Shown here: piece by piece, positions 1 to 64,000 of the stretch | How the letters are laid out: every line of letters starts with the position of its first letter | Numbering within the stretch: the stretch's first letter is position 1 | NCBI GenBank assembly: GCA_022616275.1 | Contig: JAKEFB010000308.1 | Span: forward strand, 22,691-86,690 | Length of the DNA: 64,000 bases | Source: Chloroflexota bacterium | GTDB lineage: Bacteria > Chloroflexota > Anaerolineae > Promineifilales > Promineifilaceae | Direction of reading: 5' to 3' | Notes under the pieces: model-generated | Told to the model about the DNA's origin: nothing | Databases searched by the model: none | The model's input: only the letters and a program-made list of their open reading frames with translations | Position numbers and translations under genes: made by a program

Positions 1-334
1 TACAGCTCACCCCGTCCTGCTGGTGGCTGCAAAACTCAATGGCCGTGTTGGACATACCAACGGACATCAGGACGATCTTGCCGTTGGGGTCGTGGTTGCC
101 GTTCACGTCCAGCGGTTGGACACGGTTCGCTCGCTCCAGCCCGGCCGCGGAGTGTACCTCCGGCATCACGTTGCTGCCGCCGGGATACAAGCCGCCCTCA
201 AAGCCCAGATAACTGTCGCCTGGCCCCGTGTCCGTCAGAGGAACACGGCCGCTATTCGCCTGTTGGCCGGCTACGGCTGTAGCCGGTATCAATACCAAAA
301 ACAGGAGCCAGAGAACTCGCGCCTTCACCAGCAT
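1..334 (-). CDS. Secreted protein of unknown function, C-terminus beyond window edge
   Basis: Reading the minus strand from an ATG at 332-334 gives an open frame of 111 codons that runs off the window edge. The start MLVKARVLWLLFLVLIP is a classic signal peptide ending near AVAG. Mature sequence follows with GDSYLGFEGGLYPGGSN, LDVNGNHDPNGKIVLMSVGMSN and TAIEFC. I recall the motif pair 'NGKIVLLSIGMSNT' from uncharacterised secreted proteins of soil and water bacteria, but I cannot name a function. The protein is probably exported. No Shine-Dalgarno sequence is visible, and a good promoter ends only about 8 bases upstream of the ATG, so the mRNA may be leaderless. Confidence 0.7.
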   Translation of the reverse strand, partial: MLVKARVLWLLFLVLIPATAVAGQQANSGRVPLTDTGPGDSYLGFEGGLYPGGSNVMPEVHSAAGLERANRVQPLDVNGNHDPNGKIVLMSVGMSNTAIEFCSHQQDGVSC

Positions 335-341
335 AGCCTTG

Positions 342-371
342 ATTATATGTGACCAGGCAAAGTATTATCAA
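342..371 (-). promoter_or_regulatory. Sigma-70 promoter for the partial secreted-protein gene
   Basis: On the minus strand TTGATA (366-371) and TATAAT (342-347) are separated by 18 bases. The predicted start point is near 335-336, one or two bases before the ATG at 334, so transcription and translation starts would almost coincide. Confidence 0.55.
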
Positions 372-487
372 CTACTTTCCCCTGCCCAACAAATAATACT
401 GGCCAGGTAAAAGCAACGCTACTAGAGACTACCCTGGCTTTATTGCCTGGCACTTCCTCTTACCCCTCTCGCTCTAGCATCTCACTC

Positions 488-516
488 TTGCGCTCCCTCC
501 TGACTCTGGCTACACT
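488..516 (+). promoter_or_regulatory. Promoter-like element shared with the second STAND gene
   Basis: TTGCGC (488-493), a 17-base spacer and TACACT (511-516) lie upstream of the first STAND gene. The core CCTGACTCTGGCTACACTGT reappears almost unchanged before the paralogous gene (9056-9076). Conservation in otherwise different upstream DNA suggests a real control element. A perfect 7-bp hairpin (522-528 with 531-537) follows. The rest of 335-558 holds CT-rich low-complexity DNA and no gene. Confidence 0.4.
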
Positions 517-558
517 GTTCTAAAGGATTTATCCTTTTAAGTAGTCGGCAGGAGTAGT

Positions 559-3500
559 ATGGCTAATTCAAATAGCGAAACGCCCTCCCCCGAAGCCGGG
601 TCATTTTCGGCTGCCAATGGAGACCAGCTACCAGGCGACAAGATTGCCGGCGACAAGGCCGGCCGGGACCTGTTTAAGGACATTACCCTCGGCGACATCC
701 ACAGTAGCCCGATCAGCCTGGCCGGGGACGCCGCCGCCGGCAATATCTACAAAGTGGCCGGCGACCTGATCATTCAACCCACTCCCCCGGTTCCTCTCCG
801 GGTAAACCCGGCCGAGGCCCAGGCTTTGCTGGACGCTATGCCCGCCGACCGGCCGGTGCAGCCGGGTGATTTGCCACCCGGTTCGCGCATGCCCCTGGCC
901 CGCAACCCGCTATTCACCGGCCGGGAGGCCAACCTGCAACGCCTGGCCAGGACGATCAAGGCCGGGCGGACGGTAGCCACTCATCAAGCCGCCGCCATCA
1001 CCGGGCTGGGCGGTGTGGGCAAAACCCAACTGGCCAGCGAGTTTGTCTACCGCTACGGTCGCTACTTCGCCGGCGGCGCCTACTGGTTAAACTTCGCCGA
1101 GCCAGACAGCGTGCCGGCCGAGGTCGCCGCCTGTGGGCTGGCGATGGGACTGGGTTCAGGCTTCGAGCGGTTGGATCTGGCCGGACAGGTAGCCCTGGTA
1201 CAGCGAGTCTGGCAAGAGCCGCTCCCCCGGCTGTTGGTCTTTGACAACTGTGAAGACGAGGCGCTATTAACCAGGTGGCGGCCGGTCAGTGGAGGCTGCC
1301 GGGTGCTGGTCACCAGCCGGCGCGGCCGCTGGGAACCGGTCCTGGGCATTGTCGTGCTGCCGCTGGGCGCCTTATCCCGGCCAGAGAGCGTAGCTCTCTT
1401 GCAGCGCCTGGTGTCAAACCTGATCGGCCCCAGAGCCGGGGCCATTGCCGCCGAACTGGGCGACTTCCCCCTGGCGTTGCACCTGGCCGGCAGCTTCCTG
1501 GCCTATTATAGCCAGGTTATCTCACCCATGGCCTACCTGGTCCAGCTACGCAGCAAGGCCTTGCTGACCCATCCTTCACTGCAAGGCCAGGCCAGTGGCC
1601 ATTCACCGACCGGCCACGAGCGGCACGTCGCCCGGACCTTTGCCCTGAGCTTCAAGCAACTGAATCCGGCCGCCGAAACCGACCGGGTGGCCTTGGCGCT
1701 CCTGGCGCGGGCGGCCTGTTTCGCGCCGGGCGTGCCTATTCCCCGGTCGCTGTTAACCGCCACGCTAAACCCAGGTGCTCCGGCCGGCCGGGGGCTGGAT
1801 GCTGCCAATCTTCCCAGCGAAGATGCCTTGGCCCGGTTGACGGAGCTGGGCTTATTGGAAGAAGAACGGGCCGGCGCGTTGCGGCTGCACCGGCTATTGG
1901 CAGTGTATGTTCAGGGAAGGCTGGTCGAGGTGATGGATGAAGCAGCCAGGGCTGTGGCCGAAGCAGTAGCCCAGGCGGCGGTGGCCATCAACCAGGCCGG
2001 TTATCCCAATCTGTTGCTGGGCTGGCAAGACCACCTGCGCCACGTGGCCAACACGGCCGGACAGCGAGGCGGTGAACAGGGCGGCCGGCTATGGAACGCC
2101 CTGGGCTACCACCTGGTGATGATCGCAGATTATGCCGGGGCGCAGGCGGCTTTTGAGTGGGCCCTGGCCATTGACGAAGCCGTTTTTGGCTCTGATCATC
2201 CAGTCGTGGCCCGGGATGTTAACAACCTGGGTGTCGCTCTGAAAGAGTGGGGAAATTATGCCGGGGCGCAGGCAGCTTTTGAGCGGGCGCTGGCCATTGA
2301 CGAGGCTGCTTTTGGTTCCCATCATCCCGAGGTGGCCACCGACGTCAACAACCTGGGAGGCGCGCTCAAAGCCCAGGGAGATTACGCCGGTGCGCGAGCC
2401 GCCTACGAGCGGGCGCTGGCGATTGACGAGGCAACCTTTGGCCCGCACCACCCAAAGGTAGCTACTGGCGTCAACAACCTGGCCGGCGTCTTGAAAGCCC
2501 AGGGAGACTACGCTGGTGCGCGGGCCGCCTACGAGCGGGCACTGCAGATTGACGAGGCCGTCTACGGCCGTGACCACCCTTACGTGGCCATTCGTATTAA
2601 TAATTTAGGCGCGGTGCTGGAAGCGCAGGGAAATTATGCTGAGGCTCAGGCTGCTTATGAGTCGGCCCTGGCCATTGACGAGCGTACGCTTGGCCCCGAT
2701 CACCCCAACGTCGCCAGAGACGTCAACAATCTGGGACTGGTGCTACAGTCACAGGCAGATTACCCCAGGGCGCAGGCTGCCTTTGAACGCGCCCTGGCTA
2801 TTTTTGAAAAGAAATTAGGCTCAACTCATCCCTACCTGGCTACCCTGTACAGTAACCTGGGCCGTGTGTTTTGGGCGCAGAGAAATTACGCTGAGGCCCG
2901 AACTGCTTACGAGCGAGCCCTGGCCATTGACCAGGTTGTTTTTGGCCCCAACCACCCCGAAGTAGCCACAGATGCCAGCAACCTGGGCCTGGTGCTCCAG
3001 GCCCAGGGAGAGTACGCCGCCGCGCAGATCGCCTTTGAGCAGGCGTTGGCCATTAATCAGCGTGTGTTTGGCCCCAATCACCCTGCTATAGCAACCTTGT
3101 ACAACAATCTGGGCCGGCTGCTGGAAACCCAGGGAGAGTACGCCGGGGCGCAGGCTGCCTTTGAGCAGGCGTTGGCCGTTGACCAGGCTTTCTATGGTCC
3201 CAGCCACCCCAACGTAGCTAGAGATGCCAACAATCTGGGCGGGGTTCTTCAGGCGCAGCGAGAGTACACTGCCGCGCAGAACGCCTTCGAGCGGGCGCTG
3301 GCCATTGACTGGGCAGCCTTTGGTCCTGACCATCCCCGGGTGGCTATCCGATTAAATAACCTGGGTCTTGTCTTCCAGGCCCAGACAGAGTATGCCAGGG
3401 CCCAGACAGCCTTTGAATGGGCGCTGGCCATTGACGAAGCTGCCTGCGGCCCTGGCGATCCCAGAATTGCCGGCCGGCTGAGTAACTTGGGCCTGGCGCT

Positions 3501-4299
3501 CCAGGCCCAGGGAGATCACGCGGGTGCGCAGACGGCTTTTGAGCGCGCGCTGGCTATTGACGAAGCCGCTTTCGGTCCTGATCATCCCGAGGTAGCGACA
3601 GACGTCAACAACCTGGGCGGGGTGCTCCAGGCCCAGGGAAATTACCAGGGGGCGCAAGGCGCCTACGAGCGCGCGCTAGCCATTCTGGAGCCAAAATTAG
3701 GGCCAGACCATCCACACGTCGCTACCCTGCATAATAATCTGGCCGGAACGCTGGCCGCCCAGGGGAATTATGCCGGGGCGCGGCTGGCTTATGAACGGGC
3801 CCTGGCCATTGACGAGGCGCTTTTTGGTCCTAGCCACGCCACTGTCGCCAGAGACGTTAATAACCTGGGACTGGCGCTCCAGGCCCAAAAGGATTATGAC
3901 GGGGCCCGCGCTGCCTTTGAGCGGGCCCTGGCTATTGATGAAGCCGTCTTTGGTCTCAACCACCCCGAGGTGGCGACCGACGTCAACAATCTGGGGCTGG
4001 CGCTCCAGGCCCAAAAGGATTATGACGGGGCCCGCGCTGCCTTTGAGCGGGCCCTGGCCATTGACGAGACTATTTTTGGCCCCGACCACCCGAACGTGGC
4101 CGTCCGCGCCAACAACCTGGGCCGGACTCTGCAGGCTCAGGGAGAATATGAGGCCGCGCGAGCGACGTATGAACGGGCCTTGTTTATTTTTGAACAGAAA
4201 CTGGGACCGGACCACCCGCACACCCAACTGGTCTGCCAAAACCTGAACAGACTGCAGACCAGGAAACGCTCCTTCGGGGGTTTCTTCAAGAAGGGATAG
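559..4299 (+). CDS. STAND NTPase: GD-repeat N-terminus, NB-ARC, 17 TPRs
   Basis: This 1246-aa cytosolic protein has a STAND architecture. Residues about 20-72 are a Gly-Asp repeat segment (GDKIAGDKAGRDLFKD, then AGD..AGNIYKVAGDLII). An NB-ARC-type NTPase follows, with P-loop GLGGVGKT (149-156), Walker B RLLVFDN (224-230), sensor-like RVLVTSRR (248-255) and GDFPLALHLAG near 302. A winged-helix/helical arm comes next. Seventeen kinesin-light-chain-like TPRs of exactly 42 residues fill about 517-1230. STAND proteins with TPR sensors work as signal-triggered oligomerising switches, often in phage defence. No toxic effector domain such as TIR or nuclease is visible, so output may go through the N-terminal segment. 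An AGGAG site precedes the ATG. A paralogue lies at 9104-11719. Function is inferred from architecture only. Confidence 0.85.
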   Translation: MANSNSETPSPEAGSFSAANGDQLPGDKIAGDKAGRDLFKDITLGDIHSSPISLAGDAAAGNIYKVAGDLIIQPTPPVPLRVNPAEAQALLDAMPADRPVQPGDLPPGSRMPLARNPLFTGREANLQRLARTIKAGRTVATHQAAAITGLGGVGKTQLASEFVYRYGRYFAGGAYWLNFAEPDSVPAEVAACGLAMGLGSGFERLDLAGQVALVQRVWQEPLPRLLVFDNCEDEALLTRWRPVSGGCRVLVTSRRGRWEPVLGIVVLPLGALSRPESVALLQRLVSNLIGPRAGAIAAELGDFPLALHLAGSFLAYYSQVISPMAYLVQLRSKALLTHPSLQGQASGHSPTGHERHVARTFALSFKQLNPAAETDRVALALLARAACFAPGVPIPRSLLTATLNPGAPAGRGLDAANLPSEDALARLTELGLLEEERAGALRLHRLLAVYVQGRLVEVMDEAARAVAEAVAQAAVAINQAGYPNLLLGWQDHLRHVANTAGQRGGEQGGRLWNALGYHLVMIADYAGAQAAFEWALAIDEAVFGSDHPVVARDVNNLGVALKEWGNYAGAQAAFERALAIDEAAFGSHHPEVATDVNNLGGALKAQGDYAGARAAYERALAIDEATFGPHHPKVATGVNNLAGVLKAQGDYAGARAAYERALQIDEAVYGRDHPYVAIRINNLGAVLEAQGNYAEAQAAYESALAIDERTLGPDHPNVARDVNNLGLVLQSQADYPRAQAAFERALAIFEKKLGSTHPYLATLYSNLGRVFWAQRNYAEARTAYERALAIDQVVFGPNHPEVATDASNLGLVLQAQGEYAAAQIAFEQALAINQRVFGPNHPAIATLYNNLGRLLETQGEYAGAQAAFEQALAVDQAFYGPSHPNVARDANNLGGVLQAQREYTAAQNAFERALAIDWAAFGPDHPRVAIRLNNLGLVFQAQTEYARAQTAFEWALAIDEAACGPGDPRIAGRLSNLGLALQAQGDHAGAQTAFERALAIDEAAFGPDHPEVATDVNNLGGVLQAQGNYQGAQGAYERALAILEPKLGPDHPHVATLHNNLAGTLAAQGNYAGARLAYERALAIDEALFGPSHATVARDVNNLGLALQAQKDYDGARAAFERALAIDEAVFGLNHPEVATDVNNLGLALQAQKDYDGARAAFERALAIDETIFGPDHPNVAVRANNLGRTLQAQGEYEAARATYERALFIFEQKLGPDHPHTQLVCQNLNRLQTRKRSFGGFFKKG
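2107..4248 (+). repeat. 17 in-frame 126-bp TPR-coding repeats
   Basis: Seventeen consecutive 42-codon units, in the pattern xAL.AQG.Y..A..A(Y/F)ERALAIDE..FGP.HP.VA..VNNLG, fill this stretch without spacers. Units starting at 3871 and 3997 share 62 identical consecutive bases, which indicates a recent unit duplication or gene conversion. Others have drifted mostly at the loop residues. Confidence 0.9.
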
Positions 4300-4444
4300 C
4301 TGCCTGCGGCCGCTAGACCCGGAGCGTTTTTAGAATGGTGACGATTGTCAACCAGAACCATGCCTTTCGTCAGGTTCGACCGGTCCGCTTCAGGATTATC
4401 ATAAACTCGATGAGCCTGGTAAATTGCTTTTAGAGGTAAATCCC

Positions 4445-7177
4445 ATGAAAAAACTCACAATCGTATACCTGTTCCTGACGTCGTTTCTATTGCTTGCGCT
4501 ATCGGCTTGCGGCCTGCTAGAGCGGGCGACGGCCACGCCACAACCCACGGCCGCGGCAACAGCAGTAGCCGCCACGCCCACTATTCCCCCGGTGCAAAGC
4601 CCGACCATTCAACTGCCGCCCACGCCGGCTACTGAACCGCCCGCGCCGGCTACCGAAGAGGCCGTGGCCCCGCCGGTCTCCGGCGAGATCACCCCCGAAC
4701 AGCCCCGCTTTGCCGTTTACAACGAGCCGCTGGTGGACGTCGTCCCGGCCGCCTTTCACGATCCCATCGCCCCAGACCTGGGCAACGTCGTCGTTCCCTT
4801 TGCCCTCTCTGAAGACCAGCAGGCCCGGCTGGCCCAGGATGGCCTGGTGGTCAACCCTGGCGTTGAGAAGGAGTTCTTTACCGTCTACGAGCAGGCCCGC
4901 TACGAGAACCTGCCCGTCTTTGTCACCAGCGACTCCCTGCTCCACGTCTACCACCTCCTGTTCGACAAAGTCTTGCGCACGGCCGAGACCGGGCACTTCA
5001 TCCCCCTGCTGCGCGAGCTGAACAAAGCCATGCTGGCCCAGACCGAGGCCCAGTACCAGGAACTCCAGGGAACACCCTGGGAAGAGGCCGCCCGGCGAAC
5101 AGTCGCCTTCATTGGCGTCGGCAGCTGGCTGCTCGATCCCGCGGTCGAGATACCCGACTACGCCGCCGAGTTGGTCGAGGCCGAGCTGGCCCAGGTCGAA
5201 GCCGCCAGCGGCATCCTGCCCTCGCCCCTCTTCCCCGGCCTGGAAAACGGCGAAGATTACACCCAATATATCCCTCGCGGCCACTACACCCGCAGTGAGG
5301 AGTTGACGGCCTACTTCAAGAGCATGATGTGGTACGGCCGGATGACCTTCCGCCTCACTACTCGCGACCCGGAGGTTGGCCAGGCCGAGACCCGCTCGGC
5401 CCTGCTGTTGGTCCACGGCCTGCGCACGGCCCAGGTCCAGGGGCGGCCGGCCCTGAATGCCTGGCTTGACCTCTACAACCCGACCGTCTTCTTCGTCGGC
5501 CGCAGCGACGACCTGACCGCCCTGCAATACCTGGCCGTCGTGGACGCCGTCTACGGCCCCGAAGCCAGCCTGGCTACCCTGGCCGACGACGCCCGGCTGG
5601 ACACCTTTATTGACCTGGCCAACCAGCTTCCACCGCCGCAGATCCTCGGCCTGGTCATTAGCGTAGACGATGACGTCGAGGAGACGACCAAGGGCTTCCG
5701 TTTCATGGGCCAGCGCTTCGTCCCCGACGCCTACATCTTCCGCCAGTTAATTTACCGCAACGTTGGCACTCCAGACCGGCCGCGGATGCTGCCCAAGGGG
5801 CTGGACGTGATGGCGGCCATGGGTTCGGAGCGGGCCTACACCATCTTGACCCAACTGGGCGAGACCGGGTACCAGAACTATCCCGAACAGATGGCCAAAG
5901 TCCAGGGCTGGGTTTCTGACCTCAGCACCGAGGAGTGGACCGAAACGCTCTATACCACCTGGATCTACTCCTTTCAACCACTATTGGCCGAGCCAGGAGA
6001 AGGTTATCCCCAGTTTATGCAGTCCGATGCCTGGCTGGATAAGCAGCTCAACACCACCCTGGGTAGTTGGGCCGAACTCAAGCACGACACCATCCTCTAC
6101 GCCAAGCAAGTCTACGCTGAATTGGGCGGTGGCGGCGAAGGGCCACCATCGCCCAGGGAGTTACTGGGCTACGTCGAGCCGGTGCCCCAATTCTACGCCC
6201 GCCTGGCAGCATTGACGGCCATGACCACCGAGGGGTTAGACAGCCGGGGCCTGCTGTCAGACCAGGACCGGAACAGTTTAGAGCGGCTGGAAAGCGTCGC
6301 CCGTTCCCTGCAGACCATGGCCGAAAAGGAATTGCGGGGCGAGCCGCTGACTGAGGACGAATACCGCTTTATTCGCTTCTACGGCGGCGAGTTGGAACAC
6401 CTGACTATGGCCGCGGCCGACACCACCGGTGGCGACGAAGGCGGCCAGCCGGTACTCGACGAGGAGCCTCAGGCGGCCGTGGTGGCCGACGTAGCCACCG
6501 CCCCCGACCCCGACGGCGACGGCGTGGCCAACCCCGTCGTTTTGGAGGAGGCTGTAGGCCGCATCAACGAAATTTATGTCGTCGTGCCCATCGTCGCTCC
6601 TGACGGTTCAACCTACCTCCAGGTCAATCGCGGTGGCGTCTTCGCCTATTACGAATTCACCTGGCCGGCCGACGACCGGCTGACCGACGAGAGCTGGCGC
6701 CAGATGCTGGACGAAGGCCAGGCCCCGCCCTTGCCGGAATGGACCAGCACCTTCTTTACCGCCGAGACCACCTACGCCGAATTCCGGCGCACGGTCTACG
6801 CCTTCCAGCGCAGCCTCAGCGAGGCGGTCTGGTGGCGCGAGATAGAGTACCTGGCCGCCGGCGACGAGGTCAAAGCCCAATTCGAGCCGGCTATTGCCGA
6901 TTTGGCGGCCGCCAACCACTACGAGGGGCGGCAATGGATCAACGCCAGCTACCGCTCCTTTGACCGGCAATCCGACGAACTGGTCGTCGTCACCGTTCGC
7001 GAGACGTGGCAGGACACCCTCTATCGGCAAATGGGCGACTCTCCCTCGTTCGACGATGAGGTCATTGGCGCACGCGGCCCGTACACGTTGGACGTAACCT
7101 ATACCCTGGAACTTCAGGATGGCTTATGGCAGGTGACGCGGGTCGTCTACGCCAATGAGCCCCCGGCCTGGGAATGA
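4445..7177 (+). CDS. DUF3160 lipoprotein
   Basis: I chose the ATG at 4445 because an AGAGGTAA ribosome site lies just upstream and the encoded start MKKLTIVYLFLTSFLLLALSAC is a clean lipoprotein signal with lipobox LSAC. A Pro/Thr/Ala-rich linker follows (to about residue 85). The body carries the DUF3160 hallmark FFTVYEQARYENLPVFVTSDS followed by LLHVYHLLFDKVLR (about 145-180). Length is 910 residues. DUF3160 proteins are secreted or surface-anchored and uncharacterised. The C-terminal third has acidic Asp-rich stretches (DPDGDGVANP, near 690) that could bind calcium. The stop overlaps the start of the next gene (ATGA), so the two are likely translated together at the cell surface. Confidence 0.85.
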   Translation: MKKLTIVYLFLTSFLLLALSACGLLERATATPQPTAAATAVAATPTIPPVQSPTIQLPPTPATEPPAPATEEAVAPPVSGEITPEQPRFAVYNEPLVDVVPAAFHDPIAPDLGNVVVPFALSEDQQARLAQDGLVVNPGVEKEFFTVYEQARYENLPVFVTSDSLLHVYHLLFDKVLRTAETGHFIPLLRELNKAMLAQTEAQYQELQGTPWEEAARRTVAFIGVGSWLLDPAVEIPDYAAELVEAELAQVEAASGILPSPLFPGLENGEDYTQYIPRGHYTRSEELTAYFKSMMWYGRMTFRLTTRDPEVGQAETRSALLLVHGLRTAQVQGRPALNAWLDLYNPTVFFVGRSDDLTALQYLAVVDAVYGPEASLATLADDARLDTFIDLANQLPPPQILGLVISVDDDVEETTKGFRFMGQRFVPDAYIFRQLIYRNVGTPDRPRMLPKGLDVMAAMGSERAYTILTQLGETGYQNYPEQMAKVQGWVSDLSTEEWTETLYTTWIYSFQPLLAEPGEGYPQFMQSDAWLDKQLNTTLGSWAELKHDTILYAKQVYAELGGGGEGPPSPRELLGYVEPVPQFYARLAALTAMTTEGLDSRGLLSDQDRNSLERLESVARSLQTMAEKELRGEPLTEDEYRFIRFYGGELEHLTMAAADTTGGDEGGQPVLDEEPQAAVVADVATAPDPDGDGVANPVVLEEAVGRINEIYVVVPIVAPDGSTYLQVNRGGVFAYYEFTWPADDRLTDESWRQMLDEGQAPPLPEWTSTFFTAETTYAEFRRTVYAFQRSLSEAVWWREIEYLAAGDEVKAQFEPAIADLAAANHYEGRQWINASYRSFDRQSDELVVVTVRETWQDTLYRQMGDSPSFDDEVIGARGPYTLDVTYTLELQDGLWQVTRVVYANEPPAWE

Positions 7178-8946
7178 CAAGCGGCCGGATGTCTAAAACC
7201 CCGCAGGTCTCCCCGGACACGCTTCGTGCCCCGGGTATGGAACGTGCCCCGACCTGCGGGGTTTGGCGGCGGATTTTGCATCTACCAAGATTCGGCATTT
7301 TGCTGGCCTTCATCCTCCTGGTCGTCGTCGCCGTGGCCGCCGCCGGGCGGCCACTGGCTGGCGAATGGGGAACAGGCGTTGAGCCTGCCCCCGACCTCTC
7401 TGCCTACCCCTGGTTTTACCGGCGAGACGGCCGGCCGCTGGCCGGCGATGAAGGTGTCGTCGAAGTGATCGCCGTTGGAGACGTCATGCTGGGCCGGGGT
7501 GTGGCCGGCGAGCCTGACCCGCTGGGCGGCGTGGCCGCTTGGCTCCGGCCGGCCGGCCTGGCGCTGGGCAACCTGGAGTCGGTTATTGTTGCCGGCGGTG
7601 TCCCGCCGGCCGTTCCGCCCGGCGCGCCCCAGCCTTACATCCTCAACGCCCCACTCACCGCCGTGGCCGCCCTGCGCCGGGCCGGCTTCGACCTGTTGGG
7701 CCTGGCCAACAACCACACCCTGGACTACGGGCCGGCCGGCCTGCTCGAAACGGCCGGGCGGCTGCAGAGCGCCGGAATCACCCCCCTGGGTGCGGCTGCC
7801 GGATCGGCCATTGCCTATCAACCCATCATCCGGGAAGTAAACGGGCTAAGGCTGGCCTTCCTGGCCTTCAACGCCGTTGCCGGCCCTTCCGGCTTTCCTC
7901 ACCCTTCGGCGCTGCGGGCCGACTGGGATGCGGTCCAGGCCACGGCCGCCATCGCCCAGGCCCGCGCCCTGTCCGACGCCGTCATTGTCTCCATCCACTG
8001 GGGCTACGAGTACGAACTGCGCCCCGACCCGGCCCAGGAAGCGGCCGCCCAGGCCATGCTCGCCGCCGGGGCCGACGTCATCGTTGGCCACCATCCTCAC
8101 GTGGTCCAACCTGTCGTCGTCGGCCTGGCCGACACTACCCAGCCGGCGCGGGCCACCCTCGTCGCCTATAGCCTGGGCAATTTCGCCTTCGACCAGGGCT
8201 GGGATGAGACCGGCCGGGGGTTGGCGCTGCGCCTCTTCTTCGACGCCCGGGGGCTACGGGCGGCGCAGGCCCTGCCGGTGCGCGCCGGCCCCCGGCCGCA
8301 ATTGCTGGCGATGGCGGCCGCAACCTCTCTCCTGGATCGGGTCGCCCCGCCGCTGCGCCGCCTGGCCTTTGCCTGCGACGGCGAGCATTGCCAGCCAGCC
8401 GCCGCGCCTCCGGCTGCCGGGCCGGGCCTGTTCTGGTCGGGCGAAATTGACCTGACCGGCGACGGGCAGCCGGAAGTGGTCCGCCGGGCGGCCGGGCGGG
8501 TGACCGTCTACCAGGCCGGCCAGGCCGCCTGGCAAAGCCCCCCTGAATGGTGGGTAGTAGACGTGGCCCTGGGCGACCCCAACGACGACGGCCGGGGCGA
8601 GTTGATGCTAGCTATCTGGCAGGTGGACGCCGCCGGCTACGAGCGCAGCCAGCCCTACGTCGTCGGCTACCGGGGTGGGGCCTATAAGCTGTTGTGGGGC
8701 GGCCGTCCGGTGGTAGACCCGATCCAGGAACTGGAGCTTGGCGACGTAGACGGCGACGGCGTCCAGGAATTGGTCGTGCTGGAGGAGCTGGACGGCGGTC
8801 CCGGCCGGGCGGTGGCCGTCTGGCGCTGGGCCGGCTGGACCTTCAGCCTCGTCTGGCGCAGCCCGATTGGCAACTACCAGGAATTGGCCCTTATTCCTGG
8901 CATAGACGGCCAGCCTGCGCTCATTACCATAGCCAGCGAGTGGTAA
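7174..8946 (+). CDS. CapA-family metallophosphatase-like protein with C-terminal FG-GAP repeats
   Basis: The 590-aa product has a transmembrane anchor near residues 35-58 and then a PGA_cap/CapA domain. Visible motifs are VIAVGDVMLGRG (about 97), LGNLESVI, GLANNHTLDYG (about 178), VSIHWGYEYE (about 272), VGHHPHVVQP (about 305) and YSLGNFAFDQ. CapA relatives have a calcineurin-like fold and act in poly-gamma-glutamate capsule synthesis, but many stand-alone members have unknown substrates. The last 160 residues carry FG-GAP/VCBS-like repeats (DLTGDGQPEVV, GDPNDDGRGELML, GDVDGDGVQELVV), which suggests surface exposure and calcium binding. The ATG overlaps the preceding stop, but a long inverted repeat sits inside the first 30 codons. 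The true start could therefore be a later non-ATG codon just before the membrane segment. Confidence 0.8.
   Translation: MTSGRMSKTPQVSPDTLRAPGMERAPTCGVWRRILHLPRFGILLAFILLVVVAVAAAGRPLAGEWGTGVEPAPDLSAYPWFYRRDGRPLAGDEGVVEVIAVGDVMLGRGVAGEPDPLGGVAAWLRPAGLALGNLESVIVAGGVPPAVPPGAPQPYILNAPLTAVAALRRAGFDLLGLANNHTLDYGPAGLLETAGRLQSAGITPLGAAAGSAIAYQPIIREVNGLRLAFLAFNAVAGPSGFPHPSALRADWDAVQATAAIAQARALSDAVIVSIHWGYEYELRPDPAQEAAAQAMLAAGADVIVGHHPHVVQPVVVGLADTTQPARATLVAYSLGNFAFDQGWDETGRGLALRLFFDARGLRAAQALPVRAGPRPQLLAMAAATSLLDRVAPPLRRLAFACDGEHCQPAAAPPAAGPGLFWSGEIDLTGDGQPEVVRRAAGRVTVYQAGQAAWQSPPEWWVVDVALGDPNDDGRGELMLAIWQVDAAGYERSQPYVVGYRGGAYKLLWGGRPVVDPIQELELGDVDGDGVQELVVLEELDGGPGRAVAVWRWAGWTFSLVWRSPIGNYQELALIPGIDGQPALITIASEW
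7196..7263. repeat. Perfect 14-bp inverted repeat in the 5' end of the CapA-like gene
   Basis: AAACCCCGCAGGTC (7196-7209) faces GACCTGCGGGGTTT (7250-7263) across a 40-base loop that itself contains CACGCTTCGTG. This resembles dispersed intergenic palindromes more than coding sequence. It could also act as a weak terminator or mRNA-stability hairpin between the two genes. Confidence 0.75.
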
Positions 8947-8983
8947 ACCATTGCAGGAGTTCGCACCCTCCGATTCCAAACAA

Positions 8984-9038
8984 CTCTCGCTCTTACTCTA
9001 GCTCTCGCTCTTGCTCTAGCTCTCGCTCTAGCTCTGGC
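8984..9038. repeat. CTCTCG/CTCTAG simple-sequence tract
   Basis: An imperfect hexamer tract made of CTCGCT, CTTACT, CTAGCT and CTTGCT units lies between the CapA-like gene and the second STAND gene. A shorter, decayed version (ctctcgctctagcatctcac) lies at 466-485 before the first STAND gene, so the flank seems to have been copied with the gene. Confidence 0.7.
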
Positions 9039-9046
9039 GAACTATT

Positions 9047-9073
9047 GCCCTCGCCCCTGACTCTCGTTACACT
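9047..9073 (+). promoter_or_regulatory. Promoter-like element of second STAND gene
   Basis: TACACT (9068-9073) lies in the block CCTGACTCTCGTTACACTGT shared with the first STAND gene. The nearest -35-like word is TTGCCC (9047-9052), giving a short 15-base spacer. Conservation supports function better than the match to consensus does. Confidence 0.35.
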
Positions 9074-9103
9074 GTTTTCAAATAAGGACGATGTCAAAGG
9101 CGT

Positions 9104-11719
9104 ATGGCCACACTAGACGACGAAGGGTCTTCTCCCTCAACCAGGCCCTCTCTGGCGGCCGGCAACGCTGCCGGCGAAGACCCTTCGCCAGCCAGCCAGA
9201 GCGCCGGCGATAAGGCCGGTCGTGACCTGTTCAAAGACGTCACCATCACCGGCGTTCAGGGCAGCGCCGTCAGCCTCACCGGGGATGCCGTCACAGGCAA
9301 CATCTACAAGGTAGCCGGCGACCTCATTATCCAGCCCGCGCTGCCGGCCGCATCCCGGCCAGCTCTGGCGGAGGCCCAGGCCTTGTTGGCCTCCCTGCCC
9401 ACCAGCCGGCCGCTAAAGCCGGACGACCTCCCCCCTGGCTCGCGCCTGCCCCTGGCCCGCAACCCCCTCTTTACCGGCCGGGAGGCCGGCCTGCAACACC
9501 TGGCCACGGTCATCAAAGCCGGGGGAACGGTGGCCACCCACCAGGCGGCGGCCATCGCCGGGCTGGGCGGAGTCGGCAAGAGCCAACTGGCCAGCGAATT
9601 TGTTTACCGCTACGGCCGCCACTTTGCCGGCGGCGTTTTCTGGCTGAGCTTTGCCGACCCGGCCAGCGTGCCGGCCGAGGTCGCCGCCTGCGGCCAGGCG
9701 ATGGGGCTGTGGCCTGAGTTCGGCCGGCTCGACCTGGCGGAGCAGGTAGCCCGTGTCCTGGCCGCCTGGCGGGAGCCGCTGCCCCGGCTATTAGTCTTCG
9801 ACAGTTGCGCCGGCGAGGCAATGCTGGCTAAGTGGCGGCCAACCAGCGGCGGTTGCCGAGTGCTGGTCACCAGCCGGCGCGGCCGGTGGGACCCCTCCCT
9901 GGGCGTCGTCACGCTGGCCCTCGACGTCCTCTCCCGCGTCGAAAGCGTCGCCTTACTGCAGCGCCTGGCGCCTGGTTTAAGCAAAGCCAGGGCTGGGACC
10001 ATTGCCGCCGAATTAGGCGACTTTCCCCTGGCGCTCAGCCTGGCCGGCTCTTTTCTGGCCCGCTACGAGCAGGTTGTCTCGCCGCTCGACTACCTGGTCC
10101 AGTTGCAGAGCAAGGCGCTGCTCGACCATCCTTCCCTGCAGGGCAAAGGCAGCGGCCGCTCACCCACCGGCCACGAACAGCACGTTGGCCGGACCTTTGC
10201 CATTAGTTTCAGCCAGTTAGAGCCGGCTGAAGAAACGGACCGGGTGGCGCTCGCTCTTCTGGCGCGGGCAGCCTGCTTTGCCCCGGGCGTGCCTATCCCT
10301 CGTTTCCTGCTGGCCGCGGCGCTAAATTCAGACACGCCGGCCGGCCCCGCGGCCGGCGATGTTTCCCTGGTCGAGGATGGGTTGGCCCGGTTGGCGGAGC
10401 TGGGCTTGCTGGAAGAAGCGGCCGGCGCCGTGCAGTTGCACCGGCTGCTGGCCTTCTACGTCCAGGACAGGTTGGCCGGCGACCTGGACGAGGCGGTGAC
10501 GGCCGTGGCCAGCGCCGTAAGCCAGGCGGCCAGCGCCGTGAATGAAGCCGGCTATCCCAAACCGTTGCTGGCCTGGCAGGAACACCTCCGTCACGTGGCC
10601 TGCCTGGCTGGGCAGCATGGCGACGAGCGCGCCGGCGGGCTATGGAACGAGTTAGGCTACCACCTGGACATGGTCGGGGACTACGCCGGCGCGCGGCGGG
10701 CTTACGAGCAGGCCCTGGCCATTGACGAGACGGCGCTTGGCTCAGACCATCTCGACGTGGCCCGCGACGCCAACAACCTGGGCACAGTTTTGGCCGCCCA
10801 GGGCGAATACGCCGGGGCGTGGCTTGCTTATGAGCGCGCCCTGGCCATTTTCGAGCAGAAACTGGGGCCAGACCATCCCCGCGTGGCCACCTTGTACAAC
10901 AACCTGGGCCTGCTGCTGCGGACCCAGGGAGATTACGCCGCCGCCCGGACCGCCTACGAGCGGGCGCTGGCCATTGACCAGGCTATCTTCGGCCCGGACC
11001 ACCCCAAGGTGGCGGTCCGGATCAATAATCTTGGCAGTGTTCTGCGCGTCCAGGGGGATTACGCCGGGGCGCGGGCCGCCTTTGAGCGGGCGCTGGCCAT
11101 TCACGAGGCCGCCTTTGGTCCCGAGCATCCCAACGTGGCCATAGACGTCAACAACCTGGCCGGGGCGTTAGGCGCTCAGGGAGATTATGCCGGGGCGCAA
11201 ACAGCCTACGAGCGTGCCCTGGCCATTGACCAGGCTATCTTTGGCCCCCGCCACCCCAACGTGGCCATCCGCATCAACAACCTGGGCGCAGTCCTGAAAG
11301 CCCAGGGAGACTACGTCGGGGCGCGGCTGGCTTACGAAGAGGCCCTGGCCATTGACGAGTCTATCTTTGGTCCTTGCCACCCCAGCGTGGCCAGGGACGT
11401 CAACAACCTGGGCGGCGTGCTGAAGGCTCAGGGAGATTACGCCGGGGCGCGGGCCGCCCACGAACGGGCGCTGGCCATTGACCAGGTCATCTTTGGCCCC
11501 CAGCACCCTGACGTAGCCATAGACGTGAGCAACCTGGGTGGGGCGCTGGCGGCGCAGGGGGACACGGCCGGGGCGCGGGCCGCCTACGAGCGGGCGCTGG
11601 CCACTTTTGAACAGAAATTGGGGCCGGACCACCCCCACAGCCAAAAAGTCCGCCGCAACCTGGCCGCCCTGCCGCAGAAGAAGCTGTCCTTGTGGCAACG
11701 ACTTTTCAAAAAAGGGTAG
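9104..11719 (+). CDS. STAND NTPase paralogue: GD-repeat N-terminus, NB-ARC, 8 TPRs
   Basis: This 871-aa protein is collinear with the 1246-aa protein at 559-4299. It has the same GDKAGRDLFKD...GNIYKVAGDLIIQP segment (35-78), P-loop GLGGVGKS (153-160), RLLVFDSCA Walker B, RVLVTSRRGRWDPS, GDFPLALSLAG, a helical arm and then 42-residue TPRs. It has only 8 TPR units against 17. Nine missing units (378 residues) explain nearly all of the 375-residue length difference, so the two genes are duplicates that differ in sensor length. Both end with a basic tail (LWQRLFKKG versus GGFFKKG). A defence or signalling switch role is inferred. Confidence 0.85.
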   Translation: MATLDDEGSSPSTRPSLAAGNAAGEDPSPASQSAGDKAGRDLFKDVTITGVQGSAVSLTGDAVTGNIYKVAGDLIIQPALPAASRPALAEAQALLASLPTSRPLKPDDLPPGSRLPLARNPLFTGREAGLQHLATVIKAGGTVATHQAAAIAGLGGVGKSQLASEFVYRYGRHFAGGVFWLSFADPASVPAEVAACGQAMGLWPEFGRLDLAEQVARVLAAWREPLPRLLVFDSCAGEAMLAKWRPTSGGCRVLVTSRRGRWDPSLGVVTLALDVLSRVESVALLQRLAPGLSKARAGTIAAELGDFPLALSLAGSFLARYEQVVSPLDYLVQLQSKALLDHPSLQGKGSGRSPTGHEQHVGRTFAISFSQLEPAEETDRVALALLARAACFAPGVPIPRFLLAAALNSDTPAGPAAGDVSLVEDGLARLAELGLLEEAAGAVQLHRLLAFYVQDRLAGDLDEAVTAVASAVSQAASAVNEAGYPKPLLAWQEHLRHVACLAGQHGDERAGGLWNELGYHLDMVGDYAGARRAYEQALAIDETALGSDHLDVARDANNLGTVLAAQGEYAGAWLAYERALAIFEQKLGPDHPRVATLYNNLGLLLRTQGDYAAARTAYERALAIDQAIFGPDHPKVAVRINNLGSVLRVQGDYAGARAAFERALAIHEAAFGPEHPNVAIDVNNLAGALGAQGDYAGAQTAYERALAIDQAIFGPRHPNVAIRINNLGAVLKAQGDYVGARLAYEEALAIDESIFGPCHPSVARDVNNLGGVLKAQGDYAGARAAHERALAIDQVIFGPQHPDVAIDVSNLGGALAAQGDTAGARAAYERALATFEQKLGPDHPHSQKVRRNLAALPQKKLSLWQRLFKKG
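10658..11665 (+). repeat. 8 in-frame 126-bp TPR-coding repeats
   Basis: Eight contiguous 42-codon units share their consensus with the array at 2107-4248. At the DNA level they share long blocks such as gagcgggcgctggccattga with units of the other gene, so exchange between the two arrays by recombination is plausible. Confidence 0.9.
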
Positions 11720-11818
11720 TAATCACTCAGGCCGGCGGCCGGGGCTACCAGGTAATATCTTGACCAGAGGTGGCGCAGTCAAAGAAAAAGCACAAAAGTG
11801 GCCCAAAAGTGGTATAAA

Positions 11819-11848
11819 TGTAGGGGCACGATGTATCATGCCTCTACA
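11819..11848. repeat. 14-bp palindromic hairpin (TGTAGGGGCA family)
   Basis: TGTAGGGGCACGAT is followed after two bases by ATCATGCCTCTACA. Twelve of the 14 positions form Watson-Crick pairs, one is a G-U and one mismatches. It looks like a dispersed REP-type palindrome. A related TGTAGGG...CCCTACA hairpin lies at 44325-44346. Confidence 0.7.
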
Positions 11849-11850
11849 GA

Positions 11851-12102
11851 ATGATGACACCAGAACAGGAAGCTAGGCAGGAAATTGATCATTTGCTAGA
11901 AAGCGCTGGCTGGTCGGTAGTTGACCACGGTGACTATAACTCGTTTGCCGGCCGGGGGATGGCCAGACGGGAGGTGGGACTGTGGACGGGTTTTGCCGAT
12001 TATTTGCAACTGGTGAATAGGAAAGCCCTGGGGGTGGTCGAGGCGAAGAGGGTGAGGGAGACAAAGAGCATGGGTCATTCTTTAAAAGGGGGACCGTTAT
12101 GA
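11851..12102 (+). pseudogene. Fragment of type I restriction R subunit (HSDR N-terminal domain)
   Basis: The 83 codons start MMTPEQEARQEIDHLLESAGW and contain GRGMARREVGL, GFADYLQLVNRKALGVVEAKR. This is the N-terminal nuclease region of EcoEI/HsdR-like proteins: a substrate-binding start, then FADY-x-GVVEAK, the D...E-x-K nuclease core. After EAKRVRE the similarity stops and an unrelated tail (TKSMGHSLKGGPL) leads to a stop. Normal R subunits are 800-1100 residues, so about 90% is missing, including the helicase. Its stop overlaps the start of the large helicase gene. It is either a dead remnant or a reused translational leader. Confidence 0.65.
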
Positions 12103-15100
12103 ACCCCATTGAGACACAGGTGAATATCGCCCGGGAGGAACTTCTTGACCTCAGTCTCCGAAATACCTTAATCAACTACCGTCCACTTAAATCGAAGGGC
12201 GTAGAGGTGATTGATGAGCGACCGGAGGAAGTCTTTCGTTTGCTTGTTTCTGAAACGCGCCTCATGTCTTTTCTTCCGGTGCCTGAAAAAGACGAGGGTG
12301 TAGAAGAAGATCAACAGGAGGAGGTAGCTTCAGGAGAAATATTGCTGAAGCAACCAGAAGAAGATAATAACGTTGAGGTGGGCATTGCCGAACGCCATAC
12401 CGATGAGCACTTGCAAACTCCTTATACCTCAACCAATTTGCAGAAACGCCTATTGAACACCTTCTACATGGCACGCACCTATATTGAGGAGCAAGGGGTC
12501 AACGTACTCTATCTCGCATTGGGGATGCTCCAGTGGTACGAATCATCTAACAGCAACATCGTGCGTCAGGCCCCCCTTGTTTTGATACCCGTCGAGCTTA
12601 GCCGCTCGAATGTCCGCGCCCGTTTCCGTATTGAGTACACCGAGGACGATATAGGTGGCAATTTATCTTTACGGGCCAAGCTAAGGGCCGAGTTTAGCCT
12701 GGTGTTGCCAGAGCTATCTGAGAACGAAGAACTGAACGTCCAAGACTACTTCGACAGAGTCGCCCAAGCAATTGCTCCCCAGCCTCGCTGGTCAGTGAAC
12801 AGAACGGCGATTGCACTGGGATTCTTCTCTTTCGGCACTTTCCTCATGTATAACGACCTGGACGCGAACAACTGGCCAAAGGGTACCCGACCAAGCGCCC
12901 ATCCCTTGCTCCGGGCACTTTTGCTAGAAGGTTTCCACGAGCCAGCGGCGACAATCGGTGACGAAGAGCCCATTGATAAATACGTCTCACCTCAAGACAA
13001 CTATCAGGTCGTTGATGCCGATAGCTCACAAACCCTGGCCATCCTTGACGTGAAGCGGGGTCGCAACCTGGTAATTCAAGGCCCGCCGGGTACCGGCAAG
13101 TCTCAAACTATCACCAACCTCATTGCCGAAGCTCTTGGCCAGGATAAAACTGTGCTATTTGTCGCCGAGAAAATGGCGGCTTTGGAAGTAGTGAAACGCC
13201 GCCTCGATGAATCCGGGCTAGGGGACGCCTGCCTGGAGTTGCATAGTCACAAGGCCAACAAGAAGGCTTTTCTGGATGAATTGCGCCGTACCTTAGACCT
13301 CGGCCGGCCGAAAACGAGAGATTACGCAGCCGACTTGCAAGCCCTGATTGACAATCGCGACCGCCTGAACACTTACAGTGAAGCGGTCAATACGCCGATC
13401 GACAAGAGTGGAGTAACACCTTATCAGGCCTTTGGCGAATTGTTACACTTGGCGAGTAACCTTGAAGGGATTACTACGCCGCGATTAGATGGCCAACCGA
13501 TGGTTGGGTGGTCCGCGCCTGAGTTTCGGCAGTGGCTGAGTCGCATCGAAGAATTACAAACCCTCCTCGGCCGTATGGGTATTCCTATGCGACACCCTTT
13601 CTGGGGGAGTCGCTATCATCAAGCCTATCTCCCAACTGACAGGCGAGACGTACAACAGGCTTGTCAGGTAGCAGGAGAGGCAGTTCACGTGCTGCAACAG
13701 GCGTCGGCCGGGCTTGCCAGCCAGCTAAAACTACCCACCCCTGACACGCGTCTGGCTGCGGTGCAACTTAGCCAGGCAGCGCAAAAGATTCTGACGGCAC
13801 CACCTCTCGAAGGTGTCCAAATCATGGCCCAGGAATGGCTCGCTCGCGCCACAGATATTAAATCAGCTTTGGATACAGGCAGCCAGCTTAGCCAATTGCA
13901 ACGTCAGCATGATCAGTGGTTGCTCCCAGAAGCATGGAGCCACGATGTACTTCAGATTCGTAAGGCGTACGTTGCCTACGGTCGGAAATGGTGGCGCTTC
14001 CTTTCCGGCACGTTTCGCCGGGCTCAGAATGACCTGAATGGCCTATCCCGTAGTAGCTTACCGAAAGGGTTAGGAGCACAATACAGAATGGTTAACGCTA
14101 TCCTGGAAGCCCAGCGACTGCAGCCCATCCTGGCTCAACATGAGCCTCTTCTTAAGCAGCTTTTCGGCCCTCGATGGCAGGGGCTGGCTTCTGAATGGGA
14201 GCAGCTTCAAAATACTGCCTCCTGGATCACGGCCCTTTATAGCCAGATCAAAGGGCATATTTTTTCGCCAAAACTGATCAGCTACCTGGCCACTTCGCCA
14301 GACTTCGTTGCCCTGCAGACTTCAGTTACGACCGTTGAGAACGGTCTGAATGCGCATGCCGAAACGATTGCGACCGTCGTCGAACGGATTCAACTAGACG
14401 AGAAAGTCCGCCTGGGTGAAGGAAATACGCTCCTTAAGCAACCATTTCCGATACAAAAGCAGGCATTGAAGGAGTGGTTCACTCAGGTGGACACGCTGCA
14501 GGACATCGTGGCCTACAACCAACTGGCAAACATAGCTGTGCGGGCCGGTCTAGGAGAAATGGTCAAGGTCGCGTCAACCTGGCCCGAAGCCAGCGCCCAT
14601 CTGGTCAATTTATTCCAGCGTTCCTGGTACGAAGCCCTGGTAGCCCAGGCGATGAAGGAGCGCCCGATTCTGGCTACTTTTCACACCGAAACCCACCTGT
14701 ACCGCATTCGGCAATTCTGCGAGGCCGATAAACTCTCGTTTCAGATCAATCGCACACAACTGGCCCACAAACATTGGCAACGGCTTCCACGCCACACAGC
14801 CAGTGGGCAGTTAGGTGTCCTACTGCGAGAGTTCGAAAAGAAGCGCCGGCACCTGCCTATTCGCAAGCTGATGGGGCTGGCAGGCAATGCCATACAAACT
14901 ATCAAGCCGGTCTTCATGATGAGCCCGCTCTCCATCCCCATGTTTCTGCCACCTGGCACATTAAACTTTGATTTGATCGTCTTTGATGAAGCCAGCCAGG
15001 TCAGGCCGGTCGAGGCGTTCGGCGCTATTTTGCGGGGTCCACAAACGGTGGTCGTTGGGGATAGCCGCCAGCTCCCGCCCACTAACTTTTTCAACCAGGT

Positions 15101-16829
15101 GCTTGAAGTAGACGAAGAGACCGAAAGCCTAACGGCCGATCTGGAAAGCGTGTTGGGACTGTTTGCCGCTCAAGGGGCGCCTCAACGAATGTTGCGCTGG
15201 CATTACCGTAGCCGGCATGAATCTTTGATTACCGTTTCCAATTACGAATTTTACGATAACAAGCTGGTTGTCTTTCCCAGCCCGGATGCTGCAAAAGAAG
15301 AAGTGGGGGTGGTTTTCCACTACCTGCCTGACACCGCCTACGACCGCGGTCGGAGCAGCACGAACGAACAAGAGGCGCAGGTAGTAGCCAAAGCGGTCAT
15401 GGACCATGCTCGAACACGCCCGGATCTCACGCTAGGCGTCGCCGCTTTCAGTATTGGCCAGATGCAAATGATTCAGGACCAGCTTGAAATTCTCCGACGC
15501 CGGGATGCATCGTGCGAGTGGTACTTCAATGCCCACCCATTTGAGCCGTTCTTCGTCAAGAACCTGGAAAACGTCCAGGGGGATGAACGAGATGTCATCT
15601 TTATCAGTGTTGGCTATGGCCGAACGGCCGATGGCCAGATATCGATGAATTTTGGCCCGCTGAACAAGGACGGCGGCGAGCGCCGTCTCAACGTCCTTAT
15701 CACCCGAGCCCGGCTCCGCTGCGAAATTTTCACCAATTTGACGGCCGATGACCTCGATCTAAATCGTACCAACGCTCGGGGGATTGTCGCCTTGAAGCGC
15801 TATCTCAAATATGCGGAAACCGGGCGCCTTGACATTCCCACAGCCAGCGGTGGCGAGCCGGATTCCCCCTTTGAGGAACAGGTGGCCAGCGCCTTGCGCC
15901 AGCAGGGTTACGAAATAGCCACACAAGTCGGTTCGGCCGGTTTTTGGATTGACCTTGCCGTCAAAGACAAGGTTCAGCCAGGCCGCTATTTGTTGGGCAT
16001 TGAATGTGATGGGGCAACTTATCACAGTGCTCGCTCCGCCCGAGACCGGGATAGATTACGGCAAGAAGTGCTGGAGAATATGGGTTGGCAAATTCATCGC
16101 ATTTGGAGCACAGACTGGTTCCGCAACCCAACGCGAGAGCTACGGCGCGCAGTAAAGGCAATAGAAGGAGTTAAAGTCAAATCCCCGGCCGGACGTCCCC
16201 CTTCAGCAATGCCGCCAAATTCACCACCAATGAGCCATAAGCCCATTGAGCGCCATGACGCTAAAGCTCCTGCAGCTGCGATTCGAGCCCAGAATTACAA
16301 AATCGCCAGGTTGCGAATACAGACCCCATATGAGTTGCATGAGGTACCTCCCTGGCAGTTAGCTGACTGGATTCAGGAGGTGGTCAAAGTAGAGAGTCCC
16401 GTCCACGTTGACGACGTTACTCGTAGGATTGTTGATGCAGCCAGGGTGAAACGTACTGGCAATCGCATCAAAACGGCTATCCAAGAGGCAATCGCTTACG
16501 CTGTTCGGTCAAGAACTATCCAGAAGAGGGGCAATTTTCTTTGGGACAAAGAAATGAATAAGCTTCAGCACGTGCGTAGCCACGCCAATTTACCGAACTT
16601 TACGCGGAAGATAGAGCGGATTGCTCCAGAAGAAATCATGCTGGCCGTGCAAACGGTTGTCAAAAATGGGCTGGGCATGCGACGGGAGGCTATTCCTCTT
16701 GCCACTTGTACTCTTTTGGGCTTCGGCCGGACCAGTGAAGATATGAGACTGCACGTTGAGAAACTGATAGACAAAATGATCTCACAGCGGCAGTTGATAA
16801 AACGGGGAGATTCGTTGGTGGTTGAGTAG
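12099..16829 (+). CDS. DUF4011 / SF1 helicase / Vsr-like nuclease / DUF3320 protein
   Basis: This 1576-aa protein combines an N-terminal DUF4011-type region (NIAREELLDLSLRNTLINYR), a superfamily 1 helicase and a nuclease. The helicase motifs are P-loop GPPGTGKS (about 329), FDEASQ (about 962), GDSRQLPP (about 987), WHYRSRHESL, VQGDERDVIF (about 1160) and RLNVLITRAR (about 1197). About 630 residues separate motifs I and II and form a large inserted module. A PD-(D/E)XK domain of the Vsr/MTES_1575 type follows (FWIDLAV, IECDGATYHSARSARDRDRLR, W..HRIWSTDW, about 1260-1350). DUF3320 (about 1400-1480) lies near the C-terminus. Proteins of this architecture occur in bacterial defence islands, but their mechanism is unclear. 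The start overlaps the HsdR fragment. Lower GC than neighbouring genes hints at transfer. Confidence 0.85.
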   Translation: MNPIETQVNIAREELLDLSLRNTLINYRPLKSKGVEVIDERPEEVFRLLVSETRLMSFLPVPEKDEGVEEDQQEEVASGEILLKQPEEDNNVEVGIAERHTDEHLQTPYTSTNLQKRLLNTFYMARTYIEEQGVNVLYLALGMLQWYESSNSNIVRQAPLVLIPVELSRSNVRARFRIEYTEDDIGGNLSLRAKLRAEFSLVLPELSENEELNVQDYFDRVAQAIAPQPRWSVNRTAIALGFFSFGTFLMYNDLDANNWPKGTRPSAHPLLRALLLEGFHEPAATIGDEEPIDKYVSPQDNYQVVDADSSQTLAILDVKRGRNLVIQGPPGTGKSQTITNLIAEALGQDKTVLFVAEKMAALEVVKRRLDESGLGDACLELHSHKANKKAFLDELRRTLDLGRPKTRDYAADLQALIDNRDRLNTYSEAVNTPIDKSGVTPYQAFGELLHLASNLEGITTPRLDGQPMVGWSAPEFRQWLSRIEELQTLLGRMGIPMRHPFWGSRYHQAYLPTDRRDVQQACQVAGEAVHVLQQASAGLASQLKLPTPDTRLAAVQLSQAAQKILTAPPLEGVQIMAQEWLARATDIKSALDTGSQLSQLQRQHDQWLLPEAWSHDVLQIRKAYVAYGRKWWRFLSGTFRRAQNDLNGLSRSSLPKGLGAQYRMVNAILEAQRLQPILAQHEPLLKQLFGPRWQGLASEWEQLQNTASWITALYSQIKGHIFSPKLISYLATSPDFVALQTSVTTVENGLNAHAETIATVVERIQLDEKVRLGEGNTLLKQPFPIQKQALKEWFTQVDTLQDIVAYNQLANIAVRAGLGEMVKVASTWPEASAHLVNLFQRSWYEALVAQAMKERPILATFHTETHLYRIRQFCEADKLSFQINRTQLAHKHWQRLPRHTASGQLGVLLREFEKKRRHLPIRKLMGLAGNAIQTIKPVFMMSPLSIPMFLPPGTLNFDLIVFDEASQVRPVEAFGAILRGPQTVVVGDSRQLPPTNFFNQVLEVDEETESLTADLESVLGLFAAQGAPQRMLRWHYRSRHESLITVSNYEFYDNKLVVFPSPDAAKEEVGVVFHYLPDTAYDRGRSSTNEQEAQVVAKAVMDHARTRPDLTLGVAAFSIGQMQMIQDQLEILRRRDASCEWYFNAHPFEPFFVKNLENVQGDERDVIFISVGYGRTADGQISMNFGPLNKDGGERRLNVLITRARLRCEIFTNLTADDLDLNRTNARGIVALKRYLKYAETGRLDIPTASGGEPDSPFEEQVASALRQQGYEIATQVGSAGFWIDLAVKDKVQPGRYLLGIECDGATYHSARSARDRDRLRQEVLENMGWQIHRIWSTDWFRNPTRELRRAVKAIEGVKVKSPAGRPPSAMPPNSPPMSHKPIERHDAKAPAAAIRAQNYKIARLRIQTPYELHEVPPWQLADWIQEVVKVESPVHVDDVTRRIVDAARVKRTGNRIKTAIQEAIAYAVRSRTIQKRGNFLWDKEMNKLQHVRSHANLPNFTRKIERIAPEEIMLAVQTVVKNGLGMRREAIPLATCTLLGFGRTSEDMRLHVEKLIDKMISQRQLIKRGDSLVVE

Positions 16830-16889
16830 CCATACCGGCTGTAACCAGTCTCTAACCGCGCCACCTCCAAAATGTTGCTTTTGGCCTTT

Positions 16890-16967
16890 AACGCTACTGC
16901 CAGAACAGCCCGAGGACAAGCACGAGGAGTTTCAGGGGTGAGTGCTTATCAGGTAAGTGGTCTCAAT
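16890..16967 (-). pseudogene. Decayed 5' end of a second PAP2 gene
   Basis: Right after the stop of the PAP2 gene, the minus strand reads IETTYLISTHP, then after a one-base shift LKLLVLVLGLFWQ and a stop. The intact gene's start reads VETATLIGTHALELLVLLIGAVL. DNA identity is clear (GTGAGTGC, TATCAG, GGTCTCAA, GCACGAG blocks shared with 17771-17848). This is the leftover of a tandem duplicate, frameshifted and truncated after about 25 codons. Confidence 0.65.
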
Positions 16968-17849
16968 CTAAGGGTGCCGGTGCCGCCGGGCTATCTCCAC
17001 CCCGGAAATCGTCAGCGCCAGCCAGGCCGTCCCAACGACGTAACCGGCGACGACGTCGCTGAAATAATGGACGCCCAGGTACATGCGGCTGAAGCCGATC
17101 AGCAGGATCAGGGTGACCAGGACGACGAGGACGATCTTCTCGACAAAGCGATCTAATAGCCGGACGAGCACGTAGGTCAACATGCCGTAGACGATCACCG
17201 CTCCCATGGCGTGGCCGCTGGGAAAGCTGAAACCCGTGGCCAGGGCAAAAGGTTCGCTAAAAGCCGGCCGTTCCCGCTGGAAAATCTCCTTCAAGGCCAT
17301 AGACAGTATCACACCCCCGCCGAGAGCCACTACCCAGCCAATGAGCAAATACCAACAACGTCTCCACAACAGGTAAGCGCCTACGCTCACGGCGATAGCG
17401 GTCAGTACGTAGCCGCCTCCGGCGTGGGTGAGAAGGCGGAAGAAGCCAACGGCCTGCGGCCGGGCCGCGTCGTAGATAGCCTGGGCCAGGGCGTAGTCGA
17501 ATCGGGCGATCTCCTTCCCCTCCATCACCTCCCCGGCCAGCTCGCCGAAGATGGCCACCATCACCAATGTCACAACCAGTCCGGCCGTCAGGTGTAGCCA
17601 CAGATAAGTCCACGGCCGGAGCCACTGCCCGGCCCTGTCCAGCAACGGTCCGTGGCGCTCTCTGAGTCGGCGCGCCGGCCGCGATGCCATCAGCCAGCGC
17701 CACCCCCGGCCGGCCACCTGCCATACCCTCTCCTGGTAGCGCTCAAAAAGGTGTCCCAGGGCGTATACCCCTGCCAAAACAGCCCCAATTAACAGCACGA
17801 GCAGCTCCAGGGCGTGAGTGCCTATCAGAGTGGCGGTCTCAACTACCAT
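16968..17849 (-). CDS. PAP2-family membrane phosphatase
   Basis: The 293-aa integral membrane protein carries all three PAP2 signature motifs: KEIFQRERP (K-x6-RP), FPSGH (PSGH) and SRMYLGVHYFSD (SR-x5-H-x3-D). These residues form the vanadium-haloperoxidase-like phosphatase site facing the outside. About six membrane segments are visible (LLVLLIGAVLAGVYAL, LTAGLVVTLVMVAIF, LIGWVVALGGGVIL and others). Family members dephosphorylate undecaprenyl pyrophosphate or phosphatidic acid; which applies here cannot be told. The ATG overlaps a possible small upstream gene, so coupled translation is likely. Confidence 0.85.
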   Translation of the reverse strand: MVVETATLIGTHALELLVLLIGAVLAGVYALGHLFERYQERVWQVAGRGWRWLMASRPARRLRERHGPLLDRAGQWLRPWTYLWLHLTAGLVVTLVMVAIFGELAGEVMEGKEIARFDYALAQAIYDAARPQAVGFFRLLTHAGGGYVLTAIAVSVGAYLLWRRCWYLLIGWVVALGGGVILSMALKEIFQRERPAFSEPFALATGFSFPSGHAMGAVIVYGMLTYVLVRLLDRFVEKIVLVVLVTLILLIGFSRMYLGVHYFSDVVAGYVVGTAWLALTISGVEIARRHRHP

Positions 17850-17988
17850 TCACCAATCCCCGGACAAACGCCTCGTAAGCCTCCCTCAACGGCAATTCCA
17901 GCTCGACGTGAACACGGCGGCGTAGGGCCACTGCTGTCTCCCCGGTCAGTGGGTTCAGGCCCGACTTCTCGTAGCTCTCCCAATACAA
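17839..17988 (-). CDS. Possible 49-residue protein coupled to PAP2 (or remnant)
   Basis: Between the lipoprotein and PAP2 genes the minus strand has a frame reading YWESYEKSGLNPLTGETAVALR and ending LREAYEAFVRGLVNGS, with its stop 8 bases past the PAP2 ATG. The likely start is a TTG at 17986-17988 behind a GGAGAG/GGGA purine tract. Amino-acid choice looks like real protein (amphipathic, Glu/Arg-rich) and not an antisense shadow. I do not recognise the family. It could be the surviving tail of a larger gene. Confidence 0.35.
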   Translation of the reverse strand: MYWESYEKSGLNPLTGETAVALRRRVHVELELPLREAYEAFVRGLVNGS

Positions 17989-18011
17989 CCCTATTCCCTG
18001 CTCTCCAATCT

Positions 18012-19079
18012 CTAATCTCCAGAGACAAACCCCCACACCGGATTCCTGTCCACCTGCGCAATCCGCCCATCGGCGATACTTAGAAAGACGCCGTTCGTCA
18101 GATAATAGGGCATCCATCGCTGCTGAGTGGTGCTGGTAAACGCCACTTCCAGCGCCGTCGCCCAGCCCAGCCGCTCCCGCACCTCCGCGTTCGTGCGCCA
18201 CACCTTGCCAAAGCCGCGCACCGGCTGGTAAAGGCCCGGTGGTGGGATCACTGTCGGGTCGTCCACCGGCTCGCCCACTGTCCAGGTATCATTATACCAC
18301 TCGTACGTACCGTCATTGTAAAACACCAGGATGACCGTGCCGCTGGCCTCGGGCCACTGCGCCAGCCATAGCATCCACCCCCCCTCAAACGGCTGCTCGG
18401 CCGCTGCCACCACCGCCGCCGGCCCGGCCGGGCACTGGTCCCACAGCCCCGGCGGCGTAAAGGGGAAAAAGTAAGTATAGGGACAACTCAGCGTCACCGT
18501 CAGGCTGCTCTCGGCCGTATTGCCCAGGCTATCCCGTGCCAGCAAGGTAAAGGTATGCCACAGCCGCTCGTGAGTAGAGATAGTGGTCGTCAAAGTGCCG
18601 CTGATGGCCACCTGGATAAACTGGCCGGGCAGGTCGCCGGGCAGCCACTCCTGGATAATCACTTCGCTGCCGCCGCCGATTTGCCAGGTCAACGTCACGC
18701 TGCCACCAGGGGCTACCGTCGGCGGCGCGGCCGTAAAAAGGGTAATAACCGGCCCGGCCGGCGTAGCTGTAGCCGTGGGGGAAGCCGTCGCTGTGGCCGT
18801 CGGTGGGGGCGGCTGCGTCGGCGGTCGTGTCGGTGGGCGCTGGGTGGGCGGTGGGCTGGTGGCCGTCAAGACGGGTGGGCTGACCGTGGCCGTCGCCAGC
18901 ACGGCCCGATCACTCCTTAGCGCCGCCGGTGAAGGGTCGCTGCGGCTGGGGATAAGCAAGGGAACGGGGCTCACCCGAACTGTGTCCGAGCTGGCCGGGT
19001 GGCAGGCCGTGACCATAGCCAGCATAGCCAGCGCCAGGAACGGGGTTACCAGGCCGGGCCATAGCCTGTAATTCTTCAT
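18012..19079 (-). CDS. Lipoprotein with Pro/Thr linker, Ig-like and LGFP-like regions
   Basis: The ATG at 19079 is preceded by a perfect GGAGG (19087-19091); a GTG three codons upstream is less likely. The product starts MKNYRLWPGLVTPFLALAMLAMVTAC, a lipoprotein signal with lipobox VTAC. A low-complexity linker of P/T/A/R residues runs to about residue 115. An Ig-like segment follows (ITLFTAAPPTVAPGGSVTL), then C-PYTYFFPFTPPGLWDQC, which may form a disulfide. The end, PVRGFGKVWRTNAEVRERLGWA, is typical of Chloroflexota surface lipoproteins. It probably sits on the outer face of the membrane; function unknown. The C-terminus overlaps an AATCTCTAATCTCC repeat. Confidence 0.75.
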   Translation of the reverse strand: MKNYRLWPGLVTPFLALAMLAMVTACHPASSDTVRVSPVPLLIPSRSDPSPAALRSDRAVLATATVSPPVLTATSPPPTQRPPTRPPTQPPPPTATATASPTATATPAGPVITLFTAAPPTVAPGGSVTLTWQIGGGSEVIIQEWLPGDLPGQFIQVAISGTLTTTISTHERLWHTFTLLARDSLGNTAESSLTVTLSCPYTYFFPFTPPGLWDQCPAGPAAVVAAAEQPFEGGWMLWLAQWPEASGTVILVFYNDGTYEWYNDTWTVGEPVDDPTVIPPPGLYQPVRGFGKVWRTNAEVRERLGWATALEVAFTSTTQQRWMPYYLTNGVFLSIADGRIAQVDRNPVWGFVSGD

Positions 19080-19480
19080 CGTGGACACCTCCTCACGCCA
19101 TCAGGTATCACCGCGGATTCGTGCCACTATACGTATACCACCCCTTCCCCAGCCTACCATGCCGATTGCGCCACGGCCGCTCTACGCCAACTCTACGGAT
19201 TTTGGATTTTAAATTGCCGATTTTGGATTGGTGCCCACCTCTAAAATCTAAAATCCCATTTGACAGTGGCCGAAAAACCTTCATAATTGGCCAGGTTATT
19301 AAGGAAATCACCCCAATGTTACTGTGAGACGACCTTAGGTTCTATCCTGACTGGAGAGCTGGCTGGTTTTAGCCCCTCTCGCCATCCCATCTCCCGGGTG
19401 GGATTGGCTTCGTTGTCTGGTCTTTTCGTTTTGCCGCCTGATTCTGCCTGGAGCCGGGGCGGCCACCTGAAGGTACTCTC
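19080..19480. other. 401-bp intergenic region between divergent genes
   Basis: This region holds the ribosome site of the minus-strand lipoprotein, an AT-rich stretch with GATTTTGGATTTTAAATTGC and CTAAAATCTAAAATCCC (a short repeat family), a plus-strand promoter candidate at 19260-19287, and about 190 bases of leader before the ABC-F gene. The leader contains a 6-bp hairpin (ATCCCA...TGGGAT near 19385-19410) but no clear terminator. No gene is apparent. Confidence 0.6.
19260..19287 (+). promoter_or_regulatory. Candidate sigma-70 promoter of the ABC-F gene
   Basis: TTGACA (19260-19265), a 16-base spacer and CATAAT (19282-19287) lie about 190 bases before the ABC-F start. The -35 is perfect and the -10 matches 5 of 6. 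The long leader is notable because ABC-F genes are often controlled by leader attenuation. Confidence 0.5.
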
Positions 19481-21097
19481 ATGTTAACAGCCCATCACAT
19501 CACCAAATATTACAACATCCAACCTGTCCTGGAGGACGTCTCCTTCAGCATCAACCCCGGCGAGCGGGTCGGGCTGATTGGCCCCAACGGCAGCGGCAAG
19601 ACCACGCTCCTGCGCATCCTGGCCGGCCGCGAACAGCCGGACATGGGCCACGTCACCCTTACCCCGGCCGGCCTGCGCCTTGGCTACCTGCCCCAGGGCT
19701 TCGAGCCAGACCCGTCGCTGACCGTCGGCCAGCTCATTAGCCAGGCCGTGGGCGACCCGGCCACCCTGGAAACAGAAATCGGCCGGCTGGCCCTGGCCCT
19801 GGCCGAGGCGCCCGACCAGCCTGCCTTGCAGGCCGCTTACGACGCCGTGTTGCGTCGGCTCAGCCAGCATGACCCCGGCCGGGCTCCGGCCATGCTCAGC
19901 GCTCTGGGGCTAGACGGCGTACCGGCCGGGCAGCCGGTCTCCCAACTCAGCGGCGGGCAAAAGACCCGCCTGGCGCTGGCCCTGGTCTTGCTCGACGAGC
20001 CGCAGCTCCTCCTTTTGGACGAGCCAACCAACCACCTGGACATTGACATGCTCCTCTGGCTGGAGGAGTGGCTGGCTGGCTTCCCTGGCGGCGCGCTGCT
20101 CGTCTCCCACGACCGTACCTTCCTGGACCGCACTGTCAACCGTATCCTCGATCTGGACCCGGAAAAACATGCTGTCCGCCAATACGCCGGCAACTACAGC
20201 GACTATCTCGACCAATACCTCCACGAGCGGGAAAAACAGGTCGCCGCCTACCGTGACCAGGTGGACGAAATTCGCCGCGTGCGGCAGGACATTGCCCGCA
20301 CCAAAGAACAGGCCCGCCAGGTGGAGATCACCACCACTCCCCGCCAGCCCGGCGTTCGCCGCTACGCCAAAAAAGTAGCCGTCAAGGCCAGGGCCCGCGA
20401 GAAAAAGCTGGAGCGCTACCTGGCTTCCGGCGAGCGGGTAGAAAAGCCCAAGAGTGGTTGGCAAATGAAGCTCGAATTCGACAATGCCCCCCACCTCGGC
20501 CGGGATGTGCTGGCTCTGGAGGAGTTAGCTGTTGGCTACCCTGGCCAGCCCCCGTTACTGCAAGGACTGAACCTGGCCGTCCAGGCTGGCGAGCGTGTTG
20601 TCCTCACCGGCCCCAACGGGACGGGCAAAACTACCCTCCTGCGGACCATCGCCGGCCGGTTAGATCCCCTGGCCGGCCGGGTGCGCCTGGGAGCCAGCGT
20701 CCGGCTGGGCTATATGTCCCAGGAACAGGAACTGCTCGACCCGGCCGCCAACGCCCTGGAAACGATTCAGGCGGCGGCTCCCCTGAATCAGACCGAGGCT
20801 CGCTCCTTCCTCCACTTCTTCCTCTTCGGCGGCGACGATCCCCTCCGGCCGGCCGGCGAGCTAAGCTACGGCGAACGGGCCCGCCTGGCCCTGGCCACAC
20901 TCGTTGCCCAGGGCAGCAACTTCCTACTCCTCGACGAGCCGATCAACCACCTGGACATCCCCTCCCGCGAACGCTTCGAGCAGGCCCTGACCCACTTTGA
21001 AGGCACTGTTCTGGCCGTCGTCCACGACCGCTACTTCATCCAGCGCTTTGCCACCGGCGTCTGGTGGGCCGAGGGAGAACGATTGTCCCGCGCCTAA
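19481..21097 (+). CDS. ABC-F ATPase (translation factor type)
   Basis: The 538-aa soluble protein has two ABC ATPase domains and no membrane segments. Domain 1 has P-loop GPNGSGKTT (about 36), signature [12 protein letters not shown] and [13 protein letters not shown] basic linker ([19 protein letters not shown]...[12 protein letters not shown]) follows. Domain 2 has GPNGTGKTT, signature [12 protein letters not shown] and [16 protein letters not shown]. This order and the charged interdomain linker define ABC-F proteins, which bind the ribosomal E site to relieve stalls or protect from antibiotics. Which subtype this is cannot be told. The stop overlaps by 4 bases the convergent gene at 21094. 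Confidence 0.9.
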
Positions 21098-21534
21098 GCC
21101 TCAGATAACCGCTTTGCCTCGGCAATCCAATCAGTTGGATCCCACCGGGTGACGCTGGTAATCTCCCGCACCCGTTCCGGCGTAAGCTGAGCCAGATCGG
21201 CAAAGGTGTAAATACCGGCCTCGTTCAGCCGGCGGGCGTAGGTAGGGCCGATACCCTGGATGGTTTCCAGGCTGTCTTGCTGTTCCGACTGGACCGCCCC
21301 GGCCGCTTCCCGGGCGGCCGCCGCCATTTTCTCGACCGTTTCTATTAGCCCGACCGTTTGTAGGGTGCCGGACACCTGCAGCGGTTTGGTCAACGCAGTT
21401 GGCCCGGCGACCACCAACGGCCCGGGGACCACCTCACGTTGCTGCCGCCACCACCAATACAGCCAGGCTGTCACCCCGGCCGCCAGTAAAAAACCAAGCC
21501 AGAAAAGTCCAACGTCTTTACGCTTCATTGCCAT
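21094..21534 (-). CDS. Membrane-anchored helix-hairpin-helix protein
   Basis: The 146-aa protein has one N-terminal transmembrane helix (VGLFWLGFLLAAGVTAWLYWWW, one segment) and a C-terminal helix-hairpin-helix domain: LETIQGIGPTYARRLNEAGI then YTFADLAQLTPERVREI. Such single-pass HhH proteins are common next to unrelated genes; the domain resembles the DUF4332/HhH-5 repeat used for DNA or protein contacts. The 3' end is convergent with and overlaps the ABC-F gene by 4 bases. Function unknown. Confidence 0.75.
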   Translation of the reverse strand: MAMKRKDVGLFWLGFLLAAGVTAWLYWWWRQQREVVPGPLVVAGPTALTKPLQVSGTLQTVGLIETVEKMAAAAREAAGAVQSEQQDSLETIQGIGPTYARRLNEAGIYTFADLAQLTPERVREITSVTRWDPTDWIAEAKRLSEA

Positions 21535-21582
21535 TCCTAATTACCGTTCGTCGCGCTATTCGCCATTAGCTTTATCTCGACC

Positions 21583-21951
21583 CTACGTCTGGTTCAACAC
21601 CAGTTGATTTAATGCCTCGCGGGCCGCCGGCAGGTGCTGCATCGCTTCCCAATCTCCGACAAAATCAGCCGCCGTCCGCGCCTCTAACAAGCGGGAAAAG
21701 GGATCCCTCTCCGCCGCCTTGCCGGCCACCCGGGCCCGCCGCCAGTACGGCCGCAACGCCTCCTGCCAGCGCGGATACTGTCTCTCCAGCCAGCCCCGCA
21801 GCGCCTGGTATTCGGCCTCGTCTTCCGCTTCGGCCGCCTGCCCCCGGTACACCCGGATCACCAACCCCTCCAGTGCATCCCACTGCTCAATAAACGCCGC
21901 CAGCGCCTCGTCCCCCAACCCCCGGCTCAAAAACCGCGTAAACGGATTCAT
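21583..21951 (-). CDS. Hypothetical 122-aa helical protein
   Basis: The product starts MNPFTRFLSRGLGDEALAAF and is rich in Leu, Ala, Arg, Glu and Trp. Long helices are predicted by eye (YQALRGWLERQYPRWQEALR; DFVGDWEAMQHLPAAREAL). There is no signal peptide or membrane segment. I do not recognise the family. It lies between the HhH protein and the USP fusion on the same strand, with an AATCTCTAATCTCC repeat just upstream (21955-21977). Confidence 0.6.
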   Translation of the reverse strand: MNPFTRFLSRGLGDEALAAFIEQWDALEGLVIRVYRGQAAEAEDEAEYQALRGWLERQYPRWQEALRPYWRRARVAGKAAERDPFSRLLEARTAADFVGDWEAMQHLPAAREALNQLVLNQT

Positions 21952-21986
21952 CCCTAATCTCTAATCTCCAATCTCCAACTACCCAA

Positions 21987-23723
21987 TTACTGGCAAATCA
22001 ACACCGGCCGTTCCGACTCCTGCAACACCTTCTCTACCACGCTGCCCAGAACCACCTCGACCACTGGGTTGGCTCCGTAGCCGCCCATAATCAGCCAATC
22101 GCAACCGTACGCCTCGGCCGTGGTCAGGATCGCCTCGGCCGTCGGGCCGGCGGCGCTGATGTAGCGCGCTTCCACGCCGTGCCCGGCCAGGTACTCCTGA
22201 GCCTCCACCAATGCCGGCGGCTGCCCGTCGCCCTTCTCCCAAACCGTCACCACCACCAGTGGCATTTGCCACCGGCCGGCCAGATAAGCGGCCACAAACA
22301 GCGCCTCCCGGGCCTTGGGCGAACCGTCGTAAGCTAACAGAGCCTGTTCAAAATCGGCCGCCTTTCCCGGCGTGGCCAGTACAGGCCGGGGGCAGCGGCG
22401 CAGCACCGTCCGAAAACCGGAACCCAGCCGGGCCAGTGGCTGAGACCCCGGCGGGTAGCTCAGGTTCATGACCACCAGGTCTGTCCAGCGGGCTCGCTCG
22501 CAAACCACCTTTGGCACCGGCCCCACGTCGAACACCAGGTCGCCTGGCGCTCCCACCTCACCGCAGCGCCACTTGAAACGGTCTCGGACCTTTTGGACTT
22601 CAGGCGCGGCCTTGCGTTCTTCGGCCGGCAGCACGTGCAGGCCATACAGGCGGGCCTCCTCCCGGCGGGCCATGGCAATGGCCTGCTCTAGAGCGTACCA
22701 ACCCACCTCCTCGCCGCTGACCGGCACCAGGATGTCGTTAAACAGGTGATCGCCGCCGTCCGTCCGCCGGTGGCGCTGCCGTTCGCGCCGCCATTCACCC
22801 GGCGTCGGGCCGGGTTCCAGCTCGTCCGGCACCACCACTTCCAGGATTTTCTCCCCCAGGCGGGAAATCACCCTGGACAGCCGGCTGCTAAACTGGCCGG
22901 CCAGGTCGGCCGCCGCCTTGTCATAGGGAATTTCCCACTCCAACTCTTCTTCAATCCCCGCCCGATGCTCGGCAATCCACAGGTACAGGTCCGTCTCTGC
23001 TCGCTCCGGGAAGTCCCGCAGGATACCCTGCTCCCGGATCATCTCGACCACCGGCCGGTAAACGGTGTCGTACCAATGAGCCACCGCCTCTTCATAAGGA
23101 ATTTCCCGCTGTTGCTCAATACCCATGTAGTGACGGTGGACCTCGATGTGCTCCAGCAGCTCCTGGTATTGGCCAGGTTCGGTCACCCGTAGGTCAGCCT
23201 CCGGCCGCGATTCGTCAAGTTGGGTTTGCTCCAGAAACTCGGCATACTCGGCCTTGATTATCAAGTCTTCCGGCCGGTCCTCAGGGCTCAGCGGAACCTT
23301 CGAGCGGATCTGGGTAACGTACGCCTGGACGGTATCCACCCCCAACTCCCGGGCCACCGAGACCCGGTGGTGGCCGTCGTGAACAAAATAGGCGTCTCCA
23401 ATCTGGTAGACCTCAATCGGCGGCAGGCCGGTGGCGTCGTGGAGGGCTACTTTCACCCGCGCCCAACGCTCCTCGTCGCTGTCCTGCCGGGGCAAAAAGC
23501 TGCGGGTAAAATCGTGATACCTGCCGACGCTGCCGACAATGGCGTCCAGGGGAATCTCCTTCAGCGACCGGGAAATCACGCCGCTGGCCCTCACCTTCTG
23601 GCGCACGTCCTCGTAAGACAGCAGCTCAGTAGACCGGCCGGTCAGCCGGGCCAGGATCTCCTGCAAAGCCGCCCGCTGCCGCGCCCGCCGGAAATCACTC
23701 ACCGCACCATAAAAACTTTCCAT
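21987..23723 (-). CDS. ParB-like domain fused to two universal stress protein domains
   Basis: This 578-aa protein starts MESFYGAVSDFRRARQRA. A ParB/sulfiredoxin-like nuclease-fold domain is visible around residues 60-145 (IEVYQIGDAYFVHDGHHRVS then VARELGVDTVQAYV), with the DGHHR motif typical of ParB boxes. A charged helical middle follows (about 150-325). Two USP domains end the protein. The first (about 330-455, LFNDILVPVSG...ALEQAIAMA) has a degenerate nucleotide site. The second (about 458-578) has the intact ATP motif G-x2-G-x9-GS (GGYGANPVVEVVLGS). It is cytosolic. The fusion suggests an ATP- or CTP-binding stress sensor; ligand and target are unknown. Confidence 0.8.
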   Translation of the reverse strand: MESFYGAVSDFRRARQRAALQEILARLTGRSTELLSYEDVRQKVRASGVISRSLKEIPLDAIVGSVGRYHDFTRSFLPRQDSDEERWARVKVALHDATGLPPIEVYQIGDAYFVHDGHHRVSVARELGVDTVQAYVTQIRSKVPLSPEDRPEDLIIKAEYAEFLEQTQLDESRPEADLRVTEPGQYQELLEHIEVHRHYMGIEQQREIPYEEAVAHWYDTVYRPVVEMIREQGILRDFPERAETDLYLWIAEHRAGIEEELEWEIPYDKAAADLAGQFSSRLSRVISRLGEKILEVVVPDELEPGPTPGEWRRERQRHRRTDGGDHLFNDILVPVSGEEVGWYALEQAIAMARREEARLYGLHVLPAEERKAAPEVQKVRDRFKWRCGEVGAPGDLVFDVGPVPKVVCERARWTDLVVMNLSYPPGSQPLARLGSGFRTVLRRCPRPVLATPGKAADFEQALLAYDGSPKAREALFVAAYLAGRWQMPLVVVTVWEKGDGQPPALVEAQEYLAGHGVEARYISAAGPTAEAILTTAEAYGCDWLIMGGYGANPVVEVVLGSVVEKVLQESERPVLICQ

Positions 23724-23727
23724 CAGC

Positions 23728-23795
23728 TATCAGTTCTCAGCTTTCAGCAATAAGCACTCAGTCCTCAGCACTCAGTCCTCGCTACTCATTGCTCG
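23728..23795. repeat. CAGTCCTCAGCACT intergenic repeat
   Basis: Between gnd and the USP fusion lie tandem-like words TCAGTTCTCAGC, TTTCAGCAATAAGC, ACTCAGTCCTCAGC and ACTCAGTCCTCGC. The same word family recurs at 57877-57908 before the M23-like gene. Confidence 0.65.
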
Positions 23796-23821
23796 TAGTT
23801 GGCGGAGGTGGGCCGCCCAAC

Positions 23822-25246
23822 TCAACCAACTGCGCTCATCGCTCCCCACTCCGTATGGAACGTCCCCTCCCTGTCCACCCGCTCGTAGGTATGAGCGCCG
23901 AAGTAGTCACGTTGAGCCTGGATCAAATTGGCCGGGAGCCGCTCACTGCGGTAACTGTCCAGGTAAGCCAAAGCGGCCATGAAGCCCGGCGCAGGAATAG
24001 CCAGCCCGGCCGCTCGCTGCACCGTGGCCCGCAAATCTCCTTCTCGTTCCCTCATGGCCATCGCCAGGTCAGGGTCCAGCAGCAAATTGGGCAGCTCCGG
24101 CCGGGCCAGGTAAGCCCGCCGAAACTCCTCCAACATCGCCGCCCGGATAATACAGCCGCCGCGCCAGATACGGGCCACACCCTCCAGGTCCAGGCTGTAG
24201 CCATAGGTCTGGGAGGCCTCCCGCAGCAGGGCCAGGCCCTGGGCATAGGTGACGATCATGGCCACGTAAGTCGCCTGGCGCAACTGGCCCACGGCCGTCT
24301 CGCGATCCCCGTCAAAGGCCGCCGGCCGGGGCAAGACCTGGCTGGCGGCCACCCGCTCCTCCTTCAGCGCCGAAAGGTAGCGGCCGGTCACTGCCACGTC
24401 AATGGACGGCGTGGGGACGCCCAGCTTCAACGCTTCCTCTGACGTCCACTTGCCCGTTCCCTTCTGCCGGGCGGCGTCCAGGATCTGGTCCACTAACCGG
24501 CCACCGCTGAGTTCATCTTCCCTGGTAAAAATATCGGCCGTAATCTCCACCAGGAAGGCATTCAGCTCCCCTTCGTTCCACTCCTGGTAGATAGTGTGTA
24601 GTTCGTCGTTGCTCAGCCCCAGGCCGCGCTTCATCAGGTCATAGCTTTCGGCCAGCAACTGCATCAGGCCGTACTCAATGCCGTTGTGAACCATCTTCAC
24701 GTAATGGCCGGCCGGGCCAGACCCCAGATAAGTGATACACGGCTCCCCGTGTACTTTGGCGGCGATAGCCTCAAAGACGGGCCGCACCCGCTCGTACGCT
24801 TCGGCCGGGCCGCCAGGCATCAGGCTGGGGCCGTAACGCGCCCCCTCCGCCCCGCCGGAAACGCCCATGCCGATAAAGTGAATGCCCTTCTCGGCCAGTT
24901 CCTTGATGCGCCGCTCGGTATCTTGAAAATAGGAATTGCCGCCGTCAATCAGTACTGCACCTGGTTTCAGCAAGGGCAACAGTTGCTCAATGACACCATC
25001 CACTGGCTTGCCGGCCGGCACCAGCATCATGATCGCGCACGGATCACGCAACAGCTCGACAAAAACGTCAAAGCTTTTGGCTCCCCGTATGTCCCGGCCC
25101 TCGGCCGCAGCCAACAGCGCGTCCACCCGGCTCGGGTCACGGTTATAACCGGCCACGGCAAAGCCGTGATCGGCCATATTCATCACCAGGTTGTGGCCCA
25201 TCGTCCCCAGGCCAATCAGACCAATTTCACACTTCTGTTCGCTCAT
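23822..25246 (-). CDS. gnd: 6-phosphogluconate dehydrogenase, decarboxylating
   Basis: The 474-aa product starts MSEQKCEIGLIGLGTMGHNL with the Rossmann motif GLGTMG. It has VDGGNSYFQDT, GMGVSGGAEGARYGPS (substrate loop) and VKMVHNGIEYG with the catalytic Lys and the HNGIEY motif. The C-terminal tail HTYERVDREGTFHTEW closes the active site in the dimer. The enzyme oxidises 6-phosphogluconate to ribulose 5-phosphate, CO2 and NADPH in the pentose phosphate pathway. I chose the ATG at 25246 with an AGAGG site five bases upstream; a GTG two codons earlier has no room for one. Full length for the long (homodimeric) class. No zwf is nearby. Confidence 0.95.
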   Translation of the reverse strand: MSEQKCEIGLIGLGTMGHNLVMNMADHGFAVAGYNRDPSRVDALLAAAEGRDIRGAKSFDVFVELLRDPCAIMMLVPAGKPVDGVIEQLLPLLKPGAVLIDGGNSYFQDTERRIKELAEKGIHFIGMGVSGGAEGARYGPSLMPGGPAEAYERVRPVFEAIAAKVHGEPCITYLGSGPAGHYVKMVHNGIEYGLMQLLAESYDLMKRGLGLSNDELHTIYQEWNEGELNAFLVEITADIFTREDELSGGRLVDQILDAARQKGTGKWTSEEALKLGVPTPSIDVAVTGRYLSALKEERVAASQVLPRPAAFDGDRETAVGQLRQATYVAMIVTYAQGLALLREASQTYGYSLDLEGVARIWRGGCIIRAAMLEEFRRAYLARPELPNLLLDPDLAMAMREREGDLRATVQRAAGLAIPAPGFMAALAYLDSYRSERLPANLIQAQRDYFGAHTYERVDREGTFHTEWGAMSAVG

Positions 25247-25269
25247 AACCACCTCTCTTCACCGCCATT

Positions 25270-25385
25270 GTAGCACAGACTGTTACTCTGTGTGCTCCAG
25301 CCCAGGCCAACAGCCCGCGTTACGAAATATAGCCCAGACTGTTAGTCTTTGCGCTCCAGCGCGGGCTGTTAGCCTGCCCTACCGT
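25270..25385. repeat. Paired palindromic repeats upstream of gnd
   Basis: GCACAGACTGTTACTCTGTG (25276-25295) and the related CCCAGACTGTTAGTCTTTGC (25334-25353) are two copies of a hairpin-forming repeat, each followed by GCTCCAGC. CAGCCCGCG (25311-25319) can also pair with CGCGGGCTG (25360-25368). These are likely dispersed palindromes; a role in gnd expression is possible but unproven. Confidence 0.6.
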
Positions 25386-25396
25386 AATACCTTGCC

Positions 25397-26248
25397 TCAA
25401 CGAGGCGGCCGCCGGTACTCCCACTCCACCCCGCCATAGTCGGAATCGTTCTTTCCCCCCAATCCCACCAGCCAGCGAGAAAAGCCGGGGGCTGCCCGGT
25501 AGACCACGGACAAAGGCCTCAAGTAACGTGGTAGCGTAACGATATTTTGCTTCCTGTCAATAGCCCGGACCACCGCCCTGGCCACCTGGGGCGGCGTGAG
25601 CGCCGGGAAAAAGCGGGAGAGGGGCGCCAGCCGCGTCGCCGGCACGTATTTCTTGAAAAAGTCCGTCCCAGCCACCGTGCCCAGCCGCACCACCGTAGCC
25701 CGTACCGGCGTTCCCCGCAGCTCCACCTGCAAAATTTGGCTATAGGCATCTACCGCCGCCTTGGCCGCCGCGTAGGCGGCCGATGGCCCGGTGACCAGGA
25801 TGTGCCCGGCAATCGAGCCGATGGTAACAATGTGCCCCCGGCCGGCGCCCAGCATCAACGGCAACACCTTTTTCGCGCCATAAACCAGGGCGTTGTAGCC
25901 TACTTGCATCGTCTGCTCCGCCTCCTCCACCGTCATGTCCATCACGTCCACCCAGCGTACAAAGGCGGCGTTGTGGACCAGCACGTCTACCCGGCCGGTT
26001 TCGCCGACCACGCTGTCAATCCACTCTTCAAAAGCCGCCCGGTCCGTCACGTCACATTGGGCCAGACTAATCGCCTCGCCCCACGGCAACATCGCCAGCT
26101 CGGCCGTCGCCCGGGCCACGCTTTCCTCCGACCGGCCGCAAGCGTACACCTGCCCCCCGTGGTCGGCCAGCGCCTGGACAATCGCCCAACCAATTCCTTG
26201 TGTCCCTCCAGTTACCAGGCAAATGTGACCCTCTAAAAATTTCTTCAT
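25397..26248 (-). CDS. Short-chain dehydrogenase/reductase
   Basis: The product is 283 aa from the ATG at 26248 (286 aa from a GTG at 26257). It has the classical SDR cofactor motif TGGTQGIG, the NNAG equivalent HNAA (VDVLVHNAAFV) and the catalytic Y-x3-K (AAYAAAK) with its Ser in VTIGSIAGH upstream. The Arg in YACGRSEES after beta-2 suggests NADP(H) preference. The C-terminal region (FSRWLVGLGGKNDSDYGGVEWEYRR) is like SDRs with a membrane-associated tail. Substrate unknown. The start is only 32 bases from the divergent DUF2723 gene, so the two share a promoter region. Confidence 0.85.
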   Translation of the reverse strand: MKKFLEGHICLVTGGTQGIGWAIVQALADHGGQVYACGRSEESVARATAELAMLPWGEAISLAQCDVTDRAAFEEWIDSVVGETGRVDVLVHNAAFVRWVDVMDMTVEEAEQTMQVGYNALVYGAKKVLPLMLGAGRGHIVTIGSIAGHILVTGPSAAYAAAKAAVDAYSQILQVELRGTPVRATVVRLGTVAGTDFFKKYVPATRLAPLSRFFPALTPPQVARAVVRAIDRKQNIVTLPRYLRPLSVVYRAAPGFSRWLVGLGGKNDSDYGGVEWEYRRPPR

Positions 26249-26280
26249 GCCTCTCACATTTTAGGCTATCATTCTGCTCT

Positions 26281-29235
26281 ATGGCAAACCGACGACTGGC
26301 CCGGTGGGCCTGGCTGCCCCCGGCCGCTGCCCTGGGTCTTTATACCGGCCGCCTCCTCAGCGAACAATTGTTACCAGGCCCGGCCGGCGCGATTCTTCTG
26401 ACGTTGTTTACCTGCACTCTGGCCGGCCTCTGGTTCTATCGCCGGCCGCCCGGCCGCGCCTGGCCTGCTCTCCTTCTGCTCATTTACGTCTTTTACCCAG
26501 AGCCTGATCCCCGGATAGCTGCCGGATCGGCCGCCCCGGCTCTGGTCGTCTGGGCCTTGCAACCAGGCGCGTGGCTGGTCCGCTGGCCGACCCTCACCTT
26601 CCACACTGCCGGTGGCCTCCTGCTTGCCGCTGGCTTCCTGGCTCTCTACACCGCCACCCTGGCCCCCGGCGTCCTCCCGGCCGACAACGGCGAGTTCCAG
26701 TTGGTCGCCGCCCGGCTGGGCGTCGCTCATCCGCCCGGTTTCCCCCTCTACACCCTCCTGGCCCACCTGGCCACCCGCCTGCCCTTCGCCGCTTCACCGG
26801 CCTACAAAGCCAACCTGCTCTCTGTGCTTACCAGCACACTGACTCTCCTCTTGGTCTACCGCACCGTCCACCGGCTCACCGGCCGTACCCTGGCCGCCCT
26901 GGTCGCCGCCGTCGCCCTGGGCACGGCCACCACCTTTTGGGCCCAGGCCACCACCGCCAACATCCGCAGCCTCACCGCCCTCTTCGCCGCCCTCCTCATT
27001 GACCTGCTCACCACCCTTCACACTACAACAAACAATCCGGCATCCTCCACACAAACTGCTTCTCCCCCTCTCCCCCTCTCCCCCTCTCCCCCTCTCTTCC
27101 TCTTCACCCTCACCCTCGGCATCACCCACCACGCCTCCCTGGCCTTCATGGGCGTTGTCTTCGTCCTTTGCGCCCTCTGGTTTTATAGAGCCGTTCTACC
27201 TCACCCCCGCCACTGGCTGCGGCAATTGCCCTGGCTGTTCCTGGCCGGCCTCCTCGGCCTGCTGCCCCTCCTCTACCTTCCCTGGCGGGCGGCCGCCGGG
27301 GCGCGCGGCGCGCCGGCCGACCTGCTCACCCTACCCGGCTTTCTCAACCACGTCCTGGCCCTGGGCTTTCGCGGCGACTTCTTCCACTTCGTCGAGCCGG
27401 CCATCCTGTGGGAACGATTCAAGGTCATGGGCAACGTCCTCACCTTCCAGTTCCACCCCTGGCTGCTGGCCGGCATGGCCGCCGGGTTGGCCGCCCTGCT
27501 GTGGCGCGACCGCAAGCTGGCCGTCCTCCTGGGCGGCTCCTTCGCCCTCCACACCTTCGTCACCGCCACCTACCGCGCCCCCCAAACCGTCGAATACATG
27601 CTCCCCGCCTACATCCCCGCCGCCATCTGCCTCGGCTACGCCCTCGCCCTGGCCCAACAAGCCATCAACCCAACCCCTCATCAATCCCCAATTACCCAAT
27701 TACCCAATTACCCCCTCTCCCCCTCTCCCCCTCACCTTGTCACCCCCTCACCCCCTCACCCCCTCCCCTCCCTCCTCATCGCCCTTCTCTGCCTGGCCAC
27801 TCTCCGCCAGGCCCTGGCCCACTATCCCAGTTACGCCGCCCTCCACCAGGACACCTCTGCTCGTGACTATGCGCAAATCATCCTGGAACAGGTCCCACCC
27901 GGCAGCGTCGTCCTGGCCGACTGGCATTGGGCTACCTCCCTCTGGTATCTCCAGGAAGTCGAAGGGCAGCGGCCGGACCTGGCCATCCACTTCGTCTTTC
28001 CTACCGGCGAGCCGTACGCCCAGACCTGGGCTCGCCGCATTGCCGAAGAGCATGCCGCCGGCCGCCCGGTCGTGGCCACCCACTTCGACGAGGGCGCTTA
28101 CACCACCCTACCCCCGCCCGAACCGGTTGGTGAAGCCTTCCTCTTCCGCCAGGAACCACGCACCGCGCTGCCGGCCGGCTACCAACCGCTGGACCTCTCT
28201 CTAGGCGATACAATTCAACTATTGGGCTACCATCTGGAACAGGCCGGCGCCGAGATCGGCCGGGAAACAATCCTGACCCTGGCCTGGCGCCCCACTGCTT
28301 CACTTCCTGAATCTCTCTCCCTTTTTGCCCACCTGGTCGGCCAGGACAGCCAACTCTACGCCCAGGACGACCCTCCAACTCACCTCCAACCGGCCGGCCT
28401 GACTCTAACCCGGTTCCGGCTGACGCCCCGGCCGGGGACGCCCCTCGGCCCATTATCCGTTATGGTTGGAGCCAGAGGAACCGACCCACTTTTAGACCCG
28501 GCTGGCCAGCCGCGCACGGCTATTGCCACCCTGGCCGTCACCGCCATGAGCTGGCCACCTTTCACCCACCACCCCCTCTATCGCACCGTGCCCGGCGGCC
28601 GGCCGTTGCTCCGGCTCATTGGCTACGACTGGGACAATACCCTGCCCGGCTGGCCACGTCTCTACCTGCACTGGCAAACGGAACAGGGCTACCAGACCGA
28701 AGTCCATGACCCCGGCCCAGATTCTTTTGAACTACCAGCCTGGTTCGGTCCCTGGGGCTTAGAAATCCGCCGCTCCCAACTCCACAATCGGCCCGCCGAA
28801 CATTACGTCCCCTTCGGCCAGGGCATCGTCTGGACCGGCCGCCTCCTGCCCCCCTGCTCCCCTGCTCCCCTGCTCCCCTGCCCCCTATCCCAATTCTTCC
28901 ACAGCAGCCGGCCGGTCCTCCGCGACTTGGTCGTTTCCGTCCGGCTGGTTGGCTACCAAGCTGACGGCGTTCACTGGGCCTGGTGGGACCTGGACGACGG
29001 CGTACCCGCTCTAGGAGCCATCCCGACCCTGAAGTGGATTGCCGGCTCGGCCGTCCGCGACCCCCACCGGCTGCTAGTAGACCCGGCCGCCCACCCCGGC
29101 CAGAGCATCGGCGCCCTGCTAACCCTCTACGATGCCTTCACCGGCCGGCCCCTACCCATCCTCGACGAACGCATCAGCCAGACCACCCCCTGGGTCCCCC
29201 TGGGTATTACCACTCTACAGCCGGTCGCTCCGTAA
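26281..29235 (+). CDS. DUF2723 membrane protein (protein O-mannosyltransferase-like)
   Basis: I chose the ATG at 26281 (984 aa), since upstream codons would overlap the divergent SDR gene. The first membrane segment is WAWLPPAAALGLYTGRLL. The DUF2723 core follows: LYTATLAPGVLPADNGEFQL (acidic first loop) and VAHPPGFPLYTLLAHL. About ten membrane helices run to residue 530, then a large soluble C-terminal domain with beta-rich text (QPLDLSLGDTIQLLGYHLEQ). The family is GT-C-like, and TMEM260 is its eukaryotic relative. It probably transfers sugars from a lipid-linked donor on the outer membrane face. Three low-complexity inserts interrupt it in frame. Confidence 0.8.
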   Translation: MANRRLARWAWLPPAAALGLYTGRLLSEQLLPGPAGAILLTLFTCTLAGLWFYRRPPGRAWPALLLLIYVFYPEPDPRIAAGSAAPALVVWALQPGAWLVRWPTLTFHTAGGLLLAAGFLALYTATLAPGVLPADNGEFQLVAARLGVAHPPGFPLYTLLAHLATRLPFAASPAYKANLLSVLTSTLTLLLVYRTVHRLTGRTLAALVAAVALGTATTFWAQATTANIRSLTALFAALLIDLLTTLHTTTNNPASSTQTASPPLPLSPSPPLFLFTLTLGITHHASLAFMGVVFVLCALWFYRAVLPHPRHWLRQLPWLFLAGLLGLLPLLYLPWRAAAGARGAPADLLTLPGFLNHVLALGFRGDFFHFVEPAILWERFKVMGNVLTFQFHPWLLAGMAAGLAALLWRDRKLAVLLGGSFALHTFVTATYRAPQTVEYMLPAYIPAAICLGYALALAQQAINPTPHQSPITQLPNYPLSPSPPHLVTPSPPHPLPSLLIALLCLATLRQALAHYPSYAALHQDTSARDYAQIILEQVPPGSVVLADWHWATSLWYLQEVEGQRPDLAIHFVFPTGEPYAQTWARRIAEEHAAGRPVVATHFDEGAYTTLPPPEPVGEAFLFRQEPRTALPAGYQPLDLSLGDTIQLLGYHLEQAGAEIGRETILTLAWRPTASLPESLSLFAHLVGQDSQLYAQDDPPTHLQPAGLTLTRFRLTPRPGTPLGPLSVMVGARGTDPLLDPAGQPRTAIATLAVTAMSWPPFTHHPLYRTVPGGRPLLRLIGYDWDNTLPGWPRLYLHWQTEQGYQTEVHDPGPDSFELPAWFGPWGLEIRRSQLHNRPAEHYVPFGQGIVWTGRLLPPCSPAPLLPCPLSQFFHSSRPVLRDLVVSVRLVGYQADGVHWAWWDLDDGVPALGAIPTLKWIAGSAVRDPHRLLVDPAAHPGQSIGALLTLYDAFTGRPLPILDERISQTTPWVPLGITTLQPVAP
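27061..27100 (+). repeat. CCCCTCT simple repeat inside DUF2723 gene
   Basis: The run TCTCCCCC is repeated five times and encodes SPPLPLSPSPPL. It lies in a loop between membrane segments and keeps the frame open. Confidence 0.7.
27684..27775 (+). repeat. Intergenic-type repeats captured inside DUF2723 gene
   Basis: CAATTACCCAATTACCCAAT followed by CCCTCTCC and CCCCTCACC runs encodes ITQLPNYPLSPSPP and then TPSPPHPLPS. The CAATTACC words are the same family seen between genes at 57836-57872 and 60338-60362. A third tract, CCCCTGCTCC repeated, lies at 28849-28887. Confidence 0.7.
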
Positions 29236-29304
29236 CAATCCACAGATTAAGACAGCTGAAGGGGAGAGGGAGTGACACGGAGATGCGGAGACAATCTCTA
29301 ATCT

Positions 29305-29598
29305 CTAATCTCCAATCTCCTCTTTACCGCCCCGCCGGGCAAACCAGACCACCACCGCCACCCCCAGCCCTAACCAGACCAACCGCGCCCACCACCGGTC
29401 GTCTGTCGCCGCCGCCCCGGCGCAGACCAGCGCCAGCCCGGCCGTCATCGCCAGGTTGTACCCACGTTTTTTCAGCAGAGTGGCCAGTGGCTGGTTTGCA
29501 GCCTGGGCTTCGTAATAGCCCATGCTCCACGTCGCCAGCAGCATGGCCAACCCCAGGATCCACAGAAAATGAGCGGCTACCTGCCAGAAATTAATCAT
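29305..29598 (-). CDS. Small two/three-helix membrane protein
   Basis: The 97-aa product from the ATG at 29598 (MINFWQVAAHFLWILGLAML) overlaps the 3' end of the upstream O-antigen-ligase-like gene by 8 bases, so it is translationally coupled. Three hydrophobic segments are visible: WQVAAHFLWILGLAMLLATW, GYNLAMTAGLALVCAGAA and WARLVWLGLGVAVVVWFA. The end is charged (RRGGKEEIGD). I do not recognise it. As last gene of the polysaccharide operon it may assist polymer export or assembly. Confidence 0.6.
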   Translation of the reverse strand: MINFWQVAAHFLWILGLAMLLATWSMGYYEAQAANQPLATLLKKRGYNLAMTAGLALVCAGAAATDDRWWARLVWLGLGVAVVVWFARRGGKEEIGD

Positions 29599-30928
29599 CA
29601 CTGAGATCCACCGTAAAGCTCTTTTCCCGGCCGCTGCCAACAGCCATCCGTTCCATGGCCGTCAATAACCCCAGGATTAGCCAAAATACCAGGCCCGGTT
29701 TAGAACCAGGAGCCAGCGCATCCGTAAGCCCGTAAACGTGCAGCCCAATCAGCCCCGCCAAAAGTCCCAGGGCCAACGGCCGCAATTGTACATGCTCTTT
29801 AGCGACCCGCCAGCCGATGCAGACGGCAACACTCAAGATCGCCAGGTAACTGATTAACCCGGCCAGACCCAGGTCAAGCGCCACCTGCAAAAAGATATTG
29901 TGCGCGTGCGCAATATCATAGGTGGGAGAGACGGCAATGGGATACAGACGCTGAACGACACGCCGGAACGTTCCCAACCCGGTGCCGGTCAAAGGAAAAT
30001 CTTCTATGCCGGACAACGCCCACAACCACACCTCTTTGCGAAAGTTAATTGTCGTCAATTGTCCCAAGACCGTTTCCCGGGGCGGTTCCTCCCATACGCT
30101 CTGCAGCCGCTCTGGACCGATTTGCCACAAGATCCCTACCCCACCAATCACCAATAATGCCAGGCCAACCCAGATGGCCCGCTTCTTAGGCGAGCGAGGC
30201 AACACCAGCGCCCATAAAACGAAGAGAGCCGCCAGGCCGGCAGTCCCCCCTATCCAGCCGCTACGCGACTGCGTCAGAATCAACAGCGCACTGATCGCCC
30301 CGGTCAGGAGAAGCAGACCTGCCAGACATACGCCCCTCAAGCGTTCCGGCCGCCAGCCAACCAGGGCGGAAACCAAAACTGGGAGATAAAACAAGATCGT
30401 CCCGGCCAACTGGTTCGTCTGCACACCGGCCTCCGGGAATCCAGGCAGCGGGAACAGGCGTGGCTGGAATTTGCTTAACAGCGCCTCCAAGACAGGCACC
30501 TTCACCCGCCATTCGCCGTCAATAATTCCTATCAAAACAAAGCCAACGCCCAACGCCAAAAACGCAACGACACCCCAACGCAACTGGCCCGGCTCCTTCA
30601 CCACCGTCCCCAGGTAGCGCCAGGTCGTCAGACCTATAACCAGCCCCGTCACCTTCGGCAACGTTAAATCAGGATCGGCCGTGACCAGGGTGCCGGCGAC
30701 GACGGCTAATCCCCAGACCAGCAGCGCTGCATTAAAGGGTGTCGCCGCTAACGGCCTTCGCTCCACCACCCACGGCCATAACCAGAGAGCTATCGTGAGC
30801 AATAACGCTACCACCGTTCCCGGGACAAACAGCGTCGGAAAAAGCAGCCAGGGCATGATAACCAGTAAAACGATACCCTCCTGCCAGAAACGCGCCGGCC
30901 GATGTTGGGGCCACAGCTCAGTAAGCAC
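29591..30928 (-). CDS. O-antigen ligase/polymerase-like membrane protein (Wzy_C)
   Basis: This 445-aa multi-pass protein has about 11-12 hydrophobic segments and a large extracellular loop with the Wzy_C hallmark IAHAHNIFLQVALDLGLAGL (about residue 345), preceded by LTGTGLGTFRR. Such proteins either polymerise undecaprenyl-linked repeat units or ligate chains to an acceptor. The window has two of them (the other at 34089). One could be the polymerase and the other the ligase, but the sequence does not say which. The start overlaps the WbaP-type gene by 11 bases. Confidence 0.8.
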   Translation of the reverse strand: MLTELWPQHRPARFWQEGIVLLVIMPWLLFPTLFVPGTVVALLLTIALWLWPWVVERRPLAATPFNAALLVWGLAVVAGTLVTADPDLTLPKVTGLVIGLTTWRYLGTVVKEPGQLRWGVVAFLALGVGFVLIGIIDGEWRVKVPVLEALLSKFQPRLFPLPGFPEAGVQTNQLAGTILFYLPVLVSALVGWRPERLRGVCLAGLLLLTGAISALLILTQSRSGWIGGTAGLAALFVLWALVLPRSPKKRAIWVGLALLVIGGVGILWQIGPERLQSVWEEPPRETVLGQLTTINFRKEVWLWALSGIEDFPLTGTGLGTFRRVVQRLYPIAVSPTYDIAHAHNIFLQVALDLGLAGLISYLAILSVAVCIGWRVAKEHVQLRPLALGLLAGLIGLHVYGLTDALAPGSKPGLVFWLILGLLTAMERMAVGSGREKSFTVDLSDD

Positions 30929-32324
30929 CCGTGCCCCGCAACACCACCCACAGCGTCTTAAGCAGGATGTAAACGTCCATCCATAGGGAGTAATTTTGGA
31001 TGTAATAAAGATCGTCCTCGGTATTCAGGTGCATCGGTTTGTTGGCCCGGCCGTTAACCTGCCACCATCCCGTAATTCCCTGAGGCACGGCAAAGCGTTT
31101 GCGCTGCCACATCTCATACCCGTTCACCAACCAGGGCAGTTCCGGCCGCGGTCCGACCATACTCATCTCCCCTTTCAACACGTTGAACAATTGCGGTAGC
31201 TCGTCAAGACTTGTGCGGCGCAGAAAGCGGCCGATCCGTGTTATACGCGGATCATTAGCCTTCTTAAAGATAATGTATCCTTCGGGCGTGACTTCGTTCA
31301 TACTTTCTTGTTGCTTTTCGGCACCTACAATCATAGAACGGAATTTGTACATGGTAAAGGGCCTGCCGTTCTCCCCAATCCGCTCCTGGCGAAAAAGGAC
31401 CGGCCCCGGCGAGGCTGCTTTTAAGATCAGCGCGATGAAGGCCATCAACGGCAATGTCGCTAGGATCAGAAAACCGCTGACTACGAGGTCGAAAAGGCGT
31501 TTCATCAGCCGCTCCACGTCGTTGAGCGCCGGATCGCGCAAGCTAATCATCGGCAGGCCGCCGAAGTCATTGACCGAGGCGCGGTAGAGAGCCAGGCTGA
31601 AATAATCGGGAATCACCTGCACCCGAACGGGCAGATCGTGCAACTTCAACACCAGTTCGTTAATCCGCGCATACGCCCACTGTGGCAGCGCAATGACCAC
31701 GTCGTCAACCGCCATCCTTTCCACCACCTGGCGCACCTCCTCCACCCGGCCGAGAATAGGGAGATTTTGATCGCGTTTGGCCGGATCATCGTCCAGGTAA
31801 CCAGTTAAGCGCAGGCCTGTCCATTCGTAGGCCCGGATCATCTCGCCCATTCGCTGGCCACAGCGGCCGGCGCCAACAATGAGCACCCGGCTCTCGGCCG
31901 GCGGCACGTGGAGGAGTTTGAGGATAGGGCGAGCCAGCAACCGCCAGCCTAATAGAAATATTAGGTTGAGTACGACGAACAGGACGAGCAGCCAGCGAGA
32001 AAATTCACGCAAAAAAAAGTACAGCAGGCCAGCCAGGATCAGCGTAGCCAGTCCCACAGCCAGCGTCACCACTTGCAGTTCATCTACGACCCTGTAGGTG
32101 CGTTTTGGGTCGTAAACAGAAGCAAGAAACAAAACACAGGCCCATAGCAAGGGAACCACCAGATAAAGGTAAACAGGTATCTGGATCGTCGGCACACGAA
32201 TGACAAAAGGAAAAAGAGGCAGCACAGGCCGTAAAATGCCGGCAATAATCAAGGCCAACAACGTCAACCCTGTATCGAAAATCAGAGATAGGACGGCAAA
32301 ATTCACACTAAAGCGATGAATCAT
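30918..32324 (-). CDS. Exopolysaccharide initiating sugar transferase (WbaP/polyprenyl-P glycosylphosphotransferase)
   Basis: The 468-aa product has four or five N-terminal membrane helices, a Rossmann-like domain (VLIVGAGRCGQRMGE, about 146) and a C-terminal bacterial sugar transferase domain. The latter starts KRLFDLVVSGFLIL, contains FRQERIGENGRPFTMYKFRS with the catalytic R/K and D-E cluster, and ends with LKGEMSMVGPRPE. It transfers a sugar-1-phosphate from UDP-sugar to undecaprenyl phosphate, the first step of repeat-unit assembly at the cytoplasmic membrane face. Full-length for the family. Confidence 0.9.
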   Translation of the reverse strand: MIHRFSVNFAVLSLIFDTGLTLLALIIAGILRPVLPLFPFVIRVPTIQIPVYLYLVVPLLWACVLFLASVYDPKRTYRVVDELQVVTLAVGLATLILAGLLYFFLREFSRWLLVLFVVLNLIFLLGWRLLARPILKLLHVPPAESRVLIVGAGRCGQRMGEMIRAYEWTGLRLTGYLDDDPAKRDQNLPILGRVEEVRQVVERMAVDDVVIALPQWAYARINELVLKLHDLPVRVQVIPDYFSLALYRASVNDFGGLPMISLRDPALNDVERLMKRLFDLVVSGFLILATLPLMAFIALILKAASPGPVLFRQERIGENGRPFTMYKFRSMIVGAEKQQESMNEVTPEGYIIFKKANDPRITRIGRFLRRTSLDELPQLFNVLKGEMSMVGPRPELPWLVNGYEMWQRKRFAVPQGITGWWQVNGRANKPMHLNTEDDLYYIQNYSLWMDVYILLKTLWVVLRGTGAY

Positions 32325-32346
32325 CTCTTCCTCCCGTAGGGTGGTG

Positions 32347-33138
32347 TCATGTTAAGTCGCCAGGTAGTAAGTTGAAACGCTCTTTAAGCACCCGCCATAA
32401 AAAACGTGGATTCCCCACAATATAACGTCGCCAAAGACGGCGTGGCTCAATCACCAACCGGCCGAGCCACTCCAGCCCGTGATTGGTCATCCAGGACGAT
32501 GGCCGGCGCAATTCGCCGGAAATATAATCAAAGACAGCGCCGCCCGTCAGCGCCACGTGAACATCTAGCCGCTCCCAATTTTCCATCAACCATCGCTCCT
32601 GCAGCGGCATACCAAAGCCGACAATCAAAATGTCAGGCTGGAGCCTGTTAATCTCCTCCACCACAGCTTTGTTTTCTGAATCCTCGCGCTCTTTGTTAAA
32701 GTAACCATCCTGTACCCCGACAATTTCCAGCCTGGGATAGCGTTGCTCAAGACGTTCCACGGCGCGCTGGACCACCCCCGGTCTTGCGCCCAACAGGAAC
32801 AGAGTGTGGCCTCGTTCTGCACAAAAATCGGCTAACTGCCATATCCAGTCGGCGTAAGTGATACGTTGGGGCAGGTGGTAGCCGAGGATACGTGCACCCA
32901 ACCGCACCCCGGCCCCATCACAAAAAACTACCCTGGCATTGTTCAAGAGACGACGCAGCCAGGCCAACTCGTAGGCCAGGTTCAGACAGTGAACGTTCAC
33001 ATTCAGCACCAGGCTGTGACGCCCATTCCGAATTTCGTCATCAATCTGCTGGTGTAGCAGCGCGACAGTTAAGGCGTGAACCCGTACGCCCAGAATATTA
33101 ATCTGGTTGGCAACCTCCACTGGCTCAACCATTGCCAC
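32347..33138 (-). CDS. WecG/TagA/CpsF-family glycosyltransferase (GT26)
   Basis: The 263-aa protein starts at a GTG (33138) with AGAAGGG seven bases upstream; an ATG two codons later is badly spaced. Family motifs are LVLNVNVHCLNLAYE, ARVVFCDGAGVRLGARI (with the conserved D-G), LFLLGARPGVVQRA, ILIVGFGMPLQERWL and ALTGGAVFDYISGELRR. GT26 enzymes add the second sugar (often ManNAcA or ManNAc) to a lipid-linked first sugar. Its place beside the initiating transferase fits that step. Confidence 0.9.
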   Translation of the reverse strand: MAMVEPVEVANQINILGVRVHALTVALLHQQIDDEIRNGRHSLVLNVNVHCLNLAYELAWLRRLLNNARVVFCDGAGVRLGARILGYHLPQRITYADWIWQLADFCAERGHTLFLLGARPGVVQRAVERLEQRYPRLEIVGVQDGYFNKEREDSENKAVVEEINRLQPDILIVGFGMPLQERWLMENWERLDVHVALTGGAVFDYISGELRRPSSWMTNHGLEWLGRLVIEPRRLWRRYIVGNPRFLWRVLKERFNLLPGDLT

Positions 33139-33174
33139 GTTTATACCCTTCTCTTGAAATCCGCTCCTTTTTAC

Positions 33175-34089
33175 TCACCAAAAAGTGTAATTAAAACGAG
33201 GCAAGACCGGAGCGCCCAGCAGGCCAAGAGCTGCTTTCGTAACCGGGTGCATTTGATGGCGCCACTCCTCGTCAGGTTCAATTCTAAGAGGGACCTGCGA
33301 AAACCGGAGAGGATTGCCGCCCACGCTGTGTGTCGGTAGAACCAATACCTGGTCTGCCTCCAAGTGGGCCAGGTCAATCCCCTGAAATCCCAATGCCGCC
33401 AGGGCCTGCCCAAGCGCGGGCCCTGGCGCCTGAACAAAATCCTCGTAGCGCAGCACCGTATAATACGCCAATTGGCGTCCCAGGCGAGCAATAGAGCTAT
33501 TTTCAACGCTCCAGGCCAGCATGGCCAGCGCCGCCGAACGGTGCGGCATCTGGGTCCTCTCTCCAGTCACAGCCAGTTCCCGCTTCCGCCGGCGGCTCCA
33601 GGAATAAGCAACCGCCCGGCCGTCACGCACCAGGTGCAGCACACGCAAGTCAACGCCGGCAATTCGGCGCAGCAAAGCCAGATGTGAGGGAACCTTAGAG
33701 GAATCAACAATGATCTGCTGCTCTGATGACTCCCAAATAGCCTGGTATAACTCGCCTGTCCGGCGAGTAATCGCCGCCAGGTCACCACCCCAGGCGTTAA
33801 GACCCGTGCTTAGTGCTGGTATGTTCCGCGTGCGGTCCACCCGGCCGGCCAGCACTGCCAGTTGCCCGACGTTCACCGCATAAACGTTGTGCAACTGCTT
33901 GGCGACAGCCGACCAAAAAACACATTCGGCTAAAGGCGTTCCGCACCCACAGCGAACGTCACCCTGATGCAGATATTCCCAAAAGTAACGTACTTCGCCA
34001 ACCGAGAAGAAACCTGGCACATTGCCTAGAATCATCTCCAGCAACGTCGAACCGCTGCGGCCGGCCCCGCCGATATAAAGGATTTTCAT
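33175..34089 (-). CDS. Sulfotransferase family protein (first of two)
   Basis: The 304-aa product starts MKILYIGGAGRSGSTLLEML-like, with GRSGSTLL as the 5'-phosphosulfate loop for PAPS. The 3'-phosphate site is seen in LHLVRDGRAVAYSWSRRRKR. Other family words are VGEVRYFWEYL and RYEDFVQAPG. A cysteine pair, CGCG, occurs at about residue 50. The likely reaction moves a sulfo group from PAPS to a sugar hydroxyl of the exopolysaccharide. It overlaps the upstream ligase-like gene by one base. A related gene lies at 36626. Confidence 0.85.
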   Translation of the reverse strand: MKILYIGGAGRSGSTLLEMILGNVPGFFSVGEVRYFWEYLHQGDVRCGCGTPLAECVFWSAVAKQLHNVYAVNVGQLAVLAGRVDRTRNIPALSTGLNAWGGDLAAITRRTGELYQAIWESSEQQIIVDSSKVPSHLALLRRIAGVDLRVLHLVRDGRAVAYSWSRRRKRELAVTGERTQMPHRSAALAMLAWSVENSSIARLGRQLAYYTVLRYEDFVQAPGPALGQALAALGFQGIDLAHLEADQVLVLPTHSVGGNPLRFSQVPLRIEPDEEWRHQMHPVTKAALGLLGAPVLPRFNYTFW

Positions 34090-35435
34090 TAGCTCCTATC
34101 AGCCCCCGTTTCGTAGAGACGCCGCGCCGAAAGTAACAAGGCAAAAATCAGCCAGGTAATGATCATCGTCGTAGCATCAAGGTCCAGAACGGTACTCGTT
34201 GAACTGATCAGAAAAACAATAAAGATCCACCGTCCATAACTTAGAAATGTGGCCACTTCCCGTTGGTGGCCCGCAACCATCTCTGCCGGCGGCCGGGTAT
34301 CACGCCACAGAGCCCACCAGACCCCCATAAAGATCGCAAATCCTACTAACCCATATTTATACAATATAGCCAGATAGTAGCTGTGCGAACCGGCCGGGAG
34401 GGCAAAACCGGGGATATCACGTTGTGTTCCCCAGCCAAACAACGGCCTATCGAGAAAGCCCTGCCACGTTTCCTGGTAGACAATTGAGCGCGCGTCCAGA
34501 CTGCCTGCACGAGCATTGAGAAAGGCGGCGTAAAGCTGCTCCAACAATTGCCCCTCGAAGAGATAGGTAACGACGATAACGCTGATGCCGACGACAATCC
34601 CAACCCTGATCCAGCGGCGGATTGGTGAAACAGCAGCCAATTGGTACACGCCTCCAACGAACAGCGCGATGGTGGCCGTGCGGCCGGTCGTCGCCGCCAG
34701 GTTAACTAGCAGTAAAAGCACAATACCTCCCCAAAGCGCTTTCTTAGTTATTTTATTGGCTCGCTCGACGGCAAACAGCGCAATTGGGACGGTGATGGCC
34801 AGCGCCAGGGCATAAACAGTGGCAAACAAAAAAAAGCTATTCACTCGAAAATAGGGGAGGCTAAAAAACCACGCCTCCTGGCCAATGGTGCGGAAAGCAA
34901 TGCGCCCCCCGTAGGATGTATCGGCTATCCACTCTGGCAAGATGGCACCCGCGGCCGACATAAACGATGGTTGCCACAACCGGGCCATACCCAACAGCCC
35001 AAGCGCCGCGGCAACCGTCATGGCGATCAGCAGACTTATCAATAGAAAGCGAATATCACGCCACCCGGTAATTCGGTTTGGTAGAATCAAAACGAGCAAG
35101 GCCGACGCACCGTAAACCAGGAAAGTCTGGCCAAACGAAAGGTAACGTGCCCTCTCGACAATAAAAAAGCTGGAAATGATCTGTGCAACCAAAAACAGGA
35201 AAAACCATCGGGCCGTTGGCGTCAACACCGGTCGGGCTTTCCGCACGGCAAATTCCCACAAGCCAATACCGGCCAGCGCTACCGGCCAGACAAACTGCTC
35301 GACGCCCAGAACCCACCACAGCGGCAGCAGCAGGAAGAGGTATCCCACCAGCGTGATGGTAGTCCCAGGCAACGACATTCTTTCCCGCCACAGGGCAAGC
35401 CGTGGTCTGGATACGTTCAGCGGCGAATCCGTCAT
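34089..35435 (-). CDS. O-antigen ligase/polymerase-like membrane protein (second copy)
   Basis: This 448-aa multi-pass protein has ten or more hydrophobic segments and the outer loop FGWGTQRDIPGFALPAGSHS followed by YYLAILYKYGLVGFAIFMGV, the Wzy_C/ligase signature with its Ser-His. It differs clearly from the protein at 29591, so the two are not recent duplicates. The start overlaps the glycosyltransferase stop by 4 bases. Role: polymerising or transferring sulfated repeat units on the outer membrane face. Confidence 0.8.
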   Translation of the reverse strand: MTDSPLNVSRPRLALWRERMSLPGTTITLVGYLFLLLPLWWVLGVEQFVWPVALAGIGLWEFAVRKARPVLTPTARWFFLFLVAQIISSFFIVERARYLSFGQTFLVYGASALLVLILPNRITGWRDIRFLLISLLIAMTVAAALGLLGMARLWQPSFMSAAGAILPEWIADTSYGGRIAFRTIGQEAWFFSLPYFRVNSFFLFATVYALALAITVPIALFAVERANKITKKALWGGIVLLLLVNLAATTGRTATIALFVGGVYQLAAVSPIRRWIRVGIVVGISVIVVTYLFEGQLLEQLYAAFLNARAGSLDARSIVYQETWQGFLDRPLFGWGTQRDIPGFALPAGSHSYYLAILYKYGLVGFAIFMGVWWALWRDTRPPAEMVAGHQREVATFLSYGRWIFIVFLISSTSTVLDLDATTMIITWLIFALLLSARRLYETGADRS

Positions 35436-36583
35436 CCGCTATGCCTCGCAGCGCCCTGGTGGCGTTCGGTCAGGCGCAACGTAAACGCCGCTTCAATTTG
35501 GTCAAGGCGTTGTTGCCAGCTATTCTCCCGGGCACACTGCAAACGCCGGGTTGGCAGCGCTGGGTCTTCCTTTATAGCTGCTTCAATGGCCGCCAAAAAG
35601 GCCTCTTCTGTCTGGCATCGGTAAAACAAATCGCCAAACTGGGCCAGGCTGTCCAGGCCAATAGCCACGGTAGGTTTTCCGGCCGCCAGGCATTCAAACG
35701 TCTTGGCCGGAATAACGGCCGGCATATGCGCCGCTCGTCTGTAAGGCAGCAGCAACACGTCCACGTCCGCCAATAACTGGGGGATTCGTTCGTGGACAAC
35801 CGCGCCGATAAATTCAGTTTGTGGCCCAAATCCCTCCAGCTTGACCCGTGGCGGACCAATGAGCCGCAAGAGATAGTGGTGGCTGACCCGGCGCAGTAAC
35901 GCCACATCTATGCTCGCTCCAATACTGCCAAAGTAGGCGCAGAGGGGTCGCCCAGCCATACTGGTCTTCTTACGCCGTGCCTGGTCGAAAAGTTCAAAAT
36001 GAACGGCCGGCATCACCTGCAACACGTGCCGGTGCAGGCTCCGCATGCGCTCATAAAGGTAAGGTGAATCTGCAAAGACAACGTCGGCCTGCCCCAGAAG
36101 CTCTTTTTCCAACTGCTCTAATCCCCTCGCATACGGATCGTTCAGCCAATCAGCCACACAATCGTAAACGGCAAGGTCAGGCCGGAGACATTGCTGCAGC
36201 GTCAACGAAGCCCCAGTGGGTAGATAGTTTATCACGATCAGTGGCCGGGCCAGGCCCAGGCGATCCACCTTGCGGCCGATGCCCGGCACAAAAAACCGCC
36301 TGTTCATCCATTGAGGAATGCGGCCGGCGTCGGGCAGCAGGCGTGGCGAGAGAAGCTGCACGGCTGCACTTTCACTTTGAACACACGATCCAGCCTCGCG
36401 CCCGTTCCCTGTCAGCCGGGCCGCGACCCGCTGCCAGCTCTCAGGGCCAGGCCACCGCTTGGGCAACGGTTCAACAAAAACAACCTGGTAGCCTCTATCA
36501 GCCAGGCCTGAAGCGATATCGTGGTGTCTTTGCCAGGTGAAATGCCAATGCACCGACGAAATGATGACAATACTCCCTTTCAT
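35432..36583 (-). CDS. GT-B glycosyltransferase (TuaH/GT4-like)
   Basis: The 383-aa soluble product starts MKGSIVIISSVHWHFTWQRH (the W-x-R-H start of TuaH-like transferases) and continues DIASGLADRGYQVVFVEPLP. The C-terminal donor domain has VDVLLLPYRRAAHMPAVIPA then KTFECLAAGKPTVAI, containing the P-x-K-x(F/L)E-x-LA-x-GKP pattern of GT4 enzymes. It probably adds a sugar to the lipid-linked repeat unit in the cytoplasm. It is the only ordinary glycosyltransferase in the operon besides WecG, so the repeat unit may be short or others lie elsewhere. Confidence 0.8.
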   Translation of the reverse strand: MKGSIVIISSVHWHFTWQRHHDIASGLADRGYQVVFVEPLPKRWPGPESWQRVAARLTGNGREAGSCVQSESAAVQLLSPRLLPDAGRIPQWMNRRFFVPGIGRKVDRLGLARPLIVINYLPTGASLTLQQCLRPDLAVYDCVADWLNDPYARGLEQLEKELLGQADVVFADSPYLYERMRSLHRHVLQVMPAVHFELFDQARRKKTSMAGRPLCAYFGSIGASIDVALLRRVSHHYLLRLIGPPRVKLEGFGPQTEFIGAVVHERIPQLLADVDVLLLPYRRAAHMPAVIPAKTFECLAAGKPTVAIGLDSLAQFGDLFYRCQTEEAFLAAIEAAIKEDPALPTRRLQCARENSWQQRLDQIEAAFTLRLTERHQGAARHSG

Positions 36584-36625
36584 CCTCTTCTAGCTGCGTC
36601 TGATCTCCGACATGACTATCCCCGG

Positions 36626-37612
36626 TCAGGAAACTGGCCCCAATCGCGATTGTTTCTTACGACTTAAGCCACTGGCATACCCATATTTAAGCAACAATGG
36701 CCAGGTAATGAGGGTTACTGCCAGTCGTTCGCGAGGCGCCATTTTTTCTTGCCACTCTTCATCCGGCTTAATGGTGACTACACCCTGTTGGAAACGATCA
36801 GGGTTACCGGCAATAGTGTGCTCTTTCACGGTTAGATGGAGTAAATTTCCTTCCAGGGAGACGGCCGGCTGGCCGGCTAGCTGAAGATTCGCTGTAACTT
36901 GCTCCACGGTTGCCAGGGGCGAGCGGACAAAATCTTCATACCGGACGAAGGTATACTCCTGCGGACCTTTTCCAGCAAATGCCAGGTCAAGAGTCATATT
37001 CCAATACAACCACTCTCCGGCCACCCTTATCGGTGGGTGTCTACGCATGTACACCTGCCGATCCACAATTTCCGGCCGTAATTTCTCCCGTGACCACGAA
37101 AAGGCAACGGCTCGACTATCACGCACCAGGTGCAAAATATGCGCCTCAATTCCTGGCAAGCTCCTGACAAAAAAGGCCGTTGAGAGGTCTTTGGAAGAAT
37201 CGACGATAATTTCGGCGCCCGAAACGTCTCCTATTGCTTGGTAAAGACCAACCACGATCTCAGCATACTGCTGCCACTTTTGGTGGTAACTCCGGCTTGG
37301 CCAACGTGACAGCATCTGCGGCATATGACGCACACGATCAACAGACCATTTTAGCCGCTGGATCACCTCGATAGGCATTGGCTCAGGACCGCCAAAAGCG
37401 TGCCCGACTACCGCCTGCCAGAATTCGCAACTCTGAAAAGACCTGCCACAGCCGCACAGGTGGTTTTCGACAAAACCGCGCTCCCACACATGCTTAAGCT
37501 CACCCACCGACACAAAACTGCTGCCCGTTTGGCTGAGTATACGGGCCAGCAGCGTGCTGCCGCTGCGGCCGGATCCGGCAATATATAAGACTCTGACGTT
37601 CCTGTTATTCAC
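36626..37612 (-). CDS. Sulfotransferase family protein (second of two)
   Basis: The 328-aa product has the PAPS loop GSGRSGSTLLARIL at residues 11-24 and the 3'-phosphate motif LHLVRDSRAVAFSWSREKLR. Also present are VGELKHVWERGF, CGCGRSFQSC and RYEDFVRSPL. It aligns along its length with the protein at 33175 but is diverged, so the two may sulfate different positions or sugars. It sits directly downstream of the flippase gene (3-base gap), tying sulfation to polymer assembly. Confidence 0.85.
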   Translation of the reverse strand: MNNRNVRVLYIAGSGRSGSTLLARILSQTGSSFVSVGELKHVWERGFVENHLCGCGRSFQSCEFWQAVVGHAFGGPEPMPIEVIQRLKWSVDRVRHMPQMLSRWPSRSYHQKWQQYAEIVVGLYQAIGDVSGAEIIVDSSKDLSTAFFVRSLPGIEAHILHLVRDSRAVAFSWSREKLRPEIVDRQVYMRRHPPIRVAGEWLYWNMTLDLAFAGKGPQEYTFVRYEDFVRSPLATVEQVTANLQLAGQPAVSLEGNLLHLTVKEHTIAGNPDRFQQGVVTIKPDEEWQEKMAPRERLAVTLITWPLLLKYGYASGLSRKKQSRLGPVS

Positions 37613-37615
37613 CCT

Positions 37616-39148
37616 TTAAGCCAGCCCTATCCGGGATTGAATCATCCGAATAAATTCCCTATCTTCGCTATCCAGCTTCAACAAAAGTAACATGATAGCA
37701 AACACCAGACCAGCGGCGGCTGTCGAAATGACTACGTTGTGCGCCGGCGAATCCAGCCTGGCCAGTCGCAACAGGGCCAGGGCTACTGCCGCCGCGGCCG
37801 CGGCCGCACTTCCCTTCAGGTAACGGTGATCATACGGCCAGACCCTTATCACGTGCCGCACGTGAAACAGCCCAATCAGGAAAAGGCCACTCACGGCTAT
37901 TGTCGTTGCCAGTGCCGCACCGGTCATGCCCAGGCGGGGGATAAGCAACCAGTTTAAGGCAACATTCACCACCGTCATGGCTGCTGAGATGAGGAACCAG
38001 TGATTGGGCCGGCCAGTCATAATCAACAAAAAGCCTACGGCGCCAACGGCAACGTTGACAAATTGCCCAATTGTTAGAATAAACAACGGCCACGAGCCGC
38101 CGGCATACTCGCCACCGTAAACAACACTCATAACATCACCTGGTATAAAAAAGATCACCAGGAACAATGGTAAACTGACATACAATGCCCATTTAGTGCT
38201 CACCCGGAACAGTTCTTCCAACTGCTCCATATCTCGCCGGTGATATAGATCGGCAATCATTGGGGCTAAGATGGCATTAAAGCCGTTAACAATCAGGGCA
38301 AACGTTGTTGAGAATTGGGAGGCTGCCTGGTAAATACCTACGTCGGCCGGCGTGTGAAAATACCCAATAAAAAGGCGGTCAACCCGGTAAATGAAAAGGC
38401 CGGACATCGCTGCCAGTGCTGTGGGGAGTGAAAAAGCCAGTAGCTCTTTGGGGGGTGTCCTCAGTTTAAGCGGCGCTTTGACCGCCTCTGGGAAAAGGCG
38501 GATGACGTAATACAATGCTGCTGCCACAGCTACAGCCAGAGCCAGGACGCTGGCCACGACAGCCCCTTGTAACCGCGATCCGAACTGATACAGCAGCAGG
38601 AAAAACGCCAGGCCGACTGCTGGTGGGATTATCTCTTCAGTGTAAACGGCAAAGCGCATCCGTTTAGAAATACGGGTAATCCCAGCCGCTACCCGCAAGC
38701 CAGCCAATAAAGGAAAGGCCACTGCAAACCAGCGCAGCACGGAAACCAGCGCCGGATCGTGAAACACCTGTTGGGCCAGCCAGGGTGCCGCCAGAAACTG
38801 ACCCATGCCGGCCAGCACACTGGCAACGAAGGTTAACCCTAGCGACTGAAACAGGAGGCCCTTAAAACCGGCGTTATCCTTGTCCTGATAAGAAGTACCG
38901 TAGTGAATGGCGCCGTTGTGCATCCCCAGCGTTGCCAGCACCCCAACGATGCGCAGCACAGTCCAACCAATGGCGTAGAGTCCAAAGGCTTCGGGGCCAA
39001 GGAGTCGGGCCACGGCTACCTGCCGCACCACGTCTATGCTGCGGCCGACTAAAGTACCCGTCAGCGCTACTCCGGCGCCGGCCGCCAGAGTCTTGACGCC
39101 TTTACCAACAACACCTGGTCCGGCGGCATCCTTCACCTTCGGCGTCAT
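37616..39148 (-). CDS. Wzx-like polysaccharide flippase
   Basis: The 510-aa protein has about 14 hydrophobic segments and the MOP/PST flippase pattern: an N-terminal GVALTGTLVGRSIDVVRQVA, VARLLGPEAFGLYAIGWT (L-G-P-E-x-F-G-x-Y) and FIGYFHTPADVGIYQAA at mid-length. It moves lipid-linked repeat units across the cytoplasmic membrane. It overlaps the TPR gene start region by 4 bases and lies at the head of the operon. Confidence 0.85.
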   Translation of the reverse strand: MTPKVKDAAGPGVVGKGVKTLAAGAGVALTGTLVGRSIDVVRQVAVARLLGPEAFGLYAIGWTVLRIVGVLATLGMHNGAIHYGTSYQDKDNAGFKGLLFQSLGLTFVASVLAGMGQFLAAPWLAQQVFHDPALVSVLRWFAVAFPLLAGLRVAAGITRISKRMRFAVYTEEIIPPAVGLAFFLLLYQFGSRLQGAVVASVLALAVAVAAALYYVIRLFPEAVKAPLKLRTPPKELLAFSLPTALAAMSGLFIYRVDRLFIGYFHTPADVGIYQAASQFSTTFALIVNGFNAILAPMIADLYHRRDMEQLEELFRVSTKWALYVSLPLFLVIFFIPGDVMSVVYGGEYAGGSWPLFILTIGQFVNVAVGAVGFLLIMTGRPNHWFLISAAMTVVNVALNWLLIPRLGMTGAALATTIAVSGLFLIGLFHVRHVIRVWPYDHRYLKGSAAAAAAAVALALLRLARLDSPAHNVVISTAAAGLVFAIMLLLLKLDSEDREFIRMIQSRIGLA

Positions 39149-40224
39149 TCTTCGACTTCAAGGCTATTCAAACTTTCTTGTGCCCCCACGTCGCGGGGAT
39201 CCAGCGCCAACACATGCCGGTACATCTCAACCGCTTCAGCTTGGCGCCCTGTTGCCAGATACAATTGGCCAAGGTATTGGTAGGCCCACTTCTTGTCTTC
39301 TTCCACTGCCAGGGCCCGCAACAAAAGTGTTTCCGCTTTGGTCGAATCGCCATCCAGTTCCCAAACCAGCAAGCCTAACCGCACGTTGGCCCAGTAATTT
39401 TGCGGCTCGTGGGCTAACACCCACTCATACTCAGCCAGGGCTTCTCGATCACGGCCCAGTCTGTTCAGTACATCGGCCAGGTCAAAGTGCGTTATCGCCT
39501 CGGACGACGGCTCAGAAAAGGCGTTCAGGCTGATTGCCTGGGCATAAAAGGCCGCTGCCTGGGTAAACAAGTCCCGCGACGTCAGCCAGTTCGACGACTG
39601 TCCCTTTTGTTTGGCCAGTTGTCCTAAACGGAAATAAAACTCGCTTCGGCCGACGGCCAGCAATTGCAGGCGCTCTCGACCCTGGCTGTAGGCTTCCGTC
39701 GCCTGCTCCGGCCGGCCTGTCTCTTCATACAGCATCCCCAGGTAGTACCAGGGGTCTCCAAGGGATGGGGCGGCGCCAGCGGCCCGTTCAAGCCAGTCGG
39801 CCGCTTCCTGGTACTCCCCTTCCTTCCAGGCCTGAAAGCCCCAGGTCATTAACTCGGCCGGCATGCCAGAAGATGAACGCCAGACTAATAGGGCGTCATT
39901 TTCCCGACCTTGGGTGACCAGGGCAAAGCCTAATCCACGCCGGGCAGACTCGCTTTCCTGGGCTAGGGACATTGCTACGCGAAGCGCATTTTCCGCCTCA
40001 ACCGCGTGACGGACGGCTGCTCCACTGGTCGGTGCAGCCAGACTCCGATTCAGTGACAAATAGCCGGCGTTACGCCAGCCATGGCTGGCCAGATTGGCTC
40101 CCTTCGTTGCCAGTAAAAGAGCAATGACAAAAAAGAAAAGGAAGTACCTACCACCAAACAGGAGCCTGACCTGTTGGCTGGGCCTACTATGCTTTTGATT
40201 CGACTGGACCGCTTCTGATCTCAA
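39145..40224 (-). CDS. Membrane-anchored TPR protein of the polysaccharide operon
   Basis: The 359-aa product has a basic N-terminus, one membrane helix (YFLFFFVIALLLATKG, about 27-42) and then TPR units: AMSLAQESESARRGLGFALV, DPWYYLGMLYEETGRPEQA, KWAYQYLGQLYLATGRQAEA and others. The TPR part faces outside or is periplasm-like. TPR proteins at the head of EPS operons often scaffold export complexes or regulate chain length. First gene of the run, so the operon promoter should lie in 40225-40333, but I see no convincing -10/-35 pair there. Confidence 0.75.
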   Translation of the reverse strand: MRSEAVQSNQKHSRPSQQVRLLFGGRYFLFFFVIALLLATKGANLASHGWRNAGYLSLNRSLAAPTSGAAVRHAVEAENALRVAMSLAQESESARRGLGFALVTQGRENDALLVWRSSSGMPAELMTWGFQAWKEGEYQEAADWLERAAGAAPSLGDPWYYLGMLYEETGRPEQATEAYSQGRERLQLLAVGRSEFYFRLGQLAKQKGQSSNWLTSRDLFTQAAAFYAQAISLNAFSEPSSEAITHFDLADVLNRLGRDREALAEYEWVLAHEPQNYWANVRLGLLVWELDGDSTKAETLLLRALAVEEDKKWAYQYLGQLYLATGRQAEAVEMYRHVLALDPRDVGAQESLNSLEVEE

Positions 40225-40333
40225 AGGTTATGTCACAAGGTTAACGAACTTGCTCAGCAGCATTAAAACCCTGACCGTTAATATCCTGGGTTATTAAGCC
40301 GTATCGCTGGGGGTGACTCACCAAAGCACGGAA

Positions 40334-40405
40334 TGGGCCCGCCAGGATTCGAACCTGGAACCAATCGGTTATGAGCCGACCGCTCTGCCGTTGAGCTACA
40401 GGCCC
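40334..40405 (-). tRNA. tRNA-Met (CAT)
   Basis: A 72-nt cloverleaf with acceptor GGGCCTG paired to CGGGCCC, D-arm TAGCTCAACGGCAGAG, anticodon loop CTCATAA (anticodon CAT) and T-arm GGTTCGAATCC. The CCA is not encoded. Third gene of the Pro-Gly-Met operon. An elongator tRNA-Met is most likely; the initiator would lack the first pair, and a CAT-decoding tRNA-Ile (a TilS substrate) cannot be fully excluded. Confidence 0.9.
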
Positions 40406-40416
40406 CTTTCAACAGA

Positions 40417-40475
40417 GCAACAAATTAACGCTAATTCACATAGATTTTTCGCGATAATTCGCGTTAATTTGTTGC
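40417..40475. repeat. 15-bp perfect inverted repeat between tRNA genes
   Basis: GCAACAAATTAACGC (40417-40431) faces GCGTTAATTTGTTGC (40461-40475) with a 29-base AT-rich loop. This AT-rich palindrome stands out in GC-rich surroundings and lies inside the tRNA operon between Gly and Met. It may be a dispersed repeat or an RNase processing hairpin. Confidence 0.75.
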
Positions 40476-40489
40476 GATTGATATAGAAG

Positions 40490-40560
40490 AGCGGCAGACG
40501 GGGCTCGAACCCGTGATAACAGCTTGGAAGGCTGCTGTGTTACCACTACACCACTGCCGC
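40490..40560 (-). tRNA. tRNA-Gly (TCC)
   Basis: A 71-nt cloverleaf with acceptor GCGGCAG/CTGCCGC, D-arm GGTGTAGTGGTAACAC, anticodon stem CAGCC/GGCTG-type around loop TTCCAA (anticodon TCC) and T-arm GGGTTCGAGCCC. Second gene of the tRNA operon. The CCA is not encoded. Confidence 0.95.
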
Positions 40561-40565
40561 ATGAG

Positions 40566-40639
40566 TCGGGGCGGCCGGATTTGAACCGACGACCTCTCGG
40601 TCCCAAACCGAGCGCTCTACCAAACTGAGCTACGCCCCG
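40566..40639 (-). tRNA. tRNA-Pro (TGG)
   Basis: A 74-nt cloverleaf with acceptor CGGGGCG/CGCCCCG, D-arm TAGCTCAGTTTGGTAGAGC, anticodon stem CTCGG/CCGAG with anticodon TGG and T-arm GGTTCAAATCC. First gene behind the promoter at 40656-40684. Confidence 0.95.
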
Positions 40640-40655
40640 CGCAGTCGCACCTGGT

Positions 40656-40684
40656 AGTATACTGAGCCGGAGATAGCCCGTCAA
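40656..40684 (-). promoter_or_regulatory. Sigma-70 promoter of the tRNA-Pro/Gly/Met operon
   Basis: On the minus strand TTGACG (40679-40684), a 17-base spacer and TATACT (40656-40661) place the start near 40649, about ten bases before tRNA-Pro. Near-consensus with optimal spacing. Confidence 0.8.
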
Positions 40685-40762
40685 CCTCTACTTGAGTTTA
40701 CACGCCAGAGTCAGACTGCAGCCATCATACCTGACTGCTTCCTCTAGCTCTAAACTCGACCA

Positions 40763-42220
40763 TCACGTTACCCGCTCCACGTGAAGTTTAACCACCTGTC
40801 GGCTTCCTTCCGTCACCCGGCCCCGTTCGTCTATGTGATGGCCCACCAGCCAGATCAAGTGTTGGTCATTAGCTACCACCGGCCACAACGGCCGCAGCCC
40901 GGCCCGAATCTTCCGGTTAATCATCACCTCCACCACCCGGGCCGATTGCCCGCCCATCCCCAGCGGCCGGAACCGTTCCCCCGGCCGGCGCGGCCGGATC
41001 ACCAGGCCGGCCGGGTCGGGCACGTCTACAAAAGCTATCCAGGGGTCCTGGTTGGCCTGAATTTCAGCCAGCTCTACCCGCTCCAGGAACGTGGCCGCCA
41101 ACTGCCACCCCCCCACCAGCGCCACCCTGCCGGGCACGGCCAGCGGCTGTGGCTTTTCGTCCGGCAACTGCGGCAGGTCTGGCAGCGGCGCTGCCCCGGC
41201 CATCGCGCTCAACGTCAGGTCGTCGTAGCCTACCACCAGCGCCAGACCGGCCGGCAGCGTAGACTGTCCCCCCACCTGGCCTGTTTCCGCCATCTGCCGC
41301 GCCTGCTCCACCGTCACAAAGCCCACGTCCCGCAGGGCCGGCCGCAGCCGCCAGACCGCGTGGCGCAGCGTACTCCGCCGCAAAGCCAGCGGCAACGCCA
41401 GCCACCTGGCCCGGTCCAGGCGCAGCCAGTCCGCCCCCTCCTCGCGCAACACCTTCGTCCACGCCTGGCGCAACAAGGCCTCCAGCAGCTCAACATCCCC
41501 GGCGGCCACCGCCGCCAGGTGTTGCAACCGCTCTCTAATTTGCGGGTTATAGCCGGCCAGTGCCGGCAGCAACTCGTGGCGCAGCCGGTTGCGGAAAAAC
41601 GTCGTGTCCATATTCGAAGCGTCTTCTACCGGGGCCAGGTCATGCTCCTGGCAATAGGCCAGGATCTCCTCCCGTGGCGCCTCTAGGAACGGCCGGAACA
41701 GCGTCAGGTGCGGCGCGCCGGGCAAGGGGCCGACCGGCAACATCCCCCGCAACCCCGCCAGACTGCTACCTCGCAAAAAATGCATCAACACCGTTTCTGC
41801 CTGGTCGTCGGCGTGATGGCCGGTAGCCACGGCAGCCGCACCTCGTTGAGCCGCTACCCGGGCCAGGAAAGCGTAGCGCGCCTGCCGGCCGGCTTCCTCC
41901 AGCGATAACCCCTGGTCGCGGGCCAGGGCCACCACGTCCTCCCGCTCCACCACACAGGCCACGCCCCAGGCTGCCGCCGTCTTGGCCACAAAGGTTGCCT
42001 CGGCCGTGGCTGATGGCCGCAGCCCGTGGTCCAGATGCGCCACCACCAGCTTGTCCGCCGGGTGTATCCCCTGCCGGGCCAGCACGTGCAGCAGGGCCAG
42101 CGAGTCCGGACCGCCGGAAACGGCAACCACCACTGTATCGGCCGCCCCCGGCCGGTGCCGGCCGTCCTCCTGGGCTGGCCAATTCGCCAGAAACTCCTGC
42201 ACCCACCTAACCAGGGACAT
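40763..42220 (-). CDS. tilS: tRNA(Ile)-lysidine synthase
   Basis: The 485-aa product has the PP-loop ATPase motif VAVSGGPDSLALLHVLA (about 33-49), then VAHLDHGLRPSA, ATGHHADDQAETVLMHFLRG and NMDTTFFRNRLRHELLP, all TilS hallmarks. The C-terminal tRNA-binding domain ends with RPRRPGERFRPLGMG. The enzyme converts cytidine 34 of the CAT-anticodon tRNA-Ile to lysidine, changing its decoding from AUG to AUA. Full length. It lies between the tRNA operon and tRNA-Leu. Confidence 0.93.
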   Translation of the reverse strand: MSLVRWVQEFLANWPAQEDGRHRPGAADTVVVAVSGGPDSLALLHVLARQGIHPADKLVVAHLDHGLRPSATAEATFVAKTAAAWGVACVVEREDVVALARDQGLSLEEAGRQARYAFLARVAAQRGAAAVATGHHADDQAETVLMHFLRGSSLAGLRGMLPVGPLPGAPHLTLFRPFLEAPREEILAYCQEHDLAPVEDASNMDTTFFRNRLRHELLPALAGYNPQIRERLQHLAAVAAGDVELLEALLRQAWTKVLREEGADWLRLDRARWLALPLALRRSTLRHAVWRLRPALRDVGFVTVEQARQMAETGQVGGQSTLPAGLALVVGYDDLTLSAMAGAAPLPDLPQLPDEKPQPLAVPGRVALVGGWQLAATFLERVELAEIQANQDPWIAFVDVPDPAGLVIRPRRPGERFRPLGMGGQSARVVEVMINRKIRAGLRPLWPVVANDQHLIWLVGHHIDERGRVTEGSRQVVKLHVERVT

Positions 42221-42293
42221 GTCGTTTGCTCAATACCTCTCTGGCTCTGGCCGGTCTCCGGCCGTGCCACTTCAGCCATTACCTGCTCAGCAA

Positions 42294-42320
42294 TAAAAAT
42301 GGCCCGCTCCAACGGGCCAT
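42294..42320 (-). terminator. Rho-independent terminator after tRNA-Leu
   Basis: On the minus strand GGCCCG (42313-42318) pairs with CGGGCC (42301-42306), extended by two A-T pairs, with loop TTGGAG and a following ATTTTTATT tract. It lies 23 bases past the tRNA-Leu 3' end and before tilS. Confidence 0.8.
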
Positions 42321-42342
42321 ACCGGGCATAAAATCTGCTTCA

Positions 42343-42426
<84 letters not shown>

Positions 42427-42467
42427 GAACTGGACGCCAACCGGCGCCTTCCAACCTAGTTGCTCGT

Positions 42468-42496
42468 ATTGTACACGGCAACCAGGAGGACAACAA
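42468..42496 (-). promoter_or_regulatory. Candidate promoter of tRNA-Leu
   Basis: On the minus strand TTGTTG (42491-42496), a 17-base spacer and TACAAT (42468-42473) place a start near 42461, 35 bases before the tRNA. The -10 is good and the -35 moderate. Confidence 0.55.
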
Positions 42497-42542
42497 GCGA
42501 CCCTTATAGTACAAAATGCCCTCGATCATGACATAAGGGGGT

Positions 42543-42571
42543 TTGACTTGACCTATACCTAAATGTATAAT
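42543..42571 (+). promoter_or_regulatory. Near-consensus promoter of the GTPase/kinase/AAR cluster
   Basis: TTGACT (42543-42548), a 17-base spacer and TATAAT (42566-42571) lie 63 bases before the DUF4388 start. This is among the strongest promoters in the window and the only clear one before the cluster that runs to 55933. Confidence 0.75.
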
Positions 42572-42634
42572 GCCAAAATTGAAAGGCCCAATTATTGTGA
42601 AAAATTTTAAACTAAACTGCAGGAACTGTTAAAG

Positions 42635-43474
42635 ATGGCGCTTAAAGGGAACCTGCGCGATTTCTCGACAACCCAACTTTTGAACTTGATCAGCCTGGCG
42701 CGCAAAACCGGGACCCTCACCATTGAAGGCAGCCAGGTCGCTCAGATGTCTTTTCGCGAAGGGAAGCTCATTTATGCCTCCCTGGGTGAAAACGGCAACA
42801 ACCTGGCCCAGATCTTGCAAAGGGCGGGCAAACTCTCCGACGAACAGGGACGGATCATTCAAAGTCGCGCCCAGGGAACAGGGGATAAACAACTCGGTCA
42901 TCTTCTGATCCAGGCTGGCTACGTGACCCAGAGCGACATTATCCAGAGCGTACGCCAGCACGTCCTCGACATTGTCTATAAGTTGTTCACCTGGGTAGAC
43001 GGCATCTTTCGTTTTGACGCCAACAGGACTCCTTCGGCAGACCGGATCACAGTCCCCATTGACTTGGAAAGTGTCATTATGGAAGGCAGCCGCCGCCTGA
43101 AAGAGTGGGAGCGGCTACAAGAAGAGTTGCCCGATCTGGATATTGCCCTTCGCTTCACCGACCGGCCCGACGCCCGCCTCCGTAACATCAACCTGACAGT
43201 CGAGGAATGGCGTGTCGTCTCCTTTATCAATCCTCGAAACACTATTCGCCAGATTGCCGAAGCCAATAATTTAAGTGAGTTCCAGATCCGCCGGATTGTC
43301 TACGGTATGCTACAAGCCGGCCTCGTGCAAATTGTCCAGACGGCCAAACCGGTGGGCGCTCCTGTACAACAGCAAATGCCGCCCCGCGCTGCCGAGCAAC
43401 GCCTGCTCGAACAACAACCCGCCGTCAAACGGTCAGTGGTCACACGCCTGATAGATCGTATCCGCAGCCTCTAA
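42635..43474 (+). CDS. DUF4388 protein with winged-helix C-terminus
   Basis: The 279-aa product starts with a DUF4388 (PatA N-terminal-like) domain: MALKGNLRDFSTTQLLNLIS, then LARKTGTLTIEG, MSFREGKLIYASLG and ILQRAGKLSDEQ (1-115). A middle part resembles its second half (YKLFTWVDGIFRFD). Near residues 185-240 is a winged-helix-like segment: LTVEEWRVVSFINPRNTI, RQIAEANNLSEFQIRRIVYG. DUF4388 proteins pair with two-component systems and Ras-like GTPases in Chloroflexota, Deinococcus and myxobacteria, probably as adaptor or GTPase partner. It is the first gene after the strong promoter. The exact role is unknown. Confidence 0.8.
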   Translation: MALKGNLRDFSTTQLLNLISLARKTGTLTIEGSQVAQMSFREGKLIYASLGENGNNLAQILQRAGKLSDEQGRIIQSRAQGTGDKQLGHLLIQAGYVTQSDIIQSVRQHVLDIVYKLFTWVDGIFRFDANRTPSADRITVPIDLESVIMEGSRRLKEWERLQEELPDLDIALRFTDRPDARLRNINLTVEEWRVVSFINPRNTIRQIAEANNLSEFQIRRIVYGMLQAGLVQIVQTAKPVGAPVQQQMPPRAAEQRLLEQQPAVKRSVVTRLIDRIRSL

Positions 43475-43650
43475 CCGGCCTGGTGGCTGTGGCCGTTTAG
43501 TTCGTTCTGGTTGTCGTACCGGTTAACTGAATACCCTTTGATTAATTGCTATTGATTCTGTTATCCTGAGTACGCCAGCGTGCCGGTGACAACCATAAGG
43601 TGCTAACAACTTGAGTTGGTATCAAAATAATTACCAGTTGGTAGGGTTTT

Positions 43651-44193
43651 ATGCAAGCTGTTAAGATGGTTGTAACCGGTCCATTCTCTGCTGGCAAAAC
43701 AGAGTTCATCAGCTCGGTCAGCGAAATTGACGTTGTTTCCACCGAGCGAAGGATTTCCAGCGTCTCGGAAGCGGCCGTCAAAGGCCAGACGACGGTGGCT
43801 ATGGATTTTGGCCGGATTACGGTAGATGACGACTTGGTCCTTTATCTCTTCGGCACCCCCGGCCAGCGCCGTTTTGATTTCATGTGGGAAATCCTGTCCG
43901 AAGGCATGTTGGGTTTTATCGTTCTGGTGGATAGCACCAAGCCAGAAACGTTCCGTGAGGCTAAACGAATCCTGGAAACCTTTGAAAGTTACGCTTCAAC
44001 ACCCTATGTCGTCGCCGCCAACAAACAAGATCACGAGGATGCCTGGGAACCAGACGACCTGCGAATCATCCTGCGCCTGAATCCCAGCGTCAAGGTGTTG
44101 CCCTGCGTTGCCCTGGACAAAGAAAGTGTCAAAAACGTTCTGTTGGAGTTACTCTATTCGATCCTGGAACAATTAGATGAGTCCGAGTCCTGA
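43651..44193 (+). CDS. CvnD/MglA-like small GTPase (COG2229 type)
   Basis: The 180-aa protein has P-loop GPFSAGKT (10-17), switch I Thr in GQTTVAMDFGRI (46-57), the G3 region LYLFGTPGQRRF (65-75) and G4 NKQD (124-127). The normal G3 Asp is Gly (GTPGQ), and the pattern TTVAMDFGRI with DLVLYLFGTPG is the hallmark of CvnD GTPases from actinobacterial 'conservons', which work with a histidine kinase, a roadblock protein and DUF742. Here no roadblock protein is present; the DUF4388 protein takes that place in gene order. Soluble, likely a GTP-dependent switch. Confidence 0.85.
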   Translation: MQAVKMVVTGPFSAGKTEFISSVSEIDVVSTERRISSVSEAAVKGQTTVAMDFGRITVDDDLVLYLFGTPGQRRFDFMWEILSEGMLGFIVLVDSTKPETFREAKRILETFESYASTPYVVAANKQDHEDAWEPDDLRIILRLNPSVKVLPCVALDKESVKNVLLELLYSILEQLDESES

Positions 44194-44324
44194 GGCAATT
44201 CATTAACGTTTCATTTACTCCTCCTTCACTTGCTTTTCACTGCCGTCATCTGGGGCCAATGTTACTATCTCATTTGTCGGGAGGCTCAGCAGATGGGCAA
44301 AGGAAAACAGGCGGCCGCCTCGCG

Positions 44325-44346
44325 TGTAGGGCCTCCAGTCCCTACA
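44325..44346. repeat. TGTAGGG/CCCTACA hairpin inside the cluster
   Basis: TGTAGGG (44325-44331) and CCCTACA (44340-44346) form a 7-bp hairpin with an 8-base loop. It lacks a T-tract, so it is not a clear terminator. The stem matches the outer part of the palindrome at 11819-11848. The surrounding gap 44194-44398 has no gene. Confidence 0.55.
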
Positions 44347-44398
44347 CAACAAATGCTCAATCTGTTGAGTCCGCAAATGGTCGTGCGCTGAGGCGAAC

Positions 44399-45229
44399 GT
44401 GAGCTCTATCGTTACGGAACAGGGTATTTTACATTATGAATCTATCGGCCGGGGGCAGCCCATCATTCTGCTGCACGGCTGGATAAATTCATGGGACGTC
44501 TGGCGAGAGTCCATGATTGCCCTGGCCTCGGAGCGAAAGTATCGCGTCTATGCACTGGACTTTTGGGGTTTCGGGGATTCAGCCAAGGGCACGGGGGATG
44601 CCGCCTCAGCCTTCCAAATCTCCAGCTACGTGGAAATGGTCCGGCAGTTCATGGACACGCTGGGCATTCTCCACGCCCCGGTAGCTGGCCATTCCATGGG
44701 GGGAACTGTCGCCCTGCAACTGGCCCTCAACCACCCCGAGCGCATCAAAAAAGTCGCTGTCGTCGGCTCACCCATCATTGGCTCCTCTTTGAACCCCTTT
44801 CTGAAACTGGCCGGTTACGGCTGGATTGCCGAGCTTGTCTGGCGCTACCCTTTCATCCGCTCCACCATCATGCGCATTTTGCTGGCCGGCGATTCCAAAA
44901 AAGTCCGTCAGATGATCTTCCGTGACGTGCAGCGAACGAGCATTGAGTCCTTTTTCCGTAGCATCGGCGATTTGCGCGATACCGACCTGCGTGGGGAATT
45001 AGGCAAACTGACCATTCAAACGCTTGGCATCTATGGCACCAGAGATAACATCGTCTCCCCCACCAATGCCGAGTTATTGATCAGTAAGACGAAGTGCGCC
45101 GAAATTACGATGATGGAGCATTCCCGCCACTTCCCCATGACAGACGAGCCGGAACGGTTCGTGAGTACTTTAACGCGCTTCATGAGTAACCATGAAGGGG
45201 ATAGCCTGAGGTTAGCCGATGCTAATTAA
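44399..45229 (+). CDS. Alpha/beta hydrolase with intact catalytic triad
   Basis: The 276-aa protein starts at a GTG with GAGG about nine bases upstream. The fold is clear: oxyanion loop HGWINSWDVW (26-35), nucleophile elbow GHSMGG (S99), acid YGTRDNIVSP (D216) and base HSRHFPM (H244). Family members are esterases, lipases, thioesterases, dehalogenases or peptidases; the substrate cannot be told from sequence. No signal peptide. It overlaps the V4R gene by 11 bases, so they are coupled. A paralogue lacking the nucleophile closes the cluster (55142). Confidence 0.85.
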   Translation: MSSIVTEQGILHYESIGRGQPIILLHGWINSWDVWRESMIALASERKYRVYALDFWGFGDSAKGTGDAASAFQISSYVEMVRQFMDTLGILHAPVAGHSMGGTVALQLALNHPERIKKVAVVGSPIIGSSLNPFLKLAGYGWIAELVWRYPFIRSTIMRILLAGDSKKVRQMIFRDVQRTSIESFFRSIGDLRDTDLRGELGKLTIQTLGIYGTRDNIVSPTNAELLISKTKCAEITMMEHSRHFPMTDEPERFVSTLTRFMSNHEGDSLRLADAN

Positions 45230-45878
45230 ACCAAAAGAAGAACCCCATACTGCGCTGGAGGAGCGCGAGTATTACTATCCTAACAAAATGGGCCGGATTG
45301 TGTTGACGGCCATGGAAGACATCATGGGCCGGCACGGGGTAAACGCCGTTTTAAACCTGGCCGGGCTCAGCCGTTTCGTCAACAACTACCCCCCCAACAA
45401 CCTGGAGTTGGGTTTTACCTTTTCCGAGTTTGGCGCTATCCAGGAAACGTTGGACGAGATGTACGGGGTGCGCGGCGGACGCGGCCTGGCCATGCGTGCC
45501 GGCCGGGAAACCTTCAAATACGCCCTCAGGGAATTCATGCCCGTCCTGGGCATTGCCGACCTGGCTTTCCGGCCGCTACCGCTGGGCATCAAGCTGAAAA
45601 TCGGCCTGGAGGTCTTTGCCGAAACGTTTAACAAATTTACCGACCAGATTGTCAAGTTGAGCCAGGATTCGGAAAAACACCTCTGGAAAATTCTACGTTG
45701 CCCGGTTTGCTGGGGACGCCAGTCGGAAAGTCCCTGCTGCCACCTGGCTGTGGGCCTGTTGCAAGAATCACTCTACTGGGTCAGCAACGGCAAAAACTTC
45801 TACGTCAAAGAAATAGAATGTGTCGCCGCCGGTGATGAAGCATGTGTCATTGCCATTAACAAGAAGCCGATTATTTAG
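45219..45878 (+). CDS. V4R (4-vinyl reductase) domain protein
   Basis: The 219-aa protein ends in a V4R domain with its cysteine pattern: CPVCWGRQSESPCCH (C161, C164, C173, C174) then YVKEIECVAAGDEACVI (C201, C209). The N-terminal half (MGRIVLTAMEDIMGRHGVNA) is the usual helical partner. V4R domains bind small hydrophobic ligands in BchJ and in phenol-sensing regulators such as DmpR/XylR, and the cysteines may bind a metal. Standing alone and coupled to a hydrolase and an acyl reductase, it probably senses or carries a hydrophobic molecule. Function inferred. Confidence 0.8.
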   Translation: MLIKPKEEPHTALEEREYYYPNKMGRIVLTAMEDIMGRHGVNAVLNLAGLSRFVNNYPPNNLELGFTFSEFGAIQETLDEMYGVRGGRGLAMRAGRETFKYALREFMPVLGIADLAFRPLPLGIKLKIGLEVFAETFNKFTDQIVKLSQDSEKHLWKILRCPVCWGRQSESPCCHLAVGLLQESLYWVSNGKNFYVKEIECVAAGDEACVIAINKKPII

Positions 45879-45881
45879 CTG

Positions 45882-47165
45882 ATGCGCCGTATTATTCTAC
45901 AAGAACTTAGTCACATACATCCTTTCAATGAGCCTGCCCGTGACTTGAGAGTTCACAACGTTCCCCTTTGGCTATGGCAGCGCGACGTCCTCAACCCCTA
46001 CGTCACCGAGGAGCGCGAATACCCGGACTGGAAGATTGCCCAGCGGCTCGAGGGGGACGAACAGGTGGAACGGCTGGTCCACCGGGACAACCTCTTCTTC
46101 AACAAAGCCCTGATTGATGAATTCATGGCCCGGGCCCGCGCCGGTCGCAAGCCGGTGCGTATTGCCTTTCGCAAGGACGATCTGACTATTGTCGAACACA
46201 TCCGGCCGCTAACCCGTTCCTTCTTTGAACAAGACAATCTTCTCCTGGCCGACATGTGGTACTTGCCCCAGGGCATTTCTCAAAACCTGGTCGCCCAGCC
46301 CCTCGTCATTGAAACAGAGCCCCGCGAAGTCGGCTACTACCACGTGCCGCCCTACATGGCCTCGGTCACTGGCGACCTGGTCTATCAATTACCCCGTAAA
46401 GCCTTTGTCTGTCTGGAAAGCTGGGTCCACCTCTTTGTCATTGACATCCTCTTCGGCGTTTTCGCCCAAGGCAAAGACATAGAAGACAAGGTAGACTCTG
46501 ACTGGCGTTACCGGCTCAAGATACTCTTTAAAGCCCTGGTCGAGCAAAAACAGGTCTTAGATTGTTCCGAGCTGGTTAAAGTGGGTCAGAACGTCAACAT
46601 TGACCCCTCGGCCGTCATCCACGGTCTCACGACCATCGGCAACAACGTCACCATTGGCCCTGGTGTCGTCATTGACAACTGCATCATCGGCAACAACGTC
46701 AACGTCTCCCAGGGTTGCCAGTTAATGCTCAGCGTCGTCAGCGACGGCTGTTTTCTGCCTTTCCGCGCCTCCCTCTTCATGACCACCCTGATGGAAAACT
46801 CGATGGTCGCCCAGAATACCTGCCTGCAACTATGCGTCGTCGGCCGGGACTCTTTCATTGGCGCCGGTTCTACTTTCACCGACTTCAACGTCTTGCCCGC
46901 CCCCTTGAGGGCTTTTGGCGCCAAGGGGCTGGAAGAGACCAACATGTTCGTCCTCGGCGGCTGCGTTGGCCACCATTGCCGCCTGAGTTCGGGTTTGGTC
47001 ATCTACCCGGCCCGCACCATCGAATCAGACGTGGTGCTCCTGGCCAGCGAAGAAAGACGATACATTACCAACAACATCTGTTACGAAGACAGCGACCATC
47101 ACGCCCTGAAATTGAAATACCCTTACCCCCGGCTGTATCCCCGCCGCGAGGAACAACCGGAATAA
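45882..47165 (+). CDS. Left-handed beta-helix (hexapeptide) protein with novel N-terminal region
   Basis: The 427-aa protein has a hexapeptide-repeat left-handed beta-helix at about 232-400 (VNIDPSAVIHGLTTIGNNV, TIGPGVVIDNCIIGNNVNVS, later VVGRDSFIGAGSTFTDFN). Its first 230 residues (PLWLWQRDVLNPYVTEERE, VRIAFRKDDLTIVEHIRPL) do not match a family I know. Hexapeptide proteins are acyl- or nucleotidyl-transferases (LpxA, GlmU types), and acyl-ACP is a common donor. It lies 3 bases after V4R and 16 bases before the AAR homologue, so an acyl-transfer role in the same pathway is a reasonable guess. Confidence 0.75.
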   Translation: MRRIILQELSHIHPFNEPARDLRVHNVPLWLWQRDVLNPYVTEEREYPDWKIAQRLEGDEQVERLVHRDNLFFNKALIDEFMARARAGRKPVRIAFRKDDLTIVEHIRPLTRSFFEQDNLLLADMWYLPQGISQNLVAQPLVIETEPREVGYYHVPPYMASVTGDLVYQLPRKAFVCLESWVHLFVIDILFGVFAQGKDIEDKVDSDWRYRLKILFKALVEQKQVLDCSELVKVGQNVNIDPSAVIHGLTTIGNNVTIGPGVVIDNCIIGNNVNVSQGCQLMLSVVSDGCFLPFRASLFMTTLMENSMVAQNTCLQLCVVGRDSFIGAGSTFTDFNVLPAPLRAFGAKGLEETNMFVLGGCVGHHCRLSSGLVIYPARTIESDVVLLASEERRYITNNICYEDSDHHALKLKYPYPRLYPRREEQPE

Positions 47166-47181
47166 CCACAAGTGGGCTTCA

Positions 47182-48282
47182 ATGCCAGACACTTTTGCCT
47201 TTATCATTCACCCCATTGACCCGCAACGAGACGTAGCCCGCAAGTTTCCGGCTCTGGGTAAGCTGCCCGTCTGGCTGATTGACTTTCTGTCGCTGTTCTT
47301 CCCCCCTGTTTACATTTCTAAGATTACCGGCATTCAATCGCTGGCCACCGACCGCCACATAGAAGGCTGGTTCATCGCCTGCCCGCTCACCCCCAGACGT
47401 ATGATGACTCTGCCCCCGGAAGTGGTCTACCGCAAGATCATCCAGACCGGTCGGCTGGCCGAGCGGCTGGGCGCTCGCATCCTCGGTCTGGGGGCTTTTA
47501 CCTCGGTCGTCGGGGACGGCGGGATTACCATTGCCCGGCATCTGAACATCCCCGTGACTACCGGCGATAGCTATACCGTCTCCATTGCCGTCCAGGCCAT
47601 CGAACAGGCTGCCGCGCGCATGGCCATCCCTGTGGCCGGCGCCACGGCCGCAGTCGTCGGGGCCACTGGTTCTATTGGCTCTCTCTCCGCCGTCTTGCTG
47701 GCCGATAAGGTCAACCGCATGCTGCTCGTCGGCCGCAACCCGGACAGACTCAACGCCGTCGCCGGCCGGGTGCAGACTGCCGGCTGCCCCCAGGTAGAGG
47801 TTACCACCGACATCGGCCGGCTGGTCGAAGCCGAGCTGGTCATTACCGTCACCAGCGCCGTCGAATCCATCATCCGGCCAGAGCACCTGCGCCGGGGCGC
47901 CGTAGTTTGCGACGTGGCCCGCCCCCGCGACGTTTCGCGGCAGGTGGTCGAACAGCGCCGCGATGTCCTCGTCATTGAGGGCGGTATGGTCGAAGTGCCC
48001 GGCCTGGTAGATTTTGGTTTTGATTTTGGCTTCCCCCCAAAAATGGCCTACGCCTGCATGGCCGAAACCATGGCCCTGGCCCTGGAAGGACACTACCATT
48101 CTTTCACACTAGGAAAAGATATCCAATTGTCACAAATAACTACCATTGATAAAATTGCTTCACAGCATGGTTTCAAACTTGCCGGTTTTCGCAGCTTCGA
48201 AAGAGCCATCACTGAATCTGAAATTGCCGACATTAAAGCACAATCCCAGTTCATGTATCCAGTAGTGGCCAACGGCAGTTAG
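47182..48282 (+). CDS. Long-chain acyl-ACP reductase (AAR) homologue
   Basis: The 366-aa protein matches the cyanobacterial fatty acyl-ACP reductase along its length, from my memory of the Synechococcus elongatus sequence. It has FAFIIHPIDPQRDVARKFP, HIEGWFIACPL, GLGAFTSVV, TTGDSYTVSIAVQAIEQAA, the NADPH motif VVGATGSIG (158-166), IEGGMVEVPG and YACMAETMALALEGHYHSF. C292 falls where the AAR thioester cysteine (Cys294) lies, and K/H-rich HGF close to the end matches too. AAR reduces acyl-ACP to fatty aldehyde. No aldehyde-deformylating oxygenase is in the window, so the aldehyde may go to alcohol, wax ester or a signal. A shikimate-dehydrogenase-like label would be the generic annotation. Confidence 0.8.
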   Translation: MPDTFAFIIHPIDPQRDVARKFPALGKLPVWLIDFLSLFFPPVYISKITGIQSLATDRHIEGWFIACPLTPRRMMTLPPEVVYRKIIQTGRLAERLGARILGLGAFTSVVGDGGITIARHLNIPVTTGDSYTVSIAVQAIEQAAARMAIPVAGATAAVVGATGSIGSLSAVLLADKVNRMLLVGRNPDRLNAVAGRVQTAGCPQVEVTTDIGRLVEAELVITVTSAVESIIRPEHLRRGAVVCDVARPRDVSRQVVEQRRDVLVIEGGMVEVPGLVDFGFDFGFPPKMAYACMAETMALALEGHYHSFTLGKDIQLSQITTIDKIASQHGFKLAGFRSFERAITESEIADIKAQSQFMYPVVANGS

Positions 48283-48407
48283 TGTAATGGCTAATCGTTG
48301 TCTCGTATGCAAGATAAGTAACCAGAACGACCATCAGGGTCAATGCCTCAGGCAATTGACCCCATTTCCGGCCTCTGGTTGCCAGATTGACGAAAGGAAA
48401 GTGGCTT

Positions 48408-49301
48408 ATGAGTAACGCCCGAATACTAGTGGTAGAAGATGATTTCGACATCTCCAACATGCTCCGCATCTATTTCACCGGGCAAGGCTACAGTGTGGAA
48501 GTGGCTGCGCGGGGCAGCGATGCCCTGACGGCCTGTCGCCGTCAGCTACCCGACCTGATTGTGCTGGACATCATGCTGCCCGACATGGATGGCTACGCCG
48601 TTTGCCGCGAGCTACGAACCACCACCCGCACCAGTCACATTCCCATTATCTTCCTCACCCAACGGGACGAGCGGAGCGACCGAATTGCCGGGCTGGAACT
48701 CGGGGCGGACGATTACATCACCAAGCCGTTCGACATTGAGGAATTGAAACTGCGCGTGCGAACCGCCATCCGTTCCTACCAGCGCCTCAACATGACCGAC
48801 CCGCGCACCGGCCTGCCCAGCGGCCGCCTCATCGAAGAACAGCTCCGAGAATTGATGCGCTCCGACGACTGGGCCTACATCATGGTCGGCGTTGATTCCA
48901 TGGCCCCCTTCATTGACGAGTATGGCTTCGTCGCCGCCGACGAAGTGCTACGCAACATGGCCCTGCTGCTCAACGAAGCCGTGGACCAGTTTGGCACAGC
49001 CAACGACTTCCTCGGCCATGCCAGTGGTGAAACCTTCGTCGTCATCACTCACTCCAAGAGTGTGGCGGCGATGATTGACCACCTGCGGAAACGGTTCGAC
49101 GAAGAGGCGCCGACGCATTATAGCTTTATCCACCGTGAACAAGGTGGCATTCCCCAGCCGGACGGCACCCTGGCCCCGCTGATGAGTCTTTCTTTTGGTA
49201 CCGTTTCCAGCCAGACACAAACTTTTTCCGACATCCGAGAGATTACCGAAACTGCGGCCGAGTTGCGCCGCCTGAATAGCCAGGACTCACCAAAGCGTTG
49301 A
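48408..49301 (+). CDS. Response regulator with degenerate GGDEF domain
   Basis: The ATG at 48408 has GAAAGGAAAG upstream; an earlier TTG is less likely. Of 297 residues, 1-120 form a receiver (ILVVEDDFD acidic pair, phospho-Asp in DLIVLDIMLPD, Thr in FLTQ, Lys in TKPFD). The rest is diguanylate-cyclase-like: DPRTGLPSGRLIEEQLREL at the start, but the active GG(D/E)EF is replaced by ASGETF. It therefore should not make c-di-GMP and may bind GTP or partners. It starts 31 bases before the kinase gene and is its likely partner. Confidence 0.85.
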   Translation: MSNARILVVEDDFDISNMLRIYFTGQGYSVEVAARGSDALTACRRQLPDLIVLDIMLPDMDGYAVCRELRTTTRTSHIPIIFLTQRDERSDRIAGLELGADDYITKPFDIEELKLRVRTAIRSYQRLNMTDPRTGLPSGRLIEEQLRELMRSDDWAYIMVGVDSMAPFIDEYGFVAADEVLRNMALLLNEAVDQFGTANDFLGHASGETFVVITHSKSVAAMIDHLRKRFDEEAPTHYSFIHREQGGIPQPDGTLAPLMSLSFGTVSSQTQTFSDIREITETAAELRRLNSQDSPKR

Positions 49302-49332
49302 ACGTGGGGCGTTAAACGTTCAAACGAACGGG

Positions 49333-52300
49333 ATGGAAAAGGAATTGACTTCGGCCACCACGCTCAGCTTCCTCGACAATTTGCACGAGGGTATTTTGGT
49401 TGTGGCAACCGACGGCACAATTCAATACCTCAACCAGGCAGCGATAGAGTTGCTGGGACTTGAGCGAGAACCGGCTACCCTTTATGAGGCCGTTGCTCCT
49501 TATGAAGCCTGGCAGGAGCTGCTGGAAGGAGATTCGGAAACGCATCTCTACACCAACGCCGGCCGGGTTGGCGTGCAGGCCAGGACGACTACCTGGCAAA
49601 ACACCCCGGCCGTGCAACTGGTGCTGACCCCTGCCCACGCGGTCGAAGATAGCCAGGGTAGGGGACAACTCGACGACCGCCTGGCTGCCCTCACCCGGAT
49701 CAGCCAGCAGTTGAGCGCCACCCTCCGTCTCGACGCTATCCTCCAGGCCGTCGTCGAGGAAGCCACCGCTAACACCGGGGCAACCGGCGGGCACGTCAGC
49801 CTGTACAACAAGGCCCAGGAGCAATTTGCCATGCGCCTGGTGCGCGGCGACGCCGTCCCGCCCGAGCTTCTGGCCGGCCTGGAAAAAGAGGTCCTGGAGA
49901 GTCGCCAGGGCTTGATCCGCCACCGCCTGCCTAAGAAATTTAAGACTCGCTCTCTACTCATTGTTCCCATCGTCTACGAGGGCCTGGTGGCTGGCATGAT
50001 CGTTCTTTACAGCAGCCAGCCAGACTACTTCGACGAAGAAGAACGCCTCTTTGTCGTCGCCCTGGCCAATCACGCGGCGATTGCCATTGGTAATGCGCAA
50101 CGCTTTGATGAGCTAAACAAACGCAGCACTCTGCTCCATCGCCGGGCGCAACAAATCGAACGCTTTGTCGAATCCAGCCGGGTAATGCACGACGACCGGC
50201 CGCTGTCCGAGGTCTACGACGACCTGGTTTACGCCATTCAGGAAGGGGTTGGTTTTCACATTGTCGTCCTTAACCTGATTGACGAAGACGCTCCTGCCAT
50301 GCCTCTGCGTACTATCGCCGCGGCCGGCCTGCCCCTGGAACGCTTCCAGGAAATCCAGCAAATGGTCCAGCCCTGGGCAGAGATTGAAAAAGTCCTCGTG
50401 CCGGAATTTGCCCTGGGCCGCGCTTACTTCGTACCCGCCGAGCGAGCCGACGCTTACGCCAACCTGCAGACGTTCCAGGCCTCCGATCTGTACCCGGTGA
50501 AAGTCCTGGTAGATCAACGCGGTGAATCCACCTACCACGTTGTCTTTGTAGCCGATGACGATGTTTTGAACGTCCGCACCCGGCCGGGCACTGCCCACCA
50601 GGTCATCTCCGCCTTGCCGCACGACGCCCGCCAAATCTACATCACCGGCTCGGCCCAGGCAGTGGACGGCTCTTTCTGGGTCCCCATCATTTACCGGGAC
50701 ATCGCCGGCTGGGTCAATGAACGCTACCTGCAAGAAGATCCCCTCCCTATACAGAATTGGGATCCCAACGACTTGTTTGTCATTCCTTTACTCGGCTCGC
50801 GGGGCCAGCCTATTGGCCTCATCAGCCTGGATTCGCCCGTGGACGGCCACCGGCCGGATATCAACACCGCTAAAGCCTTGGAAATTTTCGCTAACCAGGC
50901 GGCTACAGCCATTGAGAATATCCGGCTTTATCACAACACACGCGCCTACGCCAACCAACTCCAACAATTGCACAACATCTCCCAACAAGTTCTGCGTGAG
51001 CTAGACTTTGACCGGCAGTTGCAGTTGATCGTCGAAAGTATCCAGGCCGCCGGTTGGGATCGCTCCACCCTGACCCTGCGCGACAGAGAATTGAACGTCG
51101 TCAAGCTCGTCGCCGCCGGCCTGACCGAGGAAGAAGTTCGCTTCTTGAAAGACAACCTGCTCCCGGCCGAAACGTGGCGCGAACGTCTGACTGACGAGCG
51201 CTATAGCCACTACCGGGTAGGCGCCTGCTACTTTATGCCGGCCGATGACCCCTGGGTCCAGGAAAGGGTAGGGCTTGGCTTGCCCGATAATTCGCCGGTT
51301 CGGGCCGAACCGTACGCCTGGCATCCCGATGACCTTTTGTTCCTGCCATTGTACGACCGGGAGCAGCACGTCATGGCCATCATTAGCCTGGACCACCCCC
51401 AGGACGGCCGCCGGCCAACCCTCCGGTCCGTACAGATCATCGAGCTGTACGCCCAAATGGCCACGCCCATCATTGAAAACTCGCAACTCTACCAGGAGAT
51501 GCAGCACCAGTTGGCTGACCTGCGCACAGTCACCGAGGTGGGCCGGGCCATCTCCACCATCCTGGACCTGGAAGAATTGCTGGAACAAATCGGCCGGGCT
51601 ATCTCGGCCGCCTACCAGGTAGACAGCTACTACATCTCCCTCTACAACACCACTGACAACACCCTCCACTTCCCGGTTTTGGTCGAGCGAATGGCATCGC
51701 AAGACGTGTCGCCAATCCAGGCTGAGCGCGGTCCCACTAATTACGTTTTCCGGACTGGACAGCCGCTGCTGGTCAGCAACAAATCCGAATGGGACAAACA
51801 CACCGACCCTGGCTACGGCGAACCCTCCGAATCGTACCTGGCCGTGCCCATGCGCGCCGCCGACCGGGTGATTGGTGTAATTGCCATCCAGGACTATAGC
51901 CGGCCCAATCTCTTCGGCGATCACCACATCCGCACCTTAACGACAATTGCCTCCCAGGCGGCCGTAGCTATTGAAAATGCCCGGTTACTGAGCGAAACGC
52001 TGGCCCGTAGCCAGGAGTTGCGGATCTTATTTGAAGCCAGCCATGCCATCTCCGGCACCCTGGACCAGGAAATTGTTCTGACCGCCATGGGCGATTACTT
52101 ACTCCAGGTGGTCAACGCCCAAGGCTACACCATCTACGAGTGGAACCGGGCCAAACGAGAAGCGGTCGTAGTAGCAGAACACGCCCGGCTGGCCCAGCGC
52201 GATCTCACCCCGGCCAGCGCCGTCTACAACCTGGCCGATTTCAAAGTCATACAGCAGGTAATAGATACTCAGGTACCCCTGGTTGCCCAGGTTGACGGCC

Positions 52301-54723
52301 AGACCGTCACCTTACCCAAGAGACCCGCCTGGCTGCCGGAAGGAGAAACGACCTTTACGGCCGCGCTGCTACCCATTATCATCCGCGACGAAATCTACGG
52401 CGTCGTCGAAATAACGGCTCCGGCCGGGCGCCACACCTTTAACGAAAACGAACTACAATCGCTACTGGCTATTATCAACCAGGCGGGCATTGCCATGGAA
52501 AACGCCCAACTGTTTGAGGATACCTACCAGCGCGAGCGGTTCTTTGCCGCCCTCGGCCGGGTGAGCCTGGCCATTAACGCCACCTTTGACCTGCCCACCG
52601 TCCTGAGCCTCATCTGCCAGGAAAGCCTGAGCCTCTTCCAGGTGGACGGCGCCTACATCTGGCAGCGGCAGGAAGACGAGCTGGTGGGCATTGCTGCCCA
52701 GGGCCACGCCAGCGAGGAGTTCTCCGGATTACGGATTCCTGCCACCGATATTTCCACCTTTGCCGCTACCGTCGTTCATCAAGGTGAAGGGACGTTTATC
52801 AACAACTTCCGCCAACAGTCGGCCGTCAACCTGCACCTGCCTCAACAAGAATCTATCCAGGCAGTGCTGGGTATTCCGCTCATGCAGGAAGCGGACATCA
52901 TCGGCGCCCTCATCCTGGTCGAAAGAAGCCGGCCGGATCGCTTTGGCCCACGCGATATGGAGCAGGCTACCGTCTTTGGCGTCCAGGCCGCCATCGCCAT
53001 CCAGAACGCCCAACTGGTAACCGAGTTGCGCGAGTTGAACGAGCAGTTGGATGAACGGGTGGCCGAACGTACCCGCGCCCTGGGCCAGGAGCGCGACCGG
53101 GTGCAATACCTGCTGCGCATCACCACTGAGCTGTCGGCCAGCCTGGACCAGGACCGGGTCTTGAGCCAGGCCCTGGAACTGGTCAACGAAGTCGTCAACG
53201 CCACCCAGGGTGGTATCCTGCTCATGGACAGCGATACCGGAAATCTGGTCTATCGCGCCGCCTTCGGCCGTCCGGAACGCCTGCCTGCCCAGGGTGCGGT
53301 CCTGGACCTCAGCCTCGACAGGGGGCTGGCCGGCTCGATTATTCATAACCGGACGGCTGTGGTCATCAACGACACCCAGGCCGATGAACGTTGGGTCAGC
53401 CCGCCCGATAACCCTGAGCACCGTTCCGTCCTGGCCGTTCCTCTCATTTCCAGCGACGAAGTGATTGGCGTCTTGATGCTCTTTCACAAAGAGCCGGGCG
53501 CTTTTACCCAACAGCAACTGGAACTGGTCGAGGCGGCCACCATTCAGGTCGCCAATGCCATCAATAATGCCCAACTGTACCTCCTCATCCGCGATCAGGC
53601 CGAGCGGTTGGGCACAATGCTCCGCCTGGAACAAATCGAAGCAGCCAAGAACCAGGCCATCGTGGAAAGTATTGCTGACGGCGTGCTCGTGGCCGACGCG
53701 GCCGGCCAGGTTATCCTGGCCAACATGCCGGCCAGTCTCATCCTCGACATCCCCCGTCGGCAGCTCATTGGTAAATCTATCAATGAGTTGTTGGGCCTCT
53801 ACGGTTCTTCAGGCGAGTCCTGGATGCGTACCATTGACCGGTGGGGCCGCCACGCCGATGGCAGCCACGAGTACCGCGCCTCCCTGGCCGACCGGCTGAC
53901 CGTCGAAGATAAAGTAGTCAGTGTCCACCTGTCGCCGGTCTTCGCCAACAACCAGTTCTTTGGGACGGTCTCCATTTTCCGTGACATCACCAAGGAAGTA
54001 GAAGTGGACCGGATGAAGAGCGAGTTTGTCTCCACCGTTTCCCACGAGTTGCGCACCCCCATGACCTCGATCAAAGGGTACGCCGACCTGATGTTGATGG
54101 GCGCGGCCGGGCTAATGACCGATCCCCAGTTGCGCTACCTGAAGGTCATCAAGAACAACGCCGACCGCCTGAGTATGCTGGTTAACGACTTGTTGGACAT
54201 CTCCCGCATTGAGACCGGCAAGACCGAGCTTGACCTGCGCCCCCTCGACATTCCCCAGGTTATTGAACAGGTGGTGGAAGGCCATCTGCGCGGCCGGATC
54301 GAGCACGAGGGCAAGCCCATCAAAGTCTTCACCGAGATGGCCCCCTCCTTGCCCCTGGTCCATGCCGACCATGCCCGGATTACCCAGGTGCTGACCAATC
54401 TGTTGGATAATGCCTTCCATTACACGCCGGCCGAGGGTGAAATCAAGGTTAGGGTCGTGTCCAACGGCAACTACGTCGTTATCAGTATTACTGATACAGG
54501 TATTGGTATCAGTAAGGAAAACCAGAAAAAGATCTTTGATCGCTTCTTCCGGGCCGAAGACGCGGAAGTACAAAGGGTCGCCGGCACGGGTCTGGGTCTG
54601 TCAATTGTACGCAGCCTCATCGAAATGCACGGCGGTCGAATCGAAGTAGAAAGTACCCTGGGCAAAGGCAGTACCTTTACCTTCAGCCTGCCCTTGGTAC
54701 CCGAGGAGAGTGATGTTGTGTAG
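49333..54723 (+). CDS. Cytosolic histidine kinase: PAS, seven GAF, inserted SH3b, PAS, HisKA, HATPase
   Basis: This 1796-aa protein has no membrane segment. In order: PAS (about 10-100), GAF1 (119-260), GAF2 (295-534) interrupted at 403-465 by a bacterial SH3 domain (DDVLNVRTRPGTAHQV, GWVNERYL), GAF3 (546-720), GAF4 (730-890), GAF5 (895-1060), GAF6 (1070-1225), coiled coil, GAF7 (1257-1420), PAS (1438-1555), HisKA with H1571 (STVSHELRTPM) and HATPase (NLLDNAFHYTP, DTGIGIS, GTGLGLSIV). It should phosphorylate the receivers at 48408 and 54777. The many GAF domains imply several small-molecule inputs. SH3b domains normally bind cell wall outside the cell, so one inside a soluble kinase is odd. 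Confidence 0.9.
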   Translation: MEKELTSATTLSFLDNLHEGILVVATDGTIQYLNQAAIELLGLEREPATLYEAVAPYEAWQELLEGDSETHLYTNAGRVGVQARTTTWQNTPAVQLVLTPAHAVEDSQGRGQLDDRLAALTRISQQLSATLRLDAILQAVVEEATANTGATGGHVSLYNKAQEQFAMRLVRGDAVPPELLAGLEKEVLESRQGLIRHRLPKKFKTRSLLIVPIVYEGLVAGMIVLYSSQPDYFDEEERLFVVALANHAAIAIGNAQRFDELNKRSTLLHRRAQQIERFVESSRVMHDDRPLSEVYDDLVYAIQEGVGFHIVVLNLIDEDAPAMPLRTIAAAGLPLERFQEIQQMVQPWAEIEKVLVPEFALGRAYFVPAERADAYANLQTFQASDLYPVKVLVDQRGESTYHVVFVADDDVLNVRTRPGTAHQVISALPHDARQIYITGSAQAVDGSFWVPIIYRDIAGWVNERYLQEDPLPIQNWDPNDLFVIPLLGSRGQPIGLISLDSPVDGHRPDINTAKALEIFANQAATAIENIRLYHNTRAYANQLQQLHNISQQVLRELDFDRQLQLIVESIQAAGWDRSTLTLRDRELNVVKLVAAGLTEEEVRFLKDNLLPAETWRERLTDERYSHYRVGACYFMPADDPWVQERVGLGLPDNSPVRAEPYAWHPDDLLFLPLYDREQHVMAIISLDHPQDGRRPTLRSVQIIELYAQMATPIIENSQLYQEMQHQLADLRTVTEVGRAISTILDLEELLEQIGRAISAAYQVDSYYISLYNTTDNTLHFPVLVERMASQDVSPIQAERGPTNYVFRTGQPLLVSNKSEWDKHTDPGYGEPSESYLAVPMRAADRVIGVIAIQDYSRPNLFGDHHIRTLTTIASQAAVAIENARLLSETLARSQELRILFEASHAISGTLDQEIVLTAMGDYLLQVVNAQGYTIYEWNRAKREAVVVAEHARLAQRDLTPASAVYNLADFKVIQQVIDTQVPLVAQVDGQTVTLPKRPAWLPEGETTFTAALLPIIIRDEIYGVVEITAPAGRHTFNENELQSLLAIINQAGIAMENAQLFEDTYQRERFFAALGRVSLAINATFDLPTVLSLICQESLSLFQVDGAYIWQRQEDELVGIAAQGHASEEFSGLRIPATDISTFAATVVHQGEGTFINNFRQQSAVNLHLPQQESIQAVLGIPLMQEADIIGALILVERSRPDRFGPRDMEQATVFGVQAAIAIQNAQLVTELRELNEQLDERVAERTRALGQERDRVQYLLRITTELSASLDQDRVLSQALELVNEVVNATQGGILLMDSDTGNLVYRAAFGRPERLPAQGAVLDLSLDRGLAGSIIHNRTAVVINDTQADERWVSPPDNPEHRSVLAVPLISSDEVIGVLMLFHKEPGAFTQQQLELVEAATIQVANAINNAQLYLLIRDQAERLGTMLRLEQIEAAKNQAIVESIADGVLVADAAGQVILANMPASLILDIPRRQLIGKSINELLGLYGSSGESWMRTIDRWGRHADGSHEYRASLADRLTVEDKVVSVHLSPVFANNQFFGTVSIFRDITKEVEVDRMKSEFVSTVSHELRTPMTSIKGYADLMLMGAAGLMTDPQLRYLKVIKNNADRLSMLVNDLLDISRIETGKTELDLRPLDIPQVIEQVVEGHLRGRIEHEGKPIKVFTEMAPSLPLVHADHARITQVLTNLLDNAFHYTPAEGEIKVRVVSNGNYVVISITDTGIGISKENQKKIFDRFFRAEDAEVQRVAGTGLGLSIVRSLIEMHGGRIEVESTLGKGSTFTFSLPLVPEESDVV

Positions 54724-54776
54724 TGCCGCCATCCCTCCCGGGGGTTCGGCAACGACCCACTCAGACGAAGAAGCTT

Positions 54777-55145
54777 ATGTTAAAAATATTAATAGCTGAA
54801 GACGAACCCGATATTCGCGAATTGATTACTCTGACACTGCAATTCAGCGGCTACGAAGTAGTCAGCGCCAAGGATGGGGTTGAAGCAGTCGAAGTGGCTC
54901 AAGCCGATAAATTCGACCTGATCCTCATGGATGTCCGTATGCCCCGCATGACTGGTTACGAAGCTTGCCGCCAACTGCGTGCTATTGAGACTACCAAACA
55001 CATCCCCATCATCTTCCTGTCGGCCAAAGGCCAGGAGTCGGAGGTCCAGGCAGGGCTGGATGCCGGGGCAGACCAGTACATCCTGAAACCGTTTGCGCCA
55101 GACCTGCTCTCCAGGAAAATCAGGGAAGTTCTCGGTAAGCAATGA
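54777..55145 (+). CDS. Single-domain response regulator (CheY-like)
   Basis: The 122-aa product from the ATG at 54777 starts MLKILIAEDEPDIRELI. It has the acidic pair (ED), phospho-acceptor in DLILMDVRMPRM, Thr/Ser in IFLSAKG and Lys in ILKPFAPD. No output domain. It follows the kinase by 53 bases and overlaps the next gene by 4 (ATGA), so it probably relays the kinase signal to that gene's product or to a protein elsewhere. Confidence 0.9.
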   Translation: MLKILIAEDEPDIRELITLTLQFSGYEVVSAKDGVEAVEVAQADKFDLILMDVRMPRMTGYEACRQLRAIETTKHIPIIFLSAKGQESEVQAGLDAGADQYILKPFAPDLLSRKIREVLGKQ

Positions 55146-55933
55146 GCATTACCACCATTGGCGACCACCTGATTCATTATGAGGCCCTCGGCCGAGGCGA
55201 GCCGTTGATCTTTGTCCACGGTTGGCTCGGCTCATGGCGCTATTGGTGGCCGTCCATGCAGGAGCTGTCCACTCAACACCGGACCTTCGCTTTCGACCTG
55301 TGGGGCTACGGTGACTCCAGCAAAGCGCAGAACAAGTACTCTTTTGAAGCTTACGTCGAGATGCTGGACCAGTTCGTGGACAAGCTGGGTATTATCAAGC
55401 CCTTCACCCTCGTCGGCCACGCCCTGGGCGCGGCCGTCTCACTCCGCTACACCCTGCTACGGCCGCAAAGTATCAAGAAGATCATTATGGTTGCCCTGCC
55501 CCTTCAGGGTGGACATATCAACGACCGCCTGACCAACACCGACTCCACCTCCTTCATTAACCGCGTCCTGGGCAAGTCCAACGTCTACCCCGAAGTCGAA
55601 TCGGAAACGCGGAAGACCGATAAAGCGGCCATGAACGCAGTCGCCAGCCAACTGATCAGCTACAACTTTGCCGCCGACCTGGAAAAATGTACCTGCCCGG
55701 CCCTCCTGGTCTTTGGTGGCCAAGACCCGGTGGTCCAGCCCCCGGCCGGCGATTACAGCCAGCTCCAACGGCCGGAAAACAACCGCCATTACGTCTCCTT
55801 GGACGGTTGCAACCATTTCCCCATGTTAGAGCAAACGGCCAAGTTCAACCGGTTGCTGTTGGACTTCATCCGCACCGCCGACAACTTCACCGACATTGCC
55901 CCCAAAGAGCATTGGCAACGCCGGACTCGCTGA
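55142..55933 (+). CDS. Alpha/beta hydrolase-fold protein lacking the nucleophile serine
   Basis: The 263-aa protein aligns with the hydrolase at 44399 (LIHYEALGRGEPLIFVHGWL, FDLWGYGDSS, YVEMLDQFVDKLGII). The nucleophile elbow reads GHALGAA, so position 94 is Ala where the paralogue has Ser99. The acid (FGGQDP, D195) and base (GCNHFPM, H225) are kept. The enzyme should be hydrolytically inactive. Plant and bacterial hydrolase-fold proteins have become receptors (for example GID1, RsbQ-like signalling keeps the triad). Coupled to a receiver gene, this one may be a ligand-binding signalling partner. No signal peptide. Confidence 0.85.
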   Translation: MSITTIGDHLIHYEALGRGEPLIFVHGWLGSWRYWWPSMQELSTQHRTFAFDLWGYGDSSKAQNKYSFEAYVEMLDQFVDKLGIIKPFTLVGHALGAAVSLRYTLLRPQSIKKIIMVALPLQGGHINDRLTNTDSTSFINRVLGKSNVYPEVESETRKTDKAAMNAVASQLISYNFAADLEKCTCPALLVFGGQDPVVQPPAGDYSQLQRPENNRHYVSLDGCNHFPMLEQTAKFNRLLLDFIRTADNFTDIAPKEHWQRRTR

Positions 55934-56082
55934 GTCTGGGCGAACTTCTGTCCGGTAGTGCCCAATCAAATCCCCCTAATCAATGTAAACAGGACCCAGA
56001 TTTTCCCGATAAACGCTGATTTGATTTTTTATCTGCGTCATCTGTGTTAATCTGCCTCCTGTTTTGTAGGAGAATCTTGCCA

Positions 56083-57294
56083 ATGAAGGTTGCTGCTTTA
56101 ACGTTAAGACGATGGCTTTTTTGTGTCGCCATTTTGCTGCTGGCTGCCTGCCAGTCGGAATCGGCCGCACCGACTCCAACGATAGGCCCGCCGGCCGCCG
56201 GTACCCCGTCCGCGTTGTCCTCTCCCACCGCCACCCTATTACCCGGGCCTGTTATCAGCACCCCGGGATTGCCGGCTACGACCCCTGTGGCCGGCCAGCC
56301 CACGGCCGTCCTTCAGCCCACCCAGTCCATCCCCGGCCTCATCGGCCCGGCTAACTTCCCACCCAACGTCAACCCCCTCACCGGCGAAACGGTGGCCGAC
56401 CCGGCCGTCCTCCAGCGCCGGCCCATCGCCATCAAAATCTCTAACATTGCCCGCGTCCGGCCGCAGTCTGGCCTCAATAGCGCCGACCTGCTCTACGAAC
56501 ATTACACCGAAGGCGGCATTACCCGCTTTACAGCCCTCTTCTACGACCAGGACGCTGCTAAAGTGGGCTCCGTGCGCAGCGCCCGGCTCATTGACCTGGA
56601 AATCCCGGTCATGTACGACGCCGCCTTTGCCTATTCTGGGGCCAGCGGGCCGGTGCGCCTGATGCTCCGCGATAGCGCCTTCTTCAACCGGGTCATCTCC
56701 CCCGACTTCGGCCACGGCGGCTTTGACCGCATCAGCGATCCCAACAACCCCGGCCAGTTCTTTGAAGACACCCTCTTTACCAACACCGCCGTCCTGCGTT
56801 CCATCCTCGACCAGCGCGGCGAAAACCGGCCGCCTGTCTTCCAGAACGGTATGGCCTTCCACCCCACGCCCCCGGCCGGCGGCGTTCCCGCCAGCGCCCT
56901 GGAAGTCACCTACCTGGCCACCGACGCCTTTTGGCAATACAACCCGGCCACCGGCCGCTACACCCGCTGGAGCGACGGCGTTCCCCACCTGGACGCCGCC
57001 ACCGGCCAGCAATTGGACTTCAAAAATATTATCGTCCTGGCCGCCCACCACGAAGACACCGACATCGTCGAAGATACCAACGGCTTCTTCTCCATCCAGA
57101 TTCAGATCTGGGGTGAAGGCCCCGTCTCCATCTTCCGCGACGGCCAGCGCTTCGAGGGTCGTTGGCGGCGGGCCACTCCCGGCGAGATGCTCACCTTCTA
57201 CGACCTGCAGGGCAACATCTTGCCCCTGGCCCCCGGCAACACCTTCTTCCAGATCGTCCCCCTGGGCTTCACCGATCTCATCGTGACGCCTTAA
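56083..57294 (+). CDS. DUF3048 lipoprotein (YerB-like)
   Basis: The ATG at 56083 follows TAGGAGAATCTTGCCA, giving a 403-aa product. MKVAALTLRRWLFCVAILLL then AAC is a lipoprotein signal. A Pro/Thr/Gly linker runs to about residue 85. The DUF3048 domain follows: NPLTGETVADPAVLQRRPIA, IKISNIARVRPQSGLNSADL, YEHYTEGGITRFTALFYDQ, SVRSARLIDLEI. The C-terminal half has TFYDLQGNILPLAPGNTFFQ. It is surface-anchored; the family is uncharacterised. The upstream gap 55934-56082 contains an AT-rich ATCTGCGTCATCTGTGTTAA repeat. Confidence 0.85.
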   Translation: MKVAALTLRRWLFCVAILLLAACQSESAAPTPTIGPPAAGTPSALSSPTATLLPGPVISTPGLPATTPVAGQPTAVLQPTQSIPGLIGPANFPPNVNPLTGETVADPAVLQRRPIAIKISNIARVRPQSGLNSADLLYEHYTEGGITRFTALFYDQDAAKVGSVRSARLIDLEIPVMYDAAFAYSGASGPVRLMLRDSAFFNRVISPDFGHGGFDRISDPNNPGQFFEDTLFTNTAVLRSILDQRGENRPPVFQNGMAFHPTPPAGGVPASALEVTYLATDAFWQYNPATGRYTRWSDGVPHLDAATGQQLDFKNIIVLAAHHEDTDIVEDTNGFFSIQIQIWGEGPVSIFRDGQRFEGRWRRATPGEMLTFYDLQGNILPLAPGNTFFQIVPLGFTDLIVTP

Positions 57295-57303
57295 AGGGCT
57301 GAC

Positions 57304-57837
57304 ATGGCCGAATTAACCCGTCAGGAAGTAGCCACCATTTTACGTGGCACGAAGTCCCTCTTCCGCCGCGACCTGTCCGGGCTGGATCTCAGCCAGCTCA
57401 ACTTCTCCCAGGCCAACCTGCGGGACGCCAACCTGATGGGCGCCGACCTGCGCGGGGCCGCCCTGGTTGGCGCCAACCTGGACGGGGCTAACCTCTCCGC
57501 CGCCAACCTCAGCTTGGCCGATCTAGCCGATGCTAGGCTGAGAGGGGCCAACCTGATCTTAGCCAACCTCGCCGTCGCTTCCCTACGCGGCGCCGATCTG
57601 ACCTTCGCCAACTTAACCGGAGCCAACCTGACCGGGGCCAATCTCTTTGTCGCCAACCTGACTGAGGCTATACTAATCCACACCAACTTAGGCGTCAGCC
57701 AGTTGACCGGTGTCAATCTGACTGGAGCCTGCCTGTTCGGGGCCAGCCTGGTTGGGGCCAACCTGGACGAAACCATCCTGGCCGGCTGCAACCTGATGAA
57801 CGCCACCCTGCCCGACGGCACGATCTACAAGGAGTAA
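57304..57837 (+). CDS. Pentapeptide-repeat protein
   Basis: The 177-aa product has a short lead (MAELTRQEVATILRGTKSLF) and then about 25 A(D/N)Lxx units: ANLRDANLMGADLRGAAL, ANLDGANLSAANLSLADL and so on to NATLPDGTIYKE. It folds as a right-handed square beta-helix. Roles in the family range from gyrase protection to unknown. It has no signal peptide. It starts 9 bases after the DUF3048 stop. Confidence 0.85.
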   Translation: MAELTRQEVATILRGTKSLFRRDLSGLDLSQLNFSQANLRDANLMGADLRGAALVGANLDGANLSAANLSLADLADARLRGANLILANLAVASLRGADLTFANLTGANLTGANLFVANLTEAILIHTNLGVSQLTGVNLTGACLFGASLVGANLDETILAGCNLMNATLPDGTIYKE

Positions 57838-57908
57838 TTGAGTAATTGGGTAATTGAGTAATTGGGTAACCTCATCCACTCAGTCCTCAGTCCTCAGTCC
57901 TCGTCACT
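57836..57908. repeat. TAATTGGGTAATTGAG and CTCAGTCCT repeats
   Basis: Four TAATTGxG units (57836-57868) overlap the stop of the pentapeptide gene, followed by CTCAGTCCTCAGTCCTCAGT (57879-57898). Both word families recur elsewhere in the window (23755-23785, 27684-27710, 60338-60362). Confidence 0.75.
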
Positions 57909-57925
57909 TATTGAAGGAGACCGCC

Positions 57926-60301
57926 ATGACCGACTTTCGCTTCGAGACTTGGCCAACCGAGTTTCGGATCATCAACCAGCTTTTTGGCGTCAACCGCGAC
58001 TTTTACGCCCGCTTCGGCCTTCCCGGCCACGAAGGCATAGACATCCAGGCCCCCCTCGGCGCGCGGATCTTTGCCGTGGCCGCCGGCCGGGTCCGCGTCG
58101 TCAACACCAACCCCGCTGCCAGCAACTACGGCATTCACGTCCGTATTGAGCACGCCGACGGCTACGAGACCATTTACGGCCACTTCCAGGAAGCGCGGGT
58201 CAGCCTGAACCAGAACGTCAACGCCGGCGATTTGCTCGGCCTGGCCGGCAGCACCGGCAACAGCACCGGCCCCCACCTTCATCTGACGCTCAAAAAACGA
58301 GGCCAGAGTTTGCCTGGCTACCCCGAGAACATCATTGACCCGACGCCGTTCTTGCTGCCGTTGCTGGGCTGGCGGGAACCCGCCGGACCGTACACCAACG
58401 GCTGGGTCTTCACCGAAGCCGTCCTCGCCTTCGGTCCTCTGGCCCAGGCCAACGCCGGCGGGGTGAGCCTGCGCCAGGCCCCCGCCCGCAACGCCAACCG
58501 GATTGCCGTCGTCCCCGAAGGGACAATCATGATTGTCAACGGCCAGCCGAGCGGCGAGTACACTCCCGTGCGCGTTTCCAGCGTGGCCATTGGCGTCAAC
58601 CCGCCGCCGCCAGCGCCAACCCCACCCCCGCCGCCAACCGTGGCCACCATAGATGGCTGGGGATTCGCTACCAACCTCATCGTTAGCGGCCCCCAGGCAA
58701 TCGTCGGCAACTTTGGCATTAACCTGCGCGCCGCCCCCGACCGTGGTGCAACTAACATCGGCCTGGTCGAGGCCGGCAGCACCGTAACCAGCCTCGGACC
58801 GGTCAGCGGCGAATACATGCCCATCCGTGTGCGTCGCGCCGACTTCATGGGACCCATCAACCTGCCAGAAATGCCTCCGGTCCTACCGCCGACGCCCACC
58901 GGTCCATCTGAAGATACAGTCCTGGGTTGGGGCGCGACGTCTTTCCTGGGCCTGATGGGCGGCCGGGCCACCGTTACCTCTCAATTTGGCCTGAACTTGC
59001 GGGCGACGCCCGGTATGAGTGCGCCTGTCCTGGGTATCGTCAAAGGCTTTGCCAGCGTGACGGTAGCCGGACTTGCTCAGGGCAGCTTCACCCCCATCCT
59101 GGCCCGCAAGGTAGACATTCTCAACCTGGTTTCCCCCCTGCCAGCCGTCACGCCGCCTACCCCCTTGCCCGGCACGATTCCCACCCCGCCCCCGCCCCAG
59201 CCCATCCACGACACCACGCCGGGCTGGGCCTTCACCGCCGGCATTGCCATCACCGGCCAGGAAGCCATTGCCGGACCGCTGGGTATCAACCTGCGGGCCG
59301 AGCCGCGCCGTGACGCAACGATGGTTGGTTTCGTGCCGGCCGGGGCCACTATGATTGTCACCGGCCCGCCCCAAGGCGAATACACCCCTGTCCGCGTAGA
59401 CGACGATGTCATCCAGCTCGTTAGCCCTGGCGCCGCCGCCCAGCCAACGCCCCCGATCAACCCGGACCCGCCCCTGATCGGCCAGACACGCCTCGGCCTG
59501 CACGCCTCGGCCGACCCTGGCGACCTGCGTGAGGCCGAATTCGCCGAGTTCGCCGCCACCCGGCCGGGGATCATCAAGGTCCTGTCGGCCCACAGCGGGG
59601 CCAGCATTGCCCGCCTGGCTGCCCAACACGCTGGCGCCGCCTGGATCGTCCGCGCCTTCCTCAGCTTCCGGGGCGGCCGGGTCGTTCGTCCCAACCAATT
59701 CGTCAACGACACCATCGGCGACGTCGAGCGGGCGCTCAACGCCTTGCAGGGCAAGGAGGTCGTCATCGAGCTACACAACGAGCCCAACCTCCTCGACGAA
59801 GGGCTGGGCGGTTCTTGGGCCGACGGCGGCGCATTTGGCGCCTGGTTGGGCGAGGTGCTCAGCCTCTATCGCCAGCGGCTGCCTGGCCAGCGCTTCATTT
59901 ACCCCGGCCTCTCCCCCGGCCCATCCGTCCCGCCACTCAAGCAAGACCACCGGACCTTCATCGAAGCCAGCCGGGCCGCCGTCGAAGCGGCCGACGGCCT
60001 GGGCGTTCACCTCTACTGGTCCCAAGACCCCAACTTCCCCATGCCCACCGCCCTGGCCGTCCTCGATGACTACGTCAACCGCTTCCAGAACCGGCCCATC
60101 TGGGTCACCGAAGCCAGCAACAACAAGCCCGGCGCCACCCCCCAGCAAAAAGGGCAGCAATACCTCCAGTTCTGGACCGAACTCAAAAGGCGTCCCAACG
60201 TCCGCGGCGTCACCTACTTCGTCGCCTCCGCCACCGACCCCACCTTCGACTCCGAACTATGGGTCGGCCGCGGCATCGGCGCCATCGTCGGGCAACGTTA
60301 G
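57926..60301 (+). CDS. M23 peptidase-like / four SH3b / glycoside hydrolase-like fusion
   Basis: The ATG at 57926 has AAGGAG eight bases upstream. The 791-aa product begins with a LytM/M23 domain: GHEGIDIQ (H35, D39), YGHF (H86) and GPHLHL (H117, H119), all zinc and catalytic positions. Four SH3b units follow (about 150-505, each GW.F...I.G..A..G.FGINLRA.P...A). The C-terminal third (about 525-791) is TIM-barrel glycosidase-like, with ELHNEPN (E619, likely acid/base) and WVTEAS (E729, likely nucleophile). It looks like a two-headed cell-wall or glycan hydrolase, yet no signal peptide is visible, so export would need a non-classical route or lysis. Confidence 0.8.
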   Translation: MTDFRFETWPTEFRIINQLFGVNRDFYARFGLPGHEGIDIQAPLGARIFAVAAGRVRVVNTNPAASNYGIHVRIEHADGYETIYGHFQEARVSLNQNVNAGDLLGLAGSTGNSTGPHLHLTLKKRGQSLPGYPENIIDPTPFLLPLLGWREPAGPYTNGWVFTEAVLAFGPLAQANAGGVSLRQAPARNANRIAVVPEGTIMIVNGQPSGEYTPVRVSSVAIGVNPPPPAPTPPPPPTVATIDGWGFATNLIVSGPQAIVGNFGINLRAAPDRGATNIGLVEAGSTVTSLGPVSGEYMPIRVRRADFMGPINLPEMPPVLPPTPTGPSEDTVLGWGATSFLGLMGGRATVTSQFGLNLRATPGMSAPVLGIVKGFASVTVAGLAQGSFTPILARKVDILNLVSPLPAVTPPTPLPGTIPTPPPPQPIHDTTPGWAFTAGIAITGQEAIAGPLGINLRAEPRRDATMVGFVPAGATMIVTGPPQGEYTPVRVDDDVIQLVSPGAAAQPTPPINPDPPLIGQTRLGLHASADPGDLREAEFAEFAATRPGIIKVLSAHSGASIARLAAQHAGAAWIVRAFLSFRGGRVVRPNQFVNDTIGDVERALNALQGKEVVIELHNEPNLLDEGLGGSWADGGAFGAWLGEVLSLYRQRLPGQRFIYPGLSPGPSVPPLKQDHRTFIEASRAAVEAADGLGVHLYWSQDPNFPMPTALAVLDDYVNRFQNRPIWVTEASNNKPGATPQQKGQQYLQFWTELKRRPNVRGVTYFVASATDPTFDSELWVGRGIGAIVGQR

Positions 60302-60398
60302 TTATTGGTGATTGGTTATTGACCGTTCGGCGTAATAGCCAATTACCAATTACCCAATTACCTCTTTCTGTCACACAAAGATGAGTAATTGATGAAAA

Positions 60399-60427
60399 TT
60401 GACAAAGCCCCCTCCTGAGGTTATAAT
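60399..60427 (+). promoter_or_regulatory. Perfect-consensus sigma-70 promoter before rpsA leader
   Basis: TTGACA (60399-60404), a 17-base spacer and TATAAT (60422-60427). Both hexamers and the spacing are ideal. The start is predicted near 60434, over 310 bases before the S1 start codon. Confidence 0.85.
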
Positions 60428-60433
60428 CCTGCT

Positions 60434-60661
60434 CAGGAACTCCGAGCAAACGCTTTACAATACTATTGCGTGGCAGTCCTGAACAGGTAAGATCGTTTCA
60501 ATATCCGATTGGCCGTTGTATTGATTTTCTACGGCGCTGAACACAATAAAGGGCAACCATTGTAGGAAATAGCTGTTAGAAACGGCGCTCAATAGAGTTG
60601 CAGACTTAGAAAGCTCGGCTGCTCCTTAGGAAGCATAAATTGTGACAGCCGGGCTTTTTTT
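60434..60661 (+). ncRNA. Structured rpsA leader RNA or independent small RNA
   Basis: From the promoter start to the T-tract is about 228 nt. Nested pairings by eye are CCGAGC (60442-60447) with GCTCGG (60613-60618), CTATTG (60463-60468) with CAATAG (60590-60595) and the local hairpin TCAATA/TATTGA (60498-60503 with 60519-60524). The word ACGGCGCT occurs twice (60531, 60582). The outermost pairing would use the left arm of the terminator, so terminator and antiterminator forms exclude each other. It could be an attenuator for S1/S21/IF-1 or a small RNA. I do not recognise a named class. Confidence 0.5.
60613..60661 (+). terminator. Intrinsic terminator inside the rpsA leader
   Basis: GCTCGGCTG (60613-60621) pairs with CAGCCGGGC (60646-60654), nine pairs with one G-U, and is followed by seven T (60655-60661). 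The loop contains the small palindrome TCCTTAGGA. It lies 87 bases before the rpsA start codon. Confidence 0.8.
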
Positions 60662-60747
60662 GCGTTTTGTGCTGTCGTCTGCCAACAGGTTTCCGCAACG
60701 ATTTACCCGGCCGAAAATCTTAAAAGTAAGGGAATTGACGAAAGTGT

Positions 60748-62085
60748 ATGGCTGAAGAAGTCACCGATTTCACCGAGGATCTGGCACACCTGCTAGAAGA
60801 ACACGATTACGATATGCCCGAAGTGGGCGATATTCGCACGGGCGTCATCGTGGCTATCTCACCCCAGGGGATCATTATAGACCTGGGCCTGAAGCGTGAC
60901 GGCCTGGTCCCGCCCACAGACCTGCAAGAGCTGAGCGAAGAAGAGCGCGAGGCCTTGAAAGTCAACGACGAGATACCCGTTTACATCCTCGAAACCAATG
61001 AGCCGGATCGCCTGTTGGTCTCCATCCACCGCGCCCGCGTCAACCAGGATTGGATCCGGGCTGAGGAAATGATGGCCAGCGGAGAAGTTTTCGAAGCCCC
61101 GGTGATCGGTTACAACCGTGGCGGTATCATTGTCCCCTTTGGCAACCTGCGCGGCTTTGTGCCGGCCTCCCACCTGGTCGAGCTGCGTCGGGGCATGGAC
61201 GACCGCCAGCGGCAGCAGTTAATGTCCAAGCTACGCAACCAGGTCATCCCCCTGAAGGTCATCGAGGTAGACCGCCGCCGCCGTCGCCTGGTCATGTCCC
61301 AACGGGACGCCCAGAAGGAATGGCAGGAAGCCCGCAAGGAAGAACTCATTCACCAGCTCAAAGAAGGCGACGTGGTCAAGGGCAAAATCAGCGGGCTACG
61401 CAGTTTTGGCGCTTTTGTTAACCTCGGTGGGGCTGATGGGCTGATCCACATCTCCGAGCTGGCCTGGCACCGGGTGGACCACCCCCGCGAGGTGGTCAAG
61501 GTCGGAGACGAAATCGAAGTGTACGTCCTGGGTCTGGATAAGGAAGCGCAACGCATCGCCCTCAGCCGCAAGAAGCTGCTACCCAACCCCTGGGACCTGG
61601 CCATGCAAAAGTACGCCGTCAACGACCTGGTCGAAGGGAAAATTACCCGTATTGTAGACTATGGCGCTTTTGTCGAAATTGAGCCTGGCGTCGAAGGGCT
61701 ATTGCACCTATCCCAACTATCGGCCGGCTCCGTTCAAGATCCACGAGAAGTGATTAAAGAAGGGGAGACCCACCTGTTGCGTATCGTCAGCATCAGCCGG
61801 GAACGACAGCGGATTGGGCTGAGCCTCAAGAACGTCACTTCCCAGGAACAGATCGAGTGGATGGCCCGGCGCGCCGAGACCCCCGCGCCTCAGAGCAAAA
61901 AACCGGCCGCTCCCGTGCGTGAAAAGCCTGCTGCCGCTCCGGCGGCCGGGGCCGTTGCCGAAGACGCCACTCCTACGCTGGAGATGCCGGCCGAAGATAT
62001 CGCCCAAGCAGAAACCAGACTTGGAACCAGGGCCCTTGAAGCCGAGATAGCAGCCCTGGTCGCCGGCGCCGACGAGGAAGAGTGA
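60748..62085 (+). CDS. rpsA: 30S ribosomal protein S1
   Basis: The 445-aa product has four S1 RNA-binding domains: VGDIRTGVIVAISPQGIIID (about 25-95), GEVFEAPVIGYNRGGIIVPF (about 110-178), EGDVVKGKISGLRSFGAFVN (about 206-275) and VNDLVEGKITRIVDYGAFVE (about 290-358). A low-complexity Ala/Pro/Glu tail follows. Six domains are usual in proteobacteria; four is typical of many other phyla. S1 helps mRNA binding on the 30S subunit. It follows a structured leader with a terminator and is followed by rpsU and infA. Confidence 0.92.
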   Translation: MAEEVTDFTEDLAHLLEEHDYDMPEVGDIRTGVIVAISPQGIIIDLGLKRDGLVPPTDLQELSEEEREALKVNDEIPVYILETNEPDRLLVSIHRARVNQDWIRAEEMMASGEVFEAPVIGYNRGGIIVPFGNLRGFVPASHLVELRRGMDDRQRQQLMSKLRNQVIPLKVIEVDRRRRRLVMSQRDAQKEWQEARKEELIHQLKEGDVVKGKISGLRSFGAFVNLGGADGLIHISELAWHRVDHPREVVKVGDEIEVYVLGLDKEAQRIALSRKKLLPNPWDLAMQKYAVNDLVEGKITRIVDYGAFVEIEPGVEGLLHLSQLSAGSVQDPREVIKEGETHLLRIVSISRERQRIGLSLKNVTSQEQIEWMARRAETPAPQSKKPAAPVREKPAAAPAAGAVAEDATPTLEMPAEDIAQAETRLGTRALEAEIAALVAGADEEE

Positions 62086-62137
62086 GAATGCCGGTGCCTA
62101 CCGTTATCCTGAAAAGAAAAGGAGGTGAGAGTACTGT

Positions 62138-62341
62138 ATGCCTTCAGTAACTAAAATGCCTAACGAATCCGATGAAAGTCTGCTGCGCCGTTTTCGCAAG
62201 AAAGTAGCCAAGGCAGGCATTATGAGCACCGTGCGCCGCAAGCGCTGGCACGTGTCCAAGAGCGAGCTGCGCCGCATCCAGAAAAAGAAAGCAATTCGTC
62301 GCATGAGACGACGCCAGACGCAAAAGGCGAAGTATGGCTAA
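62138..62341 (+). CDS. rpsU: 30S ribosomal protein S21
   Basis: The 67-aa basic protein reads [20 protein letters not shown] followed by [11 protein letters not shown] and a C-terminal [12 protein letters not shown]. It shows the S21 pattern (E-S-L-x-R-F-K-K). An AAAGGAGGTGAG site lies upstream. The first few residues (MPSVTKMP) replace the usual V-x-V-x strand. It overlaps infA by 8 bases. S21 supports initiation at the anti-SD region, so its coupling to IF-1 and S1 is functional. Confidence 0.88.
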
Positions 62342-62588
62342 TAAGAAGGAAGAAAAGCTTGAAGTAGAAGGGATTGTGGTCGAAGCCCTGCCTAACACCC
62401 AGTTTATGGTCGAGTTAGACAACGGCCACAAGGTGCTGGCTTACCTTTCCGGTAAGATGCGTCGTTATTACATCCGCATTTTGTTGGGCGACCGCGTGCG
62501 GGTGGAAATGACTCCCTACGACCTGACGCGCGGCCGCATTACCTACCGCTACCGCCGTCAACACGGCACTAGCCGCGACGAAGAGTAA
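62334..62588 (+). CDS. infA: Translation initiation factor IF-1
   Basis: The 84-aa product has the whole IF-1 OB fold: [60 protein letters not shown] and TYRYR. Common IF-1 is about 72 residues; this one has a short charged start (MANKKEEKL) and a C-terminal extension ([11 protein letters not shown]). The start lies inside rpsU. In most bacteria infA sits in the ribosomal spc/alpha cluster, so its place behind rpsA-rpsU is unusual. Confidence 0.93.
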
Positions 62589-62616
62589 AAACTTCTTTCT
62601 TCTACCGACTAAGAAA

Positions 62617-62655
62617 ACAAAAACGTCATGACCCCAACAGTCATGGCGTTTTTTG
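62617..62655. terminator. Bidirectional terminator between infA and prmA
   Basis: AACGTCATGAC (62622-62632) pairs with GTCATGGCGTT (62640-62650) over 11 positions (one G-U) with loop CCCAACA. A-rich DNA on the left and TTTTTT on the right let it stop transcription from both sides. Confidence 0.85.
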
Positions 62656-62663
62656 TTGGCCTA

Positions 62664-63608
62664 TCAGTCTGGCTGTGGCCGGTCTCCGGCTATGGCTGGC
62701 TTCCAGCCACGGCCACCTCGGACCACCAATCCCACCCAGTCCCGCACCACCAGCTGGCGCTCTATCTCCCCACCGGCCGCTATCACCGCCGCTTCCACCC
62801 CGGCCGTCTGCTCCTCGATAATGCCGCTCAAAACCAGCCGGCCGTCAGCGGCCAGGTAAGCCAATAGCCCTTCCGCTACCAGGCTCTCAATAACTGGGGC
62901 CAGGATATTGACTACCACCACGTCCCAGCCCTTCAGGCCCACCGCCGCCAGCGTCCCCTGGAACACGACTATATTTTCCTGGACTCCATTTTGCCTTGCG
63001 TTCTCGACCGTCGCCCTGGCCGCCAGCCGGTCACTATCCAGAGCCAGCACCTTAGCCGCGCCCAGTCTGGCGGCGGCAATAGCCAGAATACCCGACCCGG
63101 CACCCACGTCCAGCACCCATGCCCCCGGCCAGACCATCTCCTCCAGCGCCTGGAGACACATCTGCGTCGTCGGGTGCAGGCCCGTGCCAAAGGCCATGCC
63201 TGGGTCCAGCCGGATGACTACGTCCCCGGCCGCGGCCGGGCTATCCGCCTGCCAGCTCGGCTCAATCCACAGCCGCCGGCCCACCCGGAACGGCTGGTAA
63301 TGGACCTTCCAGGCGTTGGCCCAGTCCTCTTCCTGCAATTCGCGAAACGTAGGGGGTGGAATGGGGTACAGGCGGCCCAGGTGGTAGAGGATTTCCTCGA
63401 TCCGGCGGCGTAGCGCTGGCGTATCCTCGTCGCCGGGCACGTATATCTTCACCGTCACCACCGGCTCCAGCGCGTCAGGGTCCGGGCTATTGGCGTCCCC
63501 CAGTTGTTCCAGCGCCACCCCATTCCCATAGGCAAAAGGCTCCAGGTACTCCGAAACCGCCTCGGCCGCCTCCCCATCGGTGGTAACGCTAACCTCCAGC
63601 CAGTGCAT
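62664..63608 (-). CDS. prmA: Ribosomal protein L11 methyltransferase
   Basis: The 314-aa protein has the PrmA N-terminal domain (MHWLEVSVTTDGEAAEAVSE) and a class I methyltransferase domain: GMAFGTGLHPTTQMCLQALE, SAM motif VLDVGAGSGILAIAAARLGA and the NIL motif VVVNILAPVIESL. It trimethylates lysines and the N-terminus of ribosomal protein L11. Full length. It follows dnaJ on the minus strand, a common pairing in Gram-positive and Chloroflexota genomes. Confidence 0.93.
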   Translation of the reverse strand: MHWLEVSVTTDGEAAEAVSEYLEPFAYGNGVALEQLGDANSPDPDALEPVVTVKIYVPGDEDTPALRRRIEEILYHLGRLYPIPPPTFRELQEEDWANAWKVHYQPFRVGRRLWIEPSWQADSPAAAGDVVIRLDPGMAFGTGLHPTTQMCLQALEEMVWPGAWVLDVGAGSGILAIAAARLGAAKVLALDSDRLAARATVENARQNGVQENIVVFQGTLAAVGLKGWDVVVVNILAPVIESLVAEGLLAYLAADGRLVLSGIIEEQTAGVEAAVIAAGGEIERQLVVRDWVGLVVRGGRGWKPAIAGDRPQPD

Positions 63609-63676
63609 GGTTAGAAATTAGAGGTTGGGGATTAGAGATTCCTTCAATCTCCAATCTCTAATCTCCAATCTCCTCT
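63609..63676. repeat. Hairpin-forming AATCTCTAATCTCC repeats
   Basis: GGTTAGAAATTAGAGG and GGGGATTAGAGATT are followed by AATCTCCAATCTCTAATC and further units, so the two halves can pair (GGATTAGAGATT with AATCTCTAATC). The same word family occurs at 18004-18016, 21955-21977 and 29295-29323, always at gene ends. Confidence 0.75.
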
Positions 63677-64000
63677 TCACACCCCAAACATGTCGCCCAA
63701 CGCACCCCGCAACTGGCCCAGGAAACTCTTCTCTCGCTGCGGGATGACTTCCTTGCCCAGCGTCCGGGCCAGTTCCTGGAATAGCTCCTTCTGTTCAGTC
63801 GTCAGGTTCTTGGGGGTAGCGACCTGGGTCACCACTAGTTGGTCCCCCCGGCCGGCGCGACGCAGGCGCGGCACCCCCCGGCCGACCAGCCGGAAAACCG
63901 CCCCCGACTGCGTCCCGGCCGGGATGACCAGCTTCTCTTCGCCGTCTACCGTAGGCACCCTGACTTCGTCCCCCAGGGCAGCCTGGGCCACGTTGATTTC
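63677..64000 (-). CDS. dnaJ: Chaperone DnaJ, C-terminal part (N-terminus beyond window)
   Basis: The visible 107 residues read EINVAQAALGDEVRVPTVDG, EEKLVIPAGTQSGAVFRLVG, RGVPRLRRAGRGDQLVVTQV and FQELARTLG. This is the second C-terminal client-binding domain of DnaJ with its dimerisation tail. The J domain and zinc fingers lie outside. The frame is open to the window edge. DnaJ stimulates DnaK ATPase and delivers unfolded clients. Confidence 0.93.
   Translation of the reverse strand, partial: EINVAQAALGDEVRVPTVDGEEKLVIPAGTQSGAVFRLVGRGVPRLRRAGRGDQLVVTQVATPKNLTTEQKELFQELARTLGKEVIPQREKSFLGQLRGALGDMFGV

Follow-up and report, generated by a model that had tools for sequence, protein, structure and literature searches.

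A conserved, modular Chloroflexota operon combining an MglA-family GTPase, a multi-GAF histidine kinase and putative hydrophobic-ligand proteins

We describe a ten-gene cluster at positions 42543..55933 of the window (the whole 64,000-nucleotide stretch of Chloroflexota DNA analysed), which we tentatively explain as a conserved Chloroflexota signalling operon that senses and responds to an acyl or other hydrophobic metabolite and consists of three modules. Gene content, gene order, the promoter, co-occurrence, the splitting of modules and the catalytic residues kept or lost were observed directly. As the initial annotation had claimed, the genes are co-directional: all ten ORFs were found on the + strand at the coordinates below, with the Pfam or NCBIfam assignment or other evidence given in brackets.

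42543..42571, + strand: sigma-70-type promoter, TTGACT-17-TATAAT (11/12 consensus match)
42635..43474, + strand: g1, DUF4388 (PATAN) protein with a C-terminal winged-helix-like domain, 279 aa (Pfam, E 7.6e-29)
43651..44193, + strand: g2, small Ras-like GTPase of the MglA family, 180 aa (Pfam; G3 GTPGQ, G4 NKQD)
44399..45229, + strand: g3, alpha/beta hydrolase ABH1, 276 aa (profile match; triad Ser99-Asp216-His244)
45219..45878, + strand: g4, putative V4R-domain protein, 219 aa (Pfam, 30.7 bits, cut-off 31; conserved Cys161/164/174/201/209)
45882..47165, + strand: g5, nucleotidyltransferase-like N-domain and left-handed beta-helix (LbH) of hexapeptide repeats, 427 aa (AF2, Foldseek/VIA)
47182..48282, + strand: g6, 366-aa acyl-ACP/PigE-type reductase (AAR homologue), not present in every cluster (NCBIfam)
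48408..49301, + strand: g7, receiver with a degenerate GGDEF domain (Pfam; ORF opens at 48387)
49333..54723, + strand: g8, 1796-aa histidine kinase with PAS and multiple GAF domains (Pfam/NCBIfam)
54777..55145, + strand: g9, single-domain receiver protein (ORF from GTG 54723)
55142..55933, + strand: g10, alpha/beta hydrolase ABH2 (position 94 is Ala; Asp195 and His225 kept)

Several genes had been reported to overlap. The overlaps of g3/g4 (11 nt) and g9/g10 (4 nt) are firm, but that of g8/g9 hangs on the GTG start at 54723, and the ATG at 54777 is favoured for g9 because the receivers of its relatives are 121–126 aa long. The start of g7 is probably ATG 48408 rather than TTG 48387. The near-consensus promoter was confirmed as the top-scoring of 12 sites in the interval 40000–58500, for which shuffles expect 6.7 sites. 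Upstream promoters were scored in 49 loci, comprising the window and 48 of the 64 named loci that have an ORF for g1, some of them near-identical; in 45 of these, the 250 bases preceding g1 contain a site scoring at least 10/12, and 42 reach 11, while four loci scored below 10 (L068, L071, L090, L111).

The gene order 1-2-3-(4)-5-(6)-7-8-9-10 is repeated in related Chloroflexota loci, and the neighbours do recur together, as expected of ten genes that are conserved as a unit. Among 80 named loci, which were found by g5 alone and in which partners were counted inside the locus with contig ends included as they fall, same-strand partners were g7 in 72, g3 in 71, g2 in 68, g1 in 67, g8 in 65, g6 in 55, g10 in 53, g9 in 50 and g4 in 48. 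The flanks are not co-conserved, since they vary while the order of the cluster is held: of 20 loci from the window's own family, some of them truncated, 13 have tilS upstream, against 0 of 9 from other families. Across 60 genomes, g2 and g5 were both present in 37, g5 only in 2, g2 only in 7 and neither in 14, and the Fisher tests applied to such co-occurrence ignore phylogeny. In a search of genome contigs, the 80 listed of 426 confirmed stretches were all from Chloroflexota, and Levilinea and Bellilinea carry the cluster. The phylum-wide search left 61 genomes with no match, 41 of these without a family breakdown; its other figures come from the matches listed.

The operon is modular. The GTPase pair (g1-g2) and the kinase module are separate, split as units, in four other Chloroflexota families (f39, f49, f75, f78), so their linkage is not obligatory, and some Anaerolineae loci begin at g5. 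In genome G070 the order is g1-g2-roadblock-V4R-g5-g3; a g8-type kinase is absent, and directly upstream of g1 stands an unrelated pair, a hybrid kinase of receiver-GAF-HisKA_3 architecture with a LuxR-type regulator, so that a two-component system accompanies the gene set there too. Both the separated modules and the loci that begin at g5 would suit a collection of independent modules that share a promoter and are held by vertical inheritance without cooperating. However, the order is kept across families while the flanks change, and the modules recombine in different pairs, as in G070, which makes this explanation improbable.

The product of g2 is an MglA-family GTPase. In 79 alignment rows its G motifs are near-invariant and G4 is invariably NKQD, while G3 reads LFGTPGQ without the conserved Asp, a trait of this family. 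It had been called CvnD-like, but the intact G4 is unlike that of the CvnD group (Group 2), in which G4 frequently deviates from [NT]KxD (PMC4316618). Its neighbour g1 (AF2 mean pLDDT 83) is the sole DUF4388 (PF14332) match found in the window's genome, and g2 adjoins g1 also in nine genomes from four other families. The idea that DUF4388 stands in for a roadblock protein was rejected: a roadblock gene lies on another contig of the window's genome, beside pyrG, and adjoins or is near the GTPase gene in relatives (G044, G052, G070, L108). Of 60 genomes, 40 have both GTPase and roadblock, four the GTPase only (G011, G018, G037, G038), one the roadblock only and 15 neither. The coupling with MglB/roadblock typical of the MglA family is thus seen as co-occurrence and as adjacency in relatives, the two genes not being adjacent in the window itself.

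A resemblance to actinobacterial conservons had also been proposed. It holds for the histidine kinase, small GTPase and roadblock as a signalling set, joined by accessory proteins where the kinase has no extracytoplasmic sensor (PMC13343842), but membership fails. None of the ten cluster proteins matches Robl_LC7, and none matches DUF742 (CvnC) at E<=0.01; G4 is intact and the C-terminus of the window's g8 shows no LPxR motif. Two receivers, g7 and g9, are present, whereas conservons include no response regulator according to section 18 of PMC4316618. Further, the V4R protein, the nucleotidyltransferase-like/LbH protein, two hydrolases and the AAR homologue are extra here, and the roadblock is unlinked in the window's family.

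With MglA-MglB of Myxococcus and Thermus the cluster shares a GTPase without the G3 Asp and a co-occurring roadblock; it differs in being an order-conserved operon with two-component and putative hydrophobic-ligand modules. This likeness raises a rather unlikely alternative, control of polarity, gliding or filaments, in which GTPase, roadblock and PATAN protein would direct a surface or pilus machine, the kinase and receivers would feed in, and hydrolases, V4R and AAR would merely adjust membrane lipids. Besides the GTPase and its co-occurring roadblock, the PATAN domains found near some Group 1 and 5 MglA genes (PMC4316618, section 18) and the full-length g5 family in genomes G176, G223 and G168, possibly of gliding bacteria, are in its favour. 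However, pilus or gliding genes were absent among the ten cluster proteins and six flanking proteins scanned, and this alternative would leave the reductase and both hydrolases unexplained. Moreover, the carriers Levilinea and Bellilinea are not known to be motile.

The V4R assignment of g4 falls marginally below the gathering threshold of PF02830 in the window; in G041, a relative encoded next to the roadblock reaches 48 bits. Each of the five cysteines is kept in 55–59 of 63 rows and all five in 54, with fewer than three in seven rows; judged by these residues, they form a probable Zn site. The best solved relatives are PoxR and MopR (E 0.0029 to 0.094), the best being the phenol sensor PoxR (0.0029). 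g4 would have in common with PoxR, Asgard Thor-TRAPPC3 and eukaryotic TRAPP a V4R domain with a conserved Cys site, and cavities of the V4R/TRAPPC3 fold bind phenols or palmitate (passages of PMC10933270). It differs as a stand-alone bacterial protein, here encoded in one operon with a Ras-like GTPase; in the Asgard archaeon MK-D1, by the same passages, roadblock, longin and TRAPPC3 genes are not generally operon-mates of small GTPase genes. No association between V4R and AAR presence was detected (both 50, AAR only 21, V4R only 15, neither 7; odds ratio 1.1, p 1.0, with overlapping loci entered twice and one AAR remnant scored as present). Since the two are independent, a fixed route from AAR to V4R is not favoured.

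For g5, the earlier description as a beta-helix protein needs correcting, since a nucleotidyltransferase-like domain that lacks the catalytic signature is predicted beside the LbH. The AF2 model matched ST0452, GMPPA/GMPPB and eIF2B in Foldseek/VIA, whereas the profile comparison aligned the LbH part only. Compared with ST0452, GMPPA and eIF2B gamma/epsilon, the aligned identity is 12–16%, and the GxG loop is absent from residues 6–16 in all 104 rows, six of which have a single Gly there; set against the genome's own enzymes, the sugar nucleotidyltransferase signature GxGTR(x)nK is missing. TRAPP-fold V4R and eIF2B/GMPPA-like proteins are two folds of eukaryotic exchange-factor complexes. We regard as doubtful the more specific proposal that the Ras-like switch is set by the TRAPP-fold V4R protein, with a fatty ligand, and by the eIF2B/GMPPA-like pseudo-nucleotidyltransferase, with a sugar phosphate or nucleotide sugar, while a hydrolase receptor that loses its nucleophile tunes the kinase.

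The two hydrolases differ in their active sites. In g3 the nucleophile is readable in 103 rows and is Ser in 102 of them, and Asp and His are kept in 106 of 106 (rows not deduplicated). In contrast, the nucleophile motif of g10 reads GHALGA in the window, with Ala in place of the catalytic residue. Across 44 deduplicated rows this position is Gly in 20, Ser in 13, Ala in ten and Asp in one, which amounts to at least seven changes, while Asp and His are kept. The label of a dead hydrolase therefore fits the window, but the nucleophile has been lost in some lineages only. In RsbQ-RsbP and plant D14/KAI2, an alpha/beta hydrolase fold serves as a signalling partner with its catalytic Ser kept; g10 has the same fold, but its nucleophile varies.

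The reductase g6 matches the NCBIfam PigE profile with E 5e-56, and its profile matches span 325 (AAR) and 310 (PigE N-domain) positions with the Cys aligned, as in cyanobacterial AAR; its TIGR04058 score of 109.8 bits lies far below the equivalog cut-off of 449.7. Cys292, which we take to be the catalytic Cys of acyl-ACP reductase, and the GxxGxxG dinucleotide motif are present in 68/68 rows. Nevertheless, AAR is dispensable: of the 72 named loci that have g5 and g7, 21 lack the full gene (20 clean absences, one 89-aa remnant), and none was found in 12 loci of families f38, f39, f49, f75 and f78, where g5 persists. A place in the cyanobacterial-type alkane pathway was rejected, as the partner aldehyde-deformylating oxygenase (ADO, PF11266) was not found in any of 31 genomes; the control search gave matches in Synechococcus elongatus and Caulobacter, only one of which exceeded the cut-off. 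WS/DGAT is present in 17 of the 31 genomes, all from the window's family. It was not found in four AAR-bearing genomes, one per family from f3, f6, f8 and f10 (G040, G043, G045 and G047), so wax synthesis by WS/DGAT is not required.

These data bear on another unlikely explanation, an operon for the biosynthesis of an acyl-derived component of the envelope, in which AAR, LbH protein and ABH1 would form the pathway and kinase, receivers and GTPase would regulate it. The invariant AAR motifs, the intact ABH1 triad, the frequency of acyltransferases among LbH folds and the conservation of g5 His364 in all 43 rows of alignment A3 agree with it. On the other hand, g5 outlasts AAR and has no GxG loop, an ACP, a ligase and a further transferase were not found among the ten proteins, and neither ADO in the 31 genomes nor WS/DGAT in the four AAR-bearing ones was found. 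What had been termed an enzymatic lipid branch is enzymatic in part only, given the loci without AAR, a g5 that has no nucleotidyltransferase signature and an ABH2 that often lacks its nucleophile.

Among the two-component proteins, g7 retains the phospho-Asp in 95/95 rows. Its GGDEF site reads SGETF in the window and most commonly GGDNF (34 rows); GGDEF or GGEEF was found there in 0 of 94 readable rows and nowhere else in the second half of the 95 rows. In length, the kinases encoded in the clusters vary from 678 aa to 3105 aa or more, some of the ORFs being cut at locus ends.

Within the sense-and-respond reading that we prefer, the first module would be a switch of GTPase g2, DUF4388/winged-helix protein g1 and the roadblock encoded elsewhere; the second a ligand module of V4R protein g4, nucleotidyltransferase-like/beta-helix protein g5, intact-triad hydrolase g3 and often acyl reductase g6; the third a two-component module of multi-GAF kinase g8, receiver g9, receiver-pseudoGGDEF protein g7 and g10, a hydrolase fold that may be retained for binding rather than catalysis. 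g6 and g3 would produce or trim a metabolite that is acyl-derived or hydrophobic in some other way; this would be bound by V4R and g10, and g5 would report a sugar- or nucleotide-like co-signal. Together, the ligand proteins would set the nucleotide state of g2 via roadblock and g1, and also the phosphorylation of g9 and g7 by the kinase; as output, the receivers may contact other proteins, and the g1 winged helix might bind DNA. A GTPase and kinase system for a hydrophobic metabolite had been put forward before, and it stands as the simplest reading, in which ligand class, signal direction, every interaction and output are what we infer. Against it speak the sub-threshold V4R score together with the seven rows poor in cysteines, the kinase module apart from the GTPase pair in four families, the loci without full AAR, the independence of V4R and AAR, and the four of 60 genomes with GTPase and no roadblock.

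Part of the cluster is already in print. An appendix table of PMC8756737 lists, for Anaerolinea thermolimosa, genes beside a nirS homologue (GAP05454-GAP05458), in which entries for DUF4388, a GTPase, an alpha/beta hydrolase and a beta-helix protein ('glmU') follow one another; in that table the four genes appear as nirS neighbours and are not interpreted as a system. This row is very probably the front half of the present cluster, which looks like a little-noticed signalling system.

Bacterial small GTPases are known mainly from motility and conservons, and the Chloroflexota are a phylum with little genetics; here, such a phylum is found to have a GTPase/kinase operon whose order is conserved and with which a roadblock gene co-occurs. 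As a V4R protein of TRAPP fold is encoded beside a Ras-like GTPase, a bacterial GTPase-V4R link becomes directly testable. Finally, ABH2, whose nucleophile was changed repeatedly while the rest of the site was kept, represents a natural experiment in the transition from a hydrolase fold to a binding protein.

The region 42635-55933 of the window contains ten ORFs, all in one direction, encoding a DUF4388 (PATAN) protein (g1), an MglA-family GTPase (g2), the hydrolase ABH1 (g3), a V4R protein (g4), a nucleotidyltransferase-like beta-helix protein (g5), the acyl reductase AAR (g6), a receiver with degenerate GGDEF (g7), a multi-GAF histidine kinase (g8), a second receiver (g9) and the hydrolase ABH2 (g10). 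Pfam and NCBIfam agree with the gene families named in the initial annotation, V4R lying just at the edge of the cut-off. No site in the region scores higher than the promoter at 42543. In 45 of 49 loci (the window plus 48 of the 64 named loci that contain a g1 ORF, near-identical loci kept in), a site of at least 10/12 precedes g1 at a distance of no more than 250 bases; the score is 11/12 in 42 of them, and in each of the 45 the score was matched by at most one of 30 mononucleotide shuffles.

The claim that these genes belong together held up in a synteny check. A search of 60 relatives with g6 gave matches in 46, the best 30 places were taken as loci, and in the 29 neighbourhoods that come from genomes other than the window's, the cluster genes keep the same order. 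The surroundings differ: tilS lies upstream in 13/20 loci from the window's own family, some of them truncated by the end of the contig, vs 0/9 of other families. DUF3048 is downstream in five loci of the former group, while five of the latter carry it upstream in divergent orientation. The window's DUF3048 gene (56044-57294) lies downstream of the cluster; this gene stays near the cluster in both family groups despite the changed side. Elsewhere in the window, at 26001-28000, base composition is strongly biased between the strands (GC skew -0.34, AT skew -0.22).

A public collection was also scanned with g5 alone, and 80 of 426 confirmed stretches were kept, all Chloroflexota by title and including the cultured Levilinea and Bellilinea. 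Same-strand partners, as raw counts uncorrected for contig ends, were g7 (72), g3 (71), g2 (68), g1 (67), g8 (65), g6 (55), g10 (53), g9 (50) and g4 (48). Gene orders in 128 loci (overlapping sets, some contigs being counted twice) were mostly sub-strings of 1-2-3-(4)-5-(6)-7-8-9-10; among the exceptions are loci with additional kinase or receiver matches and the orders 124356789 and 9712453. In Levilinea saccharolytica (NZ_LGCM01000042.1), two head-to-head cluster copies are identical by position over 17 kb and differ in a stretch of about 2.3 kb upstream, being either a real inverted duplication or an assembly fold-back. The g5 profile matched 240 of 301 genomes of a phylum sample (E<=0.001); among the matches listed, at least 53 genomes fall below 1e-60, and the weaker ones are short and confined to the beta-helix part. 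Across the 60 genomes, g2 and g5 occur together in 37, g5 alone in two (G030, G034), g2 alone in seven and neither in 14.

Other families show split arrangements, which bear on the alternative that the cluster consists of unlinked modules, a reading we regard as improbable. In families f39, f49, f75 and f78, g5 stands together with g7 and g8, in some loci also with V4R or ABH2; AAR was not found in these g5 loci, several of which break off within the kinase. DUF4388 and GTPase are there encoded apart from g5, yet still next to each other (seven genomes of f39/f49, one each of f75 and f78). Genome G070 (f38) has the order DUF4388, GTPase, roadblock (Robl_LC7), V4R, g5, ABH1, roadblock. The g8-type kinase is absent at this cluster, and a receiver-GAF-HisKA_3 hybrid kinase (L153:14406-16856) and a LuxR-type response regulator lie directly upstream on the same strand, so that another two-component pair appears to fill its place. 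This LuxR-type regulator is one with a known DNA-binding output. Shorter sets are DUF4388, GTPase, V4R in G054 and, in G044, a roadblock ORF between GTPase and V4R.

Within cluster loci L031-L162, roadblock genes occur in L153 (twice), L108 and L052. The window genome's own copy (122 aa, Pfam Robl_LC7, 73% identical to the G070 cluster copy) is on another contig than the cluster and adjoins a CTP synthase gene, a neighbour read from the sequence in 5/6 loci of the window's family, the sixth ending at the roadblock gene; in G041, roadblock adjoins V4R, with the GTPase on a different contig. Robl_LC7 was present in 18/21 genomes searched (17/17 with the GTPase, 1/4 without), and the roadblock of this type in 10/11 searched of f38, f39, f49, f75 and f78, the exception being G207. 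Among the 60 relatives (roadblock E<=1e-20, GTPase E<=1e-30), 40 have both, four the GTPase only (G011, G018, G037, G038), one roadblock only (G039) and 15 neither (Fisher p 1.1e-9, a test which ignores phylogeny). Given this co-occurrence, a more fitting description of the GTPase set is an MglA/MglB-type module together with DUF4388. By analogy with MglB, roadblock would regulate the GTPase. Control of motility is an alternative that we consider unlikely and rank below the sense-and-respond reading.

AAR of the cluster type (51-100% identity) is present in 30 of the 60 genomes, and the sole bearer without g5 (G004) has a contig ending inside AAR. No full AAR is present in 21/72 named loci holding g5 and g7, where the gap shrinks to 110-575 nt. 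One such gap (L070:11236-11502) holds an 89-aa AAR remnant (27 bits), perhaps a recent loss. AAR Cys292 and GxxGxxG are kept in 68/68 rows. Outside the cluster there is another AAR family, with proteins of about 720-780 aa (L060:10103-12289 on the minus strand, G000:C92, G007:C12 and others). In the L060 protein, Pfam Shikimate_DH matches residues 455-569 and the N-terminal portion matches nothing in Pfam, which places the reductase in the C-terminal half. That the cluster is a biosynthesis operon seems doubtful to us and likewise ranks below a sense-and-respond system.

Residue patterns were compared across the other proteins. GTPase motifs G1, G3 and G4 are near-invariant (79 rows). Each of V4R Cys161/164/174/201/209 is kept in 55-59 of 63 rows, all five in 54 and fewer than three in seven. 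ABH1 retains its catalytic Ser in 102/103 readable rows and Asp and His in 106/106. At the ABH2 nucleophile position, 44 deduplicated rows have G (20), S (13), A (10) or D (1), with at least seven Ser/non-Ser changes, counted without direction on a quickly built tree that has many weak forks and SH-aLRT as its only support measure; Asp (58/58) and His (57/58) persist where readable, in rows not deduplicated. The g7 phospho-Asp is present in 95/95 rows; of the 94 in which the GGDEF site can be read, none has GGDEF or GGEEF, and 34 have GGDNF. Variation is greatest in the sensor part of the kinase: cluster kinase ORFs measure between 678 and at least 3105 aa, some of them truncated where the locus ends. 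A helical insertion in g1 (residues 59-107; gene at 42635-43474) has a sub-threshold match to an NCBIfam MshE-related c-di-GMP-binding domain (19.4 vs 38 bits).

Gene content, order, promoter, co-occurrence and residue patterns are the observed part of the reading we favour tentatively, with somewhat less than even confidence: a conserved GTPase-kinase sense-and-respond operon for an acyl or other hydrophobic metabolite. The presence of V4R, AAR and hydrolases suggests such a ligand. Since its nucleophile changes, g10 would be a binder rather than an enzyme; the receivers g7 and g9, having no output domain and, in g7, a degenerate GGDEF, would act by contact, and g1 possibly binds DNA.

Among the papers listed by full-text searches of open-access literature, none presents this gene set as a system. 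Excerpts of PMC8756737 include an Anaerolinea thermolimosa row of DUF4388, GTPase, alpha/beta hydrolase and GlmU-like beta-helix protein beside a nirS homologue and offer no interpretation of it; as far as these excerpts go, part of the cluster is thus already in print, unremarked. PMC4316618 already describes PATAN proteins close to certain MglA genes of Groups 1 and 5, both groups being reported in Chloroflexi, so the DUF4388-GTPase link by itself is not new. What seems to be new is the entire operon read as one system.
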